In this document: positions 1 through 64,000 of the stretch, piece after piece | How the letters are laid out: each line of letters starts with the position of its first letter | Numbering within the stretch: position 1 is the first letter of the stretch | Notes under the pieces: generated by a model | What the model was told of the DNA's origin: nothing | The model's database searches: none | What the model saw: only the letters and a program-made list of their open reading frames with translations | NCBI GenBank assembly: GCA_021777105.1 | Contig: JAIQZQ010000122.1 | Span: forward strand, 32,863-96,862 | Reading direction: 5' to 3' | Length of the DNA stretch: 64,000 nucleotides | Origin: Candidatus Anammoxibacter sp. | GTDB taxonomy: Bacteria; Planctomycetota; Brocadiia; Brocadiales; Anammoxibacteraceae | Made by a program: the position numbers and the translations under genes

Positions 1-1
1 T

Positions 2-1096
2 GCGTTGTATGAAAACCTGCGAAAACGAAAAGACAAAGATGTAAAGTTTATAGACTTTGAATACTATTCCGTCTCCCATGAACCAGCGTCTTTTTTTATT
101 TCGCCGGTTGAGGATAACGGCAAGATAATCGGCAACGTGGTTTTGCAATTGCCGGTAAACGAAGTTAATTCAATTTTAACGGATAGAACCGATCTTGGCC
201 GAACAGGCGAGGTTTATCTGGTTAACGACAAACAGTTGATGATTACACAGTCAAGATTCCTTGATGAAGACACCGCGTTAAACAAACTTATAGACACAGA
301 GGCGGTAAGGGATGCTTTAAAAGAGAAAACCGGCAACAAAATTATTAAGGATTATCGTAATAAAATGGTGTTTAGTTCGTATGAACGGCTTGAATATGAG
401 GGAACTAAATGGATTATTATAGCGGAAATAGACGAAGATGAAGTTATTACAGACCTTTACGCGCGAAATGAAGATGATTTATTCGATAAAATTTCCATAT
501 TTACGGAAAAATACAATTACGCAAAAACAGATGATAGAACATTGCCCCGCAATTGGAAAAAGGACAAAAAATCTATAAAGGTTGACATTAAAGAGCATAA
601 AAAAGGCAAAGATAAAGAGTTGTTATATACTTTGGGGGTGACAACATGCACTGCTTTAACAATCTGCAACCCAGGCAAATTTGGCTATCTTGCGCACATT
701 ACGCCCACTGATATTGTCTATACGGAAAAAAGTTTTGTTAAGAATTTGATTTTTAAAGATATCAATACTGATTTCGTCGGCACAGTATTAAAGAGGATAG
801 GCAGGTACGATATAACACAGCATGAAAAAAAAGATTTAAGGTTTGGAATATTCGCGACCCACAACCTTAGCGCAAAAAGAATAATAAAGAAACTCATTGA
901 AAACGGCATTGAACTCTCGCAAATTAAGCTCTTATGCAGAATAAACTACATGCTGGTCAACATAGTATTTGATTATGAGAATGATACGATCTGGAACCAA
1001 TGGAGACCACACATAATGGGCAACATTTACACTGCGGATTACAATAAAATCCCTGATTTAGGCAAGATTGTAAAACGTGTAATTTCAGGAGAATAA
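2..1096 (+). CDS. Partial dCache-like sensor with C-terminal CheD-like domain
   Basis: The reading frame is open to the left edge, so the N-terminus is missing. Counting from the TTG at position 5, residues 25-150 look like the membrane-distal half of a dCache sensor (the GRTGEVYLVN pattern is typical). Residues 205-363 look like CheD, the chemoreceptor glutamine deamidase: T209, C215 and H231 have nearly the spacing of the Thr-Cys-His triad of Thermotoga CheD (6 and 16 residues, against 6 and 17). No membrane helix separates the two parts, although a dCache is normally followed by one; the topology is therefore odd. The CheD assignment rests on motif spacing and is moderate. The function would be ligand sensing linked to receptor deamidation or a CheD-derived activity. 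Confidence 0.55.
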   Translation, partial: ALYENLRKRKDKDVKFIDFEYYSVSHEPASFFISPVEDNGKIIGNVVLQLPVNEVNSILTDRTDLGRTGEVYLVNDKQLMITQSRFLDEDTALNKLIDTEAVRDALKEKTGNKIIKDYRNKMVFSSYERLEYEGTKWIIIAEIDEDEVITDLYARNEDDLFDKISIFTEKYNYAKTDDRTLPRNWKKDKKSIKVDIKEHKKGKDKELLYTLGVTTCTALTICNPGKFGYLAHITPTDIVYTEKSFVKNLIFKDINTDFVGTVLKRIGRYDITQHEKKDLRFGIFATHNLSAKRIIKKLIENGIELSQIKLLCRINYMLVNIVFDYENDTIWNQWRPHIMGNIYTADYNKIPDLGKIVKRVISGE

Positions 1097-1238
1097 AGAA
1101 GCTGAACACTTTAAAAATTACCATTTTCATAAGCCACCTATATATGGTATAAATTATCAATTATGTAATAAACATTGCGTCATAAATAGCGAAATTGATA
1201 AGTGAAAGAAGTAGGCATAAATTCTACGATATAAACCT

Positions 1239-2141
1239 ATGAAAGATTCTAGACAACCAAAATTCTATAGACAACGCTTCATTATTGCCATGTTAGCGCA
1301 AACAGACGGCAGTCTGTCAAAAATGGACTTTCAAAAACTTCTGTTCCTGTCCCAAAAAAGGGCAAATTTTCAATACTATGATTTTGTTCCCTATCGTTTT
1401 GGATGTTATTCGTTCCAGGCGGCATCAGATATTGAGGTTTTAGAATCGCTTGGTTGGATTAAATTAGAAGGACAGGATATCAGATTGATAAAAAAGCAGA
1501 CATTTAATGCAGGCTTGAAGATCCATGAATTAGATGCGATATCTTATTTTATGGAAAGTTATAATAATTACAGAGGCCGCAAATTAATACGATATGTTTA
1601 TCAACATTACCCTTTTTACGCAATTAAGAGTAAAATAGCTGTTGATATTGTAAATAACGATGAATACGAAGTAATAGAAAATAAGAAAGCACAATTACAG
1701 AAAAGCGAGTCTACCCTTTATACCATCGGTTACGAAGGTTTATCTTTTGAAAAGTATGTAAATCAATTGATTATAAATGATGTTAAGATGCTTTGTGATG
1801 TGCGTAAAAACCCTTTAAGCCGTAAATTTGGTTTTTCAAAAGGAACATTGTCTCGCCTTTTGCCAAAAATAGGAATTACCTATTTGCATATCCCTGAATT
1901 GGGGATAGTTTCACAAAAAAGAAAGAACTTGAACACAATTGACGATTATAATCAGCTTTTTGAGGAATACAGGAGAAACTTGCCGGAAAAGCATAGCTTT
2001 CTTAAAAACTTGACAGAGTTAGCGTCAAAATTTAAAAGAATAGCGCTTACCTGTTTTGAAAAACATCCATCTTCATGCCATCGTCATTGCTTGAGCGATT
2101 ACATGGAAACCAATCATAACTTTAAGGTGGCTCACTTATGA
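1239..2141 (+). CDS. DUF488 protein with N-terminal Panacea/SocA-like domain
   Basis: This 300-aa protein has two parts. Residues 5-85 resemble Panacea/SocA-type (DUF4065) domains, with a KLLFLSQ helix followed by YDFVPYRFGCYS. Residues 160-290 are a clear DUF488 domain: TIGYEG near 162, a DVRKNPLSRK motif, and a C-terminal CFEKHPSSCHRHCL segment whose Cys and His residues are the family hallmark. DUF488 proteins are usually about 120-180 aa, so this is a fusion. Its stop overlaps the next start by four bases (ATGA), so the pair is probably translationally coupled. The biochemical role of DUF488 is not established. Panacea domains act as antitoxins or proteolytic adaptors in known cases, so a toxin-antitoxin or defence role is possible but inferred. 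Confidence 0.7.
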   Translation: MKDSRQPKFYRQRFIIAMLAQTDGSLSKMDFQKLLFLSQKRANFQYYDFVPYRFGCYSFQAASDIEVLESLGWIKLEGQDIRLIKKQTFNAGLKIHELDAISYFMESYNNYRGRKLIRYVYQHYPFYAIKSKIAVDIVNNDEYEVIENKKAQLQKSESTLYTIGYEGLSFEKYVNQLIINDVKMLCDVRKNPLSRKFGFSKGTLSRLLPKIGITYLHIPELGIVSQKRKNLNTIDDYNQLFEEYRRNLPEKHSFLKNLTELASKFKRIALTCFEKHPSSCHRHCLSDYMETNHNFKVAHL

Positions 2142-2968
2142 TAGAAAAGCGGAAAGTGTTAATTACCGTTAAAACATATCCTACATTGTCTAAAAAATAT
2201 GACGAACTTGTTTGCACCGCCGGTTTTTTCGATAATGGATCATGGGTTCGTATCTATCCGTTTCCATTTCGTAAACTGGATTATGACAAACGTTACAAGA
2301 AATATCAATGGATAGAGCTTCCTTTACAAAAAAACAGGAGCGACCCCAGGCCGGAAAGCTATAATGTTGTTGATATTAATCAAATCAGGTTCTTAGGAAA
2401 ACCCATTGGAACAAAAAACGGATGGGAGGAAAGGAAGCTCTTTATATTATGTAAAAACCAAATTTATTACGACCTGTCAAAACTAATTGAAAAGGCAAAT
2501 AATAATGAACTTTCATTGGCAATTTTTAAGCCTCACAAATTAATTGAACTTACTGTTGAGGAAACAGATCGCAAGTGGGACAATGATAAATTAGCTATCT
2601 TAAAGCAAAAAGCGCGGCAGCTTTCACTGTTCCAAACAGAGGAAGAAGTAAAAAGGGAATTTTCAATAGTTAATAAACTGCCATACAAATTTTCATACCG
2701 GTTTCGTGATAAAATTGGAAAAGAATCAAGACTAATGATTGAAGACTGGGAAATTGGAGCTTTATATTGGAATTGCCTTAAAGACACAAACAACGATGAA
2801 CAAAAAGCGATAGAAAAGGTTAAACAAAAATATTTTAATGAGTTTTCCAAAAAAGATATTTACCTGTTTCTAGGCACAACAAAACAATTTCATGGCTGGG
2901 CCAAGAATCCTTTTGTTATTGTTGGCGTTTTTTATCCCCCGCACGAAAAACAAAAATTGCTGTTTTAA
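2138..2968 (+). CDS. Unknown protein coupled to the DUF488 gene
   Basis: This 276-aa soluble protein overlaps the preceding DUF488 gene by four bases. I do not recognise a named family. The N-terminus reads KVLITVKTYPTLSKKYDELVC and is followed by a WVRIYP segment suggesting a small beta-rich domain. The middle is charged, and the C-terminus ends in a hydrophobic beta stretch (FVIVGVFYPP). No signal peptide, membrane helix or classical nuclease or ATPase motif is visible. Tight coupling implies that it works with the DUF488-Panacea protein, perhaps as its effector or target-recognition partner. Nearby restriction-system debris suggests a defence island, but this is context only. Confidence 0.6.
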   Translation: MIEKRKVLITVKTYPTLSKKYDELVCTAGFFDNGSWVRIYPFPFRKLDYDKRYKKYQWIELPLQKNRSDPRPESYNVVDINQIRFLGKPIGTKNGWEERKLFILCKNQIYYDLSKLIEKANNNELSLAIFKPHKLIELTVEETDRKWDNDKLAILKQKARQLSLFQTEEEVKREFSIVNKLPYKFSYRFRDKIGKESRLMIEDWEIGALYWNCLKDTNNDEQKAIEKVKQKYFNEFSKKDIYLFLGTTKQFHGWAKNPFVIVGVFYPPHEKQKLLF

Positions 2969-3015
2969 GTTCTCAACAAACAATATGGCACTTTTTTAAA
3001 AGGTTTCTAATTTCT

Positions 3016-3219
3016 TCAAATATTTAATGTTGCTTTTTCGTTGTAAATATCCTCCTGGTGGTCATTCCATTCTGCAAATGAAGCTTCCGAAGCTCTGGGC
3101 ATCATAGAAGTTTCAATATAATTGTAAAGCATTTTGTCTATCTCTACCACCTCTTCCTTTGTTAATTTAGGCAGCGTCCTTTTAATATATTCAACTGCAT
3201 GACATAAAGTTTGTTTCAT
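3016..3219 (-). CDS. Antitoxin-like small protein
   Basis: From the ATG at 3219 this encodes 67 aa (an upstream in-frame start at 3255 would give 79). The N-terminal half is helical (LCHAVEYIKRTLPKLTKEE). The C-terminus carries EASFAEWNDHQEDIYNE, which resembles the toxin-contacting tail (S-x-x-F/W-x-x-x-E-D-x-x-Y) of small antitoxins paired with MazF/PemK- or PIN-type toxins. No toxin gene follows on this strand, because the convergent gene from 2138 ends 47 bases away. It may be an orphan antitoxin left by island decay, or it may serve a distant partner. Confidence 0.45.
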   Translation of the reverse strand: MKQTLCHAVEYIKRTLPKLTKEEVVEIDKMLYNYIETSMMPRASEASFAEWNDHQEDIYNEKATLNI

Positions 3220-3345
3220 TATATAATTCTTTTTTAAAGTAAATGGCCTGCGCAATATAATTTTGAACCGCCGATCCCCAACTCTTTAACGCTGCAAAAT
3301 TCATTTAGGCGTCAATTTGCGCCAATTTGTTTATTATATTATAAG

Positions 3346-3894
3346 TTGCTTAAAAATATGGAAAAAATCAAGGGGATGAAGCACAAGAACCTGGCGGTTG
3401 AATTGTTAAAAAAACTACTGAGAGACGAAATCAAGACTAGGGGAAGAAAGAACATTACGCAGAGCAAAAAATTCTCGGAGATGTTAAAACAAGCTATTGA
3501 TAAATACCATAATAAGATGATTACAACCACGGAGGTTATTGATGAGCTTTTAAAAGTGGGGAAAGAGGTTAGGGAGGCAGGGAAAAGAGGCGAGGCTATT
3601 GGATTAACCGAAGACGAGCTTGCGTTTTATGAGGAGCTGGAAACAAATGACAGTGCGGTAAACGTCCTGGGCGATGATAAACTGCGGGAACCTGCAAGGA
3701 TTCTGGTGGAAAAGGTGCGCGAAAATACAAATATCGACTGGACAATATAGGAGAATGTAAGGGCTAAACTAAGGGTGATTGTAAAGAGAATATTATGAAG
3801 GTATGGATACCCGCCGAATTTGGATAAGATGGAGGTTGACAGAATACTGGAACAATCTAAAGCTGTTGCTGACGATTGGGAGGATGCAGAATAA
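3346..3894 (+). pseudogene. hsdR: C-terminal remnant of type I restriction subunit HsdR
   Basis: The translation matches the C-terminal helical region of type I restriction endonuclease R subunits (DUF3387 region): MKHKNLAVELLKKLL, TRGRKNITQSKKFSEML, GLTEDELAFYEEL and a terminal NTNIDWTI. The HsdR tail continues in the same frame after an in-frame TAG at 3748-3750 (ENVRAKLRVIVKRIL), is interrupted again by TGA, then continues RYGYPPN to the stop at 3892-3894. The helicase and nuclease parts (about 800 residues) are missing, as are HsdM and HsdS. It is therefore a truncated, twice-interrupted relic. It sits about 115 bases from the 3' end of tRNA-Pro, consistent with past island turnover there. 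Confidence 0.8.
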
Positions 3895-4008
3895 ATAAAA
3901 ATTAATGCCGTTAACACAATTAGCTCTATTTTGTCAAAAAGTAGAACTGATTTAGAACTTTTGAGGAAAACAGGCGAAGAGGGGAAAGTCATAAATCCTT
4001 GCGGTGAA

Positions 4009-4085
<77 letters not shown>

Positions 4086-4180
4086 ATAACAAAATATTTT
4101 CTCATTTTTTAATTAATTTGTAAATTGATTTTTATTTTAAATTTCTAAATAATGGGGGCTTATAATATAATCTTAAGGCT

Positions 4181-5302
4181 ATGTCTTATAACAATATTAT
4201 AATTGAGGATATCAGGCGGTTTATCCAAGCTGCGGGCAATGATGTAAACACTGAATTATTAAATGACGCATGCAATTATTTTGCTGAATTAAACAACCCT
4301 TTTGACGCTGACAACCTGTTTTTTGAAAAAGCTAAAAGCGCGCTTAGCGCGCATGGATTAAAAAAAGACGATTTAATTATCGGCCCCAACCTGCAACTTT
4401 TACAGGACGCGACAGAACTAAGCGCAAAAAACCTTCCTGATCAAGCTCTTGCCAATATTTTAGATCAGTATAAACAACAATTTATACCAAACAGAGAACT
4501 TAAACTTTTTGGGATTGATCTGGATGATTGTGTTTACAATAACGAGCCGGTTAAAGGGGAGCTTATTAGAAGGATAGGCAATATATTAGGCGAATTCCTT
4601 GAAAGAATACCGGCTAATGACATTTACGATATTTGCAAAGTGCCGTCGACTCCAAAAAACGTTAGGAGGGAAGCTCTTCAAGCCATTTTAACATCTAAAG
4701 GCGGTCTGGAACAGACGGGGGCAATTACGATATTGGAAAATATCATTAATCAATACAATGATTTCATGGCTTTTAAAGATGATGCTATCAACGATTTTTA
4801 CACCCCTTATGACGGTGCGTTGGAGACTTTAAAATCATTAATGGGCTGCGAGGCATATATAGTTGAGATCATTACAAACGGGGAATCATTAGCCCAGCGT
4901 GAGAAACTGAGAGTTTTAGGGTTAAAGGAAGGCGTCCACTACAATCAAGTTCTAGTGTCGGAAGATGTTAAAGCCAAAAAACCGTCAAAAGAGATTTACG
5001 AAGAGGCATTGAAAATCGCGAATATGAATGGGGACAGTATATTGCCTTGCCAATGCTTAATGATGGAGGACAGGGTTGAAAATTTACCGGGGGCGTTTAA
5101 CTGGCTAAAAGCGCAATTCCTAAGAGGCCGGCATAGCAAAAAACTGCCTTTAACCGCAGGTGAAATACCTAAATATGGAATATCGGATTTTAAATTGCTT
5201 GCGGCTATACCCGCCCTTGAAAACGACTCTCATATCCAAAAAGAGGCGTCGCCCATTTTTGTTTATAAATCCATTGCGTTGGCTGGATTGTTGTGGGGGT
5301 GA
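4181..5302 (+). CDS. HAD-superfamily hydrolase with N-terminal extension
   Basis: This 373-aa protein carries the haloacid dehalogenase motifs. Motif I is GIDLDDCVYN with D113 and D115, motif II is ITNG near 230, motif III is the Lys of KKPSKEIY near 270, and motif IV is MMEDRVEN near 300 with the acidic pair. A helical insertion between motifs I and II fits the cap of the HAD-IA group, so a phosphatase acting on a small phosphorylated metabolite is likely. The first 100 residues are a helical extension of unknown use, absent from ordinary 220-aa members. It starts 95 bases from the tRNA-Pro on the opposite strand. The substrate is unknown. Confidence 0.75.
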   Translation: MSYNNIIIEDIRRFIQAAGNDVNTELLNDACNYFAELNNPFDADNLFFEKAKSALSAHGLKKDDLIIGPNLQLLQDATELSAKNLPDQALANILDQYKQQFIPNRELKLFGIDLDDCVYNNEPVKGELIRRIGNILGEFLERIPANDIYDICKVPSTPKNVRREALQAILTSKGGLEQTGAITILENIINQYNDFMAFKDDAINDFYTPYDGALETLKSLMGCEAYIVEIITNGESLAQREKLRVLGLKEGVHYNQVLVSEDVKAKKPSKEIYEEALKIANMNGDSILPCQCLMMEDRVENLPGAFNWLKAQFLRGRHSKKLPLTAGEIPKYGISDFKLLAAIPALENDSHIQKEASPIFVYKSIALAGLLWG

Positions 5303-5647
5303 GATTGAGCTGGATTGAAGAGCCGAACGCGTAGAGCGAAGCGATTCTGAATTTCCGGCGTTGCATGAAAATCCAGAGAGCAGAGAGCGACGTAGCGGGG
5401 CTTGATACCGTCTCTAATTTCATTTCGTTTAGAAAATGCATTCGCCCCGGAATGACAGGGCGAAGGTGGTGGTTAAGACCTTATCATTCCGAATGGGGCG
5501 ACATGCTGTTATAGAGCTACCATTTATTTCATTTCACTCCACTGCCCTCGGAACGCAAGAGTCCGAAGGGGATCAGGAAAACTCTACATTCCGAGGCGTG
5601 AAGTTTTGCGGAATAAACCGCGCTATTTAATTTATTTAGTATCCAGA
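5303..5647 (+). other. Intergenic stretch, no convincing gene
   Basis: This gap lies between the convergent HAD and tail-collar genes. It is more G+C-rich than the flanking spacers. It includes 'attccg'/'cggaatg'-rich segments of the sort seen in dispersed intergenic repeats, around 5440-5600. Short open frames here show no family resemblance or ribosome-binding sites. Confidence 0.4.
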
Positions 5648-6394
5648 TTAAGGTGTTGTGTAAAAATTGCCTGCCGCTACTTGTTCAGAGAGACTCATGA
5701 ATTTAATAATATAATTTACGTAAATGTTTTTGGCCCTTGTCTCTTTAGCAACACGGACAGTGTTTTTAGCCCCACTGTTCGGCTTTACGTTTGTAGGCTC
5801 GCCGGTTAAGTCAGAGCCCACGGTTGTTATAGCGCCCTGCCCTGCCGTTAAGGCTGTGCCGGATCCAAGGGCCGATATTTTATCATAGTCGTGGTTGTGC
5901 AATTGCAAAGCGTCTTCCTGAATTGAGCCGACGCCGTTGTTTGACGACTTGTCCGGCAACTTCCTTGCGGATACGTCCGGGTCGTTGCCTGCTCCGTAAT
6001 CTACACACCGCAAAAAGTATCCTCTGTAATCAGGTATGCGGAACATTGTTTTTTCAGCCGCGTTAGAGCTTTCAGGAAGCGTCTTTGACTCGCCCTCTTT
6101 AACATAAAGGAAACCAAGAATAGCGTAAAGTTCCGGATATTGACTAACATAAAGTTGTCTTCCGTCGCATACCATCCATCCATACGCTTCAAGCGGCTCA
6201 ATGGCCGGAATAACAGGCGGAGAAGTTGCCGGGGTTGTATCCGGCAATGATGAATCAGGCAACGACTTTGGTTTCCCTATCTTGCCAGCGTATGCCACTA
6301 CCGTTCCAACCGGCGTTCCGTCATATCCACGGCAAAAGTTGGCTGGAAGGGACGGCATAGGAATATGTTGTCTCAATTCCGGTATTTTTAACAT
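5648..6394 (-). CDS. Phage tail collar domain protein
   Basis: From the ATG at 6394 this encodes 248 aa; a longer form starting at 6466 has an improbable N-terminus. Residues about 25-150 are a tail collar domain: PVGTVVAYAGK, then GWMVCDGRQLYVSQYPEL, then FRIPDYRGYFLRCVD, the usual order in short tail fibres and microcystin-dependent-type proteins. The C-terminus has the HNHDY segment and a distal KNIYVNYIIKF strand. There is no signal peptide. It is the last gene of a five-gene minus-strand run containing no capsid, portal, sheath or baseplate gene, so it is probably a domesticated fibre or tip rather than part of a prophage. Confidence 0.8.
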   Translation of the reverse strand: MLKIPELRQHIPMPSLPANFCRGYDGTPVGTVVAYAGKIGKPKSLPDSSLPDTTPATSPPVIPAIEPLEAYGWMVCDGRQLYVSQYPELYAILGFLYVKEGESKTLPESSNAAEKTMFRIPDYRGYFLRCVDYGAGNDPDVSARKLPDKSSNNGVGSIQEDALQLHNHDYDKISALGSGTALTAGQGAITTVGSDLTGEPTNVKPNSGAKNTVRVAKETRAKNIYVNYIIKFMSLSEQVAAGNFYTTP

Positions 6395-6476
6395 TATCTT
6401 TAAGTATTGGTATTTTAAAAATATTTTTAGACTATAACGGCCATCATTCATTAAACAACAAGACACAAAACTATCA

Positions 6477-9464
6477 TTACTCTACACCAACGCTAAAAGA
6501 CGGCAATTCGGGAGAGTCCTGAAGCACATACATGGAAGTTGGAATCGTCACTTTCCAGGCAGGACTCTCTTTTTCAATGTATTGACGGCCGGCCTCGCTC
6601 TTTATTATATCGTCAACCACATTAACGTGGTTTATATGCGCCGGTGTTATTGATCTGCCGGCTCTCCATACCTCCCCGGTTGACAAATAATATAGAACAG
6701 GCATTGCGTTAGGCATGCTTACGGGAACCAAAACCCGCGCATAGTCTGCCTGCAGAAAATTAACAAACAGAGGGTCGTTGTCAGCGCATATATTTTGTCT
6801 AAGGCTTTTCAGTTTTGCGTCTTCAGCTTGATCTTTAAGGTTTACATGAAAGCTATAGGTCATTTCATTCCACTCAAAACTTTGCTCGAAAAAACCGGCA
6901 TAATGTGGAGCGTTCACGTCAAAACCAGAAAGGCCGTCTTTATCATTATTTGGCGCATTGCGAAGGCATTTGCCAACCATTAGATTAACACAACGCTTTT
7001 TTAACTCACCGCGTTCCGCCCCACGGTTCATGGACGGAGAACGCATAATGTCTCCTTCATTAATATGCCCGACATTGTTGTTGTAGAGTATTTTTTGATT
7101 CTCATAACCTATGGTTAATGATTTATAGACACTCTGTTTCCATTCATTTATCAAACCTTCAGTAGGCGCGCATTCAACTTCAACGGTGACAATAAAATTA
7201 GATGGCGCTGCCGGCGGAGAAGAGGGGATTGCATTGCCCATTACAATTACAGGCACGGTGGAGTCTTCATCATTCATCTCAAAAGTAACTGAATCTGATT
7301 GTTTACCGCTACTTTCAAATGAAAAAGGATTTTTGCCCACAATGCCTTCTACTCTATAATCGCCTGTTCCTTTTGGAAACATGCATAAGACAACGGCTTT
7401 TGAAGCTTTATACCCCAGAGGCACAACGACTTGCTTTTCACAAGCGTTTTGCATTGAGGCGGAAACTATTTTTTTGCCGGCAGGCGGATGCTCAATTTCA
7501 TCTACATTGTAAACCGCCGCAAGCTTTGCCGCGTTCTCCGTATCAATATTTTCGTAAGATTCTATTCCCAAATGAAAAGGATGAACCGATTTAGCCAATT
7601 CAACTCCGGTAGACTCAAACTCAGCGTTAATATAGCTAAAAGCAGGGTCTTCGATTAAAAACTCAATCATTAACCTTGAACCGTAATTTACAACATGCGC
7701 TGAATATACTTTTTCCAGCCACCTGTATACGCCCCTTATATTATGAGAGCCGTTAGTGTTATCGATTACGCATGTCGCCGTCTCTTCCGTTTCATCAATA
7801 GCGGTAAAATTTCGCAACCGGTTTACAGTAGAAGCAACTCTGCCGGAAGTTTTATTCAGCACCTCTTTAGCAAACCGATACATGTCGTCTTTTGAAGGGA
7901 TTTGCGGGTCGGGTTTTGTCTCTACGCTCCACCCTCCGCTTAATTTTGCCGTAGACGGAGGGCCGTAAGTTGCGTTGAAATTATCGTAATTTGTTGTGAC
8001 AAGATTATCGGCTATCGTCTTTAGAGTCTCTTTAAGCAGGTTTGACGCTCCCGAGCCGATTTCATCTTTGCGTGTTTTGATTTGCTCTTCATTGTTTTGA
8101 AATGTTTCGCCCACCCTGTTGAGCCTTCGCCTTTTAACCTCGCTTCGCTCCCCTTTCATGACATTTTCAATATAGGCAATTTCACCCGGCTCATAGCCTA
8201 TTAACTGTTGACGCGTCATTAGCAGCTCGCCGACAGCGTATGGTTTTACCCATTCCGTTTCTTTGGCAAGTTCAGGTTTAGGCGCCGCAGGTGTATTGCC
8301 GTCCTGAACCGTGGACGGTTTATTAGAAGGCAAAGGAAATACTTCGGAAGGAAGCAGTATTACGGCATTAAGCAAAGAGTTAACATCCACCATTGTCAAT
8401 TTTTCGCCGTTATTATCGCCAAAGACCCGCTCAAGCAGACTTGCCGCCCGTAAAGTTAAAACAAAAATCTCTAAAAGCTCTGTTTTATATCCTGTTGTAA
8501 TCACAAGGGCAAAATAGCTTTGCCACACAGAGTCTTTTTCAGCCAAATACTCAGGTGATTGCAGATATTTCTTAACTTCTTCCAACTCAAGCGAAAACAT
8601 ATCGCAGGTTTTGCTTATTATTTCATCCGTATTGATATCTGCCTGATTGCAAAGAGAAACATTGATGGAAGCAAAACGTTTAATGAGACCGTTTAGCACG
8701 TTAATGTCGTTGATAAATTGATCTTTATATGGAGCTTTGCTTTCGATAAATTCAACCGCTAATGTCTCCATTTGGCCGCGGATGTCAGATTTACCTGACT
8801 TTTTAAGATCAACCAGTTTTGTATAAAACCAATTTAAAGCGGGGTTTATTTTTATTTCAGTATAATTATATTGTATAAAAGAGGTATTAAGCTCGCTAAC
8901 GCTTATGCGCGGCCATGCCCTCATATACATATACGGAAAAAGGTCTGATTGAGCCGAGACGCCCAATATTTTATTATTCACATCTTCGCAAAGCGAATCC
9001 AACGGCTCAGGCAGGCAATCATGGCCTGAAAACGGAAGCTCATTTTTTTGCTCCAATTCGCAATGTCGATTCCCGGAAGAAGGGGAGAAGTCCGAAGCTT
9101 CAAAAGAGGCTATAATGCCTTCGAAATGTTTGCATTTTGTTATTTCCGTAGAGGTGTAGACAAAATCAGCCCATATTCCTGCGTTGCCATAGTTTTCATC
9201 AAATGAAAATTTACGTAGTTCGAAATCTCCTTTTAGTCTATACACCTCTGAAAAAACAAGATCAAACGATGTATTTTCTTCAAATTCTACAATTTGAGGT
9301 TTCCTATCGTTTTGATATTTGCTGAATTTTAATGGATTGCACAATATAGACGCAATAACGAACGGTTTGTTCTCATCATTTTCAAAGCTGATATCGAACG
9401 AAAATGTAAACATCTTGTCGCCGGTAGTCCACTCTTTTTTATTAATATTTTGCGTTAAATTCAT
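6477..9464 (-). CDS. Large protein of unknown family in tail-collar cluster
   Basis: This 995-aa protein has no signal peptide or membrane helix, and I do not recognise its family. Residues 15-130 look beta-rich (FTFSFDISF and similar strands). Residues 150-400 are helical. A Pro/Ala/Lys-rich linker lies near 385-400 and a charged helical stretch near 425-500. Residues 600-995 are again beta-rich, with a PSSPPAAPSN linker near 755. The mixture of strands and linkers fits a modular structural or adhesive protein. It ends 82 bases before the ATG of the collar gene and follows three 205-aa paralogues on the same strand, so all five probably function together. A 14-bp palindrome lies just upstream of its start. 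Confidence 0.7.
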   Translation of the reverse strand: MNLTQNINKKEWTTGDKMFTFSFDISFENDENKPFVIASILCNPLKFSKYQNDRKPQIVEFEENTSFDLVFSEVYRLKGDFELRKFSFDENYGNAGIWADFVYTSTEITKCKHFEGIIASFEASDFSPSSGNRHCELEQKNELPFSGHDCLPEPLDSLCEDVNNKILGVSAQSDLFPYMYMRAWPRISVSELNTSFIQYNYTEIKINPALNWFYTKLVDLKKSGKSDIRGQMETLAVEFIESKAPYKDQFINDINVLNGLIKRFASINVSLCNQADINTDEIISKTCDMFSLELEEVKKYLQSPEYLAEKDSVWQSYFALVITTGYKTELLEIFVLTLRAASLLERVFGDNNGEKLTMVDVNSLLNAVILLPSEVFPLPSNKPSTVQDGNTPAAPKPELAKETEWVKPYAVGELLMTRQQLIGYEPGEIAYIENVMKGERSEVKRRRLNRVGETFQNNEEQIKTRKDEIGSGASNLLKETLKTIADNLVTTNYDNFNATYGPPSTAKLSGGWSVETKPDPQIPSKDDMYRFAKEVLNKTSGRVASTVNRLRNFTAIDETEETATCVIDNTNGSHNIRGVYRWLEKVYSAHVVNYGSRLMIEFLIEDPAFSYINAEFESTGVELAKSVHPFHLGIESYENIDTENAAKLAAVYNVDEIEHPPAGKKIVSASMQNACEKQVVVPLGYKASKAVVLCMFPKGTGDYRVEGIVGKNPFSFESSGKQSDSVTFEMNDEDSTVPVIVMGNAIPSSPPAAPSNFIVTVEVECAPTEGLINEWKQSVYKSLTIGYENQKILYNNNVGHINEGDIMRSPSMNRGAERGELKKRCVNLMVGKCLRNAPNNDKDGLSGFDVNAPHYAGFFEQSFEWNEMTYSFHVNLKDQAEDAKLKSLRQNICADNDPLFVNFLQADYARVLVPVSMPNAMPVLYYLSTGEVWRAGRSITPAHINHVNVVDDIIKSEAGRQYIEKESPAWKVTIPTSMYVLQDSPELPSFSVGVE

Positions 9465-9484
9465 TTTTTAATTAATTATTATCA

Positions 9485-9498
9485 GGGGTTTAAACCCC
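9485..9498. promoter_or_regulatory. 14-bp perfect palindrome upstream of the 995-aa gene
   Basis: GGGGTTTAAACCCC is a perfect palindrome 21-34 bases before the start codon of the 995-aa gene. It may be an operator or an mRNA hairpin controlling translation. There is no direct proof. Confidence 0.35.
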
Positions 9499-9633
9499 AT
9501 TAATTATATTAAAACAGTTATATTTAAATACATTAGCATCTTAGGTTAGCTCAACAATAAAACATTTAAAAGCCGTCTGTAAAACCGCCCGGGCTTTTAG
9601 CTTTTGCATTTATATTTATTCGGCTTGCCCGGG

Positions 9634-10251
9634 TTACGTTCTAACAACATTTATTAAATCAAATCTAAACGGCGAAGCGTCAGGCCCCGACCCTCCGCCG
9701 GTCATTAGAATCTGAGCTTTTGCAATGCCGAGGAGGGAAATCTTTGTGTTAATGCCTTTAATAGTCTCGGAACTCAGCATTTCACCCTCTTTAGCGCCAT
9801 CGGCAACGCCTATATAGATAACAGGTTTCGTTTCAAAAAGCGCGCTTTGCCCCGGAGCGAGACCTCTCCTGGTTGCCGCGACTCTGTTGTTGCGGAAAAT
9901 GTTTATATTAACCGCGCCTTTTTGCATTATATTTTCCGCTTCAATCATGCCGACGCGGGAGCCTTTGCCCGCAAAAGCAATCTTGTTGCACAGCCCCGAG
10001 TTAGCGGCCTGATAAAGCCGGCCGTTAATAGCCGGACATTTCAAAGTATAGTTGCCATAACTATCCGACATTCCAATTTCACAACAAAGCGAATATAAGA
10101 AAGGATGATGTTTGTATGGACCGCACTTTTGAATAACTTTCCATGCGGGAACATACTGAGGCATGCCCATAACATCATTTTTATGAAAAATAGCTATATC
10201 GTGCCCGCGCCAGTCGTTTGATTCATTCACAAAGTCAAGTTTGATGTCCAC
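9634..10251 (-). CDS. 205-aa paralogue C of unknown family
   Basis: It is homologous to the two following genes. Shared elements are VDIKL at the start, IAIFHKN, AWKVI near 40, SDSYGNYT near 70, an APGQ-x-ALF-x-x-KPVIY segment near 140, a KISLLGIAKAQ strand and a TGGGSGPD turn near 190. The frame stays open up to 10332, but the GTG at 10251 aligns with the ATG of both paralogues and gives exactly 205 aa, the same length, so GTG is preferred. It is the most diverged of the three. No signal peptide or membrane segment is present. The function is unknown; repeated soluble beta-rich subunits beside a collar protein suggest structural parts. Confidence 0.75.
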   Translation of the reverse strand: MDIKLDFVNESNDWRGHDIAIFHKNDVMGMPQYVPAWKVIQKCGPYKHHPFLYSLCCEIGMSDSYGNYTLKCPAINGRLYQAANSGLCNKIAFAGKGSRVGMIEAENIMQKGAVNINIFRNNRVAATRRGLAPGQSALFETKPVIYIGVADGAKEGEMLSSETIKGINTKISLLGIAKAQILMTGGGSGPDASPFRFDLINVVRT

Positions 10252-10501
10252 TTCAATTCCAATCTTTTTAAAAGGGTTCTTGAAATTATAACTATTTACG
10301 CAAATTACGAAGTTTATCAACACATCCGCCAAAGCGGCTATAAATTTAATAAGCTCCTCGTTTTATGCGTTTATCGGCCGCAAAGAGATTGGGCGCGCGA
10401 ACATTTATGCGCTTTTGTTGATATTGGCTCTTTCGGCATATAGTTTACAATTTATTTTCTGATAATTGATATTTCTAACAATTACCTATGGCAGGAATCT
10501 A

Positions 10502-11119
10502 TTAACCGGGAACTATATTATCCAAATGAAATTTAAAGCTATCCGACTCTCTTCCCGCCCCTCCGCCGGTTACAATAACATCAGCGGATGATATTCCCAT
10601 TAATGAAATCTCCGTGCTTACTTTTGAAATAATGCCGGAATTTATAGATTCACCTTCCACAACTTGTGAAGCAACGCTAAAAAACAGAACAGGTTTTAGC
10701 TGAAACACTGCTTTTTGACCCGGAGCTATCATTGTTTTAGTTGCCAGCTTTCTGCCATCCTTAAAAATATTTGCTGAAATGGCGCCGCTTTTTAAATCGT
10801 TTGCCAGCTGAATATCTTTAGAACTATCGGATTCACCGGAATATTTAAGCACATCGCCGGTATGATCTTTTATCATATGGAACAAGTCCCCACTGGAGGC
10901 CGGCATTTGATACGTGTAATTTCCATAACTGTCTCCCGCGCTGACAGTTGTTTCAGCATGATATGTAAAAGGATGGGAGTTCCCTTTTCCCAGGTTTTTT
11001 ACCACTTTCCAGGCCACGGCCAGATTGTCAAAACTTGCGGCATAGTTTTTTTGAAAAATTACAATATCCGAATTATTAGAATCCTGCGAGTTATCAATAA
11101 GTCTAAGTTTAACGTCCAT
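10502..11119 (-). CDS. 205-aa paralogue A of unknown family
   Basis: It starts MDVKLRLID with a good ribosome-binding site (AAAGGAG) upstream. It is closely similar to the gene at 11562 along its whole length: IVIFQKN, AVAWKVVKNLG, SAGDSYGNYT, APGQKAVFQLKP, STEISLMGISSADVIVTGGG and the final FKFHLDNI. The pattern is that of a compact beta-sandwich protein with a conserved glycine turn near the C-terminus. It has no signal peptide. I do not know a characterised homologue. It appears to be one of three tandem copies in the tail-collar cluster and may be a subunit of a homo- or hetero-oligomer. Confidence 0.8.
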   Translation of the reverse strand: MDVKLRLIDNSQDSNNSDIVIFQKNYAASFDNLAVAWKVVKNLGKGNSHPFTYHAETTVSAGDSYGNYTYQMPASSGDLFHMIKDHTGDVLKYSGESDSSKDIQLANDLKSGAISANIFKDGRKLATKTMIAPGQKAVFQLKPVLFFSVASQVVEGESINSGIISKVSTEISLMGISSADVIVTGGGAGRESDSFKFHLDNIVPG

Positions 11120-11431
11120 CTTTTACTCCTTTTAAAGTTTTTTGTAAAAAGAACCCTTTCTCAATTTTATGATTATCACGTTATTAATGAGTGATCATGA
11201 AGAAGTTTATAACAAACGCTACCACGCATGTTCAGCGCATTAGCGCCGCCATTTTCATAAACTTATCAGGCGCCGGCTACCGGACAGTCATAAATAGCGT
11301 AAAAACCGCTTTGATTTATAACTTTTTTGTTATGATTAGATTAATAAACGCAATTTTTTTAACCCTTGAAACGGGGAGGAATATATATTATTCCGCCCCG
11401 CCCAGGGTATTAAGCTATAGAAGCCCGGTCA

Positions 11432-11457
11432 TCAATTTACGGCTAGCCGTAAATTGA
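11432..11457. repeat. 26-bp perfect palindrome between paralogues A and B
   Basis: The half-site TCAATTTACGGCT is followed immediately by its exact reverse complement, giving 26 symmetrical bases with no loop. It lies about 310 bases upstream of paralogue A and 105 bases after paralogue B. There is no T-run, so it is not a standard terminator. A dimeric regulator site or an RNA-processing hairpin fits better. Confidence 0.55.
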
Positions 11458-11561
11458 ATCAACGCCTCTTGTTTTCTTCTATCGCTTCGCTAAAAGAACA
11501 TCTTTCAATAAAACCCGTCAGAACAAAGACCAGGCTTATCTTTAATAATCTAATTTGTCTT

Positions 11562-12179
11562 TTAAGCCATTTTTACATTTTCTAAAGCAAACCTGAACTC
11601 TGTAGATTCTTTGCCTGGTCCGCCGCCTGTCATAATAATATCAGCCGATGCCAACCCCAACAATGATATTTCAGTGTTAACCTTAGTCATAATGCCTGAA
11701 TTTAAGACCTGGCCTTCAACTATCTGTGAAACTACACCTATATAAATAACCGGTTTAAACTGGAAAACAGCCTTCTGTCCGGGAGCTATCGAAGTCTTTG
11801 TAGCCAAAACTTTGCCGTCTTTATATATGCTTGCGTTCATGGCGCCTCTTTTCATGTCATTAGCAACTTGAACTTCTTTAGGGCTGGTTGCATCTCCTGA
11901 ATATGTAAGAACATCGCCTGTGTCATTTCTAATCATGTGAAAGAGTTGACCGTTTTGAGCCAAAAGTTCCGGTGTGTAGTTGCCATAGCTGTCGCTGCCG
12001 CTAACATACATATCCATAGGATAAACAAAAGGATGGTAGTTGCCCTGTCCCAGATTTTTAATTACTCTCCATGCAACAGCAAGGTTGTCAAAATCCGTCG
12101 CGCAATTCTTCTGATAAATTAAAACGTCTGAATTGTTAGCGTCGCTTGAATGGTCAATTAGATTAAGTTTGATGTCCAT
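11562..12179 (-). CDS. 205-aa paralogue B of unknown family
   Basis: It starts MDIKLNLID, with AAGGAG spaced normally before the ATG. It is very similar to the gene at 10502: VLIYQKN, AVAWRVIKNLGQG, SGSDSYGNYT, APGQKAVFQFKPVIYIGVVS, NTEISLLGLASADIIMTGGG and a final FRFALENV. The sequence is cytosolic-looking and rich in predicted strands. It is the first gene of the five-gene run on this strand, and a tandem 11-bp repeat lies about 570 bases upstream. The function is unknown. Two near-identical copies plus one diverged copy of fixed length suggest subunits with distinct positions in an assembly. Confidence 0.8.
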   Translation of the reverse strand: MDIKLNLIDHSSDANNSDVLIYQKNCATDFDNLAVAWRVIKNLGQGNYHPFVYPMDMYVSGSDSYGNYTPELLAQNGQLFHMIRNDTGDVLTYSGDATSPKEVQVANDMKRGAMNASIYKDGKVLATKTSIAPGQKAVFQFKPVIYIGVVSQIVEGQVLNSGIMTKVNTEISLLGLASADIIMTGGGPGKESTEFRFALENVKMA

Positions 12180-12750
12180 TAATTAAATCTCCTTAAATAT
12201 TTAAATATAAAAAATATAAACTCTTCAAAAATACCGTTTTTAATACTTGTTTTTGTGCAGGCGCCTCCTTTCTATTTGGGAATTTAAATAATTCACATTT
12301 CTAACGCTACGCAAAATCAACTATTAACCTAAATGTTAATAGTTTAAAATCCCGTTGCCGGAGTTGCCGTAACGGTTAAAAAGCTAACCATTTTAATTCC
12401 TTTTATTAAATACGATTTAAAAGTTAATTAAGTTAAGCCCCCCTTGGTTTATTTATTGTATTCACATCCTCCAAACATAAATACATTGGTTACAATTGTC
12501 TTTTAATATTATTTATAATTGTATACTGTTAGCAATTCATTGCGGGATATATCAGAATCAGCTTTAGATTTATAAAGCCTGATTTACTTCAAATATTCCG
12601 CTAAACCACCTTTAATAAACAGAGTTAAACAATTTTTCAAACAACGGCAAATCCGTTAACAACAAACAAAATAATTAAATAAAATTAATAATTTAAATAA
12701 GTTTCTTAATAATTAATTGTTTTTAATTATGAAAAGAAAATAACATAAGC
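12180..12750 (-). other. Long leader or non-coding stretch before the paralogue run
   Basis: It is very AT-rich, with no credible gene on either strand. It holds a 10-bp-stem hairpin, AACTATTAAC/GTTAATAGTT, at 12319-12344 with a 6-base loop. If transcription starts near the tandem repeats at 12751-12772, this would be an unusually long 5' leader for the paralogue run. Confidence 0.45.
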
Positions 12751-12772
12751 CAGTCTCAAAACAGTCACAAAC
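12751..12772 (-). promoter_or_regulatory. Tandem 11-bp direct repeat, candidate SARP box 1
   Basis: CAGTCTCAAAA is followed directly by CAGTCACAAAC on the plus strand, that is two copies of TTTGTGACTG-like units on the minus strand with an 11-base pitch. SARP/OmpR-type activators bind direct repeats at about this pitch just upstream of the -10 element. Reading the minus strand, TATGTT follows three bases after the repeats. Nearly the same 22 bases recur at 15997-16018. Confidence 0.5.
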
Positions 12773-13033
12773 AATATATTTTATTAACGTAAACATATTG
12801 TAAAATATCAACTTACAACTTTTTATAGCAACTTTATTTAAGCTCATTTTTAGAGTTGTTTTTATTTTTAACAGGATTGTTAAGCTAGCGGAATCAAATC
12901 AGGAGCGTTTATTTGAACCGATTTTTAGCAGTTTGATATTTGCGAAAAGAAAAAAACTACAGGTTTATTTTTGTATGTGTAATTTGTTTAAAAGAGGAGA
13001 GCTTACTACAATGGCAATTAATTATGCTAAAAA

Positions 13034-13190
13034 GCATTAGGTTTTCGAAATCAGTCAATGAATAAAAGGCTAAAGCCTTAACTCCGGCAGCGTAGTACTG
13101 TTGGAATTTACCCTTTAGGGTTTTATTTCATTGCGTTTGAATATAACAATACGTAAATATTATTTTCCGAAATTCTGATTTGTTTGACTG
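13034..13190. repeat. Dispersed ~157-bp palindromic repeat, copy 1
   Basis: It matches 39370-39526 over its whole length with scattered differences. The core contains an inverted pair, AATAAAAGGCTAAAG and CTTTAGGGTTTTATT, around a variable loop. The right part contains GAATATAACAATACGTA in both copies. It has no coding capacity and is MITE-like. It lies between the candidate operator and the 3' end of the BTAD gene. Confidence 0.75.
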
Positions 13191-13365
13191 TACAACAGAG
13201 CGGTTTCAAACTATATAGAGAAACCTTCTGACGTAAAGGGATTTTAATGATTACAAGCGAAGTTTATGATGCGCAAATACGAAGAGGCCGTAATGACGAA
13301 GCAACTAATTGAATCGACCAATTCAGGTTAAATTAAATACGAAGAACACAATTTGAATTGAATTA

Positions 13366-15621
13366 TTAACATGCGGTAATGGCGGCATATAATTTTTGAA
13401 GCTCTGGACATGGTTGAATACTCATCTCTTTTTGCAGTATAAGCCGGCAGTTTTTATACACTTTGACGGCTTCAGCGCGCTCGCCAAGCCCAATATGGCA
13501 TTTCATTAACAAAAGGTAGGCGTTTTCATCAAATTCATTTTTATCCAGAAGTTTAATCAGGTTTTCACTGGCGAGCTCAAATTCTTGGAGGTCAAAATAG
13601 TGCATGGAGACTTCTTTCAACGAAGTTATATACATGCTTCTAAACTCATCTCTTTTTGTTTTTGTCCAATCGTCATATAAATTTTCTTCTAAAAGGTCTC
13701 CGCAATATAAAGCAATGGCTTTATTATAAAAAGAGATGGATGAGTATTGTTTGCCCTTTCTCATAAATAGAGAAGCCTTTACATAATTATTTTTGAAATC
13801 CACAAAATCAATGTATGACCCCGTTGGAACAAACAGATTATAAAAGCCGTTGTTATATTTAATGTATGCGGATTCGCCTTTGCTTGGAATTCCGGGCTCA
13901 AGCATTTTCCGCAGATCGCTTATAGCCTGACGAACATTTTTCCACCCTGAGTATGGATCGTTGTCGTGATAAAAAGTCTCTATTAATTTCTCCTTTGAAA
14001 TCTCTTTGTTATGGTTGAACATAAAATATTTAAAAATATTTTTAGCGGCTTTCCTTTTCCATTCAGATTTTTTAACCAGCCTTTTACCAATAGAGAGCTG
14101 AAATTCGCCAAGCATATTGACTTTAATAGGCGCTGGCGGAAGCGATTTAAATAAATTAACGGCCTTTATAGCCTCTTTTCTAACATTAGGCGCCTTATCT
14201 TTCAAAAGTTTAAATAATTCATGATTGGCGTCCTTATATTGCAAGTCGGACAATATTGAAATTGCGTTTTCTCTGGCTTCGGGACTGCCATGACTTAACA
14301 ATCGCATAACCTTATCAACGCAATCATCGCCTAAATTTACTAATATCTGTTTTACAAAATTAGGGCGTATATTTTCGCCAAGCGCAAAGGGCATTAATTT
14401 TAGAGAGTGAACGCGCTCTTTAAAAACAAAGAGAAAAACGCTCTTTTCCGATTCAGAAAGCGTTAATGATTTTTCCAGATAAGCGCGACATTCCGAAACG
14501 GAGCCGTCATCATAAAGTATAGACGCAATCAAAAAACAACTGCGAGCCTCAGCGTAAATGTTTCCAAGTTCTTTTGATTTAACAATAGACTTTTTCAGGA
14601 CACAGAGAGCAGCTTCCGTTTGACCTATAGAAGCAAGGCATGGAGCAAGCCGGCAGACGGCCTGGTAATAATCAAACCATATATCTTTTCTCTCAGAAGC
14701 GTTGATTATTTCATGAGCAGCCCCGGAAAACTCGTTTTTTCTATTTTGGTGAAATAATATTAAAGCCTTTGCTATTCGTAAATTATGAATTTTCCCGGAA
14801 CAAGCTTTAGTGCCGACAAGTATTTTTTCGCTATTATTTATAGCCTCAATCGCCCGGCCAATGTCGCCTGTAACAGCGGCGTTAATTGCCGCCCTTATCC
14901 ACAGTGAAAGCATTGCCGCGTTGTCGTTGCGTCCCTCCATCTCTTTAATAGCTTGTTTAATAATGGAAATATTATCATTTAAGAGGCCCATCTCCTCCTT
15001 TACAACAGTTAAATACACTGAAAACAGACCAAAATTATTGCTTTGCGGATCGTCTTTGAAATAAGCAACGCCCCTTTCAACTGCTTTTAATGACTTTTCA
15101 AGCTTTCCAACAGGATAATAGTAAGTCAAACCTTTCATAATGTTATAATGCGCGCGCAAGGCCTCGTCTTTCTCAAGAACAGACATGGCGGAGATATCTT
15201 TCCAGACTTTTTCCGCCTCGCCGGGTTTATTTGAAGATATTAGAGCCGAAGCGTAACGCATAAGGTTATATGCCATCTCAGGAGAATCAGGGCGCAGGAG
15301 GGCGCGTATTTTACCCATAAGCTCAATCTGCTTATTAAACTGCTCCATTTGGCCGAGCATCATCATAGTAAAATAAACGATTTTTCCAAATAGCTGTTTC
15401 TGGTCTTTATCAAAAGCTATGGCGCGAGCAGAATCAAGGTAACCGGCCACATCAACGCATTTGCCGCTTGAAAAACGCGCCCACACTTTTCCAAATAAAA
15501 GCCCTGCGTATGAATTTGCTTTATCGTCTGGAATTTGTTCTAAACATCGGGCAAGCCGCCCGCTTAGACTAAAAGGAACAACTCCATCCTCTTGATTTTT
15601 AAATAACCCGCCAAATTGCAT
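13366..15621 (-). CDS. SARP-type regulator: TPR, HEAT, winged helix, BTAD
   Basis: This 751-aa protein has TPR-like helical repeats at about 30-410. HEAT repeats occupy 425-490 (SPEARENAISIL, APNVRKEAIKAV). An OmpR-type winged helix lies at 495-590 (IKVNMLGEFQLSIG, then KNVRQAISDLRK) and a bacterial transcriptional activator (BTAD) TPR domain at 595-751 (ALYCGDLLEENLYDDW). This matches the C-terminal two thirds of MalT/SARP-like STAND regulators. The ATPase third that should precede it is the separate gene at 16752-17933, about 1.1 kb upstream on the same strand. It probably activates transcription, perhaps of the 205-aa/collar cluster and of itself, through the tandem repeats at 12751 and 15997. 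Confidence 0.85.
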   Translation of the reverse strand: MQFGGLFKNQEDGVVPFSLSGRLARCLEQIPDDKANSYAGLLFGKVWARFSSGKCVDVAGYLDSARAIAFDKDQKQLFGKIVYFTMMMLGQMEQFNKQIELMGKIRALLRPDSPEMAYNLMRYASALISSNKPGEAEKVWKDISAMSVLEKDEALRAHYNIMKGLTYYYPVGKLEKSLKAVERGVAYFKDDPQSNNFGLFSVYLTVVKEEMGLLNDNISIIKQAIKEMEGRNDNAAMLSLWIRAAINAAVTGDIGRAIEAINNSEKILVGTKACSGKIHNLRIAKALILFHQNRKNEFSGAAHEIINASERKDIWFDYYQAVCRLAPCLASIGQTEAALCVLKKSIVKSKELGNIYAEARSCFLIASILYDDGSVSECRAYLEKSLTLSESEKSVFLFVFKERVHSLKLMPFALGENIRPNFVKQILVNLGDDCVDKVMRLLSHGSPEARENAISILSDLQYKDANHELFKLLKDKAPNVRKEAIKAVNLFKSLPPAPIKVNMLGEFQLSIGKRLVKKSEWKRKAAKNIFKYFMFNHNKEISKEKLIETFYHDNDPYSGWKNVRQAISDLRKMLEPGIPSKGESAYIKYNNGFYNLFVPTGSYIDFVDFKNNYVKASLFMRKGKQYSSISFYNKAIALYCGDLLEENLYDDWTKTKRDEFRSMYITSLKEVSMHYFDLQEFELASENLIKLLDKNEFDENAYLLLMKCHIGLGERAEAVKVYKNCRLILQKEMSIQPCPELQKLYAAITAC

Positions 15622-16751
15622 AATAAACTTAATAATTTAAAACTAATATATGCCGCGTATTTTTGCTAAAAGCCTTGCTGTAATTTATAAAAACTAGTTT
15701 TTATAGAAGCGAATCTTCATAAAACATGCCTTTACCGAGGAAATGAAGAGAAAACAAAAAACTATAAATATACCAGATATAGCACTTTTCCGATACCACC
15801 TAACTATATATTGATATAATGACTTATTCAAACGTTCAAATCAACATGATTATTAATTGCAACCGGAAAGAACGGCCTATTAAATCCATAATTCATTATC
15901 TTGTATAATGTAAAGTCAAGGCTGCCTTGCATTTAACATAGGGGAACCTTTAAATTAAAAAATTTTTAACTTTATTTTTTAATTTATATAACTTTTCAGT
16001 CACAAAACAGTCACAAATATGGTTTTTAGGGATTAACTACTACATGGAATTATGTTTAATATTTTTATAACAAATGCGGCCTGATTGTCGTAATTCACCA
16101 TACGGCAAGAGGATAGGGCGGGTTTTAAAGAAGAGAATTTAAATAAAATTCGTAACAAGATATACTAAACTTTGAAAAAGATAAATTTATAAAATCCTTA
16201 AACGCAAAAGCTTATTTGATAGGGATATTTTTTAGGCAATTTCAAGCCCCGGGCCTGACATGAAGCTCGCGGGTTGAGTTATGAAATGAATAGTTGGAAA
16301 GTTTCACCCAATTGGCATAATATTAAAATTAAATATATACCTTTAATTCCCCCTCCATTGATGGGAGGGGTTAGGGGAGGGTGATAAGAAATGTCCAATT
16401 TATGTATAAATCGGTTATGAGAAAAACGCTTTTTTGCTCTGGTTACCAAGGCCTTGCTTGGCAATCGGCAATTCTAGAAGCCCCAGCTTCGCTCGTAAAA
16501 GGATGTCAAAAATGCCCCCAAACGCGAAGATGGCGCTTCTAGAATTATTTCGCTCCCAAACTGTGGTTAGGGAGCGAGGAGATCCTGTGAGTTAAATCTT
16601 TTGCTTTTGCTCTTTTGTTAGTGTAGATTAGTGAAGATATAGCTAATGAGCCGGTAACAGGCGCAGCCAATGACGTAATAGCGCCATTGGCTGCGTGGGG
16701 CACAAATTTTGGTAGGTTTGGCGAGGGGCGCTAATTTCCGTCTATTATTTT
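15622..16751 (-). other. 1.1-kb non-coding gap inside the split regulator
   Basis: No believable gene lies here. It contains a G/C hairpin repeat at 16351-16383 (CCCCTCC/GGGAGGGG), of a kind common between genes in many genomes. It also has a 12-bp inverted repeat, AATTCTAGAAGC (16470-16481) with GCTTCTAGAATT (16535-16546), and an 11-bp stem-loop, CGCAGCCAATG/CATTGGCTGCG, at 16662-16695 just after the ATPase gene. These look like remains of insertions or a small mobile element. The 15997-16018 direct repeats are also here. Confidence 0.55.
15997..16018 (-). promoter_or_regulatory. Tandem 11-bp direct repeat, candidate SARP box 2
   Basis: CAGTCACAAAA followed by CAGTCACAAAT differs from the 12751 copy at only two of 22 positions. 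It lies about 375 bases before the BTAD gene. On the minus strand TATATA follows six bases after the repeats and could be a -10 element. It may be an autoregulatory site. Confidence 0.5.
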
Positions 16752-17933
16752 CTAAATTTCAACATAGAAGTTAATAGCGTCGTTTATCTCCTCGTCAGCG
16801 AAACTGTAATCCTGCGCGTTAATCGAATGGTAGACAACGCCTTCGCCGTCTCCATATTCTTTAAAATATAAAGCGGCGCGTTTATGCAACTCCCGAATAT
16901 GATCAGGAGTCTCTTCAAGCTCAAGACGGTCAATTAGAAAATCCCTAAAACAGCGGTGGTATCTATACCATTCGCCCTCATTATCGAGCTTGACAACAAA
17001 AGCCTGTTTCCTGAGCAGCTCTTTTACAATCTGTTCAGAACCTGAACCGTTTTTGAGAAAATCGTAAATTAAACTATTAAAATAGTTCATTATAGACGTC
17101 TCTTTTAAAAACATCCGTTGATCTTCATCAAACAGGCAAAAGACCTCGTCGTTAAAATACTGGAAAACTTCCTCTTTTGCGCTGTTAATGTTAAATTCAA
17201 ACGACGCAGGCATATTGCCGGCTTCAAGGTTAATTGACTCGCCAATTAACCTGAGCATCAGAACCCACCCTTCAGAATATTCGTGGGCTCTTTTTAAATC
17301 ATGAAAATTTAAATCCACATTGTAGATATCGCGAAACAGATCGTTCATGTCGTTAATATCGAAGCTTATATCGTTAGGGCCAAATTCAGCCAAGCCCCCG
17401 TTAAACTTTAATTTGTTAAGAGGTATGCCCGGCCTTTCTCGTGATAAAATAATGATATGAATATTTGGCGGACAATATCTGATAAAAGAAAACAACATCT
17501 CTTTCATACCCTGATAGCTTTCAACAAAATGAAAACCGTCTAAAACTAAAACAAATTTTTCATTAACGCCGGCAACAATCTCGTTAAATAACGCGGTCAT
17601 TAATAAATCCCATTCTACGCAGCCCTCTTCTATCATACCCATGGCTTCGTCAACAATATCTCCAAACTGTTTTTTTACGCCATGCGCAATATGAGTTAAG
17701 AAATTGAAAGGATCGTTGTCGTTTTCGTTTAAATTGTACCACACATACGGTATTTTATATTGGTCTATAAAAAGGGCCGCCAGTGTCGATTTGCCGTAAC
17801 CGCCGTTAGCGGTTATTATTGTCGCTTTTTTATCGAGATTTTTGCGCAACGACCTGAGTAAGTCTAACCTTTTAATTATTTGCGGGTTAATTTGTGGAGA
17901 AATCAGTTTTGTAAATAATACAGGCATAATCAT
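16752..17933 (-). CDS. MalT-like STAND ATPase (N-terminal half of a split regulator)
   Basis: This 393-aa protein has the N-terminal layout of MalT/LuxR- and SARP-type STAND regulators. The leader is FTKLISP, the Walker A segment is ANGGYGKST at 42-50, and Walker B is FVLVLDGFH near 127-135. There is a sensor-like IIILSRERP near 160, a SEGWVLMLRLIG helix near 225 and the FRDFL winged-helix end near 330. Full-length relatives continue into TPR repeats and a DNA-binding domain, but this one stops at about 390. Those missing parts are encoded by the next gene downstream (13366-15621). The two products probably interact, or the gene was split by an insertion. AAAGGAG precedes the start. Confidence 0.8.
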   Translation of the reverse strand: MIMPVLFTKLISPQINPQIIKRLDLLRSLRKNLDKKATIITANGGYGKSTLAALFIDQYKIPYVWYNLNENDNDPFNFLTHIAHGVKKQFGDIVDEAMGMIEEGCVEWDLLMTALFNEIVAGVNEKFVLVLDGFHFVESYQGMKEMLFSFIRYCPPNIHIIILSRERPGIPLNKLKFNGGLAEFGPNDISFDINDMNDLFRDIYNVDLNFHDLKRAHEYSEGWVLMLRLIGESINLEAGNMPASFEFNINSAKEEVFQYFNDEVFCLFDEDQRMFLKETSIMNYFNSLIYDFLKNGSGSEQIVKELLRKQAFVVKLDNEGEWYRYHRCFRDFLIDRLELEETPDHIRELHKRAALYFKEYGDGEGVVYHSINAQDYSFADEEINDAINFYVEI

Positions 17934-18494
17934 TCCAAATCAGCGCTCCTTTACAAGAAAACAGCATTGCTCAAATACATAAAACAGGCGCTATGTTAAA
18001 TCGCATAAAAACCTGTTTGCATTATTATTTTATAGGTCTGATAACGCGGGAATATAAATTTTGTTGAATATTATCTCATATTTTAAAAATCAATGCTATC
18101 AGGGAAAACCCGCAGGCCTTGTAAGGTATTACACTACAAATGTAAGGGGGCGCTTTTTTAACCAGACTTAACTACTGTAAATTCAATAACTTAGCTTGTA
18201 ATGGTCAACATTCTAAAATGCCCCAAAAAGTTGTTTTTACGTGAAATTTGTGTATAAAATAAAAATTTTTTTTTATTTTATGCCGGAATGTAAGAATATA
18301 TTTTCAATTTTAGACGTAAATTCACCTTTAAATATACGATTTTTATTGATAATTTAAATCAAAATCGTAACAAATTTCGGAAGTTGGGGACGTTTACTGA
18401 AAGATTTTGAAAAGATTTAAACTTGCGCGGAAGACAAAAACAAGGGAGATTTGGATTCAAATAAGCGGGTTTTGTCTGTTATAGAAAAATTTCT
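17934..18494. other. Non-coding stretch
   Basis: The AT-rich spacer between two minus-strand genes has no open frame with coding features. A long poly-T/A tract lies near 18265-18285. It presumably carries the promoter of the ATPase gene. Confidence 0.4.
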
Positions 18495-21113
18495 TTAAAA
18501 TATGCCTTTTATATTAAGGAACGGGCCGTATTTGCGGTCGGCGGTCAGTATGTGGTTGATTATCCACTCTTTAAAGAACTCCAGGACTTTAATATAATCA
18601 TTTATGTCGTTGCCGTTAATTTGCTCTTTGAGTTTTAGAACATCTTTTACAAACTTTTCATGTTCCTTGCGTTGACTTTCATACTCAGGGTAGTTGTTGG
18701 CCCTCATCATCTCCTCTTCTTCTTTGAAATGATATTGTGTATAATCTACGAGAAAGTTCAAAGCTTCCATCAAAGCATCGTTTTCGCCGCCGGAGCCGAT
18801 TACATCGTGCAGTTTATTTGCTTTCTCAAAAAGTAGCCTGTGATGTTTATCCATATCGCTAATATTTACGCGAAACTCGTCTCTCCATGAAAAGATCGGC
18901 GCATTGCTTGATTCAGGATTTGAAAGAAATCTTCTCCTCTTTTTAAACGTTTCAAACAGGCGCCATCTAACAACAGGCATTTCAATAAGTTGCTCGGTAG
19001 GAATATTGTAAACCTCGGACGGTTCCGTCGTTACAACACGAAACAGGCTGTCCATACCAAACAACACGCCTTCTTCTCCAAAAAAGTGATTTACAGACAA
19101 TGTTTCAAACACATCGCCGTCAATAAGTATTTGAAGTTTGCCGCTTTTAACAACCGTAATACCGGAGAGCCCCTTGCCGGCGAGGTCGCTTCCTTTTTCA
19201 AATTTATGAAAACTCATTGCCTGAGCAAGCTTGTTTTGTTTTGGATACGAAATACCTTCGCCAAATAGCCATGTCCCCTGCAACAACCGGCGGTTTTCCT
19301 GTAAACGTTTAATATTTGAATAAAGTCCGTTTCTTTTAACGAAATCCAGATATAAATGTTCAGGCAACCTTAACGCATGCACAAAACTAACGGCCCTGTA
19401 TGTCTCAAGGGAAAGGGAGCCTGTCAATCCGGACAACTCGCCAACCAGCGCCCCTGCGGACAATACGTTGTGCAACCCAGACTCTGAATGAATCTGCTCA
19501 ACATTGCCCGTCAAAACCAGATAAATATCCTTATTAACAACACCGCCTTTTAGAATAATGCTCTCAGGATTAAATATCACTATTTCATTGTTAAGCAAAA
19601 TTCTGAAATTATACATAGGTATATACGGAAAATAAGCCCGCAAAAATTGCGCAGCGTAGCGGAACACGTAAGTCTGGTTGGAAGGTATCAATGTGTCTAC
19701 CATGCCAAAAGGAGCGCCGGACCCAATCTCTTTCTGCTCGTGTGTTAACTCGACTGATGTGTGAGCCAATATAATCTTATCGGAAACGTCGTTTCGAAAG
19801 TCCTCAGCCTTGCCGTGAATAAGGCCGCCCCCTATATCCAGTTTCTTTAAATTTTCAGGCGTTAAATAGTTGTCTTTTACCTTATTATAATAATCAATGG
19901 AGACGCCCAATTCATTCTCATCGTTAACAACCATGCCTTTCAGAATATCAAGGGCGACGATATCCGCAAAATGAGCGTATGATTTATAGCCGTCGGCCCA
20001 TAATGTTCTGAAAATAAAGATGTTGGTCTCAACTGGATGAGGCGAGAGTATGGGCTTCACCTCCAACCCTTCCAGATTGTTCCACACGTCAAATTCAAGA
20101 TCGCAGACTTCAAAAAAATCGTTAAAACTGCTTTCATCCATGGCTACCAGGGCGGAAAGTTTCTTTGCGACCGATTTGCGAATCAATGGTGTAGTGTAAT
20201 ATTTAATGCGATGGTCGGACTGCATTAGGGTTGTAAGGCCGGCAAAATGATCGTCGTGGCAATGGGTGTGAAAGATTCCTTCTACCTCATTAACGCTTAT
20301 ACCCAGAGCCAGCAAGGTATTCAAAATATTAGGCCCTATATCAATTAGATATATTTTGCCCTGAAAAGTCAGGATGCTTGACATGCAAGGCCGGTAAATA
20401 TCCCAACCATCGCCGTCGCCGGAGTGAATCACGGCAAAATATTCCCTTTTCACATGGTGAAAACCGAGTGAATAAGGGACGTTATAATTTTCGTTCGGCC
20501 CCAAATTCAGATCAACAATAACCTTCTCGCCCTTATACTCAAACTTAAAAACATTAAGGCTTAAATGGCTAACAAATACACCGTTTCTAATTTCAACAGG
20601 TCTGTTCCTGACTATCCTTGTGTCGAGCAACTCAATAGTGCGCCGTATCTTGCCGAAAGCGAATTTCAGTTTTAGCCGCATCATATCTTCCGCCATTTTT
20701 GGAGACGCGCCGGCTTCTATCATCTCCTCCTTTGTCAACAGGCCGTAATTGCCGCGCATTATATATTGCATCTGCGCCTCCACCTGGTCCTTGGCGCCTA
20801 TTATCATCGGCTTGAGCCCGGTGTTATTAACATGATTAGGCAACAACATCCCCTGCCGGTACAACATCTGCAATATCGGGAACTCGGCAAGGTTTGAAAA
20901 ACTCCCATTTTGAACCAGCACATCCGAAAGCAACACAACGTTAGGGCCTGTCTCAAAAGTCACGCCCTTTTCCCTGCGTGTCACAATAAGCCCCTGCTTC
21001 ATCAAATGTTTTACGCTATCAGCCGGGCAGCCGCACAAAATATAAACGCCTGCTTCCTCTATGCCTACCCAAAACACGCCATTGTTAATCTGAGTTTTTC
21101 TTAATTTTTGCAT
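18495..21113 (-). CDS. Metallo-beta-lactamase / cNMP-binding / hemerythrin fusion
   Basis: This 872-aa cytosolic protein has four visible parts. Residues 1-150 are an N-terminal region of unknown fold. A metallo-beta-lactamase-fold hydrolase (about 170-470) carries HTHCHDDHFAGL near 285-296 with all metal ligands. Two cyclic-nucleotide-binding-like domains lie at about 500-600 and 640-720 (LAGKGLSGITVVKSGKLQILIDG, given only in part as LSGITVVKSGKLQILI). A C-terminal bacteriohemerythrin (about 735-865) has MDKHHRLLFEKAN, YHFKEEEEMM, HEKFVKDVL and NHILTADRKY with the diiron His/Asp/Glu set. It probably senses O2 or NO at the hemerythrin and a nucleotide at the cNMP domains, controlling hydrolysis of an unknown, perhaps nucleotide, substrate. 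It stands alone. Confidence 0.85.
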   Translation of the reverse strand: MQKLRKTQINNGVFWVGIEEAGVYILCGCPADSVKHLMKQGLIVTRREKGVTFETGPNVVLLSDVLVQNGSFSNLAEFPILQMLYRQGMLLPNHVNNTGLKPMIIGAKDQVEAQMQYIMRGNYGLLTKEEMIEAGASPKMAEDMMRLKLKFAFGKIRRTIELLDTRIVRNRPVEIRNGVFVSHLSLNVFKFEYKGEKVIVDLNLGPNENYNVPYSLGFHHVKREYFAVIHSGDGDGWDIYRPCMSSILTFQGKIYLIDIGPNILNTLLALGISVNEVEGIFHTHCHDDHFAGLTTLMQSDHRIKYYTTPLIRKSVAKKLSALVAMDESSFNDFFEVCDLEFDVWNNLEGLEVKPILSPHPVETNIFIFRTLWADGYKSYAHFADIVALDILKGMVVNDENELGVSIDYYNKVKDNYLTPENLKKLDIGGGLIHGKAEDFRNDVSDKIILAHTSVELTHEQKEIGSGAPFGMVDTLIPSNQTYVFRYAAQFLRAYFPYIPMYNFRILLNNEIVIFNPESIILKGGVVNKDIYLVLTGNVEQIHSESGLHNVLSAGALVGELSGLTGSLSLETYRAVSFVHALRLPEHLYLDFVKRNGLYSNIKRLQENRRLLQGTWLFGEGISYPKQNKLAQAMSFHKFEKGSDLAGKGLSGITVVKSGKLQILIDGDVFETLSVNHFFGEEGVLFGMDSLFRVVTTEPSEVYNIPTEQLIEMPVVRWRLFETFKKRRRFLSNPESSNAPIFSWRDEFRVNISDMDKHHRLLFEKANKLHDVIGSGGENDALMEALNFLVDYTQYHFKEEEEMMRANNYPEYESQRKEHEKFVKDVLKLKEQINGNDINDYIKVLEFFKEWIINHILTADRKYGPFLNIKGIF

Positions 21114-21273
21114 ATTTATTACCCGCGTATTTTAAAACCCGGCTCTTGACGTCATGACAAGATCGGCCTATCATAACTTCTTTTTTATTTAAGATGTTAA
21201 ATTGTAAACAACAAACAACCCAAAGTCTACCCATTAATGTCTTTACGAGTTTGAAACAACGGCAATTACATCA

Positions 21274-23475
21274 CTATTGACTGATCGTGGCGCTCAGTCC
21301 GGCCGCTGTGAAAATTAACTCAGCGTTGCCGGCGTTGCGTTTAAATCGAAATTTAAACTTTGCCTCGCCGTTCGGATTAGTCGCCGCCGATTTCGGCCAT
21401 ACAGCCACGCCTATACCAGTTTGCTCCGCCCTGACAACCAGGCTCCTGACCGGGAGCCCTGCGTGATCCAACGCCGTAACAGTCGCTGTTTTGAATTTAA
21501 CCGAGCTTTCAGAAACAACAGGGTCAACGCTCAATGATGAAAGAATCGACGAGACCGGCGGCGTTTCAACCGGAGACTCCGTTGGAGAAGGACTTAAAAC
21601 AGGAGATTCGGAAGGAGACGATGTTTCCGTTGCCGTTGCCGTAGGCTCTGTTTCTGTTTCAGTAGAAGTTGCTGACGGAGTTGGCTCTGGAGACGGAGTC
21701 GCGTCTTCAGTATAAAAAAATGCGTCTTTTAACACGCTGCTTCCAGCGTCATTGTGAACCTCTATATCAGCCGTTTTTTTCCGCGTTGAAAAAGGATCCG
21801 GGACACTAATCGTTATATCGCCCGCCCCATTTACAACAACGGACGAAACCGCCTTTCCATTAACGGAAACAATAGTATCGGGCAAAAACCCGCGCCCTTT
21901 AATAACGGCAATCGTCCCGGTCGGGCCAAAATCAGGAGATATCGAGCTTGCCAACGGGGGCGCGTCCGTCACAATCAGGCCGCCGGCCAGAGCCGAGACG
22001 CCTTTAGACGTGTTTACCAGAATATTTCTGGGCCCTATTGGTATCCCAGAGCTGATTGAAACAGGCAGGTTTATAAAATTGCCCGAGACAAACGGAGGAG
22101 AAGAGATATTTACCCCTTTACCGCTAATTTCAAAAACAGTGTCGTCTGGAATCTTGCCGGCGGAAACTATATTCGATCCAAGCCCAACTCTTATATTATT
22201 GCTTTCGCCAAAAAATGCAACGCCTGAAGCGATAATGCCGGACGGGACGTCCGTCAACGTCAAAACGTCAATATTTGGAGACAGAGGATCAAGCGGAAGA
22301 AGCACTCCAAAATCAACGCCGGACCTTGTAGAGCCCGGATCAACAGTCACCGTGTGCGGAAATAGCGTTGTCTGGAAATTAACGTTTATATTATCAATGC
22401 TGAAAAAACCAAAATTTGTCGCGCCGGCAGGCGGACCGTCAAGAGGCTCCACAAACAGATCATAATTCCCCGGCGGAAGCCCGTTAATGACATAATCACC
22501 GCTTGATAAAGAGAATGTTTCAGGTACACCTTTAATATTGGCTGTGTTCACACCTGTAATAGCCGACGCAACTGCTATTCCGTCAAAATCAGAAGCCACC
22601 ACCTGAGCTCCGAACACAGGGTTTAAATCCACGTCGGCAACACTGCCGCTTATAGAGCCTGTCTCGGCAAAGAAACCGATTACCGGATAGAGAGAAGAAA
22701 TTGCAATGACATCGTCCGTGCCTAAAGTTTGCCGCGACCTGTTTGCAATGCCTACATTATCATAGCTTACATACCCATACATAGTGGCAGGCAAAATGCC
22801 CGAATGCGCAAGCCCTAGAAAATGACCAACCTCATGAGTCGCCCTGGCCTGCACGTCGGAATCGCCGCTGCCGTCTATGGATAATGATTCGCTATTCTCA
22901 CCGTTGCAAAAAACAAGATCAGCGTCAACTATCTGCCCCGGAAAGTCAACATTAACAAATTTTCCGTTCGGCAGTCTGCACAACCCAACTTCAAGACATG
23001 CAACTACCCTTGTAAAAGCCGTGCCGCAATCTCCCTCGCCTAACGGGTCGGCCGCCATAGTCGCCAGATTTGTTCCGTCAACCGCGGGACCGGCTTGAGT
23101 CGACAACCCATCAAATGAAAAAGCGGCAACCGAGGAGCCTACGTTTTCCCACGCCTGGAACCCATTTTGTATATCTCTTATTATTTCATCCGTTGTGACG
23201 CCGGCAGGCAATACGGGAGAGCTTGATTTTGGACGGTTTGGATTAATCAGGTAAGGGATTTTGTTGCCCGGAAAACCGTTAAGCTTCCATTTAACGACCG
23301 CGCCGACTTCGTTTCGCGTGTTTTCCTGGAAAATAATGTGCGTATAACCAAATATGGGGTTTTGCCGGCATACGCATATTAAAACAGCCAGAGCCGCGAT
23401 AAGAACCGCTATTTTTTTTGATTTTTTAAAAATATTAAAAGTCCCCTTCCGCCCCTTGCCGCGGCAATCTCTCAA
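21274..23475 (-). CDS. Secreted matrixin-like metalloprotease with IPT and Ig-like domains
   Basis: This 733-aa protein has a hydrophobic N-terminal segment (about 20-38) that serves as a signal or anchor. A matrixin-type protease follows (about 60-270), with the zinc motif HEVGHFLGLAHS near 215 and a Met-turn (TMYGYV) after it. A carboxypeptidase-regulatory-like beta domain lies near 275-390. An IPT/TIG domain lies near 510-595, then a Pro/Ser/Thr/Glu-rich linker (595-655) and a C-terminal Ig-like (Big_1-type) domain (660-733). It is likely cell-surface or extracellular. The start overlaps the upstream gene by 41 bases; no later ATG precedes the signal segment, so this start is kept with some doubt. 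Confidence 0.8.
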   Translation of the reverse strand: MRDCRGKGRKGTFNIFKKSKKIAVLIAALAVLICVCRQNPIFGYTHIIFQENTRNEVGAVVKWKLNGFPGNKIPYLINPNRPKSSSPVLPAGVTTDEIIRDIQNGFQAWENVGSSVAAFSFDGLSTQAGPAVDGTNLATMAADPLGEGDCGTAFTRVVACLEVGLCRLPNGKFVNVDFPGQIVDADLVFCNGENSESLSIDGSGDSDVQARATHEVGHFLGLAHSGILPATMYGYVSYDNVGIANRSRQTLGTDDVIAISSLYPVIGFFAETGSISGSVADVDLNPVFGAQVVASDFDGIAVASAITGVNTANIKGVPETFSLSSGDYVINGLPPGNYDLFVEPLDGPPAGATNFGFFSIDNINVNFQTTLFPHTVTVDPGSTRSGVDFGVLLPLDPLSPNIDVLTLTDVPSGIIASGVAFFGESNNIRVGLGSNIVSAGKIPDDTVFEISGKGVNISSPPFVSGNFINLPVSISSGIPIGPRNILVNTSKGVSALAGGLIVTDAPPLASSISPDFGPTGTIAVIKGRGFLPDTIVSVNGKAVSSVVVNGAGDITISVPDPFSTRKKTADIEVHNDAGSSVLKDAFFYTEDATPSPEPTPSATSTETETEPTATATETSSPSESPVLSPSPTESPVETPPVSSILSSLSVDPVVSESSVKFKTATVTALDHAGLPVRSLVVRAEQTGIGVAVWPKSAATNPNGEAKFKFRFKRNAGNAELIFTAAGLSATISQ

Positions 23476-24016
23476 TTAAATCTATAAATTTTACAAGATC
23501 AACCCTGTTGCCGTCATGGCTTTTCCCACTAAGCCCCTCCACACCGGAAGGGAATATAATATCCCCAGCGTTTAAATTTACGGCAATCTTATTCCCGCCC
23601 TTTTCATAAACATTAAATTTCCCTTTATTTAAACCAACGACACCTAATTGCCCGTTCGACTTTATTGAAAGGAACAAAAGATAATCCTGCTCGTCAACAA
23701 ATTTTGGAGAACCTATAACCGTGGACACCAGCGAGCCTACCTGTCCACCAAGGGTCTCAACCAAAAAAGGTTTATCTGACACGCCTTTTATTATTCTCAA
23801 CGGGTCTATCAGGGAATATGTGCAGATCTCTGTGTTAGCGCCGTTCCACGCGCTATATGAAGTCAGGCACTTGCCCACAAGAATCAAATCCGCCGACCGC
23901 GCCAGTTTTTCAACAACAACATTGCCGGCAGTCGCGCCGTAAACGGCCCGAACATTTATCAGACCGCAAACAATAGCTATTAATAATATGCCCCGGCATA
24001 TATATCGCTTAACCAT
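23435..24016 (-). CDS. Secreted protein of unknown function, coupled to the protease
   Basis: This 193-aa protein has a clear signal peptide (ILLIAIVCGLINVRAVYG) followed by a beta-rich mature region. Segments like SADLILVGKC, YSLIDPLRIIKG and QDYLLFLSIK resemble small secreted proteins that often precede matrixin-like proteases. Its 3' end overlaps the protease start by 41 bases, so the two are translated together. It may be a chaperone, inhibitor or co-secreted partner; this is inferred from position only. Confidence 0.65.
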   Translation of the reverse strand: MVKRYICRGILLIAIVCGLINVRAVYGATAGNVVVEKLARSADLILVGKCLTSYSAWNGANTEICTYSLIDPLRIIKGVSDKPFLVETLGGQVGSLVSTVIGSPKFVDEQDYLLFLSIKSNGQLGVVGLNKGKFNVYEKGGNKIAVNLNAGDIIFPSGVEGLSGKSHDGNRVDLVKFIDLIERLPRQGAEGDF

Positions 24017-24287
24017 AATTAACCTTTTATTTAAATAGAGTCAATTTTAATCAGAATAAAATAAACAACATGTTTTGCCCCTGTAGAACATCCCTATTTG
24101 CGCAAAGAGAATATGATATCATAAAACATACTATTTTCTAAAAACATTTATTAACGCCGGCCTCAAATCTGTTTTTGGTTGTATTAATTTTAACTCGCAG
24201 GTAAAATGTTACTGTTGTAAAAGAGCGCTAAAACAGCTTAAACCACCAACTATTTCAAACTTTTGAACAAATATAAGGAGGATAAAA

Positions 24288-24773
24288 ATGGGCAAACAAT
24301 CGGTCATCGACACTTTGAATGAGATACGCAAAGCGGAATTAACAGCCATTTCTCAATATATGGCGCACCATTACTATATAGCGGATTTGGGTTATCCAAA
24401 ATTAAGCATAGACCTAAAAAATGATTCATTTGACGAAATGAAACATGCCGAACTATTGGCGGAGCGTATTTTAGATTTGGAAGGGGATCCTGAATTCGGC
24501 CCGTTAAAAGCCCCGCACAAAAAGGGCACGGTAGAAGAGATGTTACAGGCTGATTGCGATCTTGAAAAAGACGCGATCGAACGTTTGAACAACGGGATAA
24601 AGAGTTGCAGTGAAAACGGCGACGCAACCTCGCGCCAATTGCTTGAAGACATAACAAAGGCTGAAGAGTTGCACCTTAATGATATAAAACAACACCTCAA
24701 GCATATAAAGACGTTCGGCAACGATTACCTAATCCAGTTCGCCGAGGTTCTAAAACCGGAGCAGGCGGTTTAG
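24288..24773 (+). CDS. bfr: Bacterioferritin
   Basis: This 161-aa ferritin-fold protein has the whole ferroxidase set at positions matching E. coli Bfr minus one: E17, E50, H53, E93, E126 and H129. M51 in DEMKHAE corresponds to the haem-ligating Met52, so it should bind haem between subunits. It oxidises Fe(II) and stores iron as a 24-mer in the cytosol. AAGGAGG sits seven bases before the ATG. No bacterioferritin-associated ferredoxin is adjacent. The C-terminal extension after residue 150 is short. Confidence 0.9.
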   Translation: MGKQSVIDTLNEIRKAELTAISQYMAHHYYIADLGYPKLSIDLKNDSFDEMKHAELLAERILDLEGDPEFGPLKAPHKKGTVEEMLQADCDLEKDAIERLNNGIKSCSENGDATSRQLLEDITKAEELHLNDIKQHLKHIKTFGNDYLIQFAEVLKPEQAV

Positions 24774-24804
24774 CCTAATTGATAAATAAATGACTAAATA
24801 ATAA

Positions 24805-24834
24805 TGCGCGCTCCCGGAATATTGCCGGGCGCGC
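24805..24834 (+). terminator. Hairpin after bacterioferritin gene
   Basis: GCGCG-ct-CCCGG pairs with CCGGG-CGCGC with a small bulge and loop, about 30 bases after the stop. There is no following T-run, so it may be a factor-assisted terminator or an mRNA-stabilising hairpin. Confidence 0.45.
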
Positions 24835-24951
24835 AACGCCGGAGCATCTCGCCTTTGACGTTGCCGGCCTCATTGATACTCTTTTTACGCCCATTCAGAA
24901 ATTTTAAGGATGCGACCAAAAGATAGCATTCTTTGATCAAATTGCGCAAAC

Positions 24952-25149
24952 CTACCTTATAATTCCAGTTAACTCCCGCTTGAAATCAACATGGCTTGTT
25001 AGACAATTTCTAATATTATCAATCTCTTTTATCTGATTAATAATGATTTGCGTTGATCTAATATGCTTGATAGCCGTCTCGGCCATCCATGAAGAGTTCA
25101 ACTTTTTAAAATTTTTAGACATTTTAAAAGTCCTCAAACATTTTTTCAT
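24952..25149 (-). CDS. Small basic protein of unknown function
   Basis: It encodes 65 aa beginning MKKCLRTFKMSKNFKK. A strong ribosome-binding site, GGAGGGGG, lies a few bases before the ATG and is the best evidence that it is translated. The sequence looks mostly helical (KHIRSTQIIINQIKEIDNI) and basic, without a membrane segment. No family is recognised. It is a lone gene between bacterioferritin and a non-coding stretch. Confidence 0.5.
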   Translation of the reverse strand: MKKCLRTFKMSKNFKKLNSSWMAETAIKHIRSTQIIINQIKEIDNIRNCLTSHVDFKRELTGIIR

Positions 25150-25685
25150 TTTTCCCCCTCCATATAAATTTTAAAAAAAACGATATTAATATTATCGGGC
25201 TAAAATACGTATATTTTAGTTATTTTTACAGCCTTTGTTAATCAGGTGAGCCAAAACATTTAGAATTGTTAGGTTCGGTCTGCGCGCAGCTAATTGATAT
25301 GTTTCCCACAATACTTAACGATTGTAATATATCGAAATTACCCATTTCGTCTTATACCCCGTATACGCAATCATGATAAGTAAAAAATAAGTAGTTTTAA
25401 AAATATTTTTCAATTAAAACAAATAATAAATTGATTATTTATCCATAAATGTGTAAACTCTATAAATTAAGGCGCTCAAACTTAACCACACGTTTTTATA
25501 ATGGTTTTATTTAAGACGGCCCGACATTGCAAAGCGTATGTCAGTATTAGACACACAATATTTTACGCCAATCAATAATTAAAATCCAAAACGCGTTATT
25601 TATGGCAGGAATTTGATTTATTTTTTGATAGCCACGCGTTTGGCTGAAAACAACCATGACAAAGTTATAGCATTCCCCTAAACAA
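25150..25685. other. Non-coding stretch
   Basis: This AT-rich spacer lies between the divergent small genes at 24952 and 25686. I see no gene, strong hairpin or repeat. It should contain both promoters. Confidence 0.4.
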
Positions 25686-25922
25686 ATGATTGACAAAATT
25701 TTCAAAATAGGCTTATTAGTTCTCGCTTTTTTTGCGCTGCTGGTCTTTATTCAAAAAAGTAGAAACGACAGATACCAGTTTATAATAGGGACGGGAGTGT
25801 TTGATAAAAGAACCGGCAGTATATTCACTCTGGATGAATCAAACAGGGAGTTTGAAAGAGCGGACGAATATAATATGATTAAAGGATTTAAGCGGCAGAA
25901 ATTAATAAAAGAACAAAAGTAG
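25686..25922 (+). CDS. Small single-span membrane protein
   Basis: It encodes 78 aa: one N-terminal hydrophobic helix (IGLLVLAFFALLVFI, residues 8-22) followed by a basic soluble tail. The tail contains RYQFIIGTGVFDKRTGSIFTL, mentioned as RYQFIIGTGVFDKRTG, resembling short membrane-anchored proteins with a 'tGxifdtrTG' hairpin. The function is unknown. No partner is obvious nearby. Confidence 0.5.
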   Translation: MIDKIFKIGLLVLAFFALLVFIQKSRNDRYQFIIGTGVFDKRTGSIFTLDESNREFERADEYNMIKGFKRQKLIKEQK

Positions 25923-26024
25923 CGTTTTCACCTTATAAGTTGCGGTTTTTGCGCCGATTTTAAAGAAGAATTCAATGTTAATTTATTTTTTGAATTTTAT
26001 AATTAATCAAAAAGGAGATTAATT

Positions 26025-26420
26025 ATGAGACCGCCAGGAATGTCAAGACTTGACAAATTAAAAGAAAAAGCTGAGGCAAAAGGCAGCGTCGTGCTTAGCA
26101 AAAGGTATGATCCGTATAACAAAATGCGTTTCCGCTGCAATGAAGGCCATTTATGGAAAGCCCGGGCAGTTAACATCAACAAAGGCAGCTGGTGCCCAAG
26201 GTGTTCAGGAAGAATAGCCGGGGCAAAGACTAAAAAGCCTTTTCCGGAAGTAACGGCTTTTGCCGAGGACAAAGGCGGCCAATGCCTTTCAAAGCCGACA
26301 GATTACAGAAACCTCGCATCGCAACTTAAATGGGAATGTTCCAGAGGGCACAAGTTTACTGCAAGCCTTCATAATTTAAGGAGAAGAAAACACTGGTGCT
26401 CAAGATGCCGCTTTTATTAA
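26025..26420 (+). CDS. Double zinc-ribbon protein
   Basis: This 131-aa protein has two treble-clef/zinc-ribbon-like repeats of the type C-x3-GH-x-W/F...W-C-x2-C: CNEGHLWKARA with WCPRCSG, and CSRGHKFTASL with WCSRC. Such 'probable zinc-ribbon' units occur beside or within homing-type and restriction-type nucleases and in standalone proteins, where they probably bind nucleic acid. A good site, AAAGGAG, precedes the ATG. There is no catalytic domain, so it may be a DNA-binding accessory or a remnant of a larger protein. Confidence 0.65.
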   Translation: MRPPGMSRLDKLKEKAEAKGSVVLSKRYDPYNKMRFRCNEGHLWKARAVNINKGSWCPRCSGRIAGAKTKKPFPEVTAFAEDKGGQCLSKPTDYRNLASQLKWECSRGHKFTASLHNLRRRKHWCSRCRFY

Positions 26421-26625
26421 TCAAAAGCCGAAACTATCCACTATTTTATTGTTCAACTGGAGCGCCATAACTTAATTTTCGTCTTTATATTTATATGCGC
26501 ATAGAAAGAAACGAAACAATAAAGTTACATTATTGATAGCCGGTTCATTTTCAAACAAAGAGCCGCCACATTTTTAAAACGTTTCGAACCAATCTTCAAG
26601 ATTGATACAGTCAGGGGTATTTATT

Positions 26626-27189
26626 TTATATCTCTTCAAAAACATCTTCCAAATCCACTTCAAATCCCTTCAACAATTTAGAACTTACATTGCCTTTTTC
26701 AGCCGCGTGTGAATAAAGGTTGTATTTGCAGTCCTCAAGTGTAAACACTTCAATAACTATTTCTTCCGGGAACACAAGCCAGTACTCTTTAACATTAAAC
26801 TTTTCGTATATCTCTTTTTTTGTAATAGTGTCATTAACAAAAGATGAAGGCGAAACTATTTCAACAACAAGGTCAGGCGCGTCGAAAATCCCCTTTTTCT
26901 CAATTATTCCTTTCCTCTCTTTTGAAATAAATAGCATATCAGGCTGGACCACCGTATTCCCGGCAAGGATTACATCCGTTGGAGCGTAAAACACTTTCCC
27001 TAACACTTTCTTTCTTACAAAACCGCTTAAAACAAAAGCTAAATTCTCCTGTGTATTTTGATGTGATGTGATTGGAGCGGGTACCATAATAAGCCCTCCA
27101 TCTAAAATTTCATATCTTTGATCGTCAGGGAACCCCAAATAATCATCATATGTGTATTGTTTCTCTTTTTGATCTAATACGGTTTCCAT
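26626..27189 (-). CDS. Uma2-family (DUF820) putative endonuclease
   Basis: This 187-aa protein shows the Uma2 pattern: YTYDDYLGFPDD, RYEILDGGLIMVPAP, a VVQPDMLFIS strand, DLVVEIVSPSS and KEIYEKFNVKEYWLV. The family has a PD-(D/E)XK nuclease fold, and the D of QPDM, the E of VEIVSPSS and a following K fit its active-site order. GGGAGG lies before the ATG. Family members are usually multicopy in lineages with large genomes, and their biological target is not known. It is a single gene. Confidence 0.8.
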   Translation of the reverse strand: METVLDQKEKQYTYDDYLGFPDDQRYEILDGGLIMVPAPITSHQNTQENLAFVLSGFVRKKVLGKVFYAPTDVILAGNTVVQPDMLFISKERKGIIEKKGIFDAPDLVVEIVSPSSFVNDTITKKEIYEKFNVKEYWLVFPEEIVIEVFTLEDCKYNLYSHAAEKGNVSSKLLKGFEVDLEDVFEEI

Positions 27190-27332
27190 AATGCCTCCCG
27201 GCGGTTAAAATGTTTTAATAACGTTCGAAATATTATAACCCGCCTATTCAGAAAATTCCGCCAAAAAATACAACTTGTTAATAAATCACGTTACTTGCGA
27301 GCAAAAGCGGAACCCGCAATCGTCAAAAGCCC

Positions 27333-27377
27333 AAAAAAAAAAGCGGTTTCAACGATATTTCACGCTGAAACCGCTTT
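27333..27377 (-). terminator. Rho-independent terminator of the formate dehydrogenase gene
   Basis: On the minus strand AAGCGGTTTCA (27376-27366) pairs perfectly with TGAAACCGCTT (27351-27341), followed by a run of T residues to 27333. It lies about 40 bases after the formate dehydrogenase stop codon. Confidence 0.9.
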
Positions 27378-27413
27378 GGGTTTACATTAAACAGCCACTA
27401 AAATGACGGCTTG

Positions 27414-30119
27414 TTATTTCTTAGCTTTAACCTTTATCTTCTCCACCTTTGCGCTGCACACTTTATATTCAGCAGTCATTGTGATGTTGTCGTAAGCGGC
27501 GATTGTAAGCTTGTTCGCGCACGCTTCAACAAAGTGAAACGGCATCCATATCCCCTTTTCGCGCACTTTGTCAGAGACATCGGCGCGCGCCTTCAGGCTG
27601 CCTCTACGCGATGACACTTTCACAATCTCGCCGTCGCTTATGCCCAACTCCTCGGCGTCGGCCTTGTGCATCTCAACAAACATGTCGTCTGATTTCTGCA
27701 CAATGCCTTCCGACCTCCTGGTCATTGTTGCCGCGTTGTAGTGGTAAAGCGTCCTTCCCGTGCTCAGCGTAAACGGATATTTCGCGTCAGGCAATTCCGC
27801 CGGCTCCCTGTGAGGCAGCGCGTGAAACTTGCCGAGCCCGCGAGTGAACTTTCCCTGATGCAGGAACTTGGTTCCCGGATGTTCGGTGTCAGTGCACGGC
27901 CATTGAAGGCCCACTTTCTCAATGCGGCCGTAATTGATGCCGGCAAAGTTTGGAGCTAGGGAAGCTATCTCATCCCAAATCTCTTTTGGAGATGGATATT
28001 CCATATTATAGCCCATGCGGGATGCCAACTCGCATATAATCAGCCAATCAGGCCTGGTATTTCCTATAGGCTCAATGGCTTTGCGCACCCTCTGTACCCT
28101 GCGTTCGGAATTTGTAAACGTTCCGTCCTTTTCCGCAAACGTCGCCCCCGGCAGCACAACGTCCGCCAGCTTTGCCGTCTCGGTCATAAAAATATCCTGC
28201 ACAACAACAAGCTCCGCTTTATCCAGAGCTTCTTTAATATGGTCAATGTCGGGTTCGCTCATCATCGGGTCCTGGCCCATGATGTAAAACGCCTTCATTT
28301 CCCCCTCGCAAGCCAAATCAAAAGCGTGAGGCAGCATATGCCCCGGTTCCGCCGGCAGTTTTTTAACGCCCCACACCTTTTCAAACTTTTTGCGATTAGC
28401 GGCCTCGGTGACATACTGATACCCGGGGAACTTCCCTGGATCAGAGCCCATATCGCAAGCGCCCTGAACATTGTTCTGACCGCGAAGCGGGTTAACGCCC
28501 GCGCTCTCCACTCCCATATGGCCGGTAAGCATGGCCAGGTTGGCTAATGTCCTTACATTGTCGGTGCCGCAAATATGCTCGGTTATACCGAGAGTATAAA
28601 AAATACCCGCTTTCTTGGTAGTTGCGTAGATGCGCGCCGCTTTTCTAATATCTTCCGCGTCAACGCCCACCCGTTCCGCAACACTCTCCGGTGTTATATC
28701 CTTAATTAACTCCTTAACCTCTTCGTAACCTTCGGTTCTCTCTTTAACAAATTTTTTATCTTCAAGCCCTTCAGAGACGATAACGTTCATCATCGCGCTT
28801 ACCAGCAGTATGTCCGTCCCCGGGTTCAACTGCATATGTATGTCTGCGCGTTCGGCAAACCATATCTTTCTTGGATCGGCCACTATAAACGTAGCCCCCT
28901 TTTTAAGGGCCTTTTTCATCTCCAGCGCAATAACAGGATGCGCTTCAGTTGGATTGCTGCCTATTATAAAAAGCGTGTCGCAATTCTGAATCTCTCCAAT
29001 AGAATTGGTCATCGCTCCGCTTCCGAATGACATCGCCAGACCGGCGACAGTTGGAGCGTGTCAGGTGCGGGCGCATTCGTCAACATTGTTTGTGCCGACG
29101 ACTGCGCGAGCAAATTTTTGTATTAAAAAGTTCTCCTCGTTTGTGCAACGGGAAGAGCCTACGCAACTCACACTATCAGGCCCGTCATCTTTAATAATCT
29201 TTTTTAACTTATCAGCGATGTGATCATAAGCCTCGTCCCATGTGGCCTCTTTAAATTTGCCGTTCTTCTTTATTAACGGCTCAGTCAGCCTGTCAGGATG
29301 GTGAACCATATCGTTGCCGAACCGGCCTTTAACGCAAAGGTTGCCGTTGTTCGGCACAGTGCCCACTTCGGAAGTTGTCTTTACAATCTTGCCGTCCTTT
29401 ACGTTTAGAAATATGTTGCAACCAACGCCGCAGTAAGAGCAGACGGTCTGAACCTTTTCGGTCTCCCAGGCGCGCGATTCACCGACAGCCTGTTTTTCAA
29501 CCAAGGCGCCCACGGGACATGCGGAAACGCACTGCCCGCATAAAACGCAGGATGAATCAAGCAACGAGTCGTTATTGGCGGGCGATATAGTCATATCAAA
29601 ACCGCGTCCGGAAAAGTCGATAGCCTCATCCTGTTGAACCTCTTTGCAAATCCTGACGCATCTGCCGCACATTATGCATTTGTCGCGGTCAAACTGTATA
29701 ACCTTGCTTCTATCCTTTCGAATGCCTTGATCCGGTTTTGAATAAAAACGGCTCTCTCTAACGCCGTATTCATGAGCGTAATCCTGCAAAGCGCATTTAC
29801 CACAAGCGTCGCACGTCATGCAATCAGCCGGATGGTTTGAAAGCAACAACTCAATAACGCCTTTTCTGGCGGAATGAACCCTTTCAGAATCCGTCAGCGC
29901 CTTCATGCCATTTTCAGCCTTGGTAACGCAAGCCGGCAAAAGGGAGTTGTTTCCATCAATTTCAATCAGGCACATCCTGCAAGCCCCATAAGGCTTAAGC
30001 CGAATATCATGGCAAAGCGTGGGAACTTTAAAGCCGAGGGAATTAGCGGCCCAAAGCAATGTGGCCCCTTCATCCACGGCAACGCTTTTGCCGTTTATGG
30101 TCAGTTTAATTTTCGCCAT
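27414..30119 (-). CDS. fdhA: Selenocysteine formate dehydrogenase, catalytic subunit
   Basis: One continuous 901-codon gene read through an in-frame TGA (29063-29061) as selenocysteine 353. The context CART-U-HAPTVAGLA is the classic Mo/W-ligating site of formate dehydrogenases. In order it has a [2Fe-2S] domain with C36, C47, C50 and C64; a His/Cys NuoG-type cluster (HPADCMTCDACGKC); two [4Fe-4S] ferredoxin motifs (CIMCGRCVRIC, CVLCGQCVSAC); the molybdopterin-enzyme [4Fe-4S] site (CSYCGVGC); and the large bis-MGD catalytic and dinucleotide-binding regions. It oxidises formate or reduces CO2 in the cytosol. No NAD-binding or membrane subunit is adjacent, so its electron partner is elsewhere. 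A terminator follows. GGAG-like bases precede the ATG. Confidence 0.93.
29032..29048 (-). promoter_or_regulatory. SECIS hairpin for selenocysteine insertion
   Basis: On the minus strand GTCGCC (29048-29043) pairs with GGCGAT (29037-29032) around the loop GGTCT, 12 bases after the UGA. The apical G-G-U and the distance match the bacterial fdhF-type SECIS bound by SelB. It shows that the UGA is decoded rather than a stop. Confidence 0.85.
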
Positions 30120-30195
30120 ATATTAACTCCTTAAAATTCACAACTATTTACAATTTTAAAAATTTCCTTAAATCTAAAAATTCACGTTTAAATGC

Positions 30196-30999
30196 TCACT
30201 GCACAATAACGCCGGCGTAACCAACAACGCTTCTATAATCGCCCGTGGCGTAGCCGCTGTTTTCGTATTTCGTCAAATATGCCCGCGACGCGCCTCTCTC
30301 TTTTGAGCATGCCAGCATAGATACCGACGGCGAAACGCCGCACATGGTTATATGCATCCCCGTCACCTTTTCATGCAAACCGTCTTCGTTAAGGGCAAAC
30401 ACCTGGCCCAATGCGATATTGTCCTTTTTCTCGGCTGACTCAGCCGGCTCCTGATGTGTCATATCAGACGAAGCCACAACCAACGCTTTTGGACAATGTT
30501 CCTTAACAACGCCTGAAACAGCCTTGCCAATCTCCTTGAGATCCCTAAGCGATCTTGAGCAAATAACAATAACAACAATCTTTATACCGGGATTAATGTA
30601 TTGCAAAAACGGTAAAATAACTTCAGCCGAGTGTTCCTGCAAATGAGCGTCGCAATCCTTTTCAAGCAGACTACACGCCGAGACTAGTTTATCAACAAGC
30701 CCCGTCTCCACTTTCGATTCGCCAAGCGGAGTAATCCATGCCCCGCCAGGCCATACGGAATACGGCGCGCCCATGCCTGTGTGGCTGGGGGCCAGTATGA
30801 TAGCCGTATCCGGCGCGTTTATCCTTGAAAACAGGTCGCCCATCACATTGCCGGAATACATGTACCCGGCATGAGGAGATATTACGCCAAGCGCGTCCGT
30901 CTTTTCATCCCTAACGCTTATCAAACTATCCAGATCGCTTCTAAGTTTAACCGGATCGCTTTGATAAAATTGACCGGCAACAACAGGTTGTCTAATCAT
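30196..30999 (-). CDS. MEMO-family protein (AmmeMemoRadiSam system B)
   Basis: This 267-aa protein begins RQPVVAGQFYQSDP, then ISPHAGYMYSGNVM near 40, LAPSHTGMG near 70 and SSDMTH near 175. These are the hallmark segments of the MEMO/AmmeMemoRadiSam B family. The fold is related to extradiol dioxygenases, and H43 and the SSDMTH histidine are probable metal ligands. In many genomes it lies with an AMMECR1 protein and a radical-SAM protein, neither of which is present here. The function is not firmly established. It lies 76 bases upstream of the formate dehydrogenase on the same strand, so they may share a transcript. Confidence 0.85.
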   Translation of the reverse strand: MIRQPVVAGQFYQSDPVKLRSDLDSLISVRDEKTDALGVISPHAGYMYSGNVMGDLFSRINAPDTAIILAPSHTGMGAPYSVWPGGAWITPLGESKVETGLVDKLVSACSLLEKDCDAHLQEHSAEVILPFLQYINPGIKIVVIVICSRSLRDLKEIGKAVSGVVKEHCPKALVVASSDMTHQEPAESAEKKDNIALGQVFALNEDGLHEKVTGMHITMCGVSPSVSMLACSKERGASRAYLTKYENSGYATGDYRSVVGYAGVIVQ

Positions 31000-31424
31000 A
31001 TATCTTCAACCTTTTCAAGACCTTAGCTATAGTCGCAAAGAAAATTTAATCAGAACATTTTAACAATATTAAAAATAACTGTCAATTTTGTTTAATTATC
31101 GCCTAAAAATAACTTTCCTATAATATTTACGAAACTTGCGACAAAACACACAAATGAACCGGCAATTATTTGCCTAATCGACATATTTTATCATTACTTC
31201 GGTTAAAATACCTTTGACTTATTTTAACAGGAAAATTATAGTAATTAGTATTATAAATACTCCGTAAGGAGGCTTAGTATTTTATCTAAACCGGCTATTT
31301 AATATTCGCTAACGCAAGCAAACTCTTTCACATAAAAAAAAACGCAACTAAATAATAGATAAGCCGCGCATTAACTTTGCCCAGGCTAAGATTATTTAAG
31401 CCAAACTTAATCAAAAGCGCACAT
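31000..31424. other. Divergent promoter region
   Basis: This AT-rich spacer lies between the minus-strand MEMO gene and the plus-strand HDOD kinase gene. I see no gene or strong repeat. It must hold both promoters. Confidence 0.4.
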
Positions 31425-34082
31425 ATGCAAAAAGACAATCTTAAAGTCTATATAAAAAAGCTGAAACAACTTCCCACTATTTCGCCCGTGGCGGTAAAGA
31501 TTATTGAAATAGCGGAAAAGGAAAAGGTCAGCATGAAGGAGATTACCAACCTGATTGTGTCCGACCAGGCTCTTGCCTCAAAAATATTGCGCGTGGCTAA
31601 TTACGCTTTGTTCAGCTCAGGCCGCGAGGGAGAGGTAAATACTGTTGAACGGGCGGCGGCCCTTTTAGGGTTAAATATGGTGCACAGCGTAGCCCTCTCT
31701 TTTGTGGTGGTTGATCTGTTTAAGACGACAAGCTTGAGCGGCGAATTTAATCTGGACGAATTTTGGAGGCACAGCGGCGCGTGCGCTATTGCGAGCGAGC
31801 TTTTTGCGCAAAGGTTTTCTTACGAACACCCTGAAGAGGCCTTTATTGCCGGGCTTTTGCATGATATGGGCAAATTAATATTTTGTCAATGGAAACAAGA
31901 TGAGTACAACAGCGTTGTAAGAGACGCTAAAGTAGTAAAGTCCCGACTATTGGAATTTGAGGAGAAAAGTTTTGGAATGGGGCATACTCAGGCCGCAAAA
32001 CTGCTTATGGATTACTGGAACTTCCCTAAATCGCTTATTAAATCAGTGTGGCAACACCATCAACCGTTGGCTGAATTTGGGGACAAACGCCTAAATGAAC
32101 TGCCGTTTATTGTAAAATGCGCGGACAGCCTATGCCATATTCAACGATTTGGAGATAGCGGGAATCCGGTTGGAGATTTAGACGCCAACCAATTAAAACG
32201 GGTCACGGGGATGTCGGCAAGCGATATGGAAAAGATCTCGTCTGAAGCTCTGAGCAGGTATGAAGAGGTTGCAAAAATATACGACTGGAAGGCAAGGATG
32301 CCGGACTTATACCTTTCCGCAATATCCCGCGCAAATCAGGATCTTTTAAACCTGCGCCTTGAGTTGCGGACGACCAGCCATAAGTTAACGTTGCAACAAC
32401 TTTCAGATAAGCTTATAAAAGAGCTGCGCGAGGCATTGGCGTTTCAGATGACCATGGACGAAGCCCTGGAAAAGACCCTTAATCTATTAGGCGAAGAAGT
32501 CCCTTTTAAAAGGATTATGGGATTCATCCCTTCAAAACGAGAAAACTTAATTGTTGGTTGGCTAAAAATACACGATGACAACTCTATGGATAGAATAGAG
32601 ATGCCGTTGGATCCGGACACAGCCGAAAGGCTGAACAATATGCAACTCAGGGAACATGTTGCGCTTATAGGAAAAGCGGCCGGCGAACTGGGGGACAATT
32701 CACCGATAGGCAAAAGAATTATTGAAACGTTGCGCAGACCCGCCCTTGTTGTATTGCCAATGTCTCTTGGCGAAAACGTTATAGGGCAAATAATGATAGA
32801 ACCGGCTCCATTTAGTTGGAGCGAACAGGAGAAACGCGACTTCCTGCGTCAATACACCGACACGGCGGCAATGCTACTGGAACGCTCGGTTTTTGTTGAA
32901 GAGGTTAACCAGCAGGCTGACGAGCTTTCACAAATGGCGCGTAAAATGGAAGAGTTGAAGACAAGGCTTTATCAAACGGAACGGCTGGCCTCGGTCGGCA
33001 GGCTTGCCGCCGGAGCGGCGCACGAAATTAATAACCCATTGGCTGCAATTTCGCTAAAAGCCCAACTTATGCAGAGCCAGGCCACGGATGATAAGGATGC
33101 GGAGTATGGCAAATTTGTTTTTGAACAGATAACCAGAATCTCAAAAATAGTTAAAGACCTTATGGGTTTGTCGCGCCCTGCCGAACCAAAAATCGCGCCG
33201 GCCAACGTTGCGGCTATTATTGAGCGCACTTTGAGCCTGGTTGAGAATAGAATTATATTATCAGGCGTTAAAATAGAGAAGACTTTTGACCGTGAAATAC
33301 CTTTAATTAACGCAGACGCCAACCAGCTGGAACAGGTTTTCCTCAATTTAACAATCAACGCAATTCAGGCAATGGCAGACGGCGGAGTTTTAAAGATTAA
33401 TTTAGGCGTAGTAGACAACGAATCGCATGAAGTCAAAATAGATTTTTCAGACACCGGGATTGGTATTGCGCCGGAGAAACTAGAATCAATTTTTACGCCG
33501 TTTTACACCTCAAAAAGCGAAGGCGGCGGGTCCGGCCTGGGTTTGGCGGTTTGCCACTCTATAATTGAGAGCCATAACGGCAAAATAGAAGTGTCCAGCA
33601 ATCCCGGCAAGGGTTCGACATTCACAATCCTGTTGCCGCTGGATGACCGGCCGGCAGCGGATGAAACAGACCAAAAAGCGGATGAGGAGCGCGTAAAACC
33701 TATTGAACGTGACCTTCAAACAAACTCTATCTTAGTTGTTGACGATGACAAAGCAATACGCGAACTGCTTTTCGAGGCGTTAACCGCTGAGGGATATAAA
33801 GTCGACATTGCGGCGGATGGAAACAACGGCATTAACAAGATCCGCAAGACCAATTATAACGCCTCAATAATCAACCTGTGTATGCCTGAAAAAGAGGGGA
33901 TTGAAGTCCTCAAAACCGTAAAAAAAATATGCGCGGAACCGCCAAAAATAATAGTTATCAGCGGCGTTGTTAACGACAAAGAATTTGAGGCGGCAAAAAA
34001 CGCCGGGGCTTTTGAGTGCATAAAAAAACCTTTTAAAATAAAAGACCTTTTAGCCTCCATTAACCGGGCAGTCAAAGCTTAG
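31425..34082 (+). CDS. HDOD-histidine kinase-receiver hybrid signalling protein
   Basis: The ATG at 31425 begins MQKDNLKVYIKK, just before the HDOD domain, and is preferred to an upstream TTG at 31377; the product is 885 aa. Domains are HDOD (about 10-220; LPTISPVAVKII, IVSDQALASKILRVAN), a GAF-like region (about 345-490), a coiled coil, then HisKA with the phosphate-accepting His in AAGAAHEINNPLA near 545. Next come HATPase motifs (NADANQLEQVFLNLTINA region, DTGIGIAPEKLE, GGGSGLGL) and a C-terminal receiver (about 765-885). The receiver has VVDDD and SGVV, but the phospho-acceptor position in IINLCMP is Asn instead of Asp. It probably autophosphorylates and signals to a separate regulator. 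Confidence 0.85.
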   Translation: MQKDNLKVYIKKLKQLPTISPVAVKIIEIAEKEKVSMKEITNLIVSDQALASKILRVANYALFSSGREGEVNTVERAAALLGLNMVHSVALSFVVVDLFKTTSLSGEFNLDEFWRHSGACAIASELFAQRFSYEHPEEAFIAGLLHDMGKLIFCQWKQDEYNSVVRDAKVVKSRLLEFEEKSFGMGHTQAAKLLMDYWNFPKSLIKSVWQHHQPLAEFGDKRLNELPFIVKCADSLCHIQRFGDSGNPVGDLDANQLKRVTGMSASDMEKISSEALSRYEEVAKIYDWKARMPDLYLSAISRANQDLLNLRLELRTTSHKLTLQQLSDKLIKELREALAFQMTMDEALEKTLNLLGEEVPFKRIMGFIPSKRENLIVGWLKIHDDNSMDRIEMPLDPDTAERLNNMQLREHVALIGKAAGELGDNSPIGKRIIETLRRPALVVLPMSLGENVIGQIMIEPAPFSWSEQEKRDFLRQYTDTAAMLLERSVFVEEVNQQADELSQMARKMEELKTRLYQTERLASVGRLAAGAAHEINNPLAAISLKAQLMQSQATDDKDAEYGKFVFEQITRISKIVKDLMGLSRPAEPKIAPANVAAIIERTLSLVENRIILSGVKIEKTFDREIPLINADANQLEQVFLNLTINAIQAMADGGVLKINLGVVDNESHEVKIDFSDTGIGIAPEKLESIFTPFYTSKSEGGGSGLGLAVCHSIIESHNGKIEVSSNPGKGSTFTILLPLDDRPAADETDQKADEERVKPIERDLQTNSILVVDDDKAIRELLFEALTAEGYKVDIAADGNNGINKIRKTNYNASIINLCMPEKEGIEVLKTVKKICAEPPKIIVISGVVNDKEFEAAKNAGAFECIKKPFKIKDLLASINRAVKA

Positions 34083-34121
34083 GGCTACGCAAAAAGTTAA
34101 AAGCCTTAGGCGGCAACATAA

Positions 34122-35516
34122 TCAGGCCATATTTAACTCGGCCCGCATGAGCTTTTCCATATCATCCGGGATAAAGCGCTGATCATTCCAGGCGTTTAAG
34201 AATTTGTCCACAAGATCTTCCGGATTCCTCTCATTTTTTAAAATTTCAGCATAAACCAAGCGCAACAGCGCCGGCAAAGGATTGCCTCCCTTTTCGGCCT
34301 TTTTAACGCAGAGGCAGAACGCTGCGCATGTTTCCTCAAAAGCGCCAACGCATTCAAACGGTTTGGCTGCGCCAAATCCAATCATATCAAAAGCTATTTG
34401 CGCTAAATTTTTGTTGTAAAATAGATTTTCCTGGAAAATATCACGGACAAGAACCTGCTCGTCAACAAACGGATAGAGGATAGTAAATGTAAACAGGCAT
34501 TTAGGGCAGCGACAGCACCACTTGCCGGTCTTTTGCCCCTTATTGCAACTTAAAAACGATTGAAAATATTTTGGATAGCCTGAAAAAAGCCGGGCTATCT
34601 GAATCTCATAAAGAGGCCGCAAAAGGCTAAAATAATTAAGTTCAGGAGCCAAATATCTGGAGCTGTAATCCCGGAATTTCTTCTCAAAATCGAAACTTTT
34701 GGAATATTGATGGTTTATCTCCCTTTTATTAAAAAAAAGGTTGCCTTCATTTGAGCTTCTTTCATTGGAGACCGCAACATTTTTCTTATCGAAAAGTATA
34801 GCGCCGGCTGAAGCTGCAAAAGCAAGGTATGCTGAAAAAGGTGTATGGCCGTTTAAGTAGCCATCTTCGTTCATGCGCAGAAGCTTCTTGTCAATAACGC
34901 GGTTTACAATTATAGACTCTTTGTTTCCACTGATATTTGCGGTTTCAAGCATAGCCGTGGTTGGATTCAGGCTCCAGCATGCAGTGTTCTTGTTTGCCTT
35001 TTTCACCAGCTCGCAGGACAATGCGGAATCCTTGCCGCCTCCAATAGGAATCAAATAACCTTCACTGTCGAGATCGTCTTCATATAGAGCAACGGCGCAA
35101 CAACTATCTTTATTAACGCTGCTTATATTAACAAAATCGGGCGCGCCGCAATCTATTCCGTTCCTATAAAAATACTCTCCCATTCCATTAAGAATAAGGC
35201 TTCTCCACCAGGAAACCTGAAAATAGTCAAGGTAACCGGCCTGAACAACAATTTGAGGCGAGCATGAAACTTTCCAGTAACTAAGCATCTCAATCAATCC
35301 TAAATGGAAGGCAAGATTGTTTAAAACTTCTTTTTTAATTAATGCAATTCGATTTTTATCAACGCCAAGTATCTCTGTTTTTGGAGAAAACCGTATATCC
35401 GGCTCAATCCTGAAATCAAAAGAAAATTTTAGTGAATCGTTGCTCACATTGAGAGAATAGTGGTCATAATAAAACACCGGATGCTTTTGTTGAAAATATT
35501 TAAAGGATTTAGTCAT
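34122..35516 (-). CDS. murL: UDP-MurNAc-L-Ala-L-Glu epimerase (MurL)
   Basis: This 464-aa protein has the MurL family pattern: PIGGGKDSALSCEL near 157 (PP-loop-like), NGHTPFSAYLAF near 220, SNERSSNEGN near 250, and the Cys pair region GKWCCRCPKCLF near 335. MurL turns the terminal L-Glu of UDP-MurNAc-L-Ala-L-Glu into D-Glu, using ATP, and is paired with an L-Glu-adding MurD2. It gives peptidoglycan synthesis a route independent of glutamate racemase. No murD2 is adjacent here. Close relatives include predicted ATP-dependent sulfurase-like proteins, so some doubt remains. Confidence 0.75.
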   Translation of the reverse strand: MTKSFKYFQQKHPVFYYDHYSLNVSNDSLKFSFDFRIEPDIRFSPKTEILGVDKNRIALIKKEVLNNLAFHLGLIEMLSYWKVSCSPQIVVQAGYLDYFQVSWWRSLILNGMGEYFYRNGIDCGAPDFVNISSVNKDSCCAVALYEDDLDSEGYLIPIGGGKDSALSCELVKKANKNTACWSLNPTTAMLETANISGNKESIIVNRVIDKKLLRMNEDGYLNGHTPFSAYLAFAASAGAILFDKKNVAVSNERSSNEGNLFFNKREINHQYSKSFDFEKKFRDYSSRYLAPELNYFSLLRPLYEIQIARLFSGYPKYFQSFLSCNKGQKTGKWCCRCPKCLFTFTILYPFVDEQVLVRDIFQENLFYNKNLAQIAFDMIGFGAAKPFECVGAFEETCAAFCLCVKKAEKGGNPLPALLRLVYAEILKNERNPEDLVDKFLNAWNDQRFIPDDMEKLMRAELNMA

Positions 35517-35626
35517 AAATAAAATATCCAGCTTGTTATTTTCGAGCGTATTAGGTAAATTATTATGTTTAATTTCTTTAATTAACTGATAAATGTATCC
35601 AAATTTCTAAGAATGGAGGAATTTTT

Positions 35627-35893
35627 ATGAGAATCGGCGAATTTTTAGTTTCAAAAAATTATATATCGCAAAAAGCCCTTGATGAAGCTTTAGAATCTCA
35701 AAAAAAAGACAAAGAGCTGCGAATTGGAGAAATCCTTATAAATAATGGAAATGTTGCCGCTGAATCTTTAAACGAATACTTTGTTGAATTTCTTGAGCAA
35801 AACGAAGAGGCAAGCATGGAGGAAGCGACTCAGTGGTTAAATCAGGAACAAGCCGACACCCTGTTTTCCAAATATAAAAATCCAGGCTCATAA
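35627..35893 (+). CDS. Standalone MshEN/GspE N-terminal-like domain protein
   Basis: This 88-aa protein begins RIGEFLVSKNYISQKALDEAL and continues RIGEILINNGNV, the two-helix L-x-x-x-x-I-x-x-x-x-L repeats of the MshEN domain found at the N-terminus of type II secretion and type IV pilus ATPases. MshEN domains can bind cyclic di-GMP. Here there is no ATPase after the domain; an acidic helical tail follows. It could be a small c-di-GMP-responsive adaptor. GGAGG precedes the ATG. The inverted repeat CACGCCA/TGGCGTG at 35921-35952 lies after it. Confidence 0.65.
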   Translation: MRIGEFLVSKNYISQKALDEALESQKKDKELRIGEILINNGNVAAESLNEYFVEFLEQNEEASMEEATQWLNQEQADTLFSKYKNPGS

Positions 35894-35966
35894 AAGCGGC
35901 GTCTTCCATAACGCAAAAAACACGCCACAAGGTGGCAAAATTATTTGGCGTGGTGATTAAAAAACA

Positions 35967-38465
35967 CTATCTGCCAAAAGGCTTCATTACAATTATTAAC
36001 CTCGGCAGCAACGTCAACGCAGTAACAAGAGCAATAGCCATTGCCCCCCCGGTAAGAAGGCCGAAAAGTATCGTTGGTATAAAGTTTGAAAAAACCAGAA
36101 TTGAAAATCCCGCAATAATTGTAAGCGATGTATAATACATTGCGTTTCCAATGCTTCCATGGCATCTATGCATTGAATTAATGTAACTGTGGTCAAAATC
36201 ATATTCCTCTTTAAACCGGTGGATATAATGAATAGTGTCGTCAACCGCAATGCCGATGCTTATCGCCGCTATGGTGATAGTCATCATATCCAACGGCAAC
36301 CCAACCAACCCCATAAACCCAAGCACCGAAATTGAAGAGAGAATGTTCGGCACTATCGCGATGAACGCTATCTTTACAGACCTGAACAAAAACATAAACA
36401 TTATCATCAACGCAATAACTACAAACCCAATGGTCAATATCTGCGAGCTGAAAAGACTTTGAAGCATATTGTTGTAAAGCACCATTATGCCGGCCAGACG
36501 CACTTGATTCTCTTTCAAGTCCAATTCGTTTTTAATGCCGTTTGTAATCTTTTTCAGCAAACTATCCCGCTTTAACCCCTTTAAAGAATCTTTTATTCGC
36601 ACATTTAACCGGGCCTGGCTATCGGCAACCGAAATATATGGAGTAAGAACCATATCTTTAAATTTTTCAGGCAATTGAGTATAAAGGAGTGAAAGCTGGA
36701 AATTATTAAGAGGCTTCCCATCGTTAAAATCTTCAGCGACTTTTAACATAGTGCCGAGAGACAACACCTTGCCGATTTCCGGCAAACTTTCAAGATAATT
36801 ATGAACTTTTTTTATCACATCCATTTTATCCGAGGTAAACCAGTATTTGGCCGCGTCTTCGTTCTCCCCAAACTCATCAAATTCATCAAATTCGTCAAAA
36901 TCATCATCAGATCCCGCGCCGGTAACACTGCTTGTCAAAGGCGATTCGTTTGTGTTTTTAAAATTAACAACAATATCAAGAGGAGTTGTGCCGCCCATCT
37001 CTTGATCGATAACCTTCATCCCTTGATATATCTCGGTTGACTCCCTGAAATAGTCTATAAAACTATTTTCAACCGTTAGCATTGACACACCGGAAGCGAT
37101 TAACGCAATTAATAAACCGGTTAAGATAAACACTGTTTTTGGATAATATTGAGTAACACTTGCTAAAAATCGCGTGAAAATACCGCCAAACTGTTTATCC
37201 TCCCCAGACTTGCCTTTTGGGAGCAGGGCAAGTATTGCCGGAAAAAGCAGAAATGTGACAACAAGGGAGACTATGAGCCCAACGCTCATCATCCATCCAA
37301 AATTTATTACCGGCAATATATCGCAAATAAGCAAGGAGCTGAAACCGGCTATTGTTGTTAAAGTGGTGAATAGGCAGGGGATAAATTTTGAAGCAATAGT
37401 CGCCTTGACAAGCTCCGCTTGCGTCCATTCCGGATTTTCCGAATGCAACTCTCTGAACCTGACTATCAAATGAATAGTCAAGGCCATAGTTATAATGAGC
37501 TGCAAAGATATGAAATTAGAAGATATTACCGTAACTTCCCATCCAAATATGCCTAACAGGCCAATCATCGAAATCACGGAAAGCGCGCAACAAAGTATCG
37601 GCAACATTACCCAGCGGACTTTTTTGAAAATAACGCCCAAAGCCACGATAAGAAAAATAAGAATGCCTATTCCAAAGACTTTAATATCGTTTCTGATAAA
37701 CGTTATCATATCATCGGTTATCATAGACACTCCGCCGAGAAAAAGCTCGGCGTCATCTCTATAACGGTCAATTATCCCGCGCACCGCCGCAATATCGGCG
37801 TGTTGTTCCTTGTCCAAACGGATTTTGCATTTTCTGTACGCAAGTTTAACCTGCTCTAATTCGGCATGTTCGGATGAAGTGATTGTTTTGCTGAAAAGCT
37901 TCTGCTTTAGCTCGTTCCGCCTGGAAACAAGCGTGTCAAACTCATTATCAGCCGATAAATTAACCAAAAGGGCGGTCATCTTCATATCAGCGCTGATAAG
38001 AAGCTCTTTATAAATCGGGCTGTTTGCCAGTTCATCGCGCGCAAGTTGTATATCAACATCTGGGTGCTCCAGATTTTTAATATTTGTTATCAACTCCGTA
38101 ATAGGAGCAGGAGGGTTTTTAAGCAGTGGGATATCAAGGATTGTAAGAACCGAGTCAACGCGATTGATCTTTTTTAACTCATCGCGCAAGGACGCAATGT
38201 TATTAAGAGTTTCAGGAGCAAAAAGACCGCCCTTCGGTTTGTATGTAATAAATAAATATCTACTTGTTCCATACCTTTTATTTATCTCTCGGAAATACTT
38301 AAAATCATTGTCATTCTCAAGTATTAAGGAATCGGCCGAAGCGTCGAGCCTGAAATCCCTCGCTTTAAACCCAAGAAACGTAAACAACGCCAGTAGGGCA
38401 ACAATGACGAACACAGGTTTGCCCAGGACAAACCGGTCATAAATATTCAAAAAAAAGGATTGCAT
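35967..38465 (-). CDS. RND/MMPL-family exporter
   Basis: This 832-aa protein has the RND superfamily plan. TM1 is at about 15-30. A large periplasmic loop follows, with the MMPL-type region RLDASADSLILENDNDF in part. A cluster of five helices lies at 265-420. A second loop, with a DDDFDEFDEFDEFGEN acidic insert near 525, precedes a second helix cluster at 665-825 (GIAVDDTIHYIHRF is the conserved TM4/TM10 motif). It exports or moves lipids or hydrophobic compounds by proton motive force. It follows an MlaC-like gene by about 50 bases, so they are an operon, resembling the HpnN/HpnM hopanoid-transport pairing. The substrate is unknown. Confidence 0.85.
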   Translation of the reverse strand: MQSFFLNIYDRFVLGKPVFVIVALLALFTFLGFKARDFRLDASADSLILENDNDFKYFREINKRYGTSRYLFITYKPKGGLFAPETLNNIASLRDELKKINRVDSVLTILDIPLLKNPPAPITELITNIKNLEHPDVDIQLARDELANSPIYKELLISADMKMTALLVNLSADNEFDTLVSRRNELKQKLFSKTITSSEHAELEQVKLAYRKCKIRLDKEQHADIAAVRGIIDRYRDDAELFLGGVSMITDDMITFIRNDIKVFGIGILIFLIVALGVIFKKVRWVMLPILCCALSVISMIGLLGIFGWEVTVISSNFISLQLIITMALTIHLIVRFRELHSENPEWTQAELVKATIASKFIPCLFTTLTTIAGFSSLLICDILPVINFGWMMSVGLIVSLVVTFLLFPAILALLPKGKSGEDKQFGGIFTRFLASVTQYYPKTVFILTGLLIALIASGVSMLTVENSFIDYFRESTEIYQGMKVIDQEMGGTTPLDIVVNFKNTNESPLTSSVTGAGSDDDFDEFDEFDEFGENEDAAKYWFTSDKMDVIKKVHNYLESLPEIGKVLSLGTMLKVAEDFNDGKPLNNFQLSLLYTQLPEKFKDMVLTPYISVADSQARLNVRIKDSLKGLKRDSLLKKITNGIKNELDLKENQVRLAGIMVLYNNMLQSLFSSQILTIGFVVIALMIMFMFLFRSVKIAFIAIVPNILSSISVLGFMGLVGLPLDMMTITIAAISIGIAVDDTIHYIHRFKEEYDFDHSYINSMHRCHGSIGNAMYYTSLTIIAGFSILVFSNFIPTILFGLLTGGAMAIALVTALTLLPRLIIVMKPFGR

Positions 38466-38514
38466 TTGATAAGTAGTTGTAGTTAGAGGACGAGAGTCAT
38501 AGAAAAGAATTTAA

Positions 38515-39120
38515 TTACGAGGCGGTGTTTCCGGCTTTTTTCTCTCTCATTAATTTCAGAAGATCTTCAATGCCGCCGTTTTTTAAGACGCTGCTATACT
38601 GCGACCTGTATGTGTGTATCAAACTAACCCCTTCAATCTCAACATCATACACTTTCCATTCGTTTGAAGTTTTAGACATTTTGTATAAGACTGAGAATTC
38701 TTTGCCCTTGGATATCAAGCCGGTCGGCACATGAACCTTGTTCTTTTTTACAACAAGGGGTTTAAAAACAACCTTTTCATCCTGAAAAAGCTCAAGTTTA
38801 TCAGTGTAAGACGAGGTTAAAAGTTCTACAAAAAGGTTGGTGAACTCGATTTTTTGCTCCGGGTTAAGTTGTCCCCAATGCGTTTTTCCTAAAGATAATT
38901 TAGCCATTAATTTAAAACCAAAAACGGAATTTACGGTTTCAACAACGCTGTCCTGTTTCTGCTCTATTGTCAATTCTTTACTAGAAAGAGCCGTCATTAC
39001 TTTATCAACCGCAATTTTTAAAAGTTTTTCAGCCTCAACATGGTCATCGGCGGTCGCAATATGAGTTAATATTGGAAATATTAAGAGAAACAACGTTAAA
39101 CAAAATATTTTTTTCATCAT
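38515..39120 (-). CDS. MlaC-like periplasmic lipid carrier (Ttg2D family)
   Basis: From the ATG at 39120 (AAAAGG upstream) it encodes about 201 aa. A signal peptide (IFCLTLFLLIFPILTHIATA) is followed by an MlaC/Ttg2D domain: VFGFKLMAKLSLGKTHW, FTNLFVELLTSSYTDKLE, WKVYDVEIEGVSLIHTYRSQY. MlaC shuttles phospholipids across the periplasm between the outer-membrane MlaA side and the inner-membrane transporter. It is co-directional with the RND exporter 50 bases downstream. This HpnM-like pairing suggests a lipid-shuttle role there. Confidence 0.85.
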   Translation of the reverse strand: MMKKIFCLTLFLLIFPILTHIATADDHVEAEKLLKIAVDKVMTALSSKELTIEQKQDSVVETVNSVFGFKLMAKLSLGKTHWGQLNPEQKIEFTNLFVELLTSSYTDKLELFQDEKVVFKPLVVKKNKVHVPTGLISKGKEFSVLYKMSKTSNEWKVYDVEIEGVSLIHTYRSQYSSVLKNGGIEDLLKLMREKKAGNTAS

Positions 39121-39126
39121 GTGCAC

Positions 39127-39886
39127 CTTTTAATCCCTTTTCATTAATTTTTAGCATATCCATCTTTTTCTTAATGCAATTTATGTCAAAATATTCTCTA
39201 CAGAATCGCCAAATGGTATATTCTGCAAAAACAATAGTATTTAAATTAACAATTAATATGCATTAAAACAAGATAAAACAATTTTTTATATTTGTAACTA
39301 ATTAATATGATGCTATCTTGCTCTGGAAACCTAAAATATCGTTCAAATTTAAAGTATCTATACTCAAAAGCATCAGGTTTGCGAATTTAGTTGTGAAATA
39401 AAAGGCTAAAGCCTTAACTCCGGCAAGCAGAGATTGTTGGAATTTCCCTTTAGGGTTTTATTTCATTGCATTTGAATATAACAATACGTATATATTAATT
39501 TTCGAATACTTGGTTTGTTTGACTATATAATTAATTCAAAACAGAGCCATTTATAGTTTGACGATTTGTCATTATAATTAAGGATTGTATAACGTTCAAA
39601 TGTTTTTTTTTAAACAAAAACAGGCAATGCTTTTTCAGAGAAATAATATTTTTTTATTTTATAAGGTTTATAAATTAACGGCTTATCAACGCAACCAATG
39701 TTACGGCTGAACTTTGTCTAGTTAATACCCGCCGGCATAACTTGTTAAAAGCGAAGCAACCAAGTTAAAATATCTGGAGTTAAGCCTTAAAATGAGTATA
39801 ATATTGAACTTGTTAATTGTGAAATATTTAAGAATTCTTGTTTTAGGGAAAAAGATACGAAAAACACTTTTTGAAAGATTAAATGA
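39127..39886. other. Non-coding region with dispersed repeat
   Basis: The spacer between divergent MlaC-like genes is AT-rich. It contains only the dispersed repeat copy at 39370-39526. I see no gene. Confidence 0.45.
39370..39526. repeat. Dispersed ~157-bp palindromic repeat, copy 2
   Basis: This copy has the same orientation and length as the one at 13034-13190. Identical cores include TAAAAGGCTAAAGCCTTAAC, TTTAGGGTTTTATTTCATTG and TTTGAATATAACAATACGTA. The inverted pair would form a hairpin. It looks like a non-autonomous mobile or REP-type element. Confidence 0.75.
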
Positions 39887-40489
39887 ATGAACTACAGGAT
39901 TATTATATTTAGAATTTTTATTCTAATATTCTCTTTAATTATAATTACCGGAAACATAAAAGCGGAAGAAACGGAGAAAACCTTAATAGCCGGCCTTGAG
40001 CAGGGGTTAAAAGTTCTAAATGATCCCGCCTTTCGCTCGCGGCGCAAACGGGAAGAACGGGAACAGCGATTTTGGGATGAGATATCAAATATTTTCGATT
40101 TTAAGGAGATGTCTAAGCAATCCTTGGGCGTTTACTGGAAAAATGTTGATTTAGATGAAAAAACTGAATTTGTAGAGCTTTTCACCAGCGTGCTAAAAGA
40201 TGGATATATTGGAAAAACCGACAGCTACTCATGTAAAAAAATAGTCTATTTAAACGAAATTAAAGGCAGCAACCGCGCCAAAGTTCAAACCAACTTTATA
40301 ACAAAAAGCAGCAAAGAGATTGCCGTCAACTTCCTTTTGCATAATATCGCTGATAAATGGGTAATATATGATGTGGTTATAGACGGTGTAAGTTTTATAA
40401 GTAATTATAGCGCTCAATTTAAAAGCATTCTTTCAAAATCCTCTTTTAGCGACTTGCTTAAGATGATGCAAAAAAAGGTCTCAACATAA
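39887..40489 (+). CDS. Second MlaC-like periplasmic protein
   Basis: This 200-aa protein has a signal peptide (IFRIFILIFSLIIITGNIKA). It shows the MlaC order: IFDFKEMSKQSLGVYW, FVELFTSVLKDGYIGKTDSY, WVIYDVVIDGVSFISNYSAQF. It is diverged from the copy at 38515. It lies about 290 bases before the MlaA-like gene on the same strand, so it probably serves that outer-membrane complex, delivering or receiving phospholipid. Confidence 0.85.
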   Translation: MNYRIIIFRIFILIFSLIIITGNIKAEETEKTLIAGLEQGLKVLNDPAFRSRRKREEREQRFWDEISNIFDFKEMSKQSLGVYWKNVDLDEKTEFVELFTSVLKDGYIGKTDSYSCKKIVYLNEIKGSNRAKVQTNFITKSSKEIAVNFLLHNIADKWVIYDVVIDGVSFISNYSAQFKSILSKSSFSDLLKMMQKKVST

Positions 40490-40780
40490 GATAGGGGAAT
40501 CCCGAACTGCGGCCAAAAAGCAAATTTTAGCAATTTAATTTTTATATAATCCCGTTGATCCACCGCCTTTATAAAAACAAAACAACAATATATAGTATAT
40601 CGTTGAATGTTATGTATACCGTATTTTGTTTTATAATTTTTAAAAATGAAAGAAACCAATTAAGGCATATATAATTGTAGACTTTGGTACATAAGTTAGT
40701 TATAATTTAAACTTTTATAATTCCGAACCAATCTCTTTTTACATACCTCATATACATTTTAAGCAGGAGTATAATAAATA

Positions 40781-41566
40781 ATGAAAAAGTCTATTTTACT
40801 AAGTTTAATTTTTGTTTTTACAATTTGCATGTTCAATGCCCAAACGCAAACACTCTGGGCCGATGAGCAGTTAAACATAGAAGATGTCCCAGGAGGGGAA
40901 GAACAAGAGTACCAAGATTTCGAAGATGAATTTCATGACGAAGAATTTTCAGGCCACGGGAATAATGATCCTTTAGAAAATTACAATAGGCCTGTATTCA
41001 AATTTAACGACAACGTTTACAACTATGGCATTAAGCCTTTTAACAAAGGCTACGAACTTGTGCCTGAACCTGCCAGAGCAAGCGTTAGAAAATTTTTCAC
41101 TAATATCTTTATGCCGGGCAGGTTCCTTAACTGCCTTTTTCAGGGAAAAATGAAAGGGGCCGGCACGGAAATGGCCAGGTTTATTATAAACAGCAGCATG
41201 GGAATCGGCGGGCTTTTTGATCCGGCAAAAAAGTTTTTTAACCTGGAATTGCAAGACGAAGATTTTGGACAAACATTGGCAAGATACGGAGTTAAAGACG
41301 GAGCATATATTGTTATGCCTTTTATCGGCCCGTCAAACGTAAGAGACACAATAGGTTTTATTGGCGATATAGCGATGAACCCGCTGACATTTGTGTCAAT
41401 ATTTGTTACGCCATTTGCCTCGATAGGCAATCCGTATGCAACAGTGAACGACTTCTCGCTGGACGAGGGGCAACTTTATGAAAGCGTTGTAGACGCAGCT
41501 ATTGATCCATATGTGGCCATACAGGACGCTTACATACAAAATCGTAAAAAAAAAATAGAAGAGTAA
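40781..41566 (+). CDS. mlaA: MlaA/VacJ-like outer-membrane lipid protein
   Basis: This 261-aa protein has an N-terminal signal (ILLSLIFVFTICMFNAQTQ), an acidic spacer (residues 30-60) and the MlaA domain (about 62-250): DPLENYNRPVFKFND, PFNKGYELVPEPARASVR, FFTNIFMPGRFLN, GSSM-like SSMGIGGLFDPA and YIVMPFIGPSNVRDTIG. MlaA removes mislocalised phospholipid from the outer leaflet and hands it to MlaC. No canonical lipobox is present (the nearest Cys follows TI), so it may be anchored by its domain rather than by lipid. No MlaBDEF inner-membrane complex is in the window. Confidence 0.88.
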   Translation: MKKSILLSLIFVFTICMFNAQTQTLWADEQLNIEDVPGGEEQEYQDFEDEFHDEEFSGHGNNDPLENYNRPVFKFNDNVYNYGIKPFNKGYELVPEPARASVRKFFTNIFMPGRFLNCLFQGKMKGAGTEMARFIINSSMGIGGLFDPAKKFFNLELQDEDFGQTLARYGVKDGAYIVMPFIGPSNVRDTIGFIGDIAMNPLTFVSIFVTPFASIGNPYATVNDFSLDEGQLYESVVDAAIDPYVAIQDAYIQNRKKKIEE

Positions 41567-41582
41567 AAACCAGGCGTTTTAA

Positions 41583-42770
41583 TTAAAGAATATCTATCCC
41601 TATTATGGTGGAATCATCTAGGCGGCTATTATTAGCCGCCAACCGGATCGCTTCTTCATACACCTTGTCGACCAGTTCCTGAATTGAAAGCTGCGCATTG
41701 GCTGTGGCAATTGCCGATATATTTTCAGCAACGCTTTTGGCGCCGGAAGTTTTAAAACAGTCGCCAACCCCCTTTGTAAATAAAAGGATCTTATCTCCAT
41801 TGCATATGGCAATCTCCTTTTCGTCAAACCTGGCTTTTTCGTCGCAACCAATATTTATTGTCTCCGTGGCCAATTGCTCAACCTTGCCGCCTTTCTTTTT
41901 TAATAGAAACGAATTGGCATGGCTGTTTTTTGAGTACAGAACCTTCATTGTTTTAACATTAAACGCAAGATAAAACATGTTCAAATAGTGTTCAGTATTT
42001 ATATTAGCGCACAATTGCTCATTAACCGCTTGCAACAAAAGAGCCGGACTAAAATAGTACCTCGCGTTATTTATTATCGCCATTCTTGCCATTGCCGAAA
42101 TAAACGCGGCAGTAACACCCTGGCATGAGGCATCTGAAATTAAAACCCCAATGTTGTGCTTGTCTATCTCAAATATGTCATAAATATCGCCGCCCACCTT
42201 ATCCGTAGGTTGGTATTTTACCCCAAACTTTACGGAACTGTTTTCAATAAGTTCGGAAGGCAACAAAGCCTGCTGAAAAACTTTAGCCGTTTCAAGATCA
42301 GATTGTATCCTTTTATCCTTTATTACAAGCTCATTGATCTTCTCTTCAAGGAGTCCGTTTTTCTCCTTAACCTCTTCCTGAAGGTTGCTTACCCGTATAT
42401 TTGTCTTAATCCTTGCAAACAGTTCATCAGGATCAAAAGGCTTTGTTACGTAATCGTCGGCGCCTACAGAGAGACCTTCAATAGTAGCCTCATGAGTGTC
42501 CCTTGCCGTCAGCAAAATAAAAGCCACATCCTTTAACGACTCATCGCCCCTGATCATTTTCAGGAATTCAATACCATCAACATTCGGCATCATTAAATCA
42601 GAGACTATAATCGCGGGCTTGAAGCTTTGCGCATTCTTAAAGCCCTCCATTCCATCCGCAGCCATGCTTACCTCGTAGCCAATACTTTTAAGGCGAACCT
42701 GAAGCAACTTTAAATTCTTTGGCTCGTCATCAACAATTAAAACCTTATTATTTTTTAGTCCGATATCCAT
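41583..42770 (-). CDS. Receiver-PP2C (RsbU/SpoIIE-type) phosphatase
   Basis: From the ATG at 42770 (GCAGG before it) it encodes 395 aa. A receiver domain (about 5-120) has VDDEP, the phospho-acceptor Asp in IVSDLMMP and the Lys of VTKPFDP. A coiled-coil linker (about 125-165) follows, then an RsbU/SpoIIE-type PP2C domain (about 170-395). VGGDIYDIFE and ISDASCQGVTAAF carry metal Asp residues, and LDDSTIIGID the final one. It would dephosphorylate an anti-sigma-factor antagonist when its receiver is phosphorylated, linking a two-component signal to partner switching. It converges with the mlaA gene 17 bases away. The cognate kinase and antagonist are not nearby. Confidence 0.9.
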   Translation of the reverse strand: MDIGLKNNKVLIVDDEPKNLKLLQVRLKSIGYEVSMAADGMEGFKNAQSFKPAIIVSDLMMPNVDGIEFLKMIRGDESLKDVAFILLTARDTHEATIEGLSVGADDYVTKPFDPDELFARIKTNIRVSNLQEEVKEKNGLLEEKINELVIKDKRIQSDLETAKVFQQALLPSELIENSSVKFGVKYQPTDKVGGDIYDIFEIDKHNIGVLISDASCQGVTAAFISAMARMAIINNARYYFSPALLLQAVNEQLCANINTEHYLNMFYLAFNVKTMKVLYSKNSHANSFLLKKKGGKVEQLATETINIGCDEKARFDEKEIAICNGDKILLFTKGVGDCFKTSGAKSVAENISAIATANAQLSIQELVDKVYEEAIRLAANNSRLDDSTIIGIDIL

Positions 42771-42988
42771 AAAAACCTGCAACTTTCATCTATTTTATGT
42801 ATATATATATTCCAATAAATATCTTTTATTATAAGATTTACTATTTTACGACTATAGCAAAATGAAGTCAACATTAGATATGTCAATTAAAAAGGAAACT
42901 TATAATTTCTAAAGATTTAACTTAAAAAGTCATTTATAACACTGAGTAGCTTGTCTGTTCTAGTGAGAATTATCCTCGAAGGAGATAC

Positions 42989-45751
42989 TTATTGAGTTTC
43001 CGTTGAGCTTACCGCAAAACTGGAATACGGTTTAAATTCTCCGTTAATCAGTGAAGAAAGCAGCCAAAATTCCAGTTTGTATAGAAAATGTTGATGTTCG
43101 TCAGGCACGGACTCCGTCTCGCCCATCTCTTTATTCGTGAAAGATGTTGAGATCGCTGCAAAAGCAACCATGCCTTTGCCTTTTTTAACAACTGAAACGC
43201 ATGCCTTGCCGTCGCTAGTCAACAGAGCCGAAGCGCCCCCTGTTATTGGAGAAAAAGACGAAAGAGTCCCAATAGTTTCAGCTCCGTCAATAACATTAGC
43301 TTTCTCCTGAAACTGGTCATAAATAGCCTTTAAGCCAAATTGACCGACAAGTTGGTTGGCAGTTGACAATTTACCCTTTGGACTATCAATGATCAGCAGT
43401 TTCCCTCCATCTTCAACATAATCATTGATATTTTTTAAATCACTTTCTGAAAAATATTTTTGCGGATTAACCATTATAACCATATCAAATTGGCCGGCAT
43501 TGTCGTTAAATGAAAACAGTGTTGGAATATATCCTAACCTTTGAGGCCAAACATAAAACGTTTGGTAATCTATCTCTGGTTTATGAAGAAGCCGCCTGGA
43601 AGGAATCTGAAAATCGCAATACCCTTCTTCAAAACCAACTTTTACCGTTCTCGTATGCTCTTTAGGCAAAGCGTAGCTTTTTTCAGCTAAAAAATCAAAC
43701 AACAACACACCGGAAGCCGCGCCCAGCAATGAGCTAAATACCAAAACTCTCGCAAAGCTCCCTATTGACAAGCGTAAACTGCGCTTTCGGCTAATAATAC
43801 AGTCTTCAAATTGACTTTGCGCGACCTCTATCGGTTTATTTAATTCACGCCTTCGAGCAACTAAAAACAGGTAAACCAAATAACCGAACGCAAGAGCCAT
43901 AACGAAAAGCGAGACTATTTTAATTGTGTAATTGTGGCGATTCGTTCTGTTTAACCAATTTATGCTTCCCAATGCGTATTCAGGTTTGCCCGGTATGTGC
44001 ATATAAAAATTAGAAAAACATGTGCTGTCTGAAAACGCCATTACACGGCCTTTTCCAAATTTTAAACCGGTCGATTGCAAAAACAGACCAAAGGTATAAT
44101 TTAACTCTTTGCTTTTATCCGGAAAATATCCGCCTCTTGCGTAGTCCAAATATATAGCTTTTAGATTTGACGCAATAATCGAGTCTTCAGTAAAAAAAGG
44201 AGCCGTCATAGAACAGGAAGTGGCAAATAGAAAATAGGGCATGTCTTTAATTGAAGGGTGCCTAAACAATCTGTTTTGAGCATGAAAATGGAGGTCATTA
44301 TCTATAAGGTCGTATGTGGCGTCATATTCAAAACGAACTCCAAATCGCGCGGCCAAGGGATTAATATTTATTGTAGTGCCGAAAACATTAGTGTGATCAC
44401 CTATAAGAAAAAGACCGCCTCCATTTAGAACATATTGTTCAATAATGTTAATTTCATCTTTTGAAAACGGCGAAGTTGGAGTTTTAACAATAAACACATC
44501 GCAATTTTTAAGCCTTTCCTCAGTAATAGCTTCTCGCAAGCGGTCTACAGTGTAAAAATATTTTAAATAATCGGCGAAACAGTAATAATTGTAAACAGAC
44601 TGTATACCAAACCACTCAGTGTCAAAAACCCTATCGGTCCACTCCCAATTACTGTAATTCTCATCTATTAAAATCCTGCCTTTTTTCATTTCGCCCGGAT
44701 CCTGAAACCAAAAACAGCTAATCAGGGCAAATGAAAATACGAACATAACAATACCCGGCAAACATCGCTGAAATACGGATTGAGAAATCTGCGCACCTAC
44801 GCTAAAACCATCTTTTAAATCCAAAACATTTTCGCTTTTACGTTGCGCCTCTTTGGTATTTAATCCTTCGGACGCATTTTGGCCTTGTGTGTTTTTAAGA
44901 AATTGATGGGGATTAATTTTATAACACGTAAAATACCACAGAATAAACGGCAAAGGGAAGAATGTGCCGGCTACAATAATGGGTTTCCAAAATATCTCCG
45001 CTTTTGTTGTTTCAACAAATCCAAGGCTTAGAAACACATACCTGGCTACCGTAAAAACAATCATAGCCAAAAACAGAATCCCAATCTTCTTTAAAATGCC
45101 GGATTGCGCGCTTTTCTCATATACAAAATAAAATAATACTATTGCGCCGACAAAAATAGTGATAAATGAAAAAAGCCCCAACTTCTCCCAGGAAGTAACC
45201 AAGGAGAGATTAGCTTGTGAAGTCTGAACAAAAAGCGTCTCCTGACTATATGAACAGGGGATCCCCAAACACTTTAATATCCAATAGAAAAATGGAGTGA
45301 AAACATTAATATCATGATATCTTGCCGCAAATTTAAAATATGGAACGATGCAAGCTGTTTGAAAGGATAGAACAAGCCCACTAAAAATAACACCCTCGCC
45401 TATAAATCTAAGAAAACATCTTTGCAGCCCGCATGTCAAAATTATGCCGGCGGCTAGAACATAAAGGGGTATATCATAAGGGAAACGGAACGCATAAATG
45501 CCCAACACTACTGGAATAAGAAACAATCCTGTTTTCCAGGTAAACGCAGGAGGATTGCCCTGTTTTTTTATAGGATCCTCATTAGAGCTTAAACATCTAA
45601 ACCCTGACGTCCGCCAACAACCCAAAATGCCGAGGACAATCCCTATGCCAAGCGCATATGGCCAAAACTCCATATTTTCCGACGCGTAAATCGGGTATAA
45701 AAAAAGACCTGAAGAGGAGAGAAAGAATATCCCCGTCCAAAATAAAATCAT
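42989..45751 (-). CDS. Large membrane protein with GATase-like (DUF4350-type) ectodomains
   Basis: This 920-aa protein has about nine membrane helices at 1-290. A soluble domain (about 350-590) contains VFIVKTPTSPFSKDEI and GGGLFLIGDHTNVFGT, followed by one helix near 625. A second similar domain lies at 760-880 with DLKNINDYVEDGGKLLIID. GGGLFLIGDHT is like the 'yvxxGGgLLilg' turn of DUF4350/glutamine-amidotransferase-like proteins. The helical N-terminus is weakly reminiscent of exosortase-type proteins but lacks the catalytic Cys. It is paralogous to the next gene upstream (45852). The function is unknown; the position next to a giant secreted repeat protein suggests export or assembly. Confidence 0.65.
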   Translation of the reverse strand: MILFWTGIFFLSSSGLFLYPIYASENMEFWPYALGIGIVLGILGCWRTSGFRCLSSNEDPIKKQGNPPAFTWKTGLFLIPVVLGIYAFRFPYDIPLYVLAAGIILTCGLQRCFLRFIGEGVIFSGLVLSFQTACIVPYFKFAARYHDINVFTPFFYWILKCLGIPCSYSQETLFVQTSQANLSLVTSWEKLGLFSFITIFVGAIVLFYFVYEKSAQSGILKKIGILFLAMIVFTVARYVFLSLGFVETTKAEIFWKPIIVAGTFFPLPFILWYFTCYKINPHQFLKNTQGQNASEGLNTKEAQRKSENVLDLKDGFSVGAQISQSVFQRCLPGIVMFVFSFALISCFWFQDPGEMKKGRILIDENYSNWEWTDRVFDTEWFGIQSVYNYYCFADYLKYFYTVDRLREAITEERLKNCDVFIVKTPTSPFSKDEINIIEQYVLNGGGLFLIGDHTNVFGTTININPLAARFGVRFEYDATYDLIDNDLHFHAQNRLFRHPSIKDMPYFLFATSCSMTAPFFTEDSIIASNLKAIYLDYARGGYFPDKSKELNYTFGLFLQSTGLKFGKGRVMAFSDSTCFSNFYMHIPGKPEYALGSINWLNRTNRHNYTIKIVSLFVMALAFGYLVYLFLVARRRELNKPIEVAQSQFEDCIISRKRSLRLSIGSFARVLVFSSLLGAASGVLLFDFLAEKSYALPKEHTRTVKVGFEEGYCDFQIPSRRLLHKPEIDYQTFYVWPQRLGYIPTLFSFNDNAGQFDMVIMVNPQKYFSESDLKNINDYVEDGGKLLIIDSPKGKLSTANQLVGQFGLKAIYDQFQEKANVIDGAETIGTLSSFSPITGGASALLTSDGKACVSVVKKGKGMVAFAAISTSFTNKEMGETESVPDEHQHFLYKLEFWLLSSLINGEFKPYSSFAVSSTETQ

Positions 45752-45851
45752 TATATAAAAACTCCTGAAAAATTTTATTCCATTAACTGCAATACAACAT
45801 GCTATCTAATTTGAATGAACCTTATATCTTAAAATTCATAAAAACAAATAA

Positions 45852-48290
45852 CTATCTAAGCAACAATTCCCTTAATAAAAACATATTGGGGGTTGAATAC
45901 TTCTTTGAACCCTCAAGGTTTTGATTTAAGAGAAAATATGAGTCCGCTATTACAATCAACTCGCCCTGACCATATTTTTTAGCAACAACCGATGGATATC
46001 CCATAGGTTCACATATAACCTCAGTATCACTATTCTCGTTAAAAACAACCGGCCACGCTTCGTGAAACCTGATTTTTATCTTTTTGTGTTCATATTCGCA
46101 CCAACCCAAAGGCGCGCTGTCAATCCCCAGTTCAAAAGACTCCAACAAAGGCAATGAAGCCTCGCTCTCCTCCCACCCTACGGTAAGTATAATCTTCCCG
46201 CCGCTTTCAACAAAACGCCTTAAGATAAGAGTATCTTTTTGGCTAAACGGTTGAGTAGGCGCAATAAGCAGCAAAAGTTTTGCCCGCATTAATCGTTCTA
46301 AACTTAAATCTCTCAAAAGCATAGGGAAGTATCCGTTCCTCATAAGATTATTTCTCAAGCCTCCGATAGAGTCATCTTCCCAGCTCATTAAATCGAAGCG
46401 GCCTTTATGGGAATAATCAATATAGGCGATTTGCTGCTTATCAAAATCAACGCTTTCCGTGTCTTTTATCTTTGACGCGCAATTGGAAAACAGAACCGCT
46501 AACGAAAACACAAATATAAAACTTAACGGCGTTGCCAAATTTGGACTATTCCAAAATGTTAAAAAAGCGCAACATATGACAACAATAATAGATATTGCAG
46601 TTAAAACATGAAATAAAGTAACAGGATGGCCTTGTCCTTTATCCGACAAATAGCGAAAAACGTTTAACACAAATTTGTTAGTCATCATGAAAGTTGTGTT
46701 GTGAAACGATGAAGTATCTCCCACAGCCATAATCTTACCGTCACCGTATCTTGTAACGGCAGCCAAAACATGATCATTCAATGCCTCGTAATAATCAAAT
46801 TTACGGTTGCCTAGAAAGGCGTTTTTAGCATTATTTTTATAACCCCAATCAGAATAGCAATACTTGCCCATAACAACAGGCTCGGCTGGGAAAGCGCACT
46901 CAATAGAAGCTCCAACCCACCATGATCTTCCTATCTCTCTTTTAAAAGAAACCGCCATTGGATGCGGCCTCTCTTCCATAAGGTTATCCCATGTGTATCT
47001 GCCGGGCATTGCCGAATCAAATTTAAAACTGATATTGACCGGGGCCAGAATTTTGTTAAAATTTTTCATAAGCCCGGCAAGGTCGGTATGGTCCCCAAGC
47101 AACAGCAGACCGCCGCCGGCCTTTACAAAATTCCAAACAACAATAAGCTCTTCCCTAACCAGAGCCTTGTCAAGATTTATCATTACCAAAACATCAGTGT
47201 TCACTAAAGTTGAAACGGTTATGTTGTCAATCATTTTGGACTTAGCCCCCAAACGGCTTAAATGTTTGGGCATAAGGCCAAACATGCCGCCGCTTCGCTG
47301 CCCATAAGTCCCAAACCTCGGGACTTCCCAATCCAAAGAGCCTTTTTTGTAAAAAGCTATAGACTTTCCTTCAACTGAGCTGTCCTTAAAATAAGGGGCA
47401 ACTAAAAATATAATCGCGGCAATAAAAACAACCAAGCTAGGCGCGGCAAACTTATAAGATTTTTTTACTAAAAGAATAGGAACTTCATTTAAGTTTATAT
47501 TTTTATAAAAAAGCGTTGATGGACAGAGGATGAGAAAAAGAAAGAACTGTGTATATAAATCACTCCTGTAAATCGTAAACCTTAACTTGTGGCTAAAATA
47601 CATAGTTAAGAGATTAGCCCCAATTAAAATTATGCCGGCAAGATAAATATATAACAAAGCAAGGCAAAATCTTGTTACGCTTCTGTCTCTGTTCAATACA
47701 AAAAGAACTGAATGGTAAATAACAAAAGAGACAAGAATAAAAAAGCCGAATGATGTAGGCCCAAGATTTAAAACAGTGTTGAAAATAAAACCACATACAC
47801 TTGAAAATACACGAGCATATAGTTGAACAAAATGCCAGCAATTGGGAAAATATTCATAAAAGAAGATAACAAAAGCGAAAAATATTGTTATCAACAATGG
47901 AATAGCGTGTTCATTCAGGGAAGTTTTTTTCCGCGCATTGAGGAGATATAAACAAAGCAGGAAAGCTGAAAGGGCTGAAAGTTGGAGCAGGTTGTTGCTT
48001 ATTCGCGAAATAACTAGGGCAAATACAATAAAGAAGATGTATAGCACAAATTTTTCAATAAAAAACGCCAATGCAGGATGAACGCCGACGCTACCGTAAT
48101 GAGAGCCTGAGGGTGCAGAATCGGCTTTTTTTGACCATATACATAGATTTAAAGAACTGGATAAAAATATGTATACAACTAACGGAGTAAAAACCAGTAA
48201 AGATTCAGCGGCTTTTGAAAGAGGCCCAAAGTTTTGACATATTAAACCAAAAACTAATAAGACTATAAAAGTTTTAAATTGATCGCGCAT
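45852..48290 (-). CDS. Paralogous large membrane protein with GATase-like ectodomains
   Basis: It encodes 812 aa from the ATG at 48290 (a GTG at 48302 is possible). About ten helices lie in residues 1-300, then a soluble domain (about 310-540) with VKAGGGLLLLGDHTDLAGL, two more helices near 555-605, and a second domain to the end (FVESGGKIILTVGWEE). Domain order and the GGGLLLLGDHTD motif match the downstream gene at 42989, so the pair arose by duplication. The order is 45852 then 42989 on the transcript, after the repeat protein. It likely acts at the inner membrane with its ectodomain outside; this is inferred. Confidence 0.65.
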   Translation of the reverse strand: MRDQFKTFIVLLVFGLICQNFGPLSKAAESLLVFTPLVVYIFLSSSLNLCIWSKKADSAPSGSHYGSVGVHPALAFFIEKFVLYIFFIVFALVISRISNNLLQLSALSAFLLCLYLLNARKKTSLNEHAIPLLITIFFAFVIFFYEYFPNCWHFVQLYARVFSSVCGFIFNTVLNLGPTSFGFFILVSFVIYHSVLFVLNRDRSVTRFCLALLYIYLAGIILIGANLLTMYFSHKLRFTIYRSDLYTQFFLFLILCPSTLFYKNINLNEVPILLVKKSYKFAAPSLVVFIAAIIFLVAPYFKDSSVEGKSIAFYKKGSLDWEVPRFGTYGQRSGGMFGLMPKHLSRLGAKSKMIDNITVSTLVNTDVLVMINLDKALVREELIVVWNFVKAGGGLLLLGDHTDLAGLMKNFNKILAPVNISFKFDSAMPGRYTWDNLMEERPHPMAVSFKREIGRSWWVGASIECAFPAEPVVMGKYCYSDWGYKNNAKNAFLGNRKFDYYEALNDHVLAAVTRYGDGKIMAVGDTSSFHNTTFMMTNKFVLNVFRYLSDKGQGHPVTLFHVLTAISIIVVICCAFLTFWNSPNLATPLSFIFVFSLAVLFSNCASKIKDTESVDFDKQQIAYIDYSHKGRFDLMSWEDDSIGGLRNNLMRNGYFPMLLRDLSLERLMRAKLLLLIAPTQPFSQKDTLILRRFVESGGKIILTVGWEESEASLPLLESFELGIDSAPLGWCEYEHKKIKIRFHEAWPVVFNENSDTEVICEPMGYPSVVAKKYGQGELIVIADSYFLLNQNLEGSKKYSTPNMFLLRELLLR

Positions 48291-48388
48291 TAATGTAGCC
48301 ACTTCTTATAAAAAACCGGATAAGACTCTCTATTTACGATAGTTTACCGGAAACGATAATCCAAACAATAATTATCTCAAATATCTTT

Positions 48389-48436
48389 AAAAAAAAAGCC
48401 TCCTTTATAGAAAAAAACAAACTATAAAGAAGGCTT
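48389..48436 (-). terminator. Terminator 2 after the repeat protein gene
   Basis: On the minus strand a 15-bp stem with one mismatch (AAGCCTTCTTTATAG with CTATAAAGGAGGCTT) is followed by T residues to about 48389. It is the second of two in series after the Asp-Pro/Cys repeat gene. Confidence 0.85.
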
Positions 48437-48469
48437 ATTTATTTTTACAGCAATAGCCAATAATTTTAA

Positions 48470-48504
48470 AAGGCGCGGCAAACCATATAAATTTACCGCG
48501 CCTT
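48470..48504 (-). terminator. Terminator 1 after the repeat protein gene
   Basis: AAGGCGCGG/CCGCGCCTT form a 9-bp stem about 30 bases after the stop codon, followed on the minus strand by a short U-rich stretch. In series with the next terminator it shields the membrane-protein genes. Confidence 0.75.
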
Positions 48505-48534
48505 GTTATAAATCAAAAACTTAAAACACAAAAT

Positions 48535-51500
48535 CTATGCAGGTAGACATTCAGGCAACGCTGGATCGCTTGTTGGAGCTGGCCCCGTGCCGCCGCCACA
48601 TTCTGGCAACGCTGGATCGCTTGTTGGAGCTGGCCCTGTTCCGCCTCCACATTCTGGCTTTGCAGGATCTCTTGTTTGATCACCGCCTCCGCTTCCGCCT
48701 GGACAATTTGGATCGCCTGGATCAAATGTTGGGCCACCGGTTCCGCCCTGACATTCAGGCTTGGCTGGGTCTCTTGTCTGATCACCGCCTCCGCTACCGC
48801 CTGGGCAATTTGGATCGCCCGGATCAAATGTTGGGCCGCCTGTGCCACCCTGGCATTCCGGCTTGGCTGGGTCTCTTGTCTGATCTCCGCCTCCGCTTCC
48901 ACCTGGGCAATTTGGATCGCCTGGATCAAATGTTGGGCCGCCTGTGCCGCCTCCACAATTTGGATCGCCTGGATCAAATGTTGGACCACCGGCCCCACCC
49001 TGACATTCAGGCTTCTGAGGATCTCTTGTCTGATCCCCCCCGCCGCCGATGCAATCAGGACTGTTGGGGTCTCTTGTGAATCCAAATGAACAGTTAGGAT
49101 CATTAGGATCGTCAGTTGGGAATCCAAATCCGCAATCTTTCGGATCTTTTGTCTGCTCGCATCTAGGGTCGTTAGGATCAACCGTTATCTGGAACTGACA
49201 TTCACGACTTGTCGGATCAAATGTTTTTTGACATTCACGAGAGCCCGGATCAAAGGTTGAACAAACAGCGTCTTTTGTGGCGGTATCGCCGCATCTGGTG
49301 TCAAACGGATCGGATGTCTGACAATCAGGATTAAATGAATCAAGTGTCGCTTTACATCTCGGATCCTTAGGATCCGATGTCTGTTGACATCTTGGATCGC
49401 GGCCATCAAATGTGGCATTACATTCATCCGAAGCAGGATCAAGTGTCGCGCATCTAAAATCCTGAGGATCGCTTGTGAAGCTTCTACATTCATCTGAAGC
49501 AGGATCAAGCGTTTTCTCGTCGCGGCATTCATCATCCGCAGGATCAAACGTCTGCCTACATCTTGGATCGTTAGGATCTACTGTTTGCGCGCATCTAACA
49601 TCTCTTGGATCAAAAGTTACCTGACATGCAGGAGAGCTTGGGTCCAAAGTCACACATCTTGAATCATTAGGATCAGATGTGCTGTTTGAGCACTCAGGCT
49701 CCCTAGGATCAATTGTAGACTGACACTGCGCAGAAGCAGGATCAAATGTGTCTCTGCATTTTAGATCGTTAGGATCTACAGTCTGAGCGCATCTTGGATC
49801 GCGCGGATCAAACGTTACCTGGCATTCAGGCGAACGCGGATCAAATGTGCCGCAGCGCTGATCGCCCGGATCGCTTGTAAATTCACCGCAATCCGGATCG
49901 CGAGGATCGGATGTTGCTCCGCATGACGGATTTGAAGGATCAAATGTTTGACGACACTTAGGATCGTTAGGATCTACCGTGCCCGCGCATCTTGGATCAA
50001 ACGGATCAAACGTTACCTGACATTCAGGCGAACGTGGATCAAATGTCCCGCATCGCGGATCTTTTGGATCGCTTGTAAAGCCTGAGCAAGACGGATCACG
50101 TGGATCGGATGTCGCTCCACACTGCGGATTGGCAGGATCAAATGTCTGACGACATTTTGGATCGTTTGGATCAACAGTGCCGGCGCATCTTGGATCAAAC
50201 GGATCAAACGTTATCTGACACTCTTTTGATCTTGGATCAAATGTGCCGCAACGCGGATCAGCCGGGTCGTTTGTAAAGTTGTTGCATCCCGGATCGCTTG
50301 GGTCGAAAGTGCCGGCGCAAGCAGGATCGTTTGGATCAAAAGTGCCTCTACATCTTGGATCGTTTGGATCAATTGTCGCCTGACATCTTGGATCAAACGG
50401 ATCAAAGGTTACATTACATTCAGGAGCCCTTGGATCAAATGTTCCACAACGCTGATCTCCCGCATCGGACGTAAGACCTTTGCATTTTTCATCTCTTGGA
50501 TCCAATGTTTCCGAGCAAGCCGGATCAGCCGGATCAAAAGTTTGTTTACACTTTGGATCGTTAGGGTCTATAGTTTGTGTGCATCTTGGATCGCGAGGAT
50601 CAAAGGTTTCTCTAACTTTACAGTTTTCGTCAGCCGAATCCAAGGTTACACATCTTTGGTCGTCTGCCTCTAAAGTAGGTTTGCAACCCGCGCTCGGATC
50701 TAATGTCTCTTTACAATCTTCGTCAAACGGATCCATTGTTGCCTGGCAGAAACGATCGTTAGGATCTAATGTTTCAAGACATCTCGGATCAAATGGATCG
50801 TGAGTCACGTTACACTGAGGCGAAGCAGGATCAAAGGTTCCGCATCTTACGTCTTCAGCATCGCGGGTTATATTTCCGCAAGCAGGGTTACGCGGATCAG
50901 AGGTCTCTCCACATGCTGGATTAAACGGATCAAAAGTCTGTTTACACTTAGGATCGCTTGGATTCTGCGTTGGAGCGCACCTTGGATCGCGTGGATCAAA
51001 TGTTTGCTGACACGCAGGCGACCTTGGATCAAAAGTGCCGCATCTAGGATCAGTCGGATCGACTGTTAAGTTTGCGCAAGCCGGATCGCGCGGATCAGAA
51101 GTTGCTCCGCATGACGGATCGGCAGGATCAAATGTCCCGCGACATCTTGGATCGTTAGGGTCAATAGTAAACGCGCATCTTGGATCGCGCGGATCAAGGG
51201 TTACCTGACACGCAGGCGACCTTGGATCAGTAGTTACACATCTTTGGTCAAGAGGGTCTGTAGTAAAACCTGAGCATTGTAAATCGCGCGGATCAGAAGT
51301 CGCGCCGCACGCTGGGTTTGCAGGATCAAATGTTTGGCGACACCTTGGATCATTTGGATCAAGTGTAAACGCGCATCTTGGATCGCGCGGATCATGGGTT
51401 ACCTGACATTCAGGAGACCTTGGGTCGATAGTTGAACAACGAGGGTCAACCGGATCGGTTGTAAATCCTCCACATGACGGATCGCGAGGATCTGATGTGG

Positions 51501-52881
51501 CTCCGCACAAAGGATCGGCAGGATCAAACGTTTGACGACATCTTGGATCGTTTGAATCAAGAGTTATCGCGCAACGAGGGTCAACCGGATCAAATGTCAC
51601 CTGGCAGGCAGGGTCATTAGGACTAAAAGTGAAACAACGGGCATCAGCCGCGTCTTCTGTAAACTTAGAACAGTTTTCGTCGGCAGGATCAAGCGTTGCT
51701 GAACATGCTTCATCCGCTGGATCAAATGTTTGTTTACATTTTGGATCGTTTGCGTCTAATGTAAACGCGCATCTTGGATCGACAGGGTCAAAAGTCACCA
51801 AGCAATCCGGATCTTCAGGATCAAGCGTAACGCATCTTGCATCGCCGGAGTCTACAGTTGGCCTACATTCCGAATCTCTTGGGTCAAGAGTTTCCAAACA
51901 TACCGCATCTCTAGGATCAAATGTCTCTTTACATCTTGGATCATTTGGATCAAGAGTGCGCTGACATCTGAAATCTTCAGGATCAAATGTCACCTGACAC
52001 TCCTCAACCTCCGGATCAAAAGTTTCTTTGCATCTGACGTCTTCCGGCTCCTTTGTCGGATTGCAACCGGATCTTGGATCAAGAGTGTTTAAACAATTAT
52101 CATCTAGGGGATCAAACGTTTCTTTGCAAATTATATCATTAGGATCAAACGTCCTTTTACATCTTACATCGTTAGGATTGAATGTAACTTTACACTCAGC
52201 GTTATTTGGGTCTAATGTAACACATCTGGAATCTTCCGCATCTGAAGTAATTGGTTTTTTACAGTTTGAATCACCTGGATCTAATGTTTCTTTACATTTT
52301 TCGTCATTTGGATCAAGGGTCTTTTTACAAAGAGGATCATTAGGGTCTAGAGTGATTTTACATTTAAAATCTTTAGGGTCTAAAGTGGCGCCGCGTTTAC
52401 AAGATCTATCCCTTGGATTTAATGTAACGCAACGTAGATCATTAGGGTTGCGGGTGATGTTTCTTTTGCCGCCGCAGGTAGGATCATTAGGATCAATAGT
52501 TGGCTCGCAATCAGTATTGTCAGGATCCAAAGTTTCTCTACAATCAAGATCTTTTGGATCAATAGTTTTAATACAACGAGGGTCGTTAGGGTCTTTGGTC
52601 ATCTTTTTAAGACAACGTTTATTCCTGGGATCCTGAGTTCTATCCGCTTTCGAACTCACAGGTGATTTCTCATCGCCGGAATTGGCAAGTTTAATAACCT
52701 TGCTCTGTTTTTCCCAAGCCACAAGCGTGGTGTTCAACCTGTTTTGAAAAATTGGCGATGCTTTATGTTCTTCTTCATTTCCACGGCTAACATTGCCGGT
52801 TAAAGTAAAAACTCCAGCAAAAGCAAAGCAAACAACAAAAAGCAAAACAATTAAACTTCTTTTACTTTTTCCTTTCCCCAT
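48535..52881 (-). CDS. Giant secreted Asp-Pro/Cys repeat protein
   Basis: This 1448-aa protein has an N-terminal signal segment (SLIVLLFVVCFAFAGVFTL), a spacer to about residue 80, then roughly a hundred tandem units of about 11 residues with the form C-x-x-T-[FLI]-D-P-x-[DS]-x-x. Each contributes one Cys and an Asp-Pro pair. Between about residues 430 and 1030 the units are grouped in sixes as a 66-residue (198-bp) super-repeat. A Gly-rich tail (about 1255-1448) has three 34-residue copies with TRDPAKPEC and TFDPGDPNC. The Cys lattice suggests disulfide cross-linking or metal binding, and the Asp residues suggest Ca2+. It is not a thrombospondin type-3 repeat (no D-x-D-x-D-G). It is probably surface or sheath material. 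It has two terminators after it. Confidence 0.85.
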   Translation of the reverse strand: MGKGKSKRSLIVLLFVVCFAFAGVFTLTGNVSRGNEEEHKASPIFQNRLNTTLVAWEKQSKVIKLANSGDEKSPVSSKADRTQDPRNKRCLKKMTKDPNDPRCIKTIDPKDLDCRETLDPDNTDCEPTIDPNDPTCGGKRNITRNPNDLRCVTLNPRDRSCKRGATLDPKDFKCKITLDPNDPLCKKTLDPNDEKCKETLDPGDSNCKKPITSDAEDSRCVTLDPNNAECKVTFNPNDVRCKRTFDPNDIICKETFDPLDDNCLNTLDPRSGCNPTKEPEDVRCKETFDPEVEECQVTFDPEDFRCQRTLDPNDPRCKETFDPRDAVCLETLDPRDSECRPTVDSGDARCVTLDPEDPDCLVTFDPVDPRCAFTLDANDPKCKQTFDPADEACSATLDPADENCSKFTEDAADARCFTFSPNDPACQVTFDPVDPRCAITLDSNDPRCRQTFDPADPLCGATSDPRDPSCGGFTTDPVDPRCSTIDPRSPECQVTHDPRDPRCAFTLDPNDPRCRQTFDPANPACGATSDPRDLQCSGFTTDPLDQRCVTTDPRSPACQVTLDPRDPRCAFTIDPNDPRCRGTFDPADPSCGATSDPRDPACANLTVDPTDPRCGTFDPRSPACQQTFDPRDPRCAPTQNPSDPKCKQTFDPFNPACGETSDPRNPACGNITRDAEDVRCGTFDPASPQCNVTHDPFDPRCLETLDPNDRFCQATMDPFDEDCKETLDPSAGCKPTLEADDQRCVTLDSADENCKVRETFDPRDPRCTQTIDPNDPKCKQTFDPADPACSETLDPRDEKCKGLTSDAGDQRCGTFDPRAPECNVTFDPFDPRCQATIDPNDPRCRGTFDPNDPACAGTFDPSDPGCNNFTNDPADPRCGTFDPRSKECQITFDPFDPRCAGTVDPNDPKCRQTFDPANPQCGATSDPRDPSCSGFTSDPKDPRCGTFDPRSPECQVTFDPFDPRCAGTVDPNDPKCRQTFDPSNPSCGATSDPRDPDCGEFTSDPGDQRCGTFDPRSPECQVTFDPRDPRCAQTVDPNDLKCRDTFDPASAQCQSTIDPREPECSNSTSDPNDSRCVTLDPSSPACQVTFDPRDVRCAQTVDPNDPRCRQTFDPADDECRDEKTLDPASDECRSFTSDPQDFRCATLDPASDECNATFDGRDPRCQQTSDPKDPRCKATLDSFNPDCQTSDPFDTRCGDTATKDAVCSTFDPGSRECQKTFDPTSRECQFQITVDPNDPRCEQTKDPKDCGFGFPTDDPNDPNCSFGFTRDPNSPDCIGGGGDQTRDPQKPECQGGAGGPTFDPGDPNCGGGTGGPTFDPGDPNCPGGSGGGDQTRDPAKPECQGGTGGPTFDPGDPNCPGGSGGGDQTRDPAKPECQGGTGGPTFDPGDPNCPGGSGGGDQTRDPAKPECGGGTGPAPTSDPALPECGGGTGPAPTSDPALPECLPA

Positions 52882-53829
52882 TGTACGGCCTCCTTTTTAC
52901 AATAAAAATTAAAAGATTTAATCTTTTTATAAATATTCTGACATCTCATGTAAAAATAATCTCGCAACTATATCATTAAATTTACTGAATTGTCAATGGT
53001 TATTTTCCATCATTGCAAAACATACAACCCGTCGATTCACCTTTAAAATAGCGGGAATAGCGTTTAATGTCTTTAATAAAAACAAGCAAAATCAATATCT
53101 GCAAATACATTACGCGTATAGCGCTATATATAGATTTCATAATAAAAATAAACAATCAGTTTAGTTTCGACAAAACATCTTAAAGTTTAAGTTTTTTTGT
53201 AATGTTCTACTAAAAACACATTTATAGCTTTTAGAAACTCATTTCAAATAGATAAAATGCGCATATTTGATTTAAGGAAATTTGTTTGGTATAACTTGTT
53301 GCTAAGCATTTGCACATTTCATACCAAAAAAAATATGAAACCAAAAACCAGACATTAATTTTTCTCGATAGTATAAGCAATGCTAAACATATTTTACCTT
53401 TAACTATTTAATATAAAGAGATTACGTTGTTGCGGCGGTTTAATTTTTCATTACGAAAAAAATGATTTTTATGAAGAAGGGATATTGTTTTCAATAAGGC
53501 CTGTTTCTGTTACTTAAAGTAACAAAAACAAATCGGTGGGGGGATTTATGAGATTGCATTTCAAACCACGAACGCGTCAATTCGTTTATGTTCAACAACT
53601 TACAGCAGATCAATCAAGTGTCACAAAATGTGCCGCCGGCGAATTGTTTCAAAAAGTAGCGCCTTTTACCGGGATTTAATGATTAGGAACATTTGGATTA
53701 CAATTATCACTCTATGTGGGTTGGTCAACGACAACAAGCTATGGAATATTGGAACAATGGAGCGGTAGACACGCAGAAAACAAATGTGTTTATCAATGTT
53801 ACAAGTTTCAACTTCCGGTTGCGCAAGGG
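52882..53829. other. Non-coding region with a palindrome
   Basis: The 950-base spacer is between two secreted-protein genes on the minus strand. It contains TGTTACTT/AAGTAACA, extended by TGTTT/AAACA with one mismatch, at 53502-53530. The promoter of the repeat-protein gene should lie near 52900-53000. A diffuse G/C-richer stretch at 53550-53700 looks like a decayed repeat. No gene is supported. Confidence 0.45.
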
Positions 53830-56800
53830 TCATTTTTTCCGAGAGTCGGCGGAGCCTTCAACGTCGGCAAATTCATGCATGCCATCTTTTTTGGCGGAGT
53901 TGTTTTCAGGATTTTTAAAAAATGTTAGCTGTTTTTTTGCCCCTTTGTGCTCAGGATTTATTTTCAAAGCCAGCTGATATTGCGCAACGGCGTCTTTAGT
54001 CTTTCCTTTTTCACTATAAAACATGCCTAAATCAAAAACGGAGTCTGCGTCTTCAGGGTTAATCTTGATTTTCTGAAGCAATTCAAACAATCTTGCTTTG
54101 TCTTGTATCTGTTTATTATTTGGATCCAGATTCAAAGCTTTATTAATGGCAAAAACCGCTTCATCAAGCAGCCCCTTCTCTTTATAAACGCCGCCTAGCC
54201 CCACATAGTTTTCAGTTCGGTTAGGATTTATATTCAGGGCCTTTAAAAAAGAGGAAACCGCCATATCAATGTCGCCATTGCTTTTATAAGCCAAAGCCAT
54301 GCCTCTATAGGCTTCTTCATAATCCGGATCAAACTCAACAGCTTCTTTATACTCTTTTATAGCCTCATCAAATCGTCCTTTATCAAAATTTGTAAGGCCG
54401 AGTATGTAATGCGCGCCCGCCGGGCCGGGGTTGTTCCTTATGGCTATCTTGTAATCATACTCCCTGCCTTTGCCGGTCAGTTCCGTTTGTTTGTAAGCTT
54501 CATTCAGGCTATATCTGGCGACTAACAGGTCGGGATTGATATCAAGAGCTATCTCGTACTCCTTAATAGCTTTATCTATCAGCCCTTTTTCGTAGTAAGC
54601 AAGCCCCAGGGTATAATGCGCGCCGGAGAGTCTGGGATTGATCTCCAGGGCTTTATTATAATTGTTGATGGCTTGATCCAAATCGCCCTGCAGGGCCAGG
54701 ACAGCCCCTAAATTGAGGTAAGATTCCGCAAATTCCGGATTTATATCCAATATTTTTATATAAACTTTTTTAGCTTCATCAAACATGCCTTTATTTGTGT
54801 ATAAATTGCCTAAACCGTCTAAGACTTCTATGGATGCCGGATTTAACGAAATCGCGCTCTGGTAGGAAGCGATGGCTTTGTCATATAATCCTTTGTTTGC
54901 ATAAGCCAATCCAAGCGTATAGTGGGCGTCCCAAAGGTTTTGATTTATTCTTATCGCCTGCAAAGATGATGAAATTGCGTCATCCAGCCTCCCTTTCAGG
55001 GCATAAATAGCGCCTAAATATGTGTGCGCCGAGGCAAGCTTTGGATTTAACGCAATGGCGCGCTTATATTCATATATCGCTTCAAGCAACATTCCATTGT
55101 TATAATAGGCAAGGCCAAGGTTCATGTGCGCTTCTATATAGTTTGGGTTTATTTCAATGGCGCGTTTATATTCATAAATCGCCTTGTCAATCATTCCTTT
55201 AGTTTCATACGTGACGGCAAGAGAATAGTGGGCCTTTGCGTAATATGGATTAATTTCCAGGGCCTTTTCATAATTAAAAATACCTTCGTCATACATCGCT
55301 TTTTCTGTATACGCTATGCCTAATGAAACGTACACTTTGGCCTGATCAGGATTAACCTTTAACGCCTTTCTAAACTCTAAAATCGCCTCGTCCAGCATGC
55401 CTTTGCCGTTGTACGCCTTCCCCAATCCATAATACGCCTCGCTAAAATTGGAATTAATCTCCAAGGCCTTTTTGTACGCATCTACAGCTTCGTCAAACTC
55501 GCTCTTGTCGGCAAGGGCCAGGCCGAGTTTATTGTATGCTTTCACAAATTTCGGGTTTATCGTCAAGGCTTTAGTATACGATTCAATAGATTTGTCAATG
55601 TCGCCTTTGCTGTAATGCGTCAACCCCATTGCGTAAAAAGCCTCGGATGATTCGGGTTGCAGTTTTATGCATTTTTCATATTCGCTAATCGCTTTCTCAA
55701 ATTGATTGGTTCTCAGATAGATCAACCCAAGGTTATAATGAACGCCTGGGACGTTTGGGTTAATTTCGTTGGCCGCTCTTAATTCAGTAACGGCCTTTTC
55801 ATTTAGCCCGTTCATGGCGTAAATAATCCCCAAATTAAAATGGGCGTCAACAAACTGAGGATTAATCCTTATCGCTTCATTATATTCCGCCTCCGCATAT
55901 TCAAACATGCCTTTGTCGTAATAAATCTTTCCGAGCGAATAGTGGCCCACCATATCATTAGGGTTAATTTCTATTAGTTTTTTTAAAGCGTTTATTGATT
56001 CTTCAAACATCCCTTTTGCGGTATAAATTTCAGCTAAAGAGCTGTATGCTTCAACCAGGCTTGGGTTTATTTTGATAGCGGACGCAAGCTGTGAAATTGC
56101 GTCTTCAAACCTTGTCTGCTTTAAATATAGCCTGCCTAAATCAAGGTATAATTCCGCTTTATCCGGGTTAACTTCCATGCCCTTTTCAAACGATTTAATC
56201 GCATTCTCAAAATCGCTCTGCCTTGAATAAACAACCCCCATTGAGTGGTAAACATTAGCCAGATTGGGATTAAGTTCCAGCGCGGCGGCGTACTCCTCCA
56301 AGGCGAGGCCGAGCTTTCCATTTGCCGCATGCAAATTCCCCTGGGAGACATGCGCCCGGGTTAAGCCTTTATTTACATTAACCGCATTTTTTAAAGACAA
56401 AGACGCCTCATCCAATTTATTTCTATCCGCGTTAATGATGCCCAGCTTATAGTACAAATCTGAGGCGAGCGGATTTATCTTCAACGCGTTATTTATCTCG
56501 ATGTCCGCTTTGTCAAGTTGCCCTTTAATCAGGTAAACCTCGGCAAGACTAGTGTATGCGTTCACAGACCTGGGGTTAACTTTAAGGACTTTTTTAAACA
56601 TGTCAACAGCGTCGTCAAATCGGCCTCTTTCCGTGTAAATATTTCCAAGGCTGAAAAAAGCCTCGGCATCTTTAGGATTGATTTCCAAAACCTTTCCATA
56701 TTCATCAATAGATTTATCATAATCCCCCTGATCATAATAAAGTTTTCCTAAATTATGAATAGCCTGAACGTCGGCATTATTAATTTCATAGGCCTTTTCA

Positions 56801-59229
56801 TTTACCGCCCTGGCATCGGCAATGCGCCCTTTCATTGAGTAGATATCGCCAAGACGCGTTTGAATAGCTGAATTGCCGGGGCTGATTGTTAATGCGCTGT
56901 TAAAAGCATTGGCCGCGTCGTCAAACAGCCCTTTCATTTTATAGAGTTCACCCAATAGAACATAAGCGTCTGAAAAGTTTGGATTTATTTCCAGCCCTTT
57001 TTTACATTCGTTTACAGCAAGATTGTACTCGCCTTTTTTATAATAGGCGTCGGCCAGCTTAAAATATAGATAATCAGCTTTTGGATTTATTTCCAACGCT
57101 TTGATTAGAGACGCTATCGCTTCTTGCGTCATACCGTTCTTTAAATAGATATCGCTTAGACACACGATTACTTCAATATTTTTTGGATTAATTCGCGAGG
57201 CTTCCATAAGCTCATTTATCGCCTCTTTTATCCTCCCTTTCTTTTCGTAAGTTTTCCCCAGACCGCTGTATGCGGAAATCATATTTGGATTTATTGATTT
57301 TATCTCATTAAACTGCAAAACAGCGCCGTCGAGATTTCCTTTTAGTATGTAATTGCCCGCGAGTTTCAACCGCGCGTTAACATGCGTGGGCAGTATTTCA
57401 ATTGTCTCCGCAAATTCCTTAATGGCGTTGTCCAGATCTCCCATCCTGGCATAGGCATCCGCAAGTTCATAATGGTATTCGGCGTTTTTGCCGTAAATCT
57501 CTATCGCTTTTTTAAACTCTTTTATCGCGTCATTAATCTTCCCTGTTCTTGAGTATGTCAGACCAAGTCTAAAATGGATTCTTGCGTCTAAAGGATTTAT
57601 TTTTACAGCGTCCACATAGAGAGCAATCGCTTCGTCAAACATACCCTTGCTTGAAAACATTAACGCCAGACTAACCAAACCACCAATCTCATTAGGCCTG
57701 ATTTCCAAACTCTTTTTGTAAGCCAAAATTGCGTCGTCCCTTTGCCCCTTTTTAAAATAGACAGTTCCAAGCAGGCTGTAAACTTCAGCAAATCCAGGAT
57801 TAATCAAAAGTATCTCATTGTATTCAGAAAGCGCGTCGTCGTGCATGCCCAATCTTAAGAATACATCGCCAAGCCTTTTATGCGCCTCAATATTGTTATA
57901 TTCCATATTCACAGAGCGTTGATACTCCAATATTGCTTGCGAATATAGCCCTTTCTTTTCAAGCGTTTCGCCCAGCCTCAAATACGCCTCCGCCCTCATA
58001 GGGTTGCTCGTTATAGCTTTTTGATATTCATTCGTCGCGCCGTCAAGATTCCCTTTTACCGCGTAAACTCCGCCTAAACCGTAATGCGCGTCAAAATTAT
58101 TAGGATTTATTTCTAAAGCCGCTTTATACTCCAACGCAGCCTTGTCATGAAACCCGCTGTTTACCAGAGCTTTTGCAAGCCCGGTGTATACCCACTCATA
58201 TTTAAAGTTGTTTTCAAGCGCGCCGCTAAACTGTTTGATCGCGTCGGCGTGCTTTCCCAAACCAACATAGATCTTTCCCAGGCGCGCGTTTGCCTTGCCG
58301 ATTGCCGGGTTTAGTTCCAGAGTTTTTAAATACTCGGATATGGCGTCGGACTGCATATTTTTCATCTCATAAATTTCGCCAAGGTTTAAGCGCGCCTCGA
58401 CAAAATACTGATCAACACCGACTGCTTTCTTAAACTGCGTAATAGCCTTGTCAAGCATTCCCTCTTTTTTATATATTTCTCCTAATTCAAACCTCGACAC
58501 AGAGTCATTTCGGTTTATCGCCAAAGCTTTGTTAAAATGCTCGACAGCGGCGTCGGTTTCCAACTTCTCCTTAAAAATCTTGCCCAACGCCACATGCGCC
58601 AACGCGTATTCAGGGCTTTCGCTTAAACATTTGTTAAATGTCTCAATCGCCTTGTCATAAATCCTCTGTTTATAATAAGCTATGCCTAAAATATATAGCG
58701 TTGAGGCGTCATGCTGCTTAATATTTAAAGCCCTGTTGCATTCGACTACCGCTTTGCCGAACAAACCTTTTTGCAGGCAGGCTTCCGCAAGCTTGTTGTA
58801 AACTTCAATAAATTTTGGATTAATCTCCTTTACTCTTTCAAACTCGTAAATTGCCGTTTCCAGAAGACCTTTCTGTTCGTACGCAATGCCAAGATGATAA
58901 TGAGCCGCCGCGTGATCAGGATTAAACTGTATCGTTTTTACAAACATTGAAACAGCTTCATCAAGCCTCCCTTTTACCAGGTAATTCAGTCCAGTCAAAT
59001 AATCCTTGTCTTCAACTCCTGAAAATTCCGGATCTTCCTCGGCCTGCTTTATATCCTTTGGCATTAGTTGCGCATCAATGCCGCCGCCTTTTAATATAGG
59101 GGTTTTTTGCTGCCACCAAGGCACCCTCCTTGTTTTTGCGTTAACCTGGTTTTGGCTGCTAATCGCGATCGTTAAAAACGCAAAAACAAGTAAAAACGCT
59201 AATGTTTTGTTTTTTAACACAACATTCAC
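53830..59229 (-). CDS. Giant secreted TPR protein
   Basis: This 1799-aa protein has a signal peptide (LAFLLVFAFLTIAISS, cleavage likely after VNA). A short linker precedes about 50 consecutive 34-residue tetratricopeptide repeats from about residue 70 to 1780. The typical unit is A-[IV]-x-[EK]-[FY]-K-K-A-[LI]-E-I-N-P-x-x-x-x-A-[HY]-x-x-L-G. The C-terminus is charged. Such a solenoid would be a long periplasmic or surface scaffold for protein contacts. It is about three times the length of ordinary TPR proteins, and the repeats are alike enough at the DNA level to shuffle by recombination. It precedes the Asp-Pro/Cys repeat gene on the same strand after a 950-base gap. Confidence 0.9.
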   Translation of the reverse strand: MNVVLKNKTLAFLLVFAFLTIAISSQNQVNAKTRRVPWWQQKTPILKGGGIDAQLMPKDIKQAEEDPEFSGVEDKDYLTGLNYLVKGRLDEAVSMFVKTIQFNPDHAAAHYHLGIAYEQKGLLETAIYEFERVKEINPKFIEVYNKLAEACLQKGLFGKAVVECNRALNIKQHDASTLYILGIAYYKQRIYDKAIETFNKCLSESPEYALAHVALGKIFKEKLETDAAVEHFNKALAINRNDSVSRFELGEIYKKEGMLDKAITQFKKAVGVDQYFVEARLNLGEIYEMKNMQSDAISEYLKTLELNPAIGKANARLGKIYVGLGKHADAIKQFSGALENNFKYEWVYTGLAKALVNSGFHDKAALEYKAALEINPNNFDAHYGLGGVYAVKGNLDGATNEYQKAITSNPMRAEAYLRLGETLEKKGLYSQAILEYQRSVNMEYNNIEAHKRLGDVFLRLGMHDDALSEYNEILLINPGFAEVYSLLGTVYFKKGQRDDAILAYKKSLEIRPNEIGGLVSLALMFSSKGMFDEAIALYVDAVKINPLDARIHFRLGLTYSRTGKINDAIKEFKKAIEIYGKNAEYHYELADAYARMGDLDNAIKEFAETIEILPTHVNARLKLAGNYILKGNLDGAVLQFNEIKSINPNMISAYSGLGKTYEKKGRIKEAINELMEASRINPKNIEVIVCLSDIYLKNGMTQEAIASLIKALEINPKADYLYFKLADAYYKKGEYNLAVNECKKGLEINPNFSDAYVLLGELYKMKGLFDDAANAFNSALTISPGNSAIQTRLGDIYSMKGRIADARAVNEKAYEINNADVQAIHNLGKLYYDQGDYDKSIDEYGKVLEINPKDAEAFFSLGNIYTERGRFDDAVDMFKKVLKVNPRSVNAYTSLAEVYLIKGQLDKADIEINNALKINPLASDLYYKLGIINADRNKLDEASLSLKNAVNVNKGLTRAHVSQGNLHAANGKLGLALEEYAAALELNPNLANVYHSMGVVYSRQSDFENAIKSFEKGMEVNPDKAELYLDLGRLYLKQTRFEDAISQLASAIKINPSLVEAYSSLAEIYTAKGMFEESINALKKLIEINPNDMVGHYSLGKIYYDKGMFEYAEAEYNEAIRINPQFVDAHFNLGIIYAMNGLNEKAVTELRAANEINPNVPGVHYNLGLIYLRTNQFEKAISEYEKCIKLQPESSEAFYAMGLTHYSKGDIDKSIESYTKALTINPKFVKAYNKLGLALADKSEFDEAVDAYKKALEINSNFSEAYYGLGKAYNGKGMLDEAILEFRKALKVNPDQAKVYVSLGIAYTEKAMYDEGIFNYEKALEINPYYAKAHYSLAVTYETKGMIDKAIYEYKRAIEINPNYIEAHMNLGLAYYNNGMLLEAIYEYKRAIALNPKLASAHTYLGAIYALKGRLDDAISSSLQAIRINQNLWDAHYTLGLAYANKGLYDKAIASYQSAISLNPASIEVLDGLGNLYTNKGMFDEAKKVYIKILDINPEFAESYLNLGAVLALQGDLDQAINNYNKALEINPRLSGAHYTLGLAYYEKGLIDKAIKEYEIALDINPDLLVARYSLNEAYKQTELTGKGREYDYKIAIRNNPGPAGAHYILGLTNFDKGRFDEAIKEYKEAVEFDPDYEEAYRGMALAYKSNGDIDMAVSSFLKALNINPNRTENYVGLGGVYKEKGLLDEAVFAINKALNLDPNNKQIQDKARLFELLQKIKINPEDADSVFDLGMFYSEKGKTKDAVAQYQLALKINPEHKGAKKQLTFFKNPENNSAKKDGMHEFADVEGSADSRKK

Positions 59230-59647
59230 TCCTTAAACAGTTGGAAATACATATATAAATTCTCGCTAAAATGATTTTTATTTTAAAGATTGGAGCTTTA
59301 ACTCTTAACGGCAACTAAAAAGAGTTAAAGGCATTTGCGGAAATTTTTTTGCGCAAAGAAGATCAAAGATGTTAAACAATAGAGCCTCACGCAGAAAAGT
59401 TGAACGTATTCAGGAGCCTGACAAATAAATTTTGACAAATTTTTACAAGATATTTTAAGGCCCATTCATCATCTTGAATGATAAATACAGTGAACCTTAA
59501 AAGTAATTGTCCCTTTCAAGGACAATTCTCACTACAGCAGACAAGCTAGTCAGCGCTCATTATAAACGCAAAACAATAACATTTAGACGCAACCTGCAAG
59601 AGCGCGCCGGCTTTATATTTTTGTATTTTGTTTTGTCCGGGTTATGG
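59230..59647. other. Non-coding stretch
   Basis: It contains an 8-bp inverted repeat, AATTGTCC (59505-59512) with GGACAATT (59520-59527). No gene is supported. It probably holds the promoter of the TPR gene. Confidence 0.4.
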
Positions 59648-60607
59648 CTAACGCGCGGCAAATTCAAACCGGGCGCCGCAATTCAGCATTTCAAAATCGC
59701 GGCTCTTTGCCAAAAGCGAATCTATCGGCAAAGCCCAGCTTATGTAAGGCGCGTGGCGCAAGCTTGCAATGCGCTCCTTTTCGTCCACATTCCCCAGCCT
59801 CGCTTTTAACATAGTCAATGACCGTTGCGATATTATTGAAAGATTGACTTTTTGCGACAAAAGTTCCTTAATATCAGCCGTCTCAAATGCCGCGGCAATG
59901 TCCGGGTCCTTAAACCCTTTTATTGACATCTCTATTTCGTCCATATCTTCGCTGCTTAATCCCGCTTCCAACGAAGAAGCGCCGCCCTGCTTTGAACCAA
60001 GAGATGAATATTTAAAAATATCGGAAAATATCTCATTTTCCCTTTTAACTTTATCTGCATCACTGCTATCGCCGTTTCCAATCTGACTAAAAGCCAACGA
60101 TAACATTGCCGATCCCACCACGCCGACAATCGGATTGCCCCATAAAAGGGCTGAAAGTCCAATTTTTGTGGCTATATGCAGGGCCGTCACGCTTTCATTC
60201 GAGTTTTTCCGGATAAAAAAGTCGCGCAACCCCACACCGGAATCTTCAAAATGCGTTCCGCCGGAATTAATCTTTCCCGAGTTTTCATGCATAACTGCTT
60301 GCGGGCTCATGTATGCAATAAGCGCATGCGATGTTTTGCCGTCAAATCCAGAACCGGCTTTTATCCCCACAGACGAAGCCAGGTCTTTAAATAACTGCTT
60401 GGAATTGGCGTCTATTTCAGGACGCAAATTATTATTATCAGACAAATCAACCTTGCGCAATCTCTTTGAGTAATCTCTGGACGACTGCCTGCTTCTATAC
60501 GCCAACGTGTTGCCGCCATCCGCTGTAAATCCTTTGCAAATAGCCGTGCGGCAATTAAATGAGGCGGCAAAAATGAAACATATTATTAATATTGCTAACT
60601 TCTTCAT
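59648..60607 (-). CDS. Secreted protein of unknown family
   Basis: This 319-aa protein begins MKKLAILIICFIFAASF, a signal peptide. The mature part has a Ser/Arg/Asp-rich region (35-70) and a hydrophobic stretch at about 145-175 (IATKIGLSALLWGNPIVGVV) that could be a buried helix or membrane span. The remainder is helical and acidic. I recognise no family. It lies 64 bases after the BatE-like gene on the same strand, so they may form an operon. Confidence 0.55.
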   Translation of the reverse strand: MKKLAILIICFIFAASFNCRTAICKGFTADGGNTLAYRSRQSSRDYSKRLRKVDLSDNNNLRPEIDANSKQLFKDLASSVGIKAGSGFDGKTSHALIAYMSPQAVMHENSGKINSGGTHFEDSGVGLRDFFIRKNSNESVTALHIATKIGLSALLWGNPIVGVVGSAMLSLAFSQIGNGDSSDADKVKRENEIFSDIFKYSSLGSKQGGASSLEAGLSSEDMDEIEMSIKGFKDPDIAAAFETADIKELLSQKVNLSIISQRSLTMLKARLGNVDEKERIASLRHAPYISWALPIDSLLAKSRDFEMLNCGARFEFAAR

Positions 60608-60671
60608 ATTAGTTTCGAATTAATAAAAATATTATAAAAAGCAGGCTTGTTTACTACATCCATCCACAAAC

Positions 60672-61529
60672 CTAGATTATTCCAACTTTCTCCTTCGGCA
60701 ACCAACCTATTCTATGCTCTTTTGAGGCATCGTCCTCTTCGCCCTCGGACTGCCTTACCTCTACATCCACAAAAACTTTGTACCATTTGGAGCCCACCTC
60801 CTCAACAAAAAACTCCGCGCCTTCATGTATTAAAAACTTCGGCTCATATTCATCGCCAGGACCGTATCTTACCTTGCACTCTTTTGAAACTACAACGCCT
60901 TTCATTTTAACCTGTTCTGAATAAATCTTTACTCCAAGCGTTGAGCCTGTAATAATCATTGCCACGCCAAATCCCACGCACAATGACTTTAGCCACTGAA
61001 TCCTGATAAAAATAAATAACAACACGCATATCATAAAGGCAATATAAAACCCTAAAGCAAAAACCGTCGCCTCATTTAGACTAAAATAAAACATCCAAAA
61101 AAATAGAGCCTTAACAACGCCCGGAGTCTTCCCTCCCACGGATTTATCCTCAAACTCCGACTTTATAAGACGCATATTCTCTTTTAACTCCGCGCTCCTG
61201 GGCATGAGCCTGGCGGCTTTGTTATAATAAAGCATAGCGGAGCCCGCATTGCCCAGCCTGTAATGCGCATTAGCCAAGTTATAATATATCCTGCCGTTTA
61301 TAAAGCCTGCGTCTAACAACTCTTTATACTGCGCCGCCGCATTCTCAAAACCGGCGACTGCGTCCGCCGCATTTTCAGAAGACATTAATTTATGGGCTAC
61401 CGTATACTCATCATTGGCATGAGCAAACAGCTTGACCGCTTCGGCCTGAGTGAGGCCTAAACACACGCTTATGTCACAACAACACACCAACGTAAGAATT
61501 GTAATTGCAGAAAGTAACAACTTTTTCAT
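60672..61529 (-). CDS. BatE-like TPR and SH3 membrane protein
   Basis: This 285-aa protein has a signal peptide (LLLSAITILTLVCCC), TPR repeats (about 50-125; GRIYYNLANAHYRLGNAGSA and following), and two transmembrane helices at about 150-205. A bacterial SH3-type domain (about 215-285) has VVVSKECKVRYGPGDEYEPKF in part (KECKVRYGPGDEYEP). This TPR-TM-SH3 layout is that of BatE of the Bat operons (with MoxR and VWA BatA/BatB). No other bat gene is in the window. It would act at the inner membrane, with the SH3 in the periplasm. GGAGA precedes the ATG. Confidence 0.75.
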   Translation of the reverse strand: MKKLLLSAITILTLVCCCDISVCLGLTQAEAVKLFAHANDEYTVAHKLMSSENAADAVAGFENAAAQYKELLDAGFINGRIYYNLANAHYRLGNAGSAMLYYNKAARLMPRSAELKENMRLIKSEFEDKSVGGKTPGVVKALFFWMFYFSLNEATVFALGFYIAFMICVLLFIFIRIQWLKSLCVGFGVAMIITGSTLGVKIYSEQVKMKGVVVSKECKVRYGPGDEYEPKFLIHEGAEFFVEEVGSKWYKVFVDVEVRQSEGEEDDASKEHRIGWLPKEKVGII

Positions 61530-61596
61530 ATCAACATCTCCAATATTTAACTAATCAATCTATTATATAATTGCGCAAGCCGCAACTAAAAAATTT

Positions 61597-62034
61597 TCAT
61601 GTCCGGTTAAACCACTCTTCTATTATTAAAACCTCAAGTTCCAATATCTCTTTTAACTTTTTATCATTAGTCATAAATTGGCCGTAGCCACAACAGGCAG
61701 CGGACGCAATCAGCAAAGAATCCATCTCCTTTAACCATTTATAGCGAGCGCGAAATCCGGCTGACGTTTTTTCCACTTGTGGATCAACGCCTATTAATTT
61801 TATGTTAAAATCAATTAACATATCTTCAAACTTTTTAATAAGCTTGCAATCCCCCACCTCCAAAGGCTTTGCGCTAAATTCCTTATACACAACTACGCTG
61901 GTTGCCAATAAAGCGTTTTCATCGCGGCATTGCCTGAGGAAATTATCCACCCGGCTTTTATACCTTTCGTCATCGCCAAAAAGATATATAAAAATAGGAG
62001 TGTCCAGAAATACTTTTCTTAAGTTGATAACCAC
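61597..62034 (-). CDS. PIN-domain (VapC-like) protein
   Basis: This 145-aa protein has a PIN domain with the acidic quartet D11 (FLDTPIFI), E52 (VVVYKEFS), D105 (KEMDSLLIAS) and D124 (TNDKKL), which bind Mg2+ for RNA cleavage. It looks catalytically intact. A VapC toxin normally follows a VapB antitoxin, but the 100 bases upstream are too short for one, so it is an orphan or its antitoxin is elsewhere. VapC toxins cut tRNA or rRNA. Confidence 0.8.
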   Translation of the reverse strand: MVINLRKVFLDTPIFIYLFGDDERYKSRVDNFLRQCRDENALLATSVVVYKEFSAKPLEVGDCKLIKKFEDMLIDFNIKLIGVDPQVEKTSAGFRARYKWLKEMDSLLIASAACCGYGQFMTNDKKLKEILELEVLIIEEWFNRT

Positions 62035-62137
62035 AAGACAACCTGAGCTTAATTTGCTAATGTTTTATATTTTTAGATTGTTGAAATGAACAAATATCTA
62101 TGCGGCAATAGTGAAGAACAAAACCAAGCGAAAAAAT

Positions 62138-62965
62138 TTAGTTATTTTTAATAACAACTTTATCGCCTTTGTTTACGTTTAAAATGTTTTTTGCGTTTTC
62201 CCTGTTTGCCGCTATTTCAAGATAACCTGAGCTTCCAAAAATAGCCAACAACTCGCCGCTGTTTGATTCGGCGTATGATTCGCTTATTCGTAAAATCTTT
62301 TTCCCAGCGATTTCAATCGAAATATCGCCGCTTGTTAACGCAACGTTGTTGTTTGCGGAGCTTCTTACCCTTTCAACACTCTTGTGATGTATATTTGTCA
62401 CTGTATTGCCGAAACTGTCTATATAGATAATCTCCCCGGTCAACACGCCTTCCGGAGATAAAACTGGACGCGGCAGGTTCAAACTCTCTATTTTGGAGAT
62501 TTTATTTCCAAGTTCTTCAGGGTTCACGCCGTTAAGGATGTGCGCGGCTACAGGAGCAAAAATGTCGCGGCCATGAAATGTGTTACTGACGTTAGGCAAA
62601 AAATATTTATCATTTGTCACCTCAATGATAAACTCAGGCTCCTCGTCATCAACTATAAAGCTCAATATGCCGTTATCAGGAGCCAAAAAGATGTAATCCT
62701 TTGTTTTCAGACACAATATTTTCCGGTTACTACCAACCCCTGGGTCTACAACCGCCACGTGCACCGATCCTTTTGGAAAATATTTGTGCGCCGTATAGAG
62801 AATATAAGCCCCGCCAAAAACATCCTGCGGATTAACGTTTACGCACAAATCAACAATCTGAGCAAGCGGACTTATCTGTAAAATAACGCCCTTCATTGCG
62901 CCGGTATACCCGTCAAGCAGCCCAAAATCATTTAAAAGAGTTATTACAGGAGGAGGTTTTGTCAT
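62138..62965 (-). CDS. S-adenosyl-L-methionine hydroxide adenosyltransferase (DUF62)
   Basis: This 275-aa protein begins ITLLNDFGLLDGYTGAMKGVI, mentioned as NDFGLLDGYTGAMKGVI, the DUF62/chlorinase-fluorinase superfamily signature. It has VVDPGVGSNRK near 75, APDNGILS near 95 and FHGRDIFAPVA near 130. The Asp-Arg-His set of DUF62 proteins uses water or hydroxide to turn S-adenosylmethionine into adenosine and methionine. It lacks the insertions of the halogenases. The physiological role is uncertain. The hairpin at 62979 separates it from the ferredoxin gene. Confidence 0.88.
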   Translation of the reverse strand: MTKPPPVITLLNDFGLLDGYTGAMKGVILQISPLAQIVDLCVNVNPQDVFGGAYILYTAHKYFPKGSVHVAVVDPGVGSNRKILCLKTKDYIFLAPDNGILSFIVDDEEPEFIIEVTNDKYFLPNVSNTFHGRDIFAPVAAHILNGVNPEELGNKISKIESLNLPRPVLSPEGVLTGEIIYIDSFGNTVTNIHHKSVERVRSSANNNVALTSGDISIEIAGKKILRISESYAESNSGELLAIFGSSGYLEIAANRENAKNILNVNKGDKVVIKNN

Positions 62966-62978
62966 TTGTAATTGAAAA

Positions 62979-63004
62979 CGGCATTCCGTTTTACCGGAAT
63001 GCCG
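62979..63004 (-). terminator. Hairpin terminator after the ferredoxin gene
   Basis: CGGCATTCCG and CGGAATGCCG form a 10-bp perfect stem with a 6-base loop. On the minus strand it is followed by TTTT. It lies between the ferredoxin stop and the DUF62 start. Confidence 0.75.
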
Positions 63005-63153
63005 TTTATGTTTTGATGATAAGCGATTAATTTTAAATTAACGCATATGGTGATATGAAAACAACGAATTAATTGCCCGGCTTCGCTATTTTATGAAATT
63101 CTAATAGCAAAAAAGAGGCAACAGGCCCTAAAATCCGCCGCAAATGCAATTGT

Positions 63154-63543
63154 TTAGTCCTCATACGCGACGATTTCCTCGCCCTTGTATGAATATTCCG
63201 CGTTTGAGCACGCGCTTCCGCAGAAATCGCAACCTATGCATTTTCTCGGATCAATCTTTCTAACATGACCGGCTTCTCTTGAAATAGCCCCGGTTGGACA
63301 CCAATCCCAGCATGAAATACCGCAATTTGTGCAATTGTGAGTCAACACTGTCATTTTAGGCCCCTCAATAACAAACGCGTCATGCGGGCAATCCCTTATA
63401 CACTCAAGACAATAAACGCATTGTTCCTTTTCTACTTTCACAACGCTTCCGCATTGCATTATAGCCCCGTGTTTGCAAAGTTTACTTACGCAAAGCATGC
63501 ATCCTACGCAGTTTTTATTAACTTTAATAGTTAAACCATCCAT
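63154..63543 (-). CDS. Ferredoxin with four [4Fe-4S] motifs
   Basis: In 129 aa there are four cysteine clusters: CVGCMLCVSKLC, CVYCLECIRDC, CTNCGISCWDWC and CIGCDFCGSAC. Most fit C-x2-C-x2/3-C-x3/4-C [4Fe-4S] ligand sets, usually followed by Pro or small residues. This is twice the usual two clusters and suggests a duplicated ferredoxin that carries electrons along a chain. GGGAGG precedes the ATG. The partner is unknown; the formate dehydrogenase in this window needs such a carrier, but it is far away. Confidence 0.85.
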   Translation of the reverse strand: MDGLTIKVNKNCVGCMLCVSKLCKHGAIMQCGSVVKVEKEQCVYCLECIRDCPHDAFVIEGPKMTVLTHNCTNCGISCWDWCPTGAISREAGHVRKIDPRKCIGCDFCGSACSNAEYSYKGEEIVAYED

Positions 63544-63679
63544 AATTTAAGTCCCTCCCTCAATAACCATTTCTTTTCTATAAATAATTGTTGACAATCC
63601 AGATGCATTATATTAATTTAACATGCTTAATAATTCAAGCTATTTTTAAGGGAAAATTTTTCTAAAAGGAGATATTTTG

Positions 63680-64000
63680 ATGAAAAAATTTATATTTAGC
63701 CTCATTTTGGCCGCTACATTTTTTACACTTGAAGGGAGCTTTAATTTCGTGAATGCTAAAGATTTAGACAATGGATTGTACGCTACATTTAAAACAAACA
63801 AGGGCGATATAGTTTGTAAACTTTTTGAAGACCAAGTTCCTAAAACAGTTGAAAACTTTGTAGGCCTGGCAACCGGCGCCAAAGAGTACTTTGACTCTAA
63901 AACAGGAGAGCAAAAGAGAGGCAACTTTTATGACGGCCTTATATTTCACAGGGTAATTGCGAATTTCATGGTCCAGGGCGGATGCCCACTCGGCAAAGGC
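63680..64000 (+). CDS. Periplasmic cyclophilin-type peptidyl-prolyl isomerase (partial)
   Basis: The first 107 codons are present and the gene runs off the right edge. [15 protein letters not shown] is a signal peptide with likely cleavage after VNA. The start of a cyclophilin domain is clear: [29 protein letters not shown] and [13 protein letters not shown], where the Arg of FHRV and the following FMVQGG line the active site. It catalyses cis-trans isomerisation of prolyl bonds in secreted proteins. AAAAGGAG precedes the ATG. Confidence 0.92.

Follow-up and report, generated by a model that had tools for sequence, protein, structure and literature searches.

The DNA analysed here, a 64,000-nucleotide stretch referred to as the window, carries on its reverse strand a gene for a long, repetitive and putatively secreted protein, R, followed downstream by the genes for two polytopic membrane proteins, A and then B. 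The genome to which the window belongs (7.6 Mb) encodes hydrazine synthase alpha, which identifies its host as an anammox bacterium. The features of the locus are as follows.

52967..52996 (-): sigma-70-like promoter 5' of R, a consensus match only (TTGACA-18-TATAGT, TG-extended, 11/12)
48535..52881 (-): R, predicted secreted Thr/Asp-Pro/Cys repeat protein, 1448 aa, calculated 157 kDa, pI 4.3
52777..52881 (-): N-terminal signal sequence of R, with a basic n-region and hydrophobic residues 10-28, without a lipobox
52693..52758 (-): conserved SPIFxxxLxxTLxAWEKQxxII segment of R, immediately ahead of the array
48538..52638 (-): array of 118 Cys-ended units in R, with a T-x-D-P-x4-C block and a hexad (66-aa) super-repeat over most of it
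48538..49131 (-): C-terminal stretch of the array, in which the linkers are long and Gly-rich and the 9-residue block stays unchanged; tandem periods of 51 and 102 bp
48470..48504 (-): intrinsic-terminator hairpin, 30 nt past the R stop codon, 15-bp stem, -23 kcal/mol, z = -6.25
48396..48436 (-): second terminator hairpin 3' of R, AAGCCTTCTTTATAG/CTATAAAGGAGGCTT plus a T tract
45852..48302 (-): A, 816 aa, with about ten N-terminal transmembrane (TM) helices, an extracytoplasmic GIFT-like domain, a further two TM helices and another GIFT-like domain
42989..45751 (-): B, 920 aa, paralogous to A across the GIFT regions (ABC_transp_aux, GIFT, DUF4350)

The open reading frame of R has an ATG start and an AAGGAGG Shine-Dalgarno sequence, and its sense frame is open across 1448 codons, with 32-191 stops in the other frames. 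Units six apart in the array differ 200, 176 and 413 times at codon positions 1, 2 and 3, respectively; the array itself far exceeds chance, and it is conserved in four other genomes. The third-position excess and the four relatives indicate that the frame is real, and the possibility raised in an earlier note on this DNA, that it is not translated, finds no support in these data. The same note described R as secreted, which agrees with its N-terminal signal, a hydrophobic N-terminus common to all five relatives, and with the lack of any TM segment in R beyond residues 10-28; we infer that R is exported through this signal sequence.

Matches to the sigma-70-like promoter are about equally frequent in shuffled sequences, and the one upstream of R is weak evidence when taken alone. 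A strong terminator hairpin separates R from A at all four loci that have intergenic sequence, with near-identical AAGCCTTCTTT stems at three of them, and a hairpin much like the second terminator of R also lies 3' of R at three other loci (L012, L017 and L018). From these hairpins between R and A we infer that R is probably produced in excess over A and B.

Of the 119 Cys in R, 118 each close a unit and the remaining one lies in the signal region; Asp-Pro pairs number 148. Unit lengths include 11 residues (66 gaps), 10 (20) and 12 (11). Tandem Repeats Finder detected a 198-bp super-repeat of six units (66 aa; scores up to 873), in which the linkers are typically of 3-1-2-2-2-2 residues. What is invariant, however, is a rigid 9-residue block, T-x-D-P-x-x-x-x-C, with the Thr placed exactly eight residues before the Cys in 114 of the 118 units and Pro at Thr+3 in 103 of these 114 blocks. 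Thr is as conserved as Cys. The blocks are joined by linkers of 1-9 residues that turn Gly-rich toward the C-terminus. The array reported in the earlier note is thus confirmed, but the 11-residue unit proposed there is not the conserved element. More broadly, the analysis supports that note in describing R as secreted, repetitive and lacking a named repeat family, whereas the cross-linked or metal-binding fibre that it suggested is a hypothesis. The note had overlooked the invariant Thr, the rigid block between elastic linkers and, most importantly, the conserved A-B pair.

Searches of Pfam and NCBIfam returned no family match for R, a literature search for such repeats found nothing relevant, and no PDB match was credible: those to cytochrome oxidase 6B (0.29) and to G-beta (0.0033, with no stretch passing alone) were read as composition noise. 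The claim that R belongs to no named repeat family was therefore borne out, as was the absence of a D-x-D-x-D-G loop (0 matches), the Ca-binding signature of thrombospondin type-3 and dockerin repeats, for which there was no Pfam match either. Motif searches of R for RTX nonapeptides (GGxGxD), for the TCTxSxxC motif of insect beta-helical antifreeze proteins, and for a lipobox or LPxTG gave 0 matches each; no pentapeptide motif was present, and neither a C-terminal anchor nor a sorting signal was seen. AlphaFold2 gave no fold for 18 units (25 in-register rows; pLDDT 44); a regular solenoid or a TmAFP-like helix was rejected on this result, and the variable linkers also argue against a fixed coil. 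Strict intramolecular disulphide pairing is argued against by the Cys counts of the four complete arrays (118, 135, 86 and 85), whose parity is not conserved.

The composition of the array invites a reading of R as an extracellular metal sponge or shuttle, in which the Cys thiolate and Asp carboxylates of each block would bind soft or transition metals, or Ca2+ through Asp, and A-B would aid secretion. It is encouraged by the 118 Cys and 266 acidic residues of the array and by the habitat of a close relative, Ca. Anammoxibacter sp. OFTM134, which comes from the Oslofjord tunnel, where the biofilms oxidise iron and manganese (PMC10732223). However, R lacks CxC, CC, CxxC and D-x-D-x-D-G motifs, and a search for metallothionein, Fe-S and c-type haem (CxxCH) signatures found no Cys pair within 8 residues. 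Since its Cys are never less than 9 residues apart, metallothionein- or Fe-S-type clusters are disfavoured. Metal binding would also leave the invariant Thr and Pro without explanation, and the partner T-x-C-P proteins described below lack the Asp residues. We regard this reading as unlikely, and metal binding by R as less likely than an O-glycosylated, Cys-linked polymer.

The fixed spacing of two invariant residues, Thr and Cys, in both array types could instead mark R as the precursor of thioether or other covalent Thr/Asp-Cys cross-links of the lanthionine or ranthipeptide kind, made by an unlinked enzyme. A CxxxD spacing occurs 15 times in R, but it is the minority spacing, the gap from Cys to Asp being 4 in 64 cases and 3 in those 15. 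Neither a lanthionine synthetase nor a radical-SAM protein was recognised among the scanned neighbours or the flanking genes of relatives, and a Sec-type signal on a protein of 1000-1700 aa is unlike known precursors; we consider this explanation very improbable.

A pattern-based scan of 84,980 species, in which diverged arrays may be missed, placed the R array at four loci: OFTM134, the only same-family relative among the genomes compared and likewise a carrier of hydrazine synthase, and three Deltaproteobacteria/Thermodesulfobacteriota MAGs. All genomes compared are MAGs or draft assemblies. The repeat occurred in 2 of 392 sampled Planctomycetota. The order R-A-B is the same in the window, in OFTM134 and at two Thermodesulfobacteriota loci (L017 and L018); in the third such genome, G415, R runs off the end of its contig (L016) and an R tail precedes A on another contig (L103). 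Among 395 sampled Thermodesulfobacteriota, A is present in exactly three, the three that have R. The sequence comparison shows conservation of the R-A-B trio across two phyla. Plasmids, phages and viral contigs were searched as well and gave no match.

A and B are each 54% identical between the window and OFTM134 and 43-47% identical across phyla, and their GIFT regions are paralogous (hhalign 100%). By profile and by fold both are members of the GIFT domain family: A matches GIFT (1.1e-07) and DUF4350 (3.5e-09), and B matches GIFT (8.2e-15) and ABC_transp_aux (2.2e-21). The AlphaFold2 model of A (pLDDT 71) has the arrangement of helices and domains listed above, and Foldseek against the PDB placed IFT52 N-terminal domains best, followed by GH42 beta-galactosidases. 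These two are the best matches of the A and B GIFT domains in fold and in sequence, IFT52 leading the PDB by sequence profile as well. Assignment to GldG, the gliding ABC-transporter subunit, was rejected (40 bits against the TIGR03521 equivalog cut-off of 389.85), and no ABC genes adjoin A-B in the window or at L012. An exosortase-like origin of the membrane domain, suggested by eye, was likewise dropped: hhalign gave a probability of 0.3% against PF09721 for both proteins, and no PF09721 gene was found in the genome of the window. A dedicated glycosyltransferase or protein-disulphide enzyme was not recognised beside the trio.

A sugar-binding role has been proposed for GIFT domains, one of which occurs in the oligosaccharyltransferase (OST) subunit Wbp1/OST48 (PMC7226087). 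Together with the Thr-x-x-Pro spacing and the lack of a predicted fold in the R repeats, the GIFT domains of A and B are what one would expect if R were a disordered, mucin-like adhesive glycoprotein with Cys as merely occasional cross-links, and A-B were glycan-handling membrane proteins. Disordered domains also drive aggregation of the anammox matrix protein Brosi_A1236 (PMC7482068). The strict conservation of Cys and the exact block length, however, exceed what occasional cross-links need, and no glycosyltransferase is linked. This reading is improbable in our judgement, if the least so of the alternatives to the one preferred below.

The partners of A in other genomes extend the comparison. 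A-like proteins were found in 13 of 294 sampled Planctomycetota. Their neighbours include secreted T-x-C-P heptad Cys proteins (adjoining A in L049 and L058, divergent in L050) and secreted C-S-V/A Cys proteins near an A-B pair (L047 and L053). In L055 the protein adjoining A is short and Cys-rich, and in L048, L051, L052 and L056 it is a YD/RHS protein of about 2100 aa. The partner at these last four loci is thus no Cys array, so the specificity of A-B is not for Cys proteins in themselves. TPR partners of A-B (L046 and L050) carry an SPLYxSTL segment similar to the SPIFxxxL of R, a short and only suggestive likeness. The deltaproteobacterial genome G415 has, besides its R-A-B locus, another A-B pair whose immediate neighbour is a T-x-C-P protein of 465 aa, with a divergent T-x-C-P protein of at least 900 aa as well; both neighbours were found independently of the construction of the T-x-C-P profile. 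With that profile, built without Thermodesulfobacteriota, G415 alone gave a strong match among 395 genomes and is one of the three A-positive ones. T-x-C-P arrays co-occur with A in 5 of 9 Planctomycetota genomes, partly by construction, as three of these genomes served to build the profile; excluding them leaves 2 of 6 (P ~0.015). With the profile drawn partly from A's Planctomycetota neighbours, the independent evidence consists of the Thermodesulfobacteriota result and the matches in G104 and G168 only.

In both array types Pro lies three residues past the conserved Thr; in G107, T-x-C is followed by Pro in 57 of 59 cases. Array partners are also found fused to extracellular modules (Dockerin_1, GEVED and Ig-like adhesin repeats), which makes a surface or matrix site likely for R. 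A tree of A recovers a single clade for each of three partner groups, R, T-x-C-P and RHS (100% bootstrap). The first two of these clades join, along with L046, at 95/94; the long branches of L053 and L055 are placed unsurely. This split by partner type indicates that A co-diverged with its partner, although adjacency of a partner gene to A-B is not proof of interaction. It also bears on the view of the array as a selfish or neutral low-complexity expansion in a dispensable secreted protein without specific function. Tandem arrays do grow easily, and array lengths vary among relatives, but the third-position excess, a block conserved across two phyla, the conserved operon with its terminator hairpin and the co-divergence of the partner all speak against it. 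The comparative data already contradict this view, which we hold to be the least probable of all.

With moderate confidence, we favour R as the secreted structural subunit from which a material of the cell surface or extracellular matrix is built, and A-B as a dedicated envelope module that would receive, modify or assemble array proteins of this kind. After export through its signal sequence, R would present its T-x-D-P-x4-C blocks as beads along a flexible string, whose regularly spaced Cys could join chains through disulphides, giving a fibre, sheath or matrix. An O-glycan may sit on the invariant Thr, which has Pro at +3, or the GIFT domains may recognise a glycan, coupling the polymer to the envelope. 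We put forward both modifications, disulphides between chains and O-glycans at T-x-x-P, as hypotheses. An O-glycosylated, Cys-linked polymer is favoured by the proposed sugar binding of GIFT domains, by the Pro at Thr+3 in both arrays and by the S-layer protein of the anammox bacterium Kuenenia, which is heavily O-glycosylated on Ser/Thr (PMC5088730). The site pattern reported there is G-T/S-x, not T-x-x-P (PMC5088730), and the reducing setting of a strict anaerobe weakens the disulphide step. A bolder reading, advanced only tentatively, is that A-B represents an undescribed envelope machine, shared by two phyla or more, for the recognition and covalent modification, by glycosylation or cross-linking, of secreted polymers with a Thr/Cys lattice. 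These polymers would be of several sequence types, each served by an A-B pair that diverged along with it, and would form a new class of bacterial surface material.

The newness claimed is that of a sequence family and a gene module and does not extend to biochemistry. Through the analysis, an orphan repeat protein gains a place in a gene module that can be tested, and it does so in anammox bacteria, organisms whose surface and matrix proteins are important in wastewater granules and for the loss of nitrogen from the sea. GIFT domains, familiar from gliding, cilia and N-glycosylation, are now also seen in a paired membrane module. The analysis further predicts a single system to which several Cys-array proteins of Planctomycetota, so far unannotated, would belong.

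In Tenebrio-type antifreeze proteins, each 12-residue coil (TCTxSxxC) holds two Cys. These proteins resemble R in conserving Thr and Cys in short tandem repeats, but their motif is absent from R. Among Brocadiales, Kustd1514 and Brosi_A1236 are large secreted surface proteins, Kustd1514 being O-glycosylated (PMC5088730, PMC7482068); neither is reported with a Cys array or an A-B pair, and the likeness to R is one of role only. A and B share with GldG, IFT52 and OST48/Wbp1 a GIFT-like fold, carried in extracytoplasmic regions that TM helices flank, but each of A and B has two tandem GIFT-like regions and about ten N-terminal TM helices, and the two form a paralogous pair beside a repeat protein with no ABC ATPase alongside. 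The T-x-C-P proteins of Planctomycetota and G415, like R, are secreted, hold Thr and Cys invariant with Pro at Thr+3 and lie beside related A-B genes. Their heptad differs from the 9-residue T-x-D-P-x4-C block of R, the two being likened by pattern and not by tested homology, and fusions to dockerin, GEVED or Ig modules are frequent among the T-x-C-P proteins.

Immediately upstream of R, the secreted Thr/Asp-Pro/Cys repeat protein, lies the gene for a 1,799-aa protein (window 53830-59229, minus strand) with a hydrophobic signal at its N-terminus and a remainder made up almost entirely of TPR repeats; the R locus of Ca. Anammoxibacter sp. OFTM134 lacks it at the corresponding place.

Elsewhere in the window, positions 35967-41566 hold a lipid-transport cluster encoding an MMPL protein, two MlaC proteins (divergent genes) and MlaA, and 18495-21113 (minus strand) encodes a protein in which metallo-beta-lactamase-like domains are fused to cyclic-nucleotide-binding domains and to hemerythrin domains. 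At 27414-30119 (minus strand), two neighbouring ORFs share one Molybdopterin oxidoreductase, with profile positions 1-80 matched in one and 97-352 in the other, an arrangement that may reflect a frameshift, a split gene or an assembly error. A phage tail collar-domain protein adjoins a 995-aa protein within 5648-9464 (minus strand), and a Pfam search with the latter gave no match.

In the Planctomycetota loci L048, L051, L052 and L056, a YD/RHS-repeat protein of about 2,100 aa is followed directly downstream by the A-B pair of GIFT-domain polytopic membrane proteins; the YD/RHS C-termini were hydrophobic in all three read (L048, L051, L056). The Thermodesulfobacteriota genome G415 encodes a giant T-x-C-P protein (L102:7872-10571, plus strand; 900 aa, the gene continuing past the contig end), which carries a GEVED domain and tail repeats resembling dockerin.
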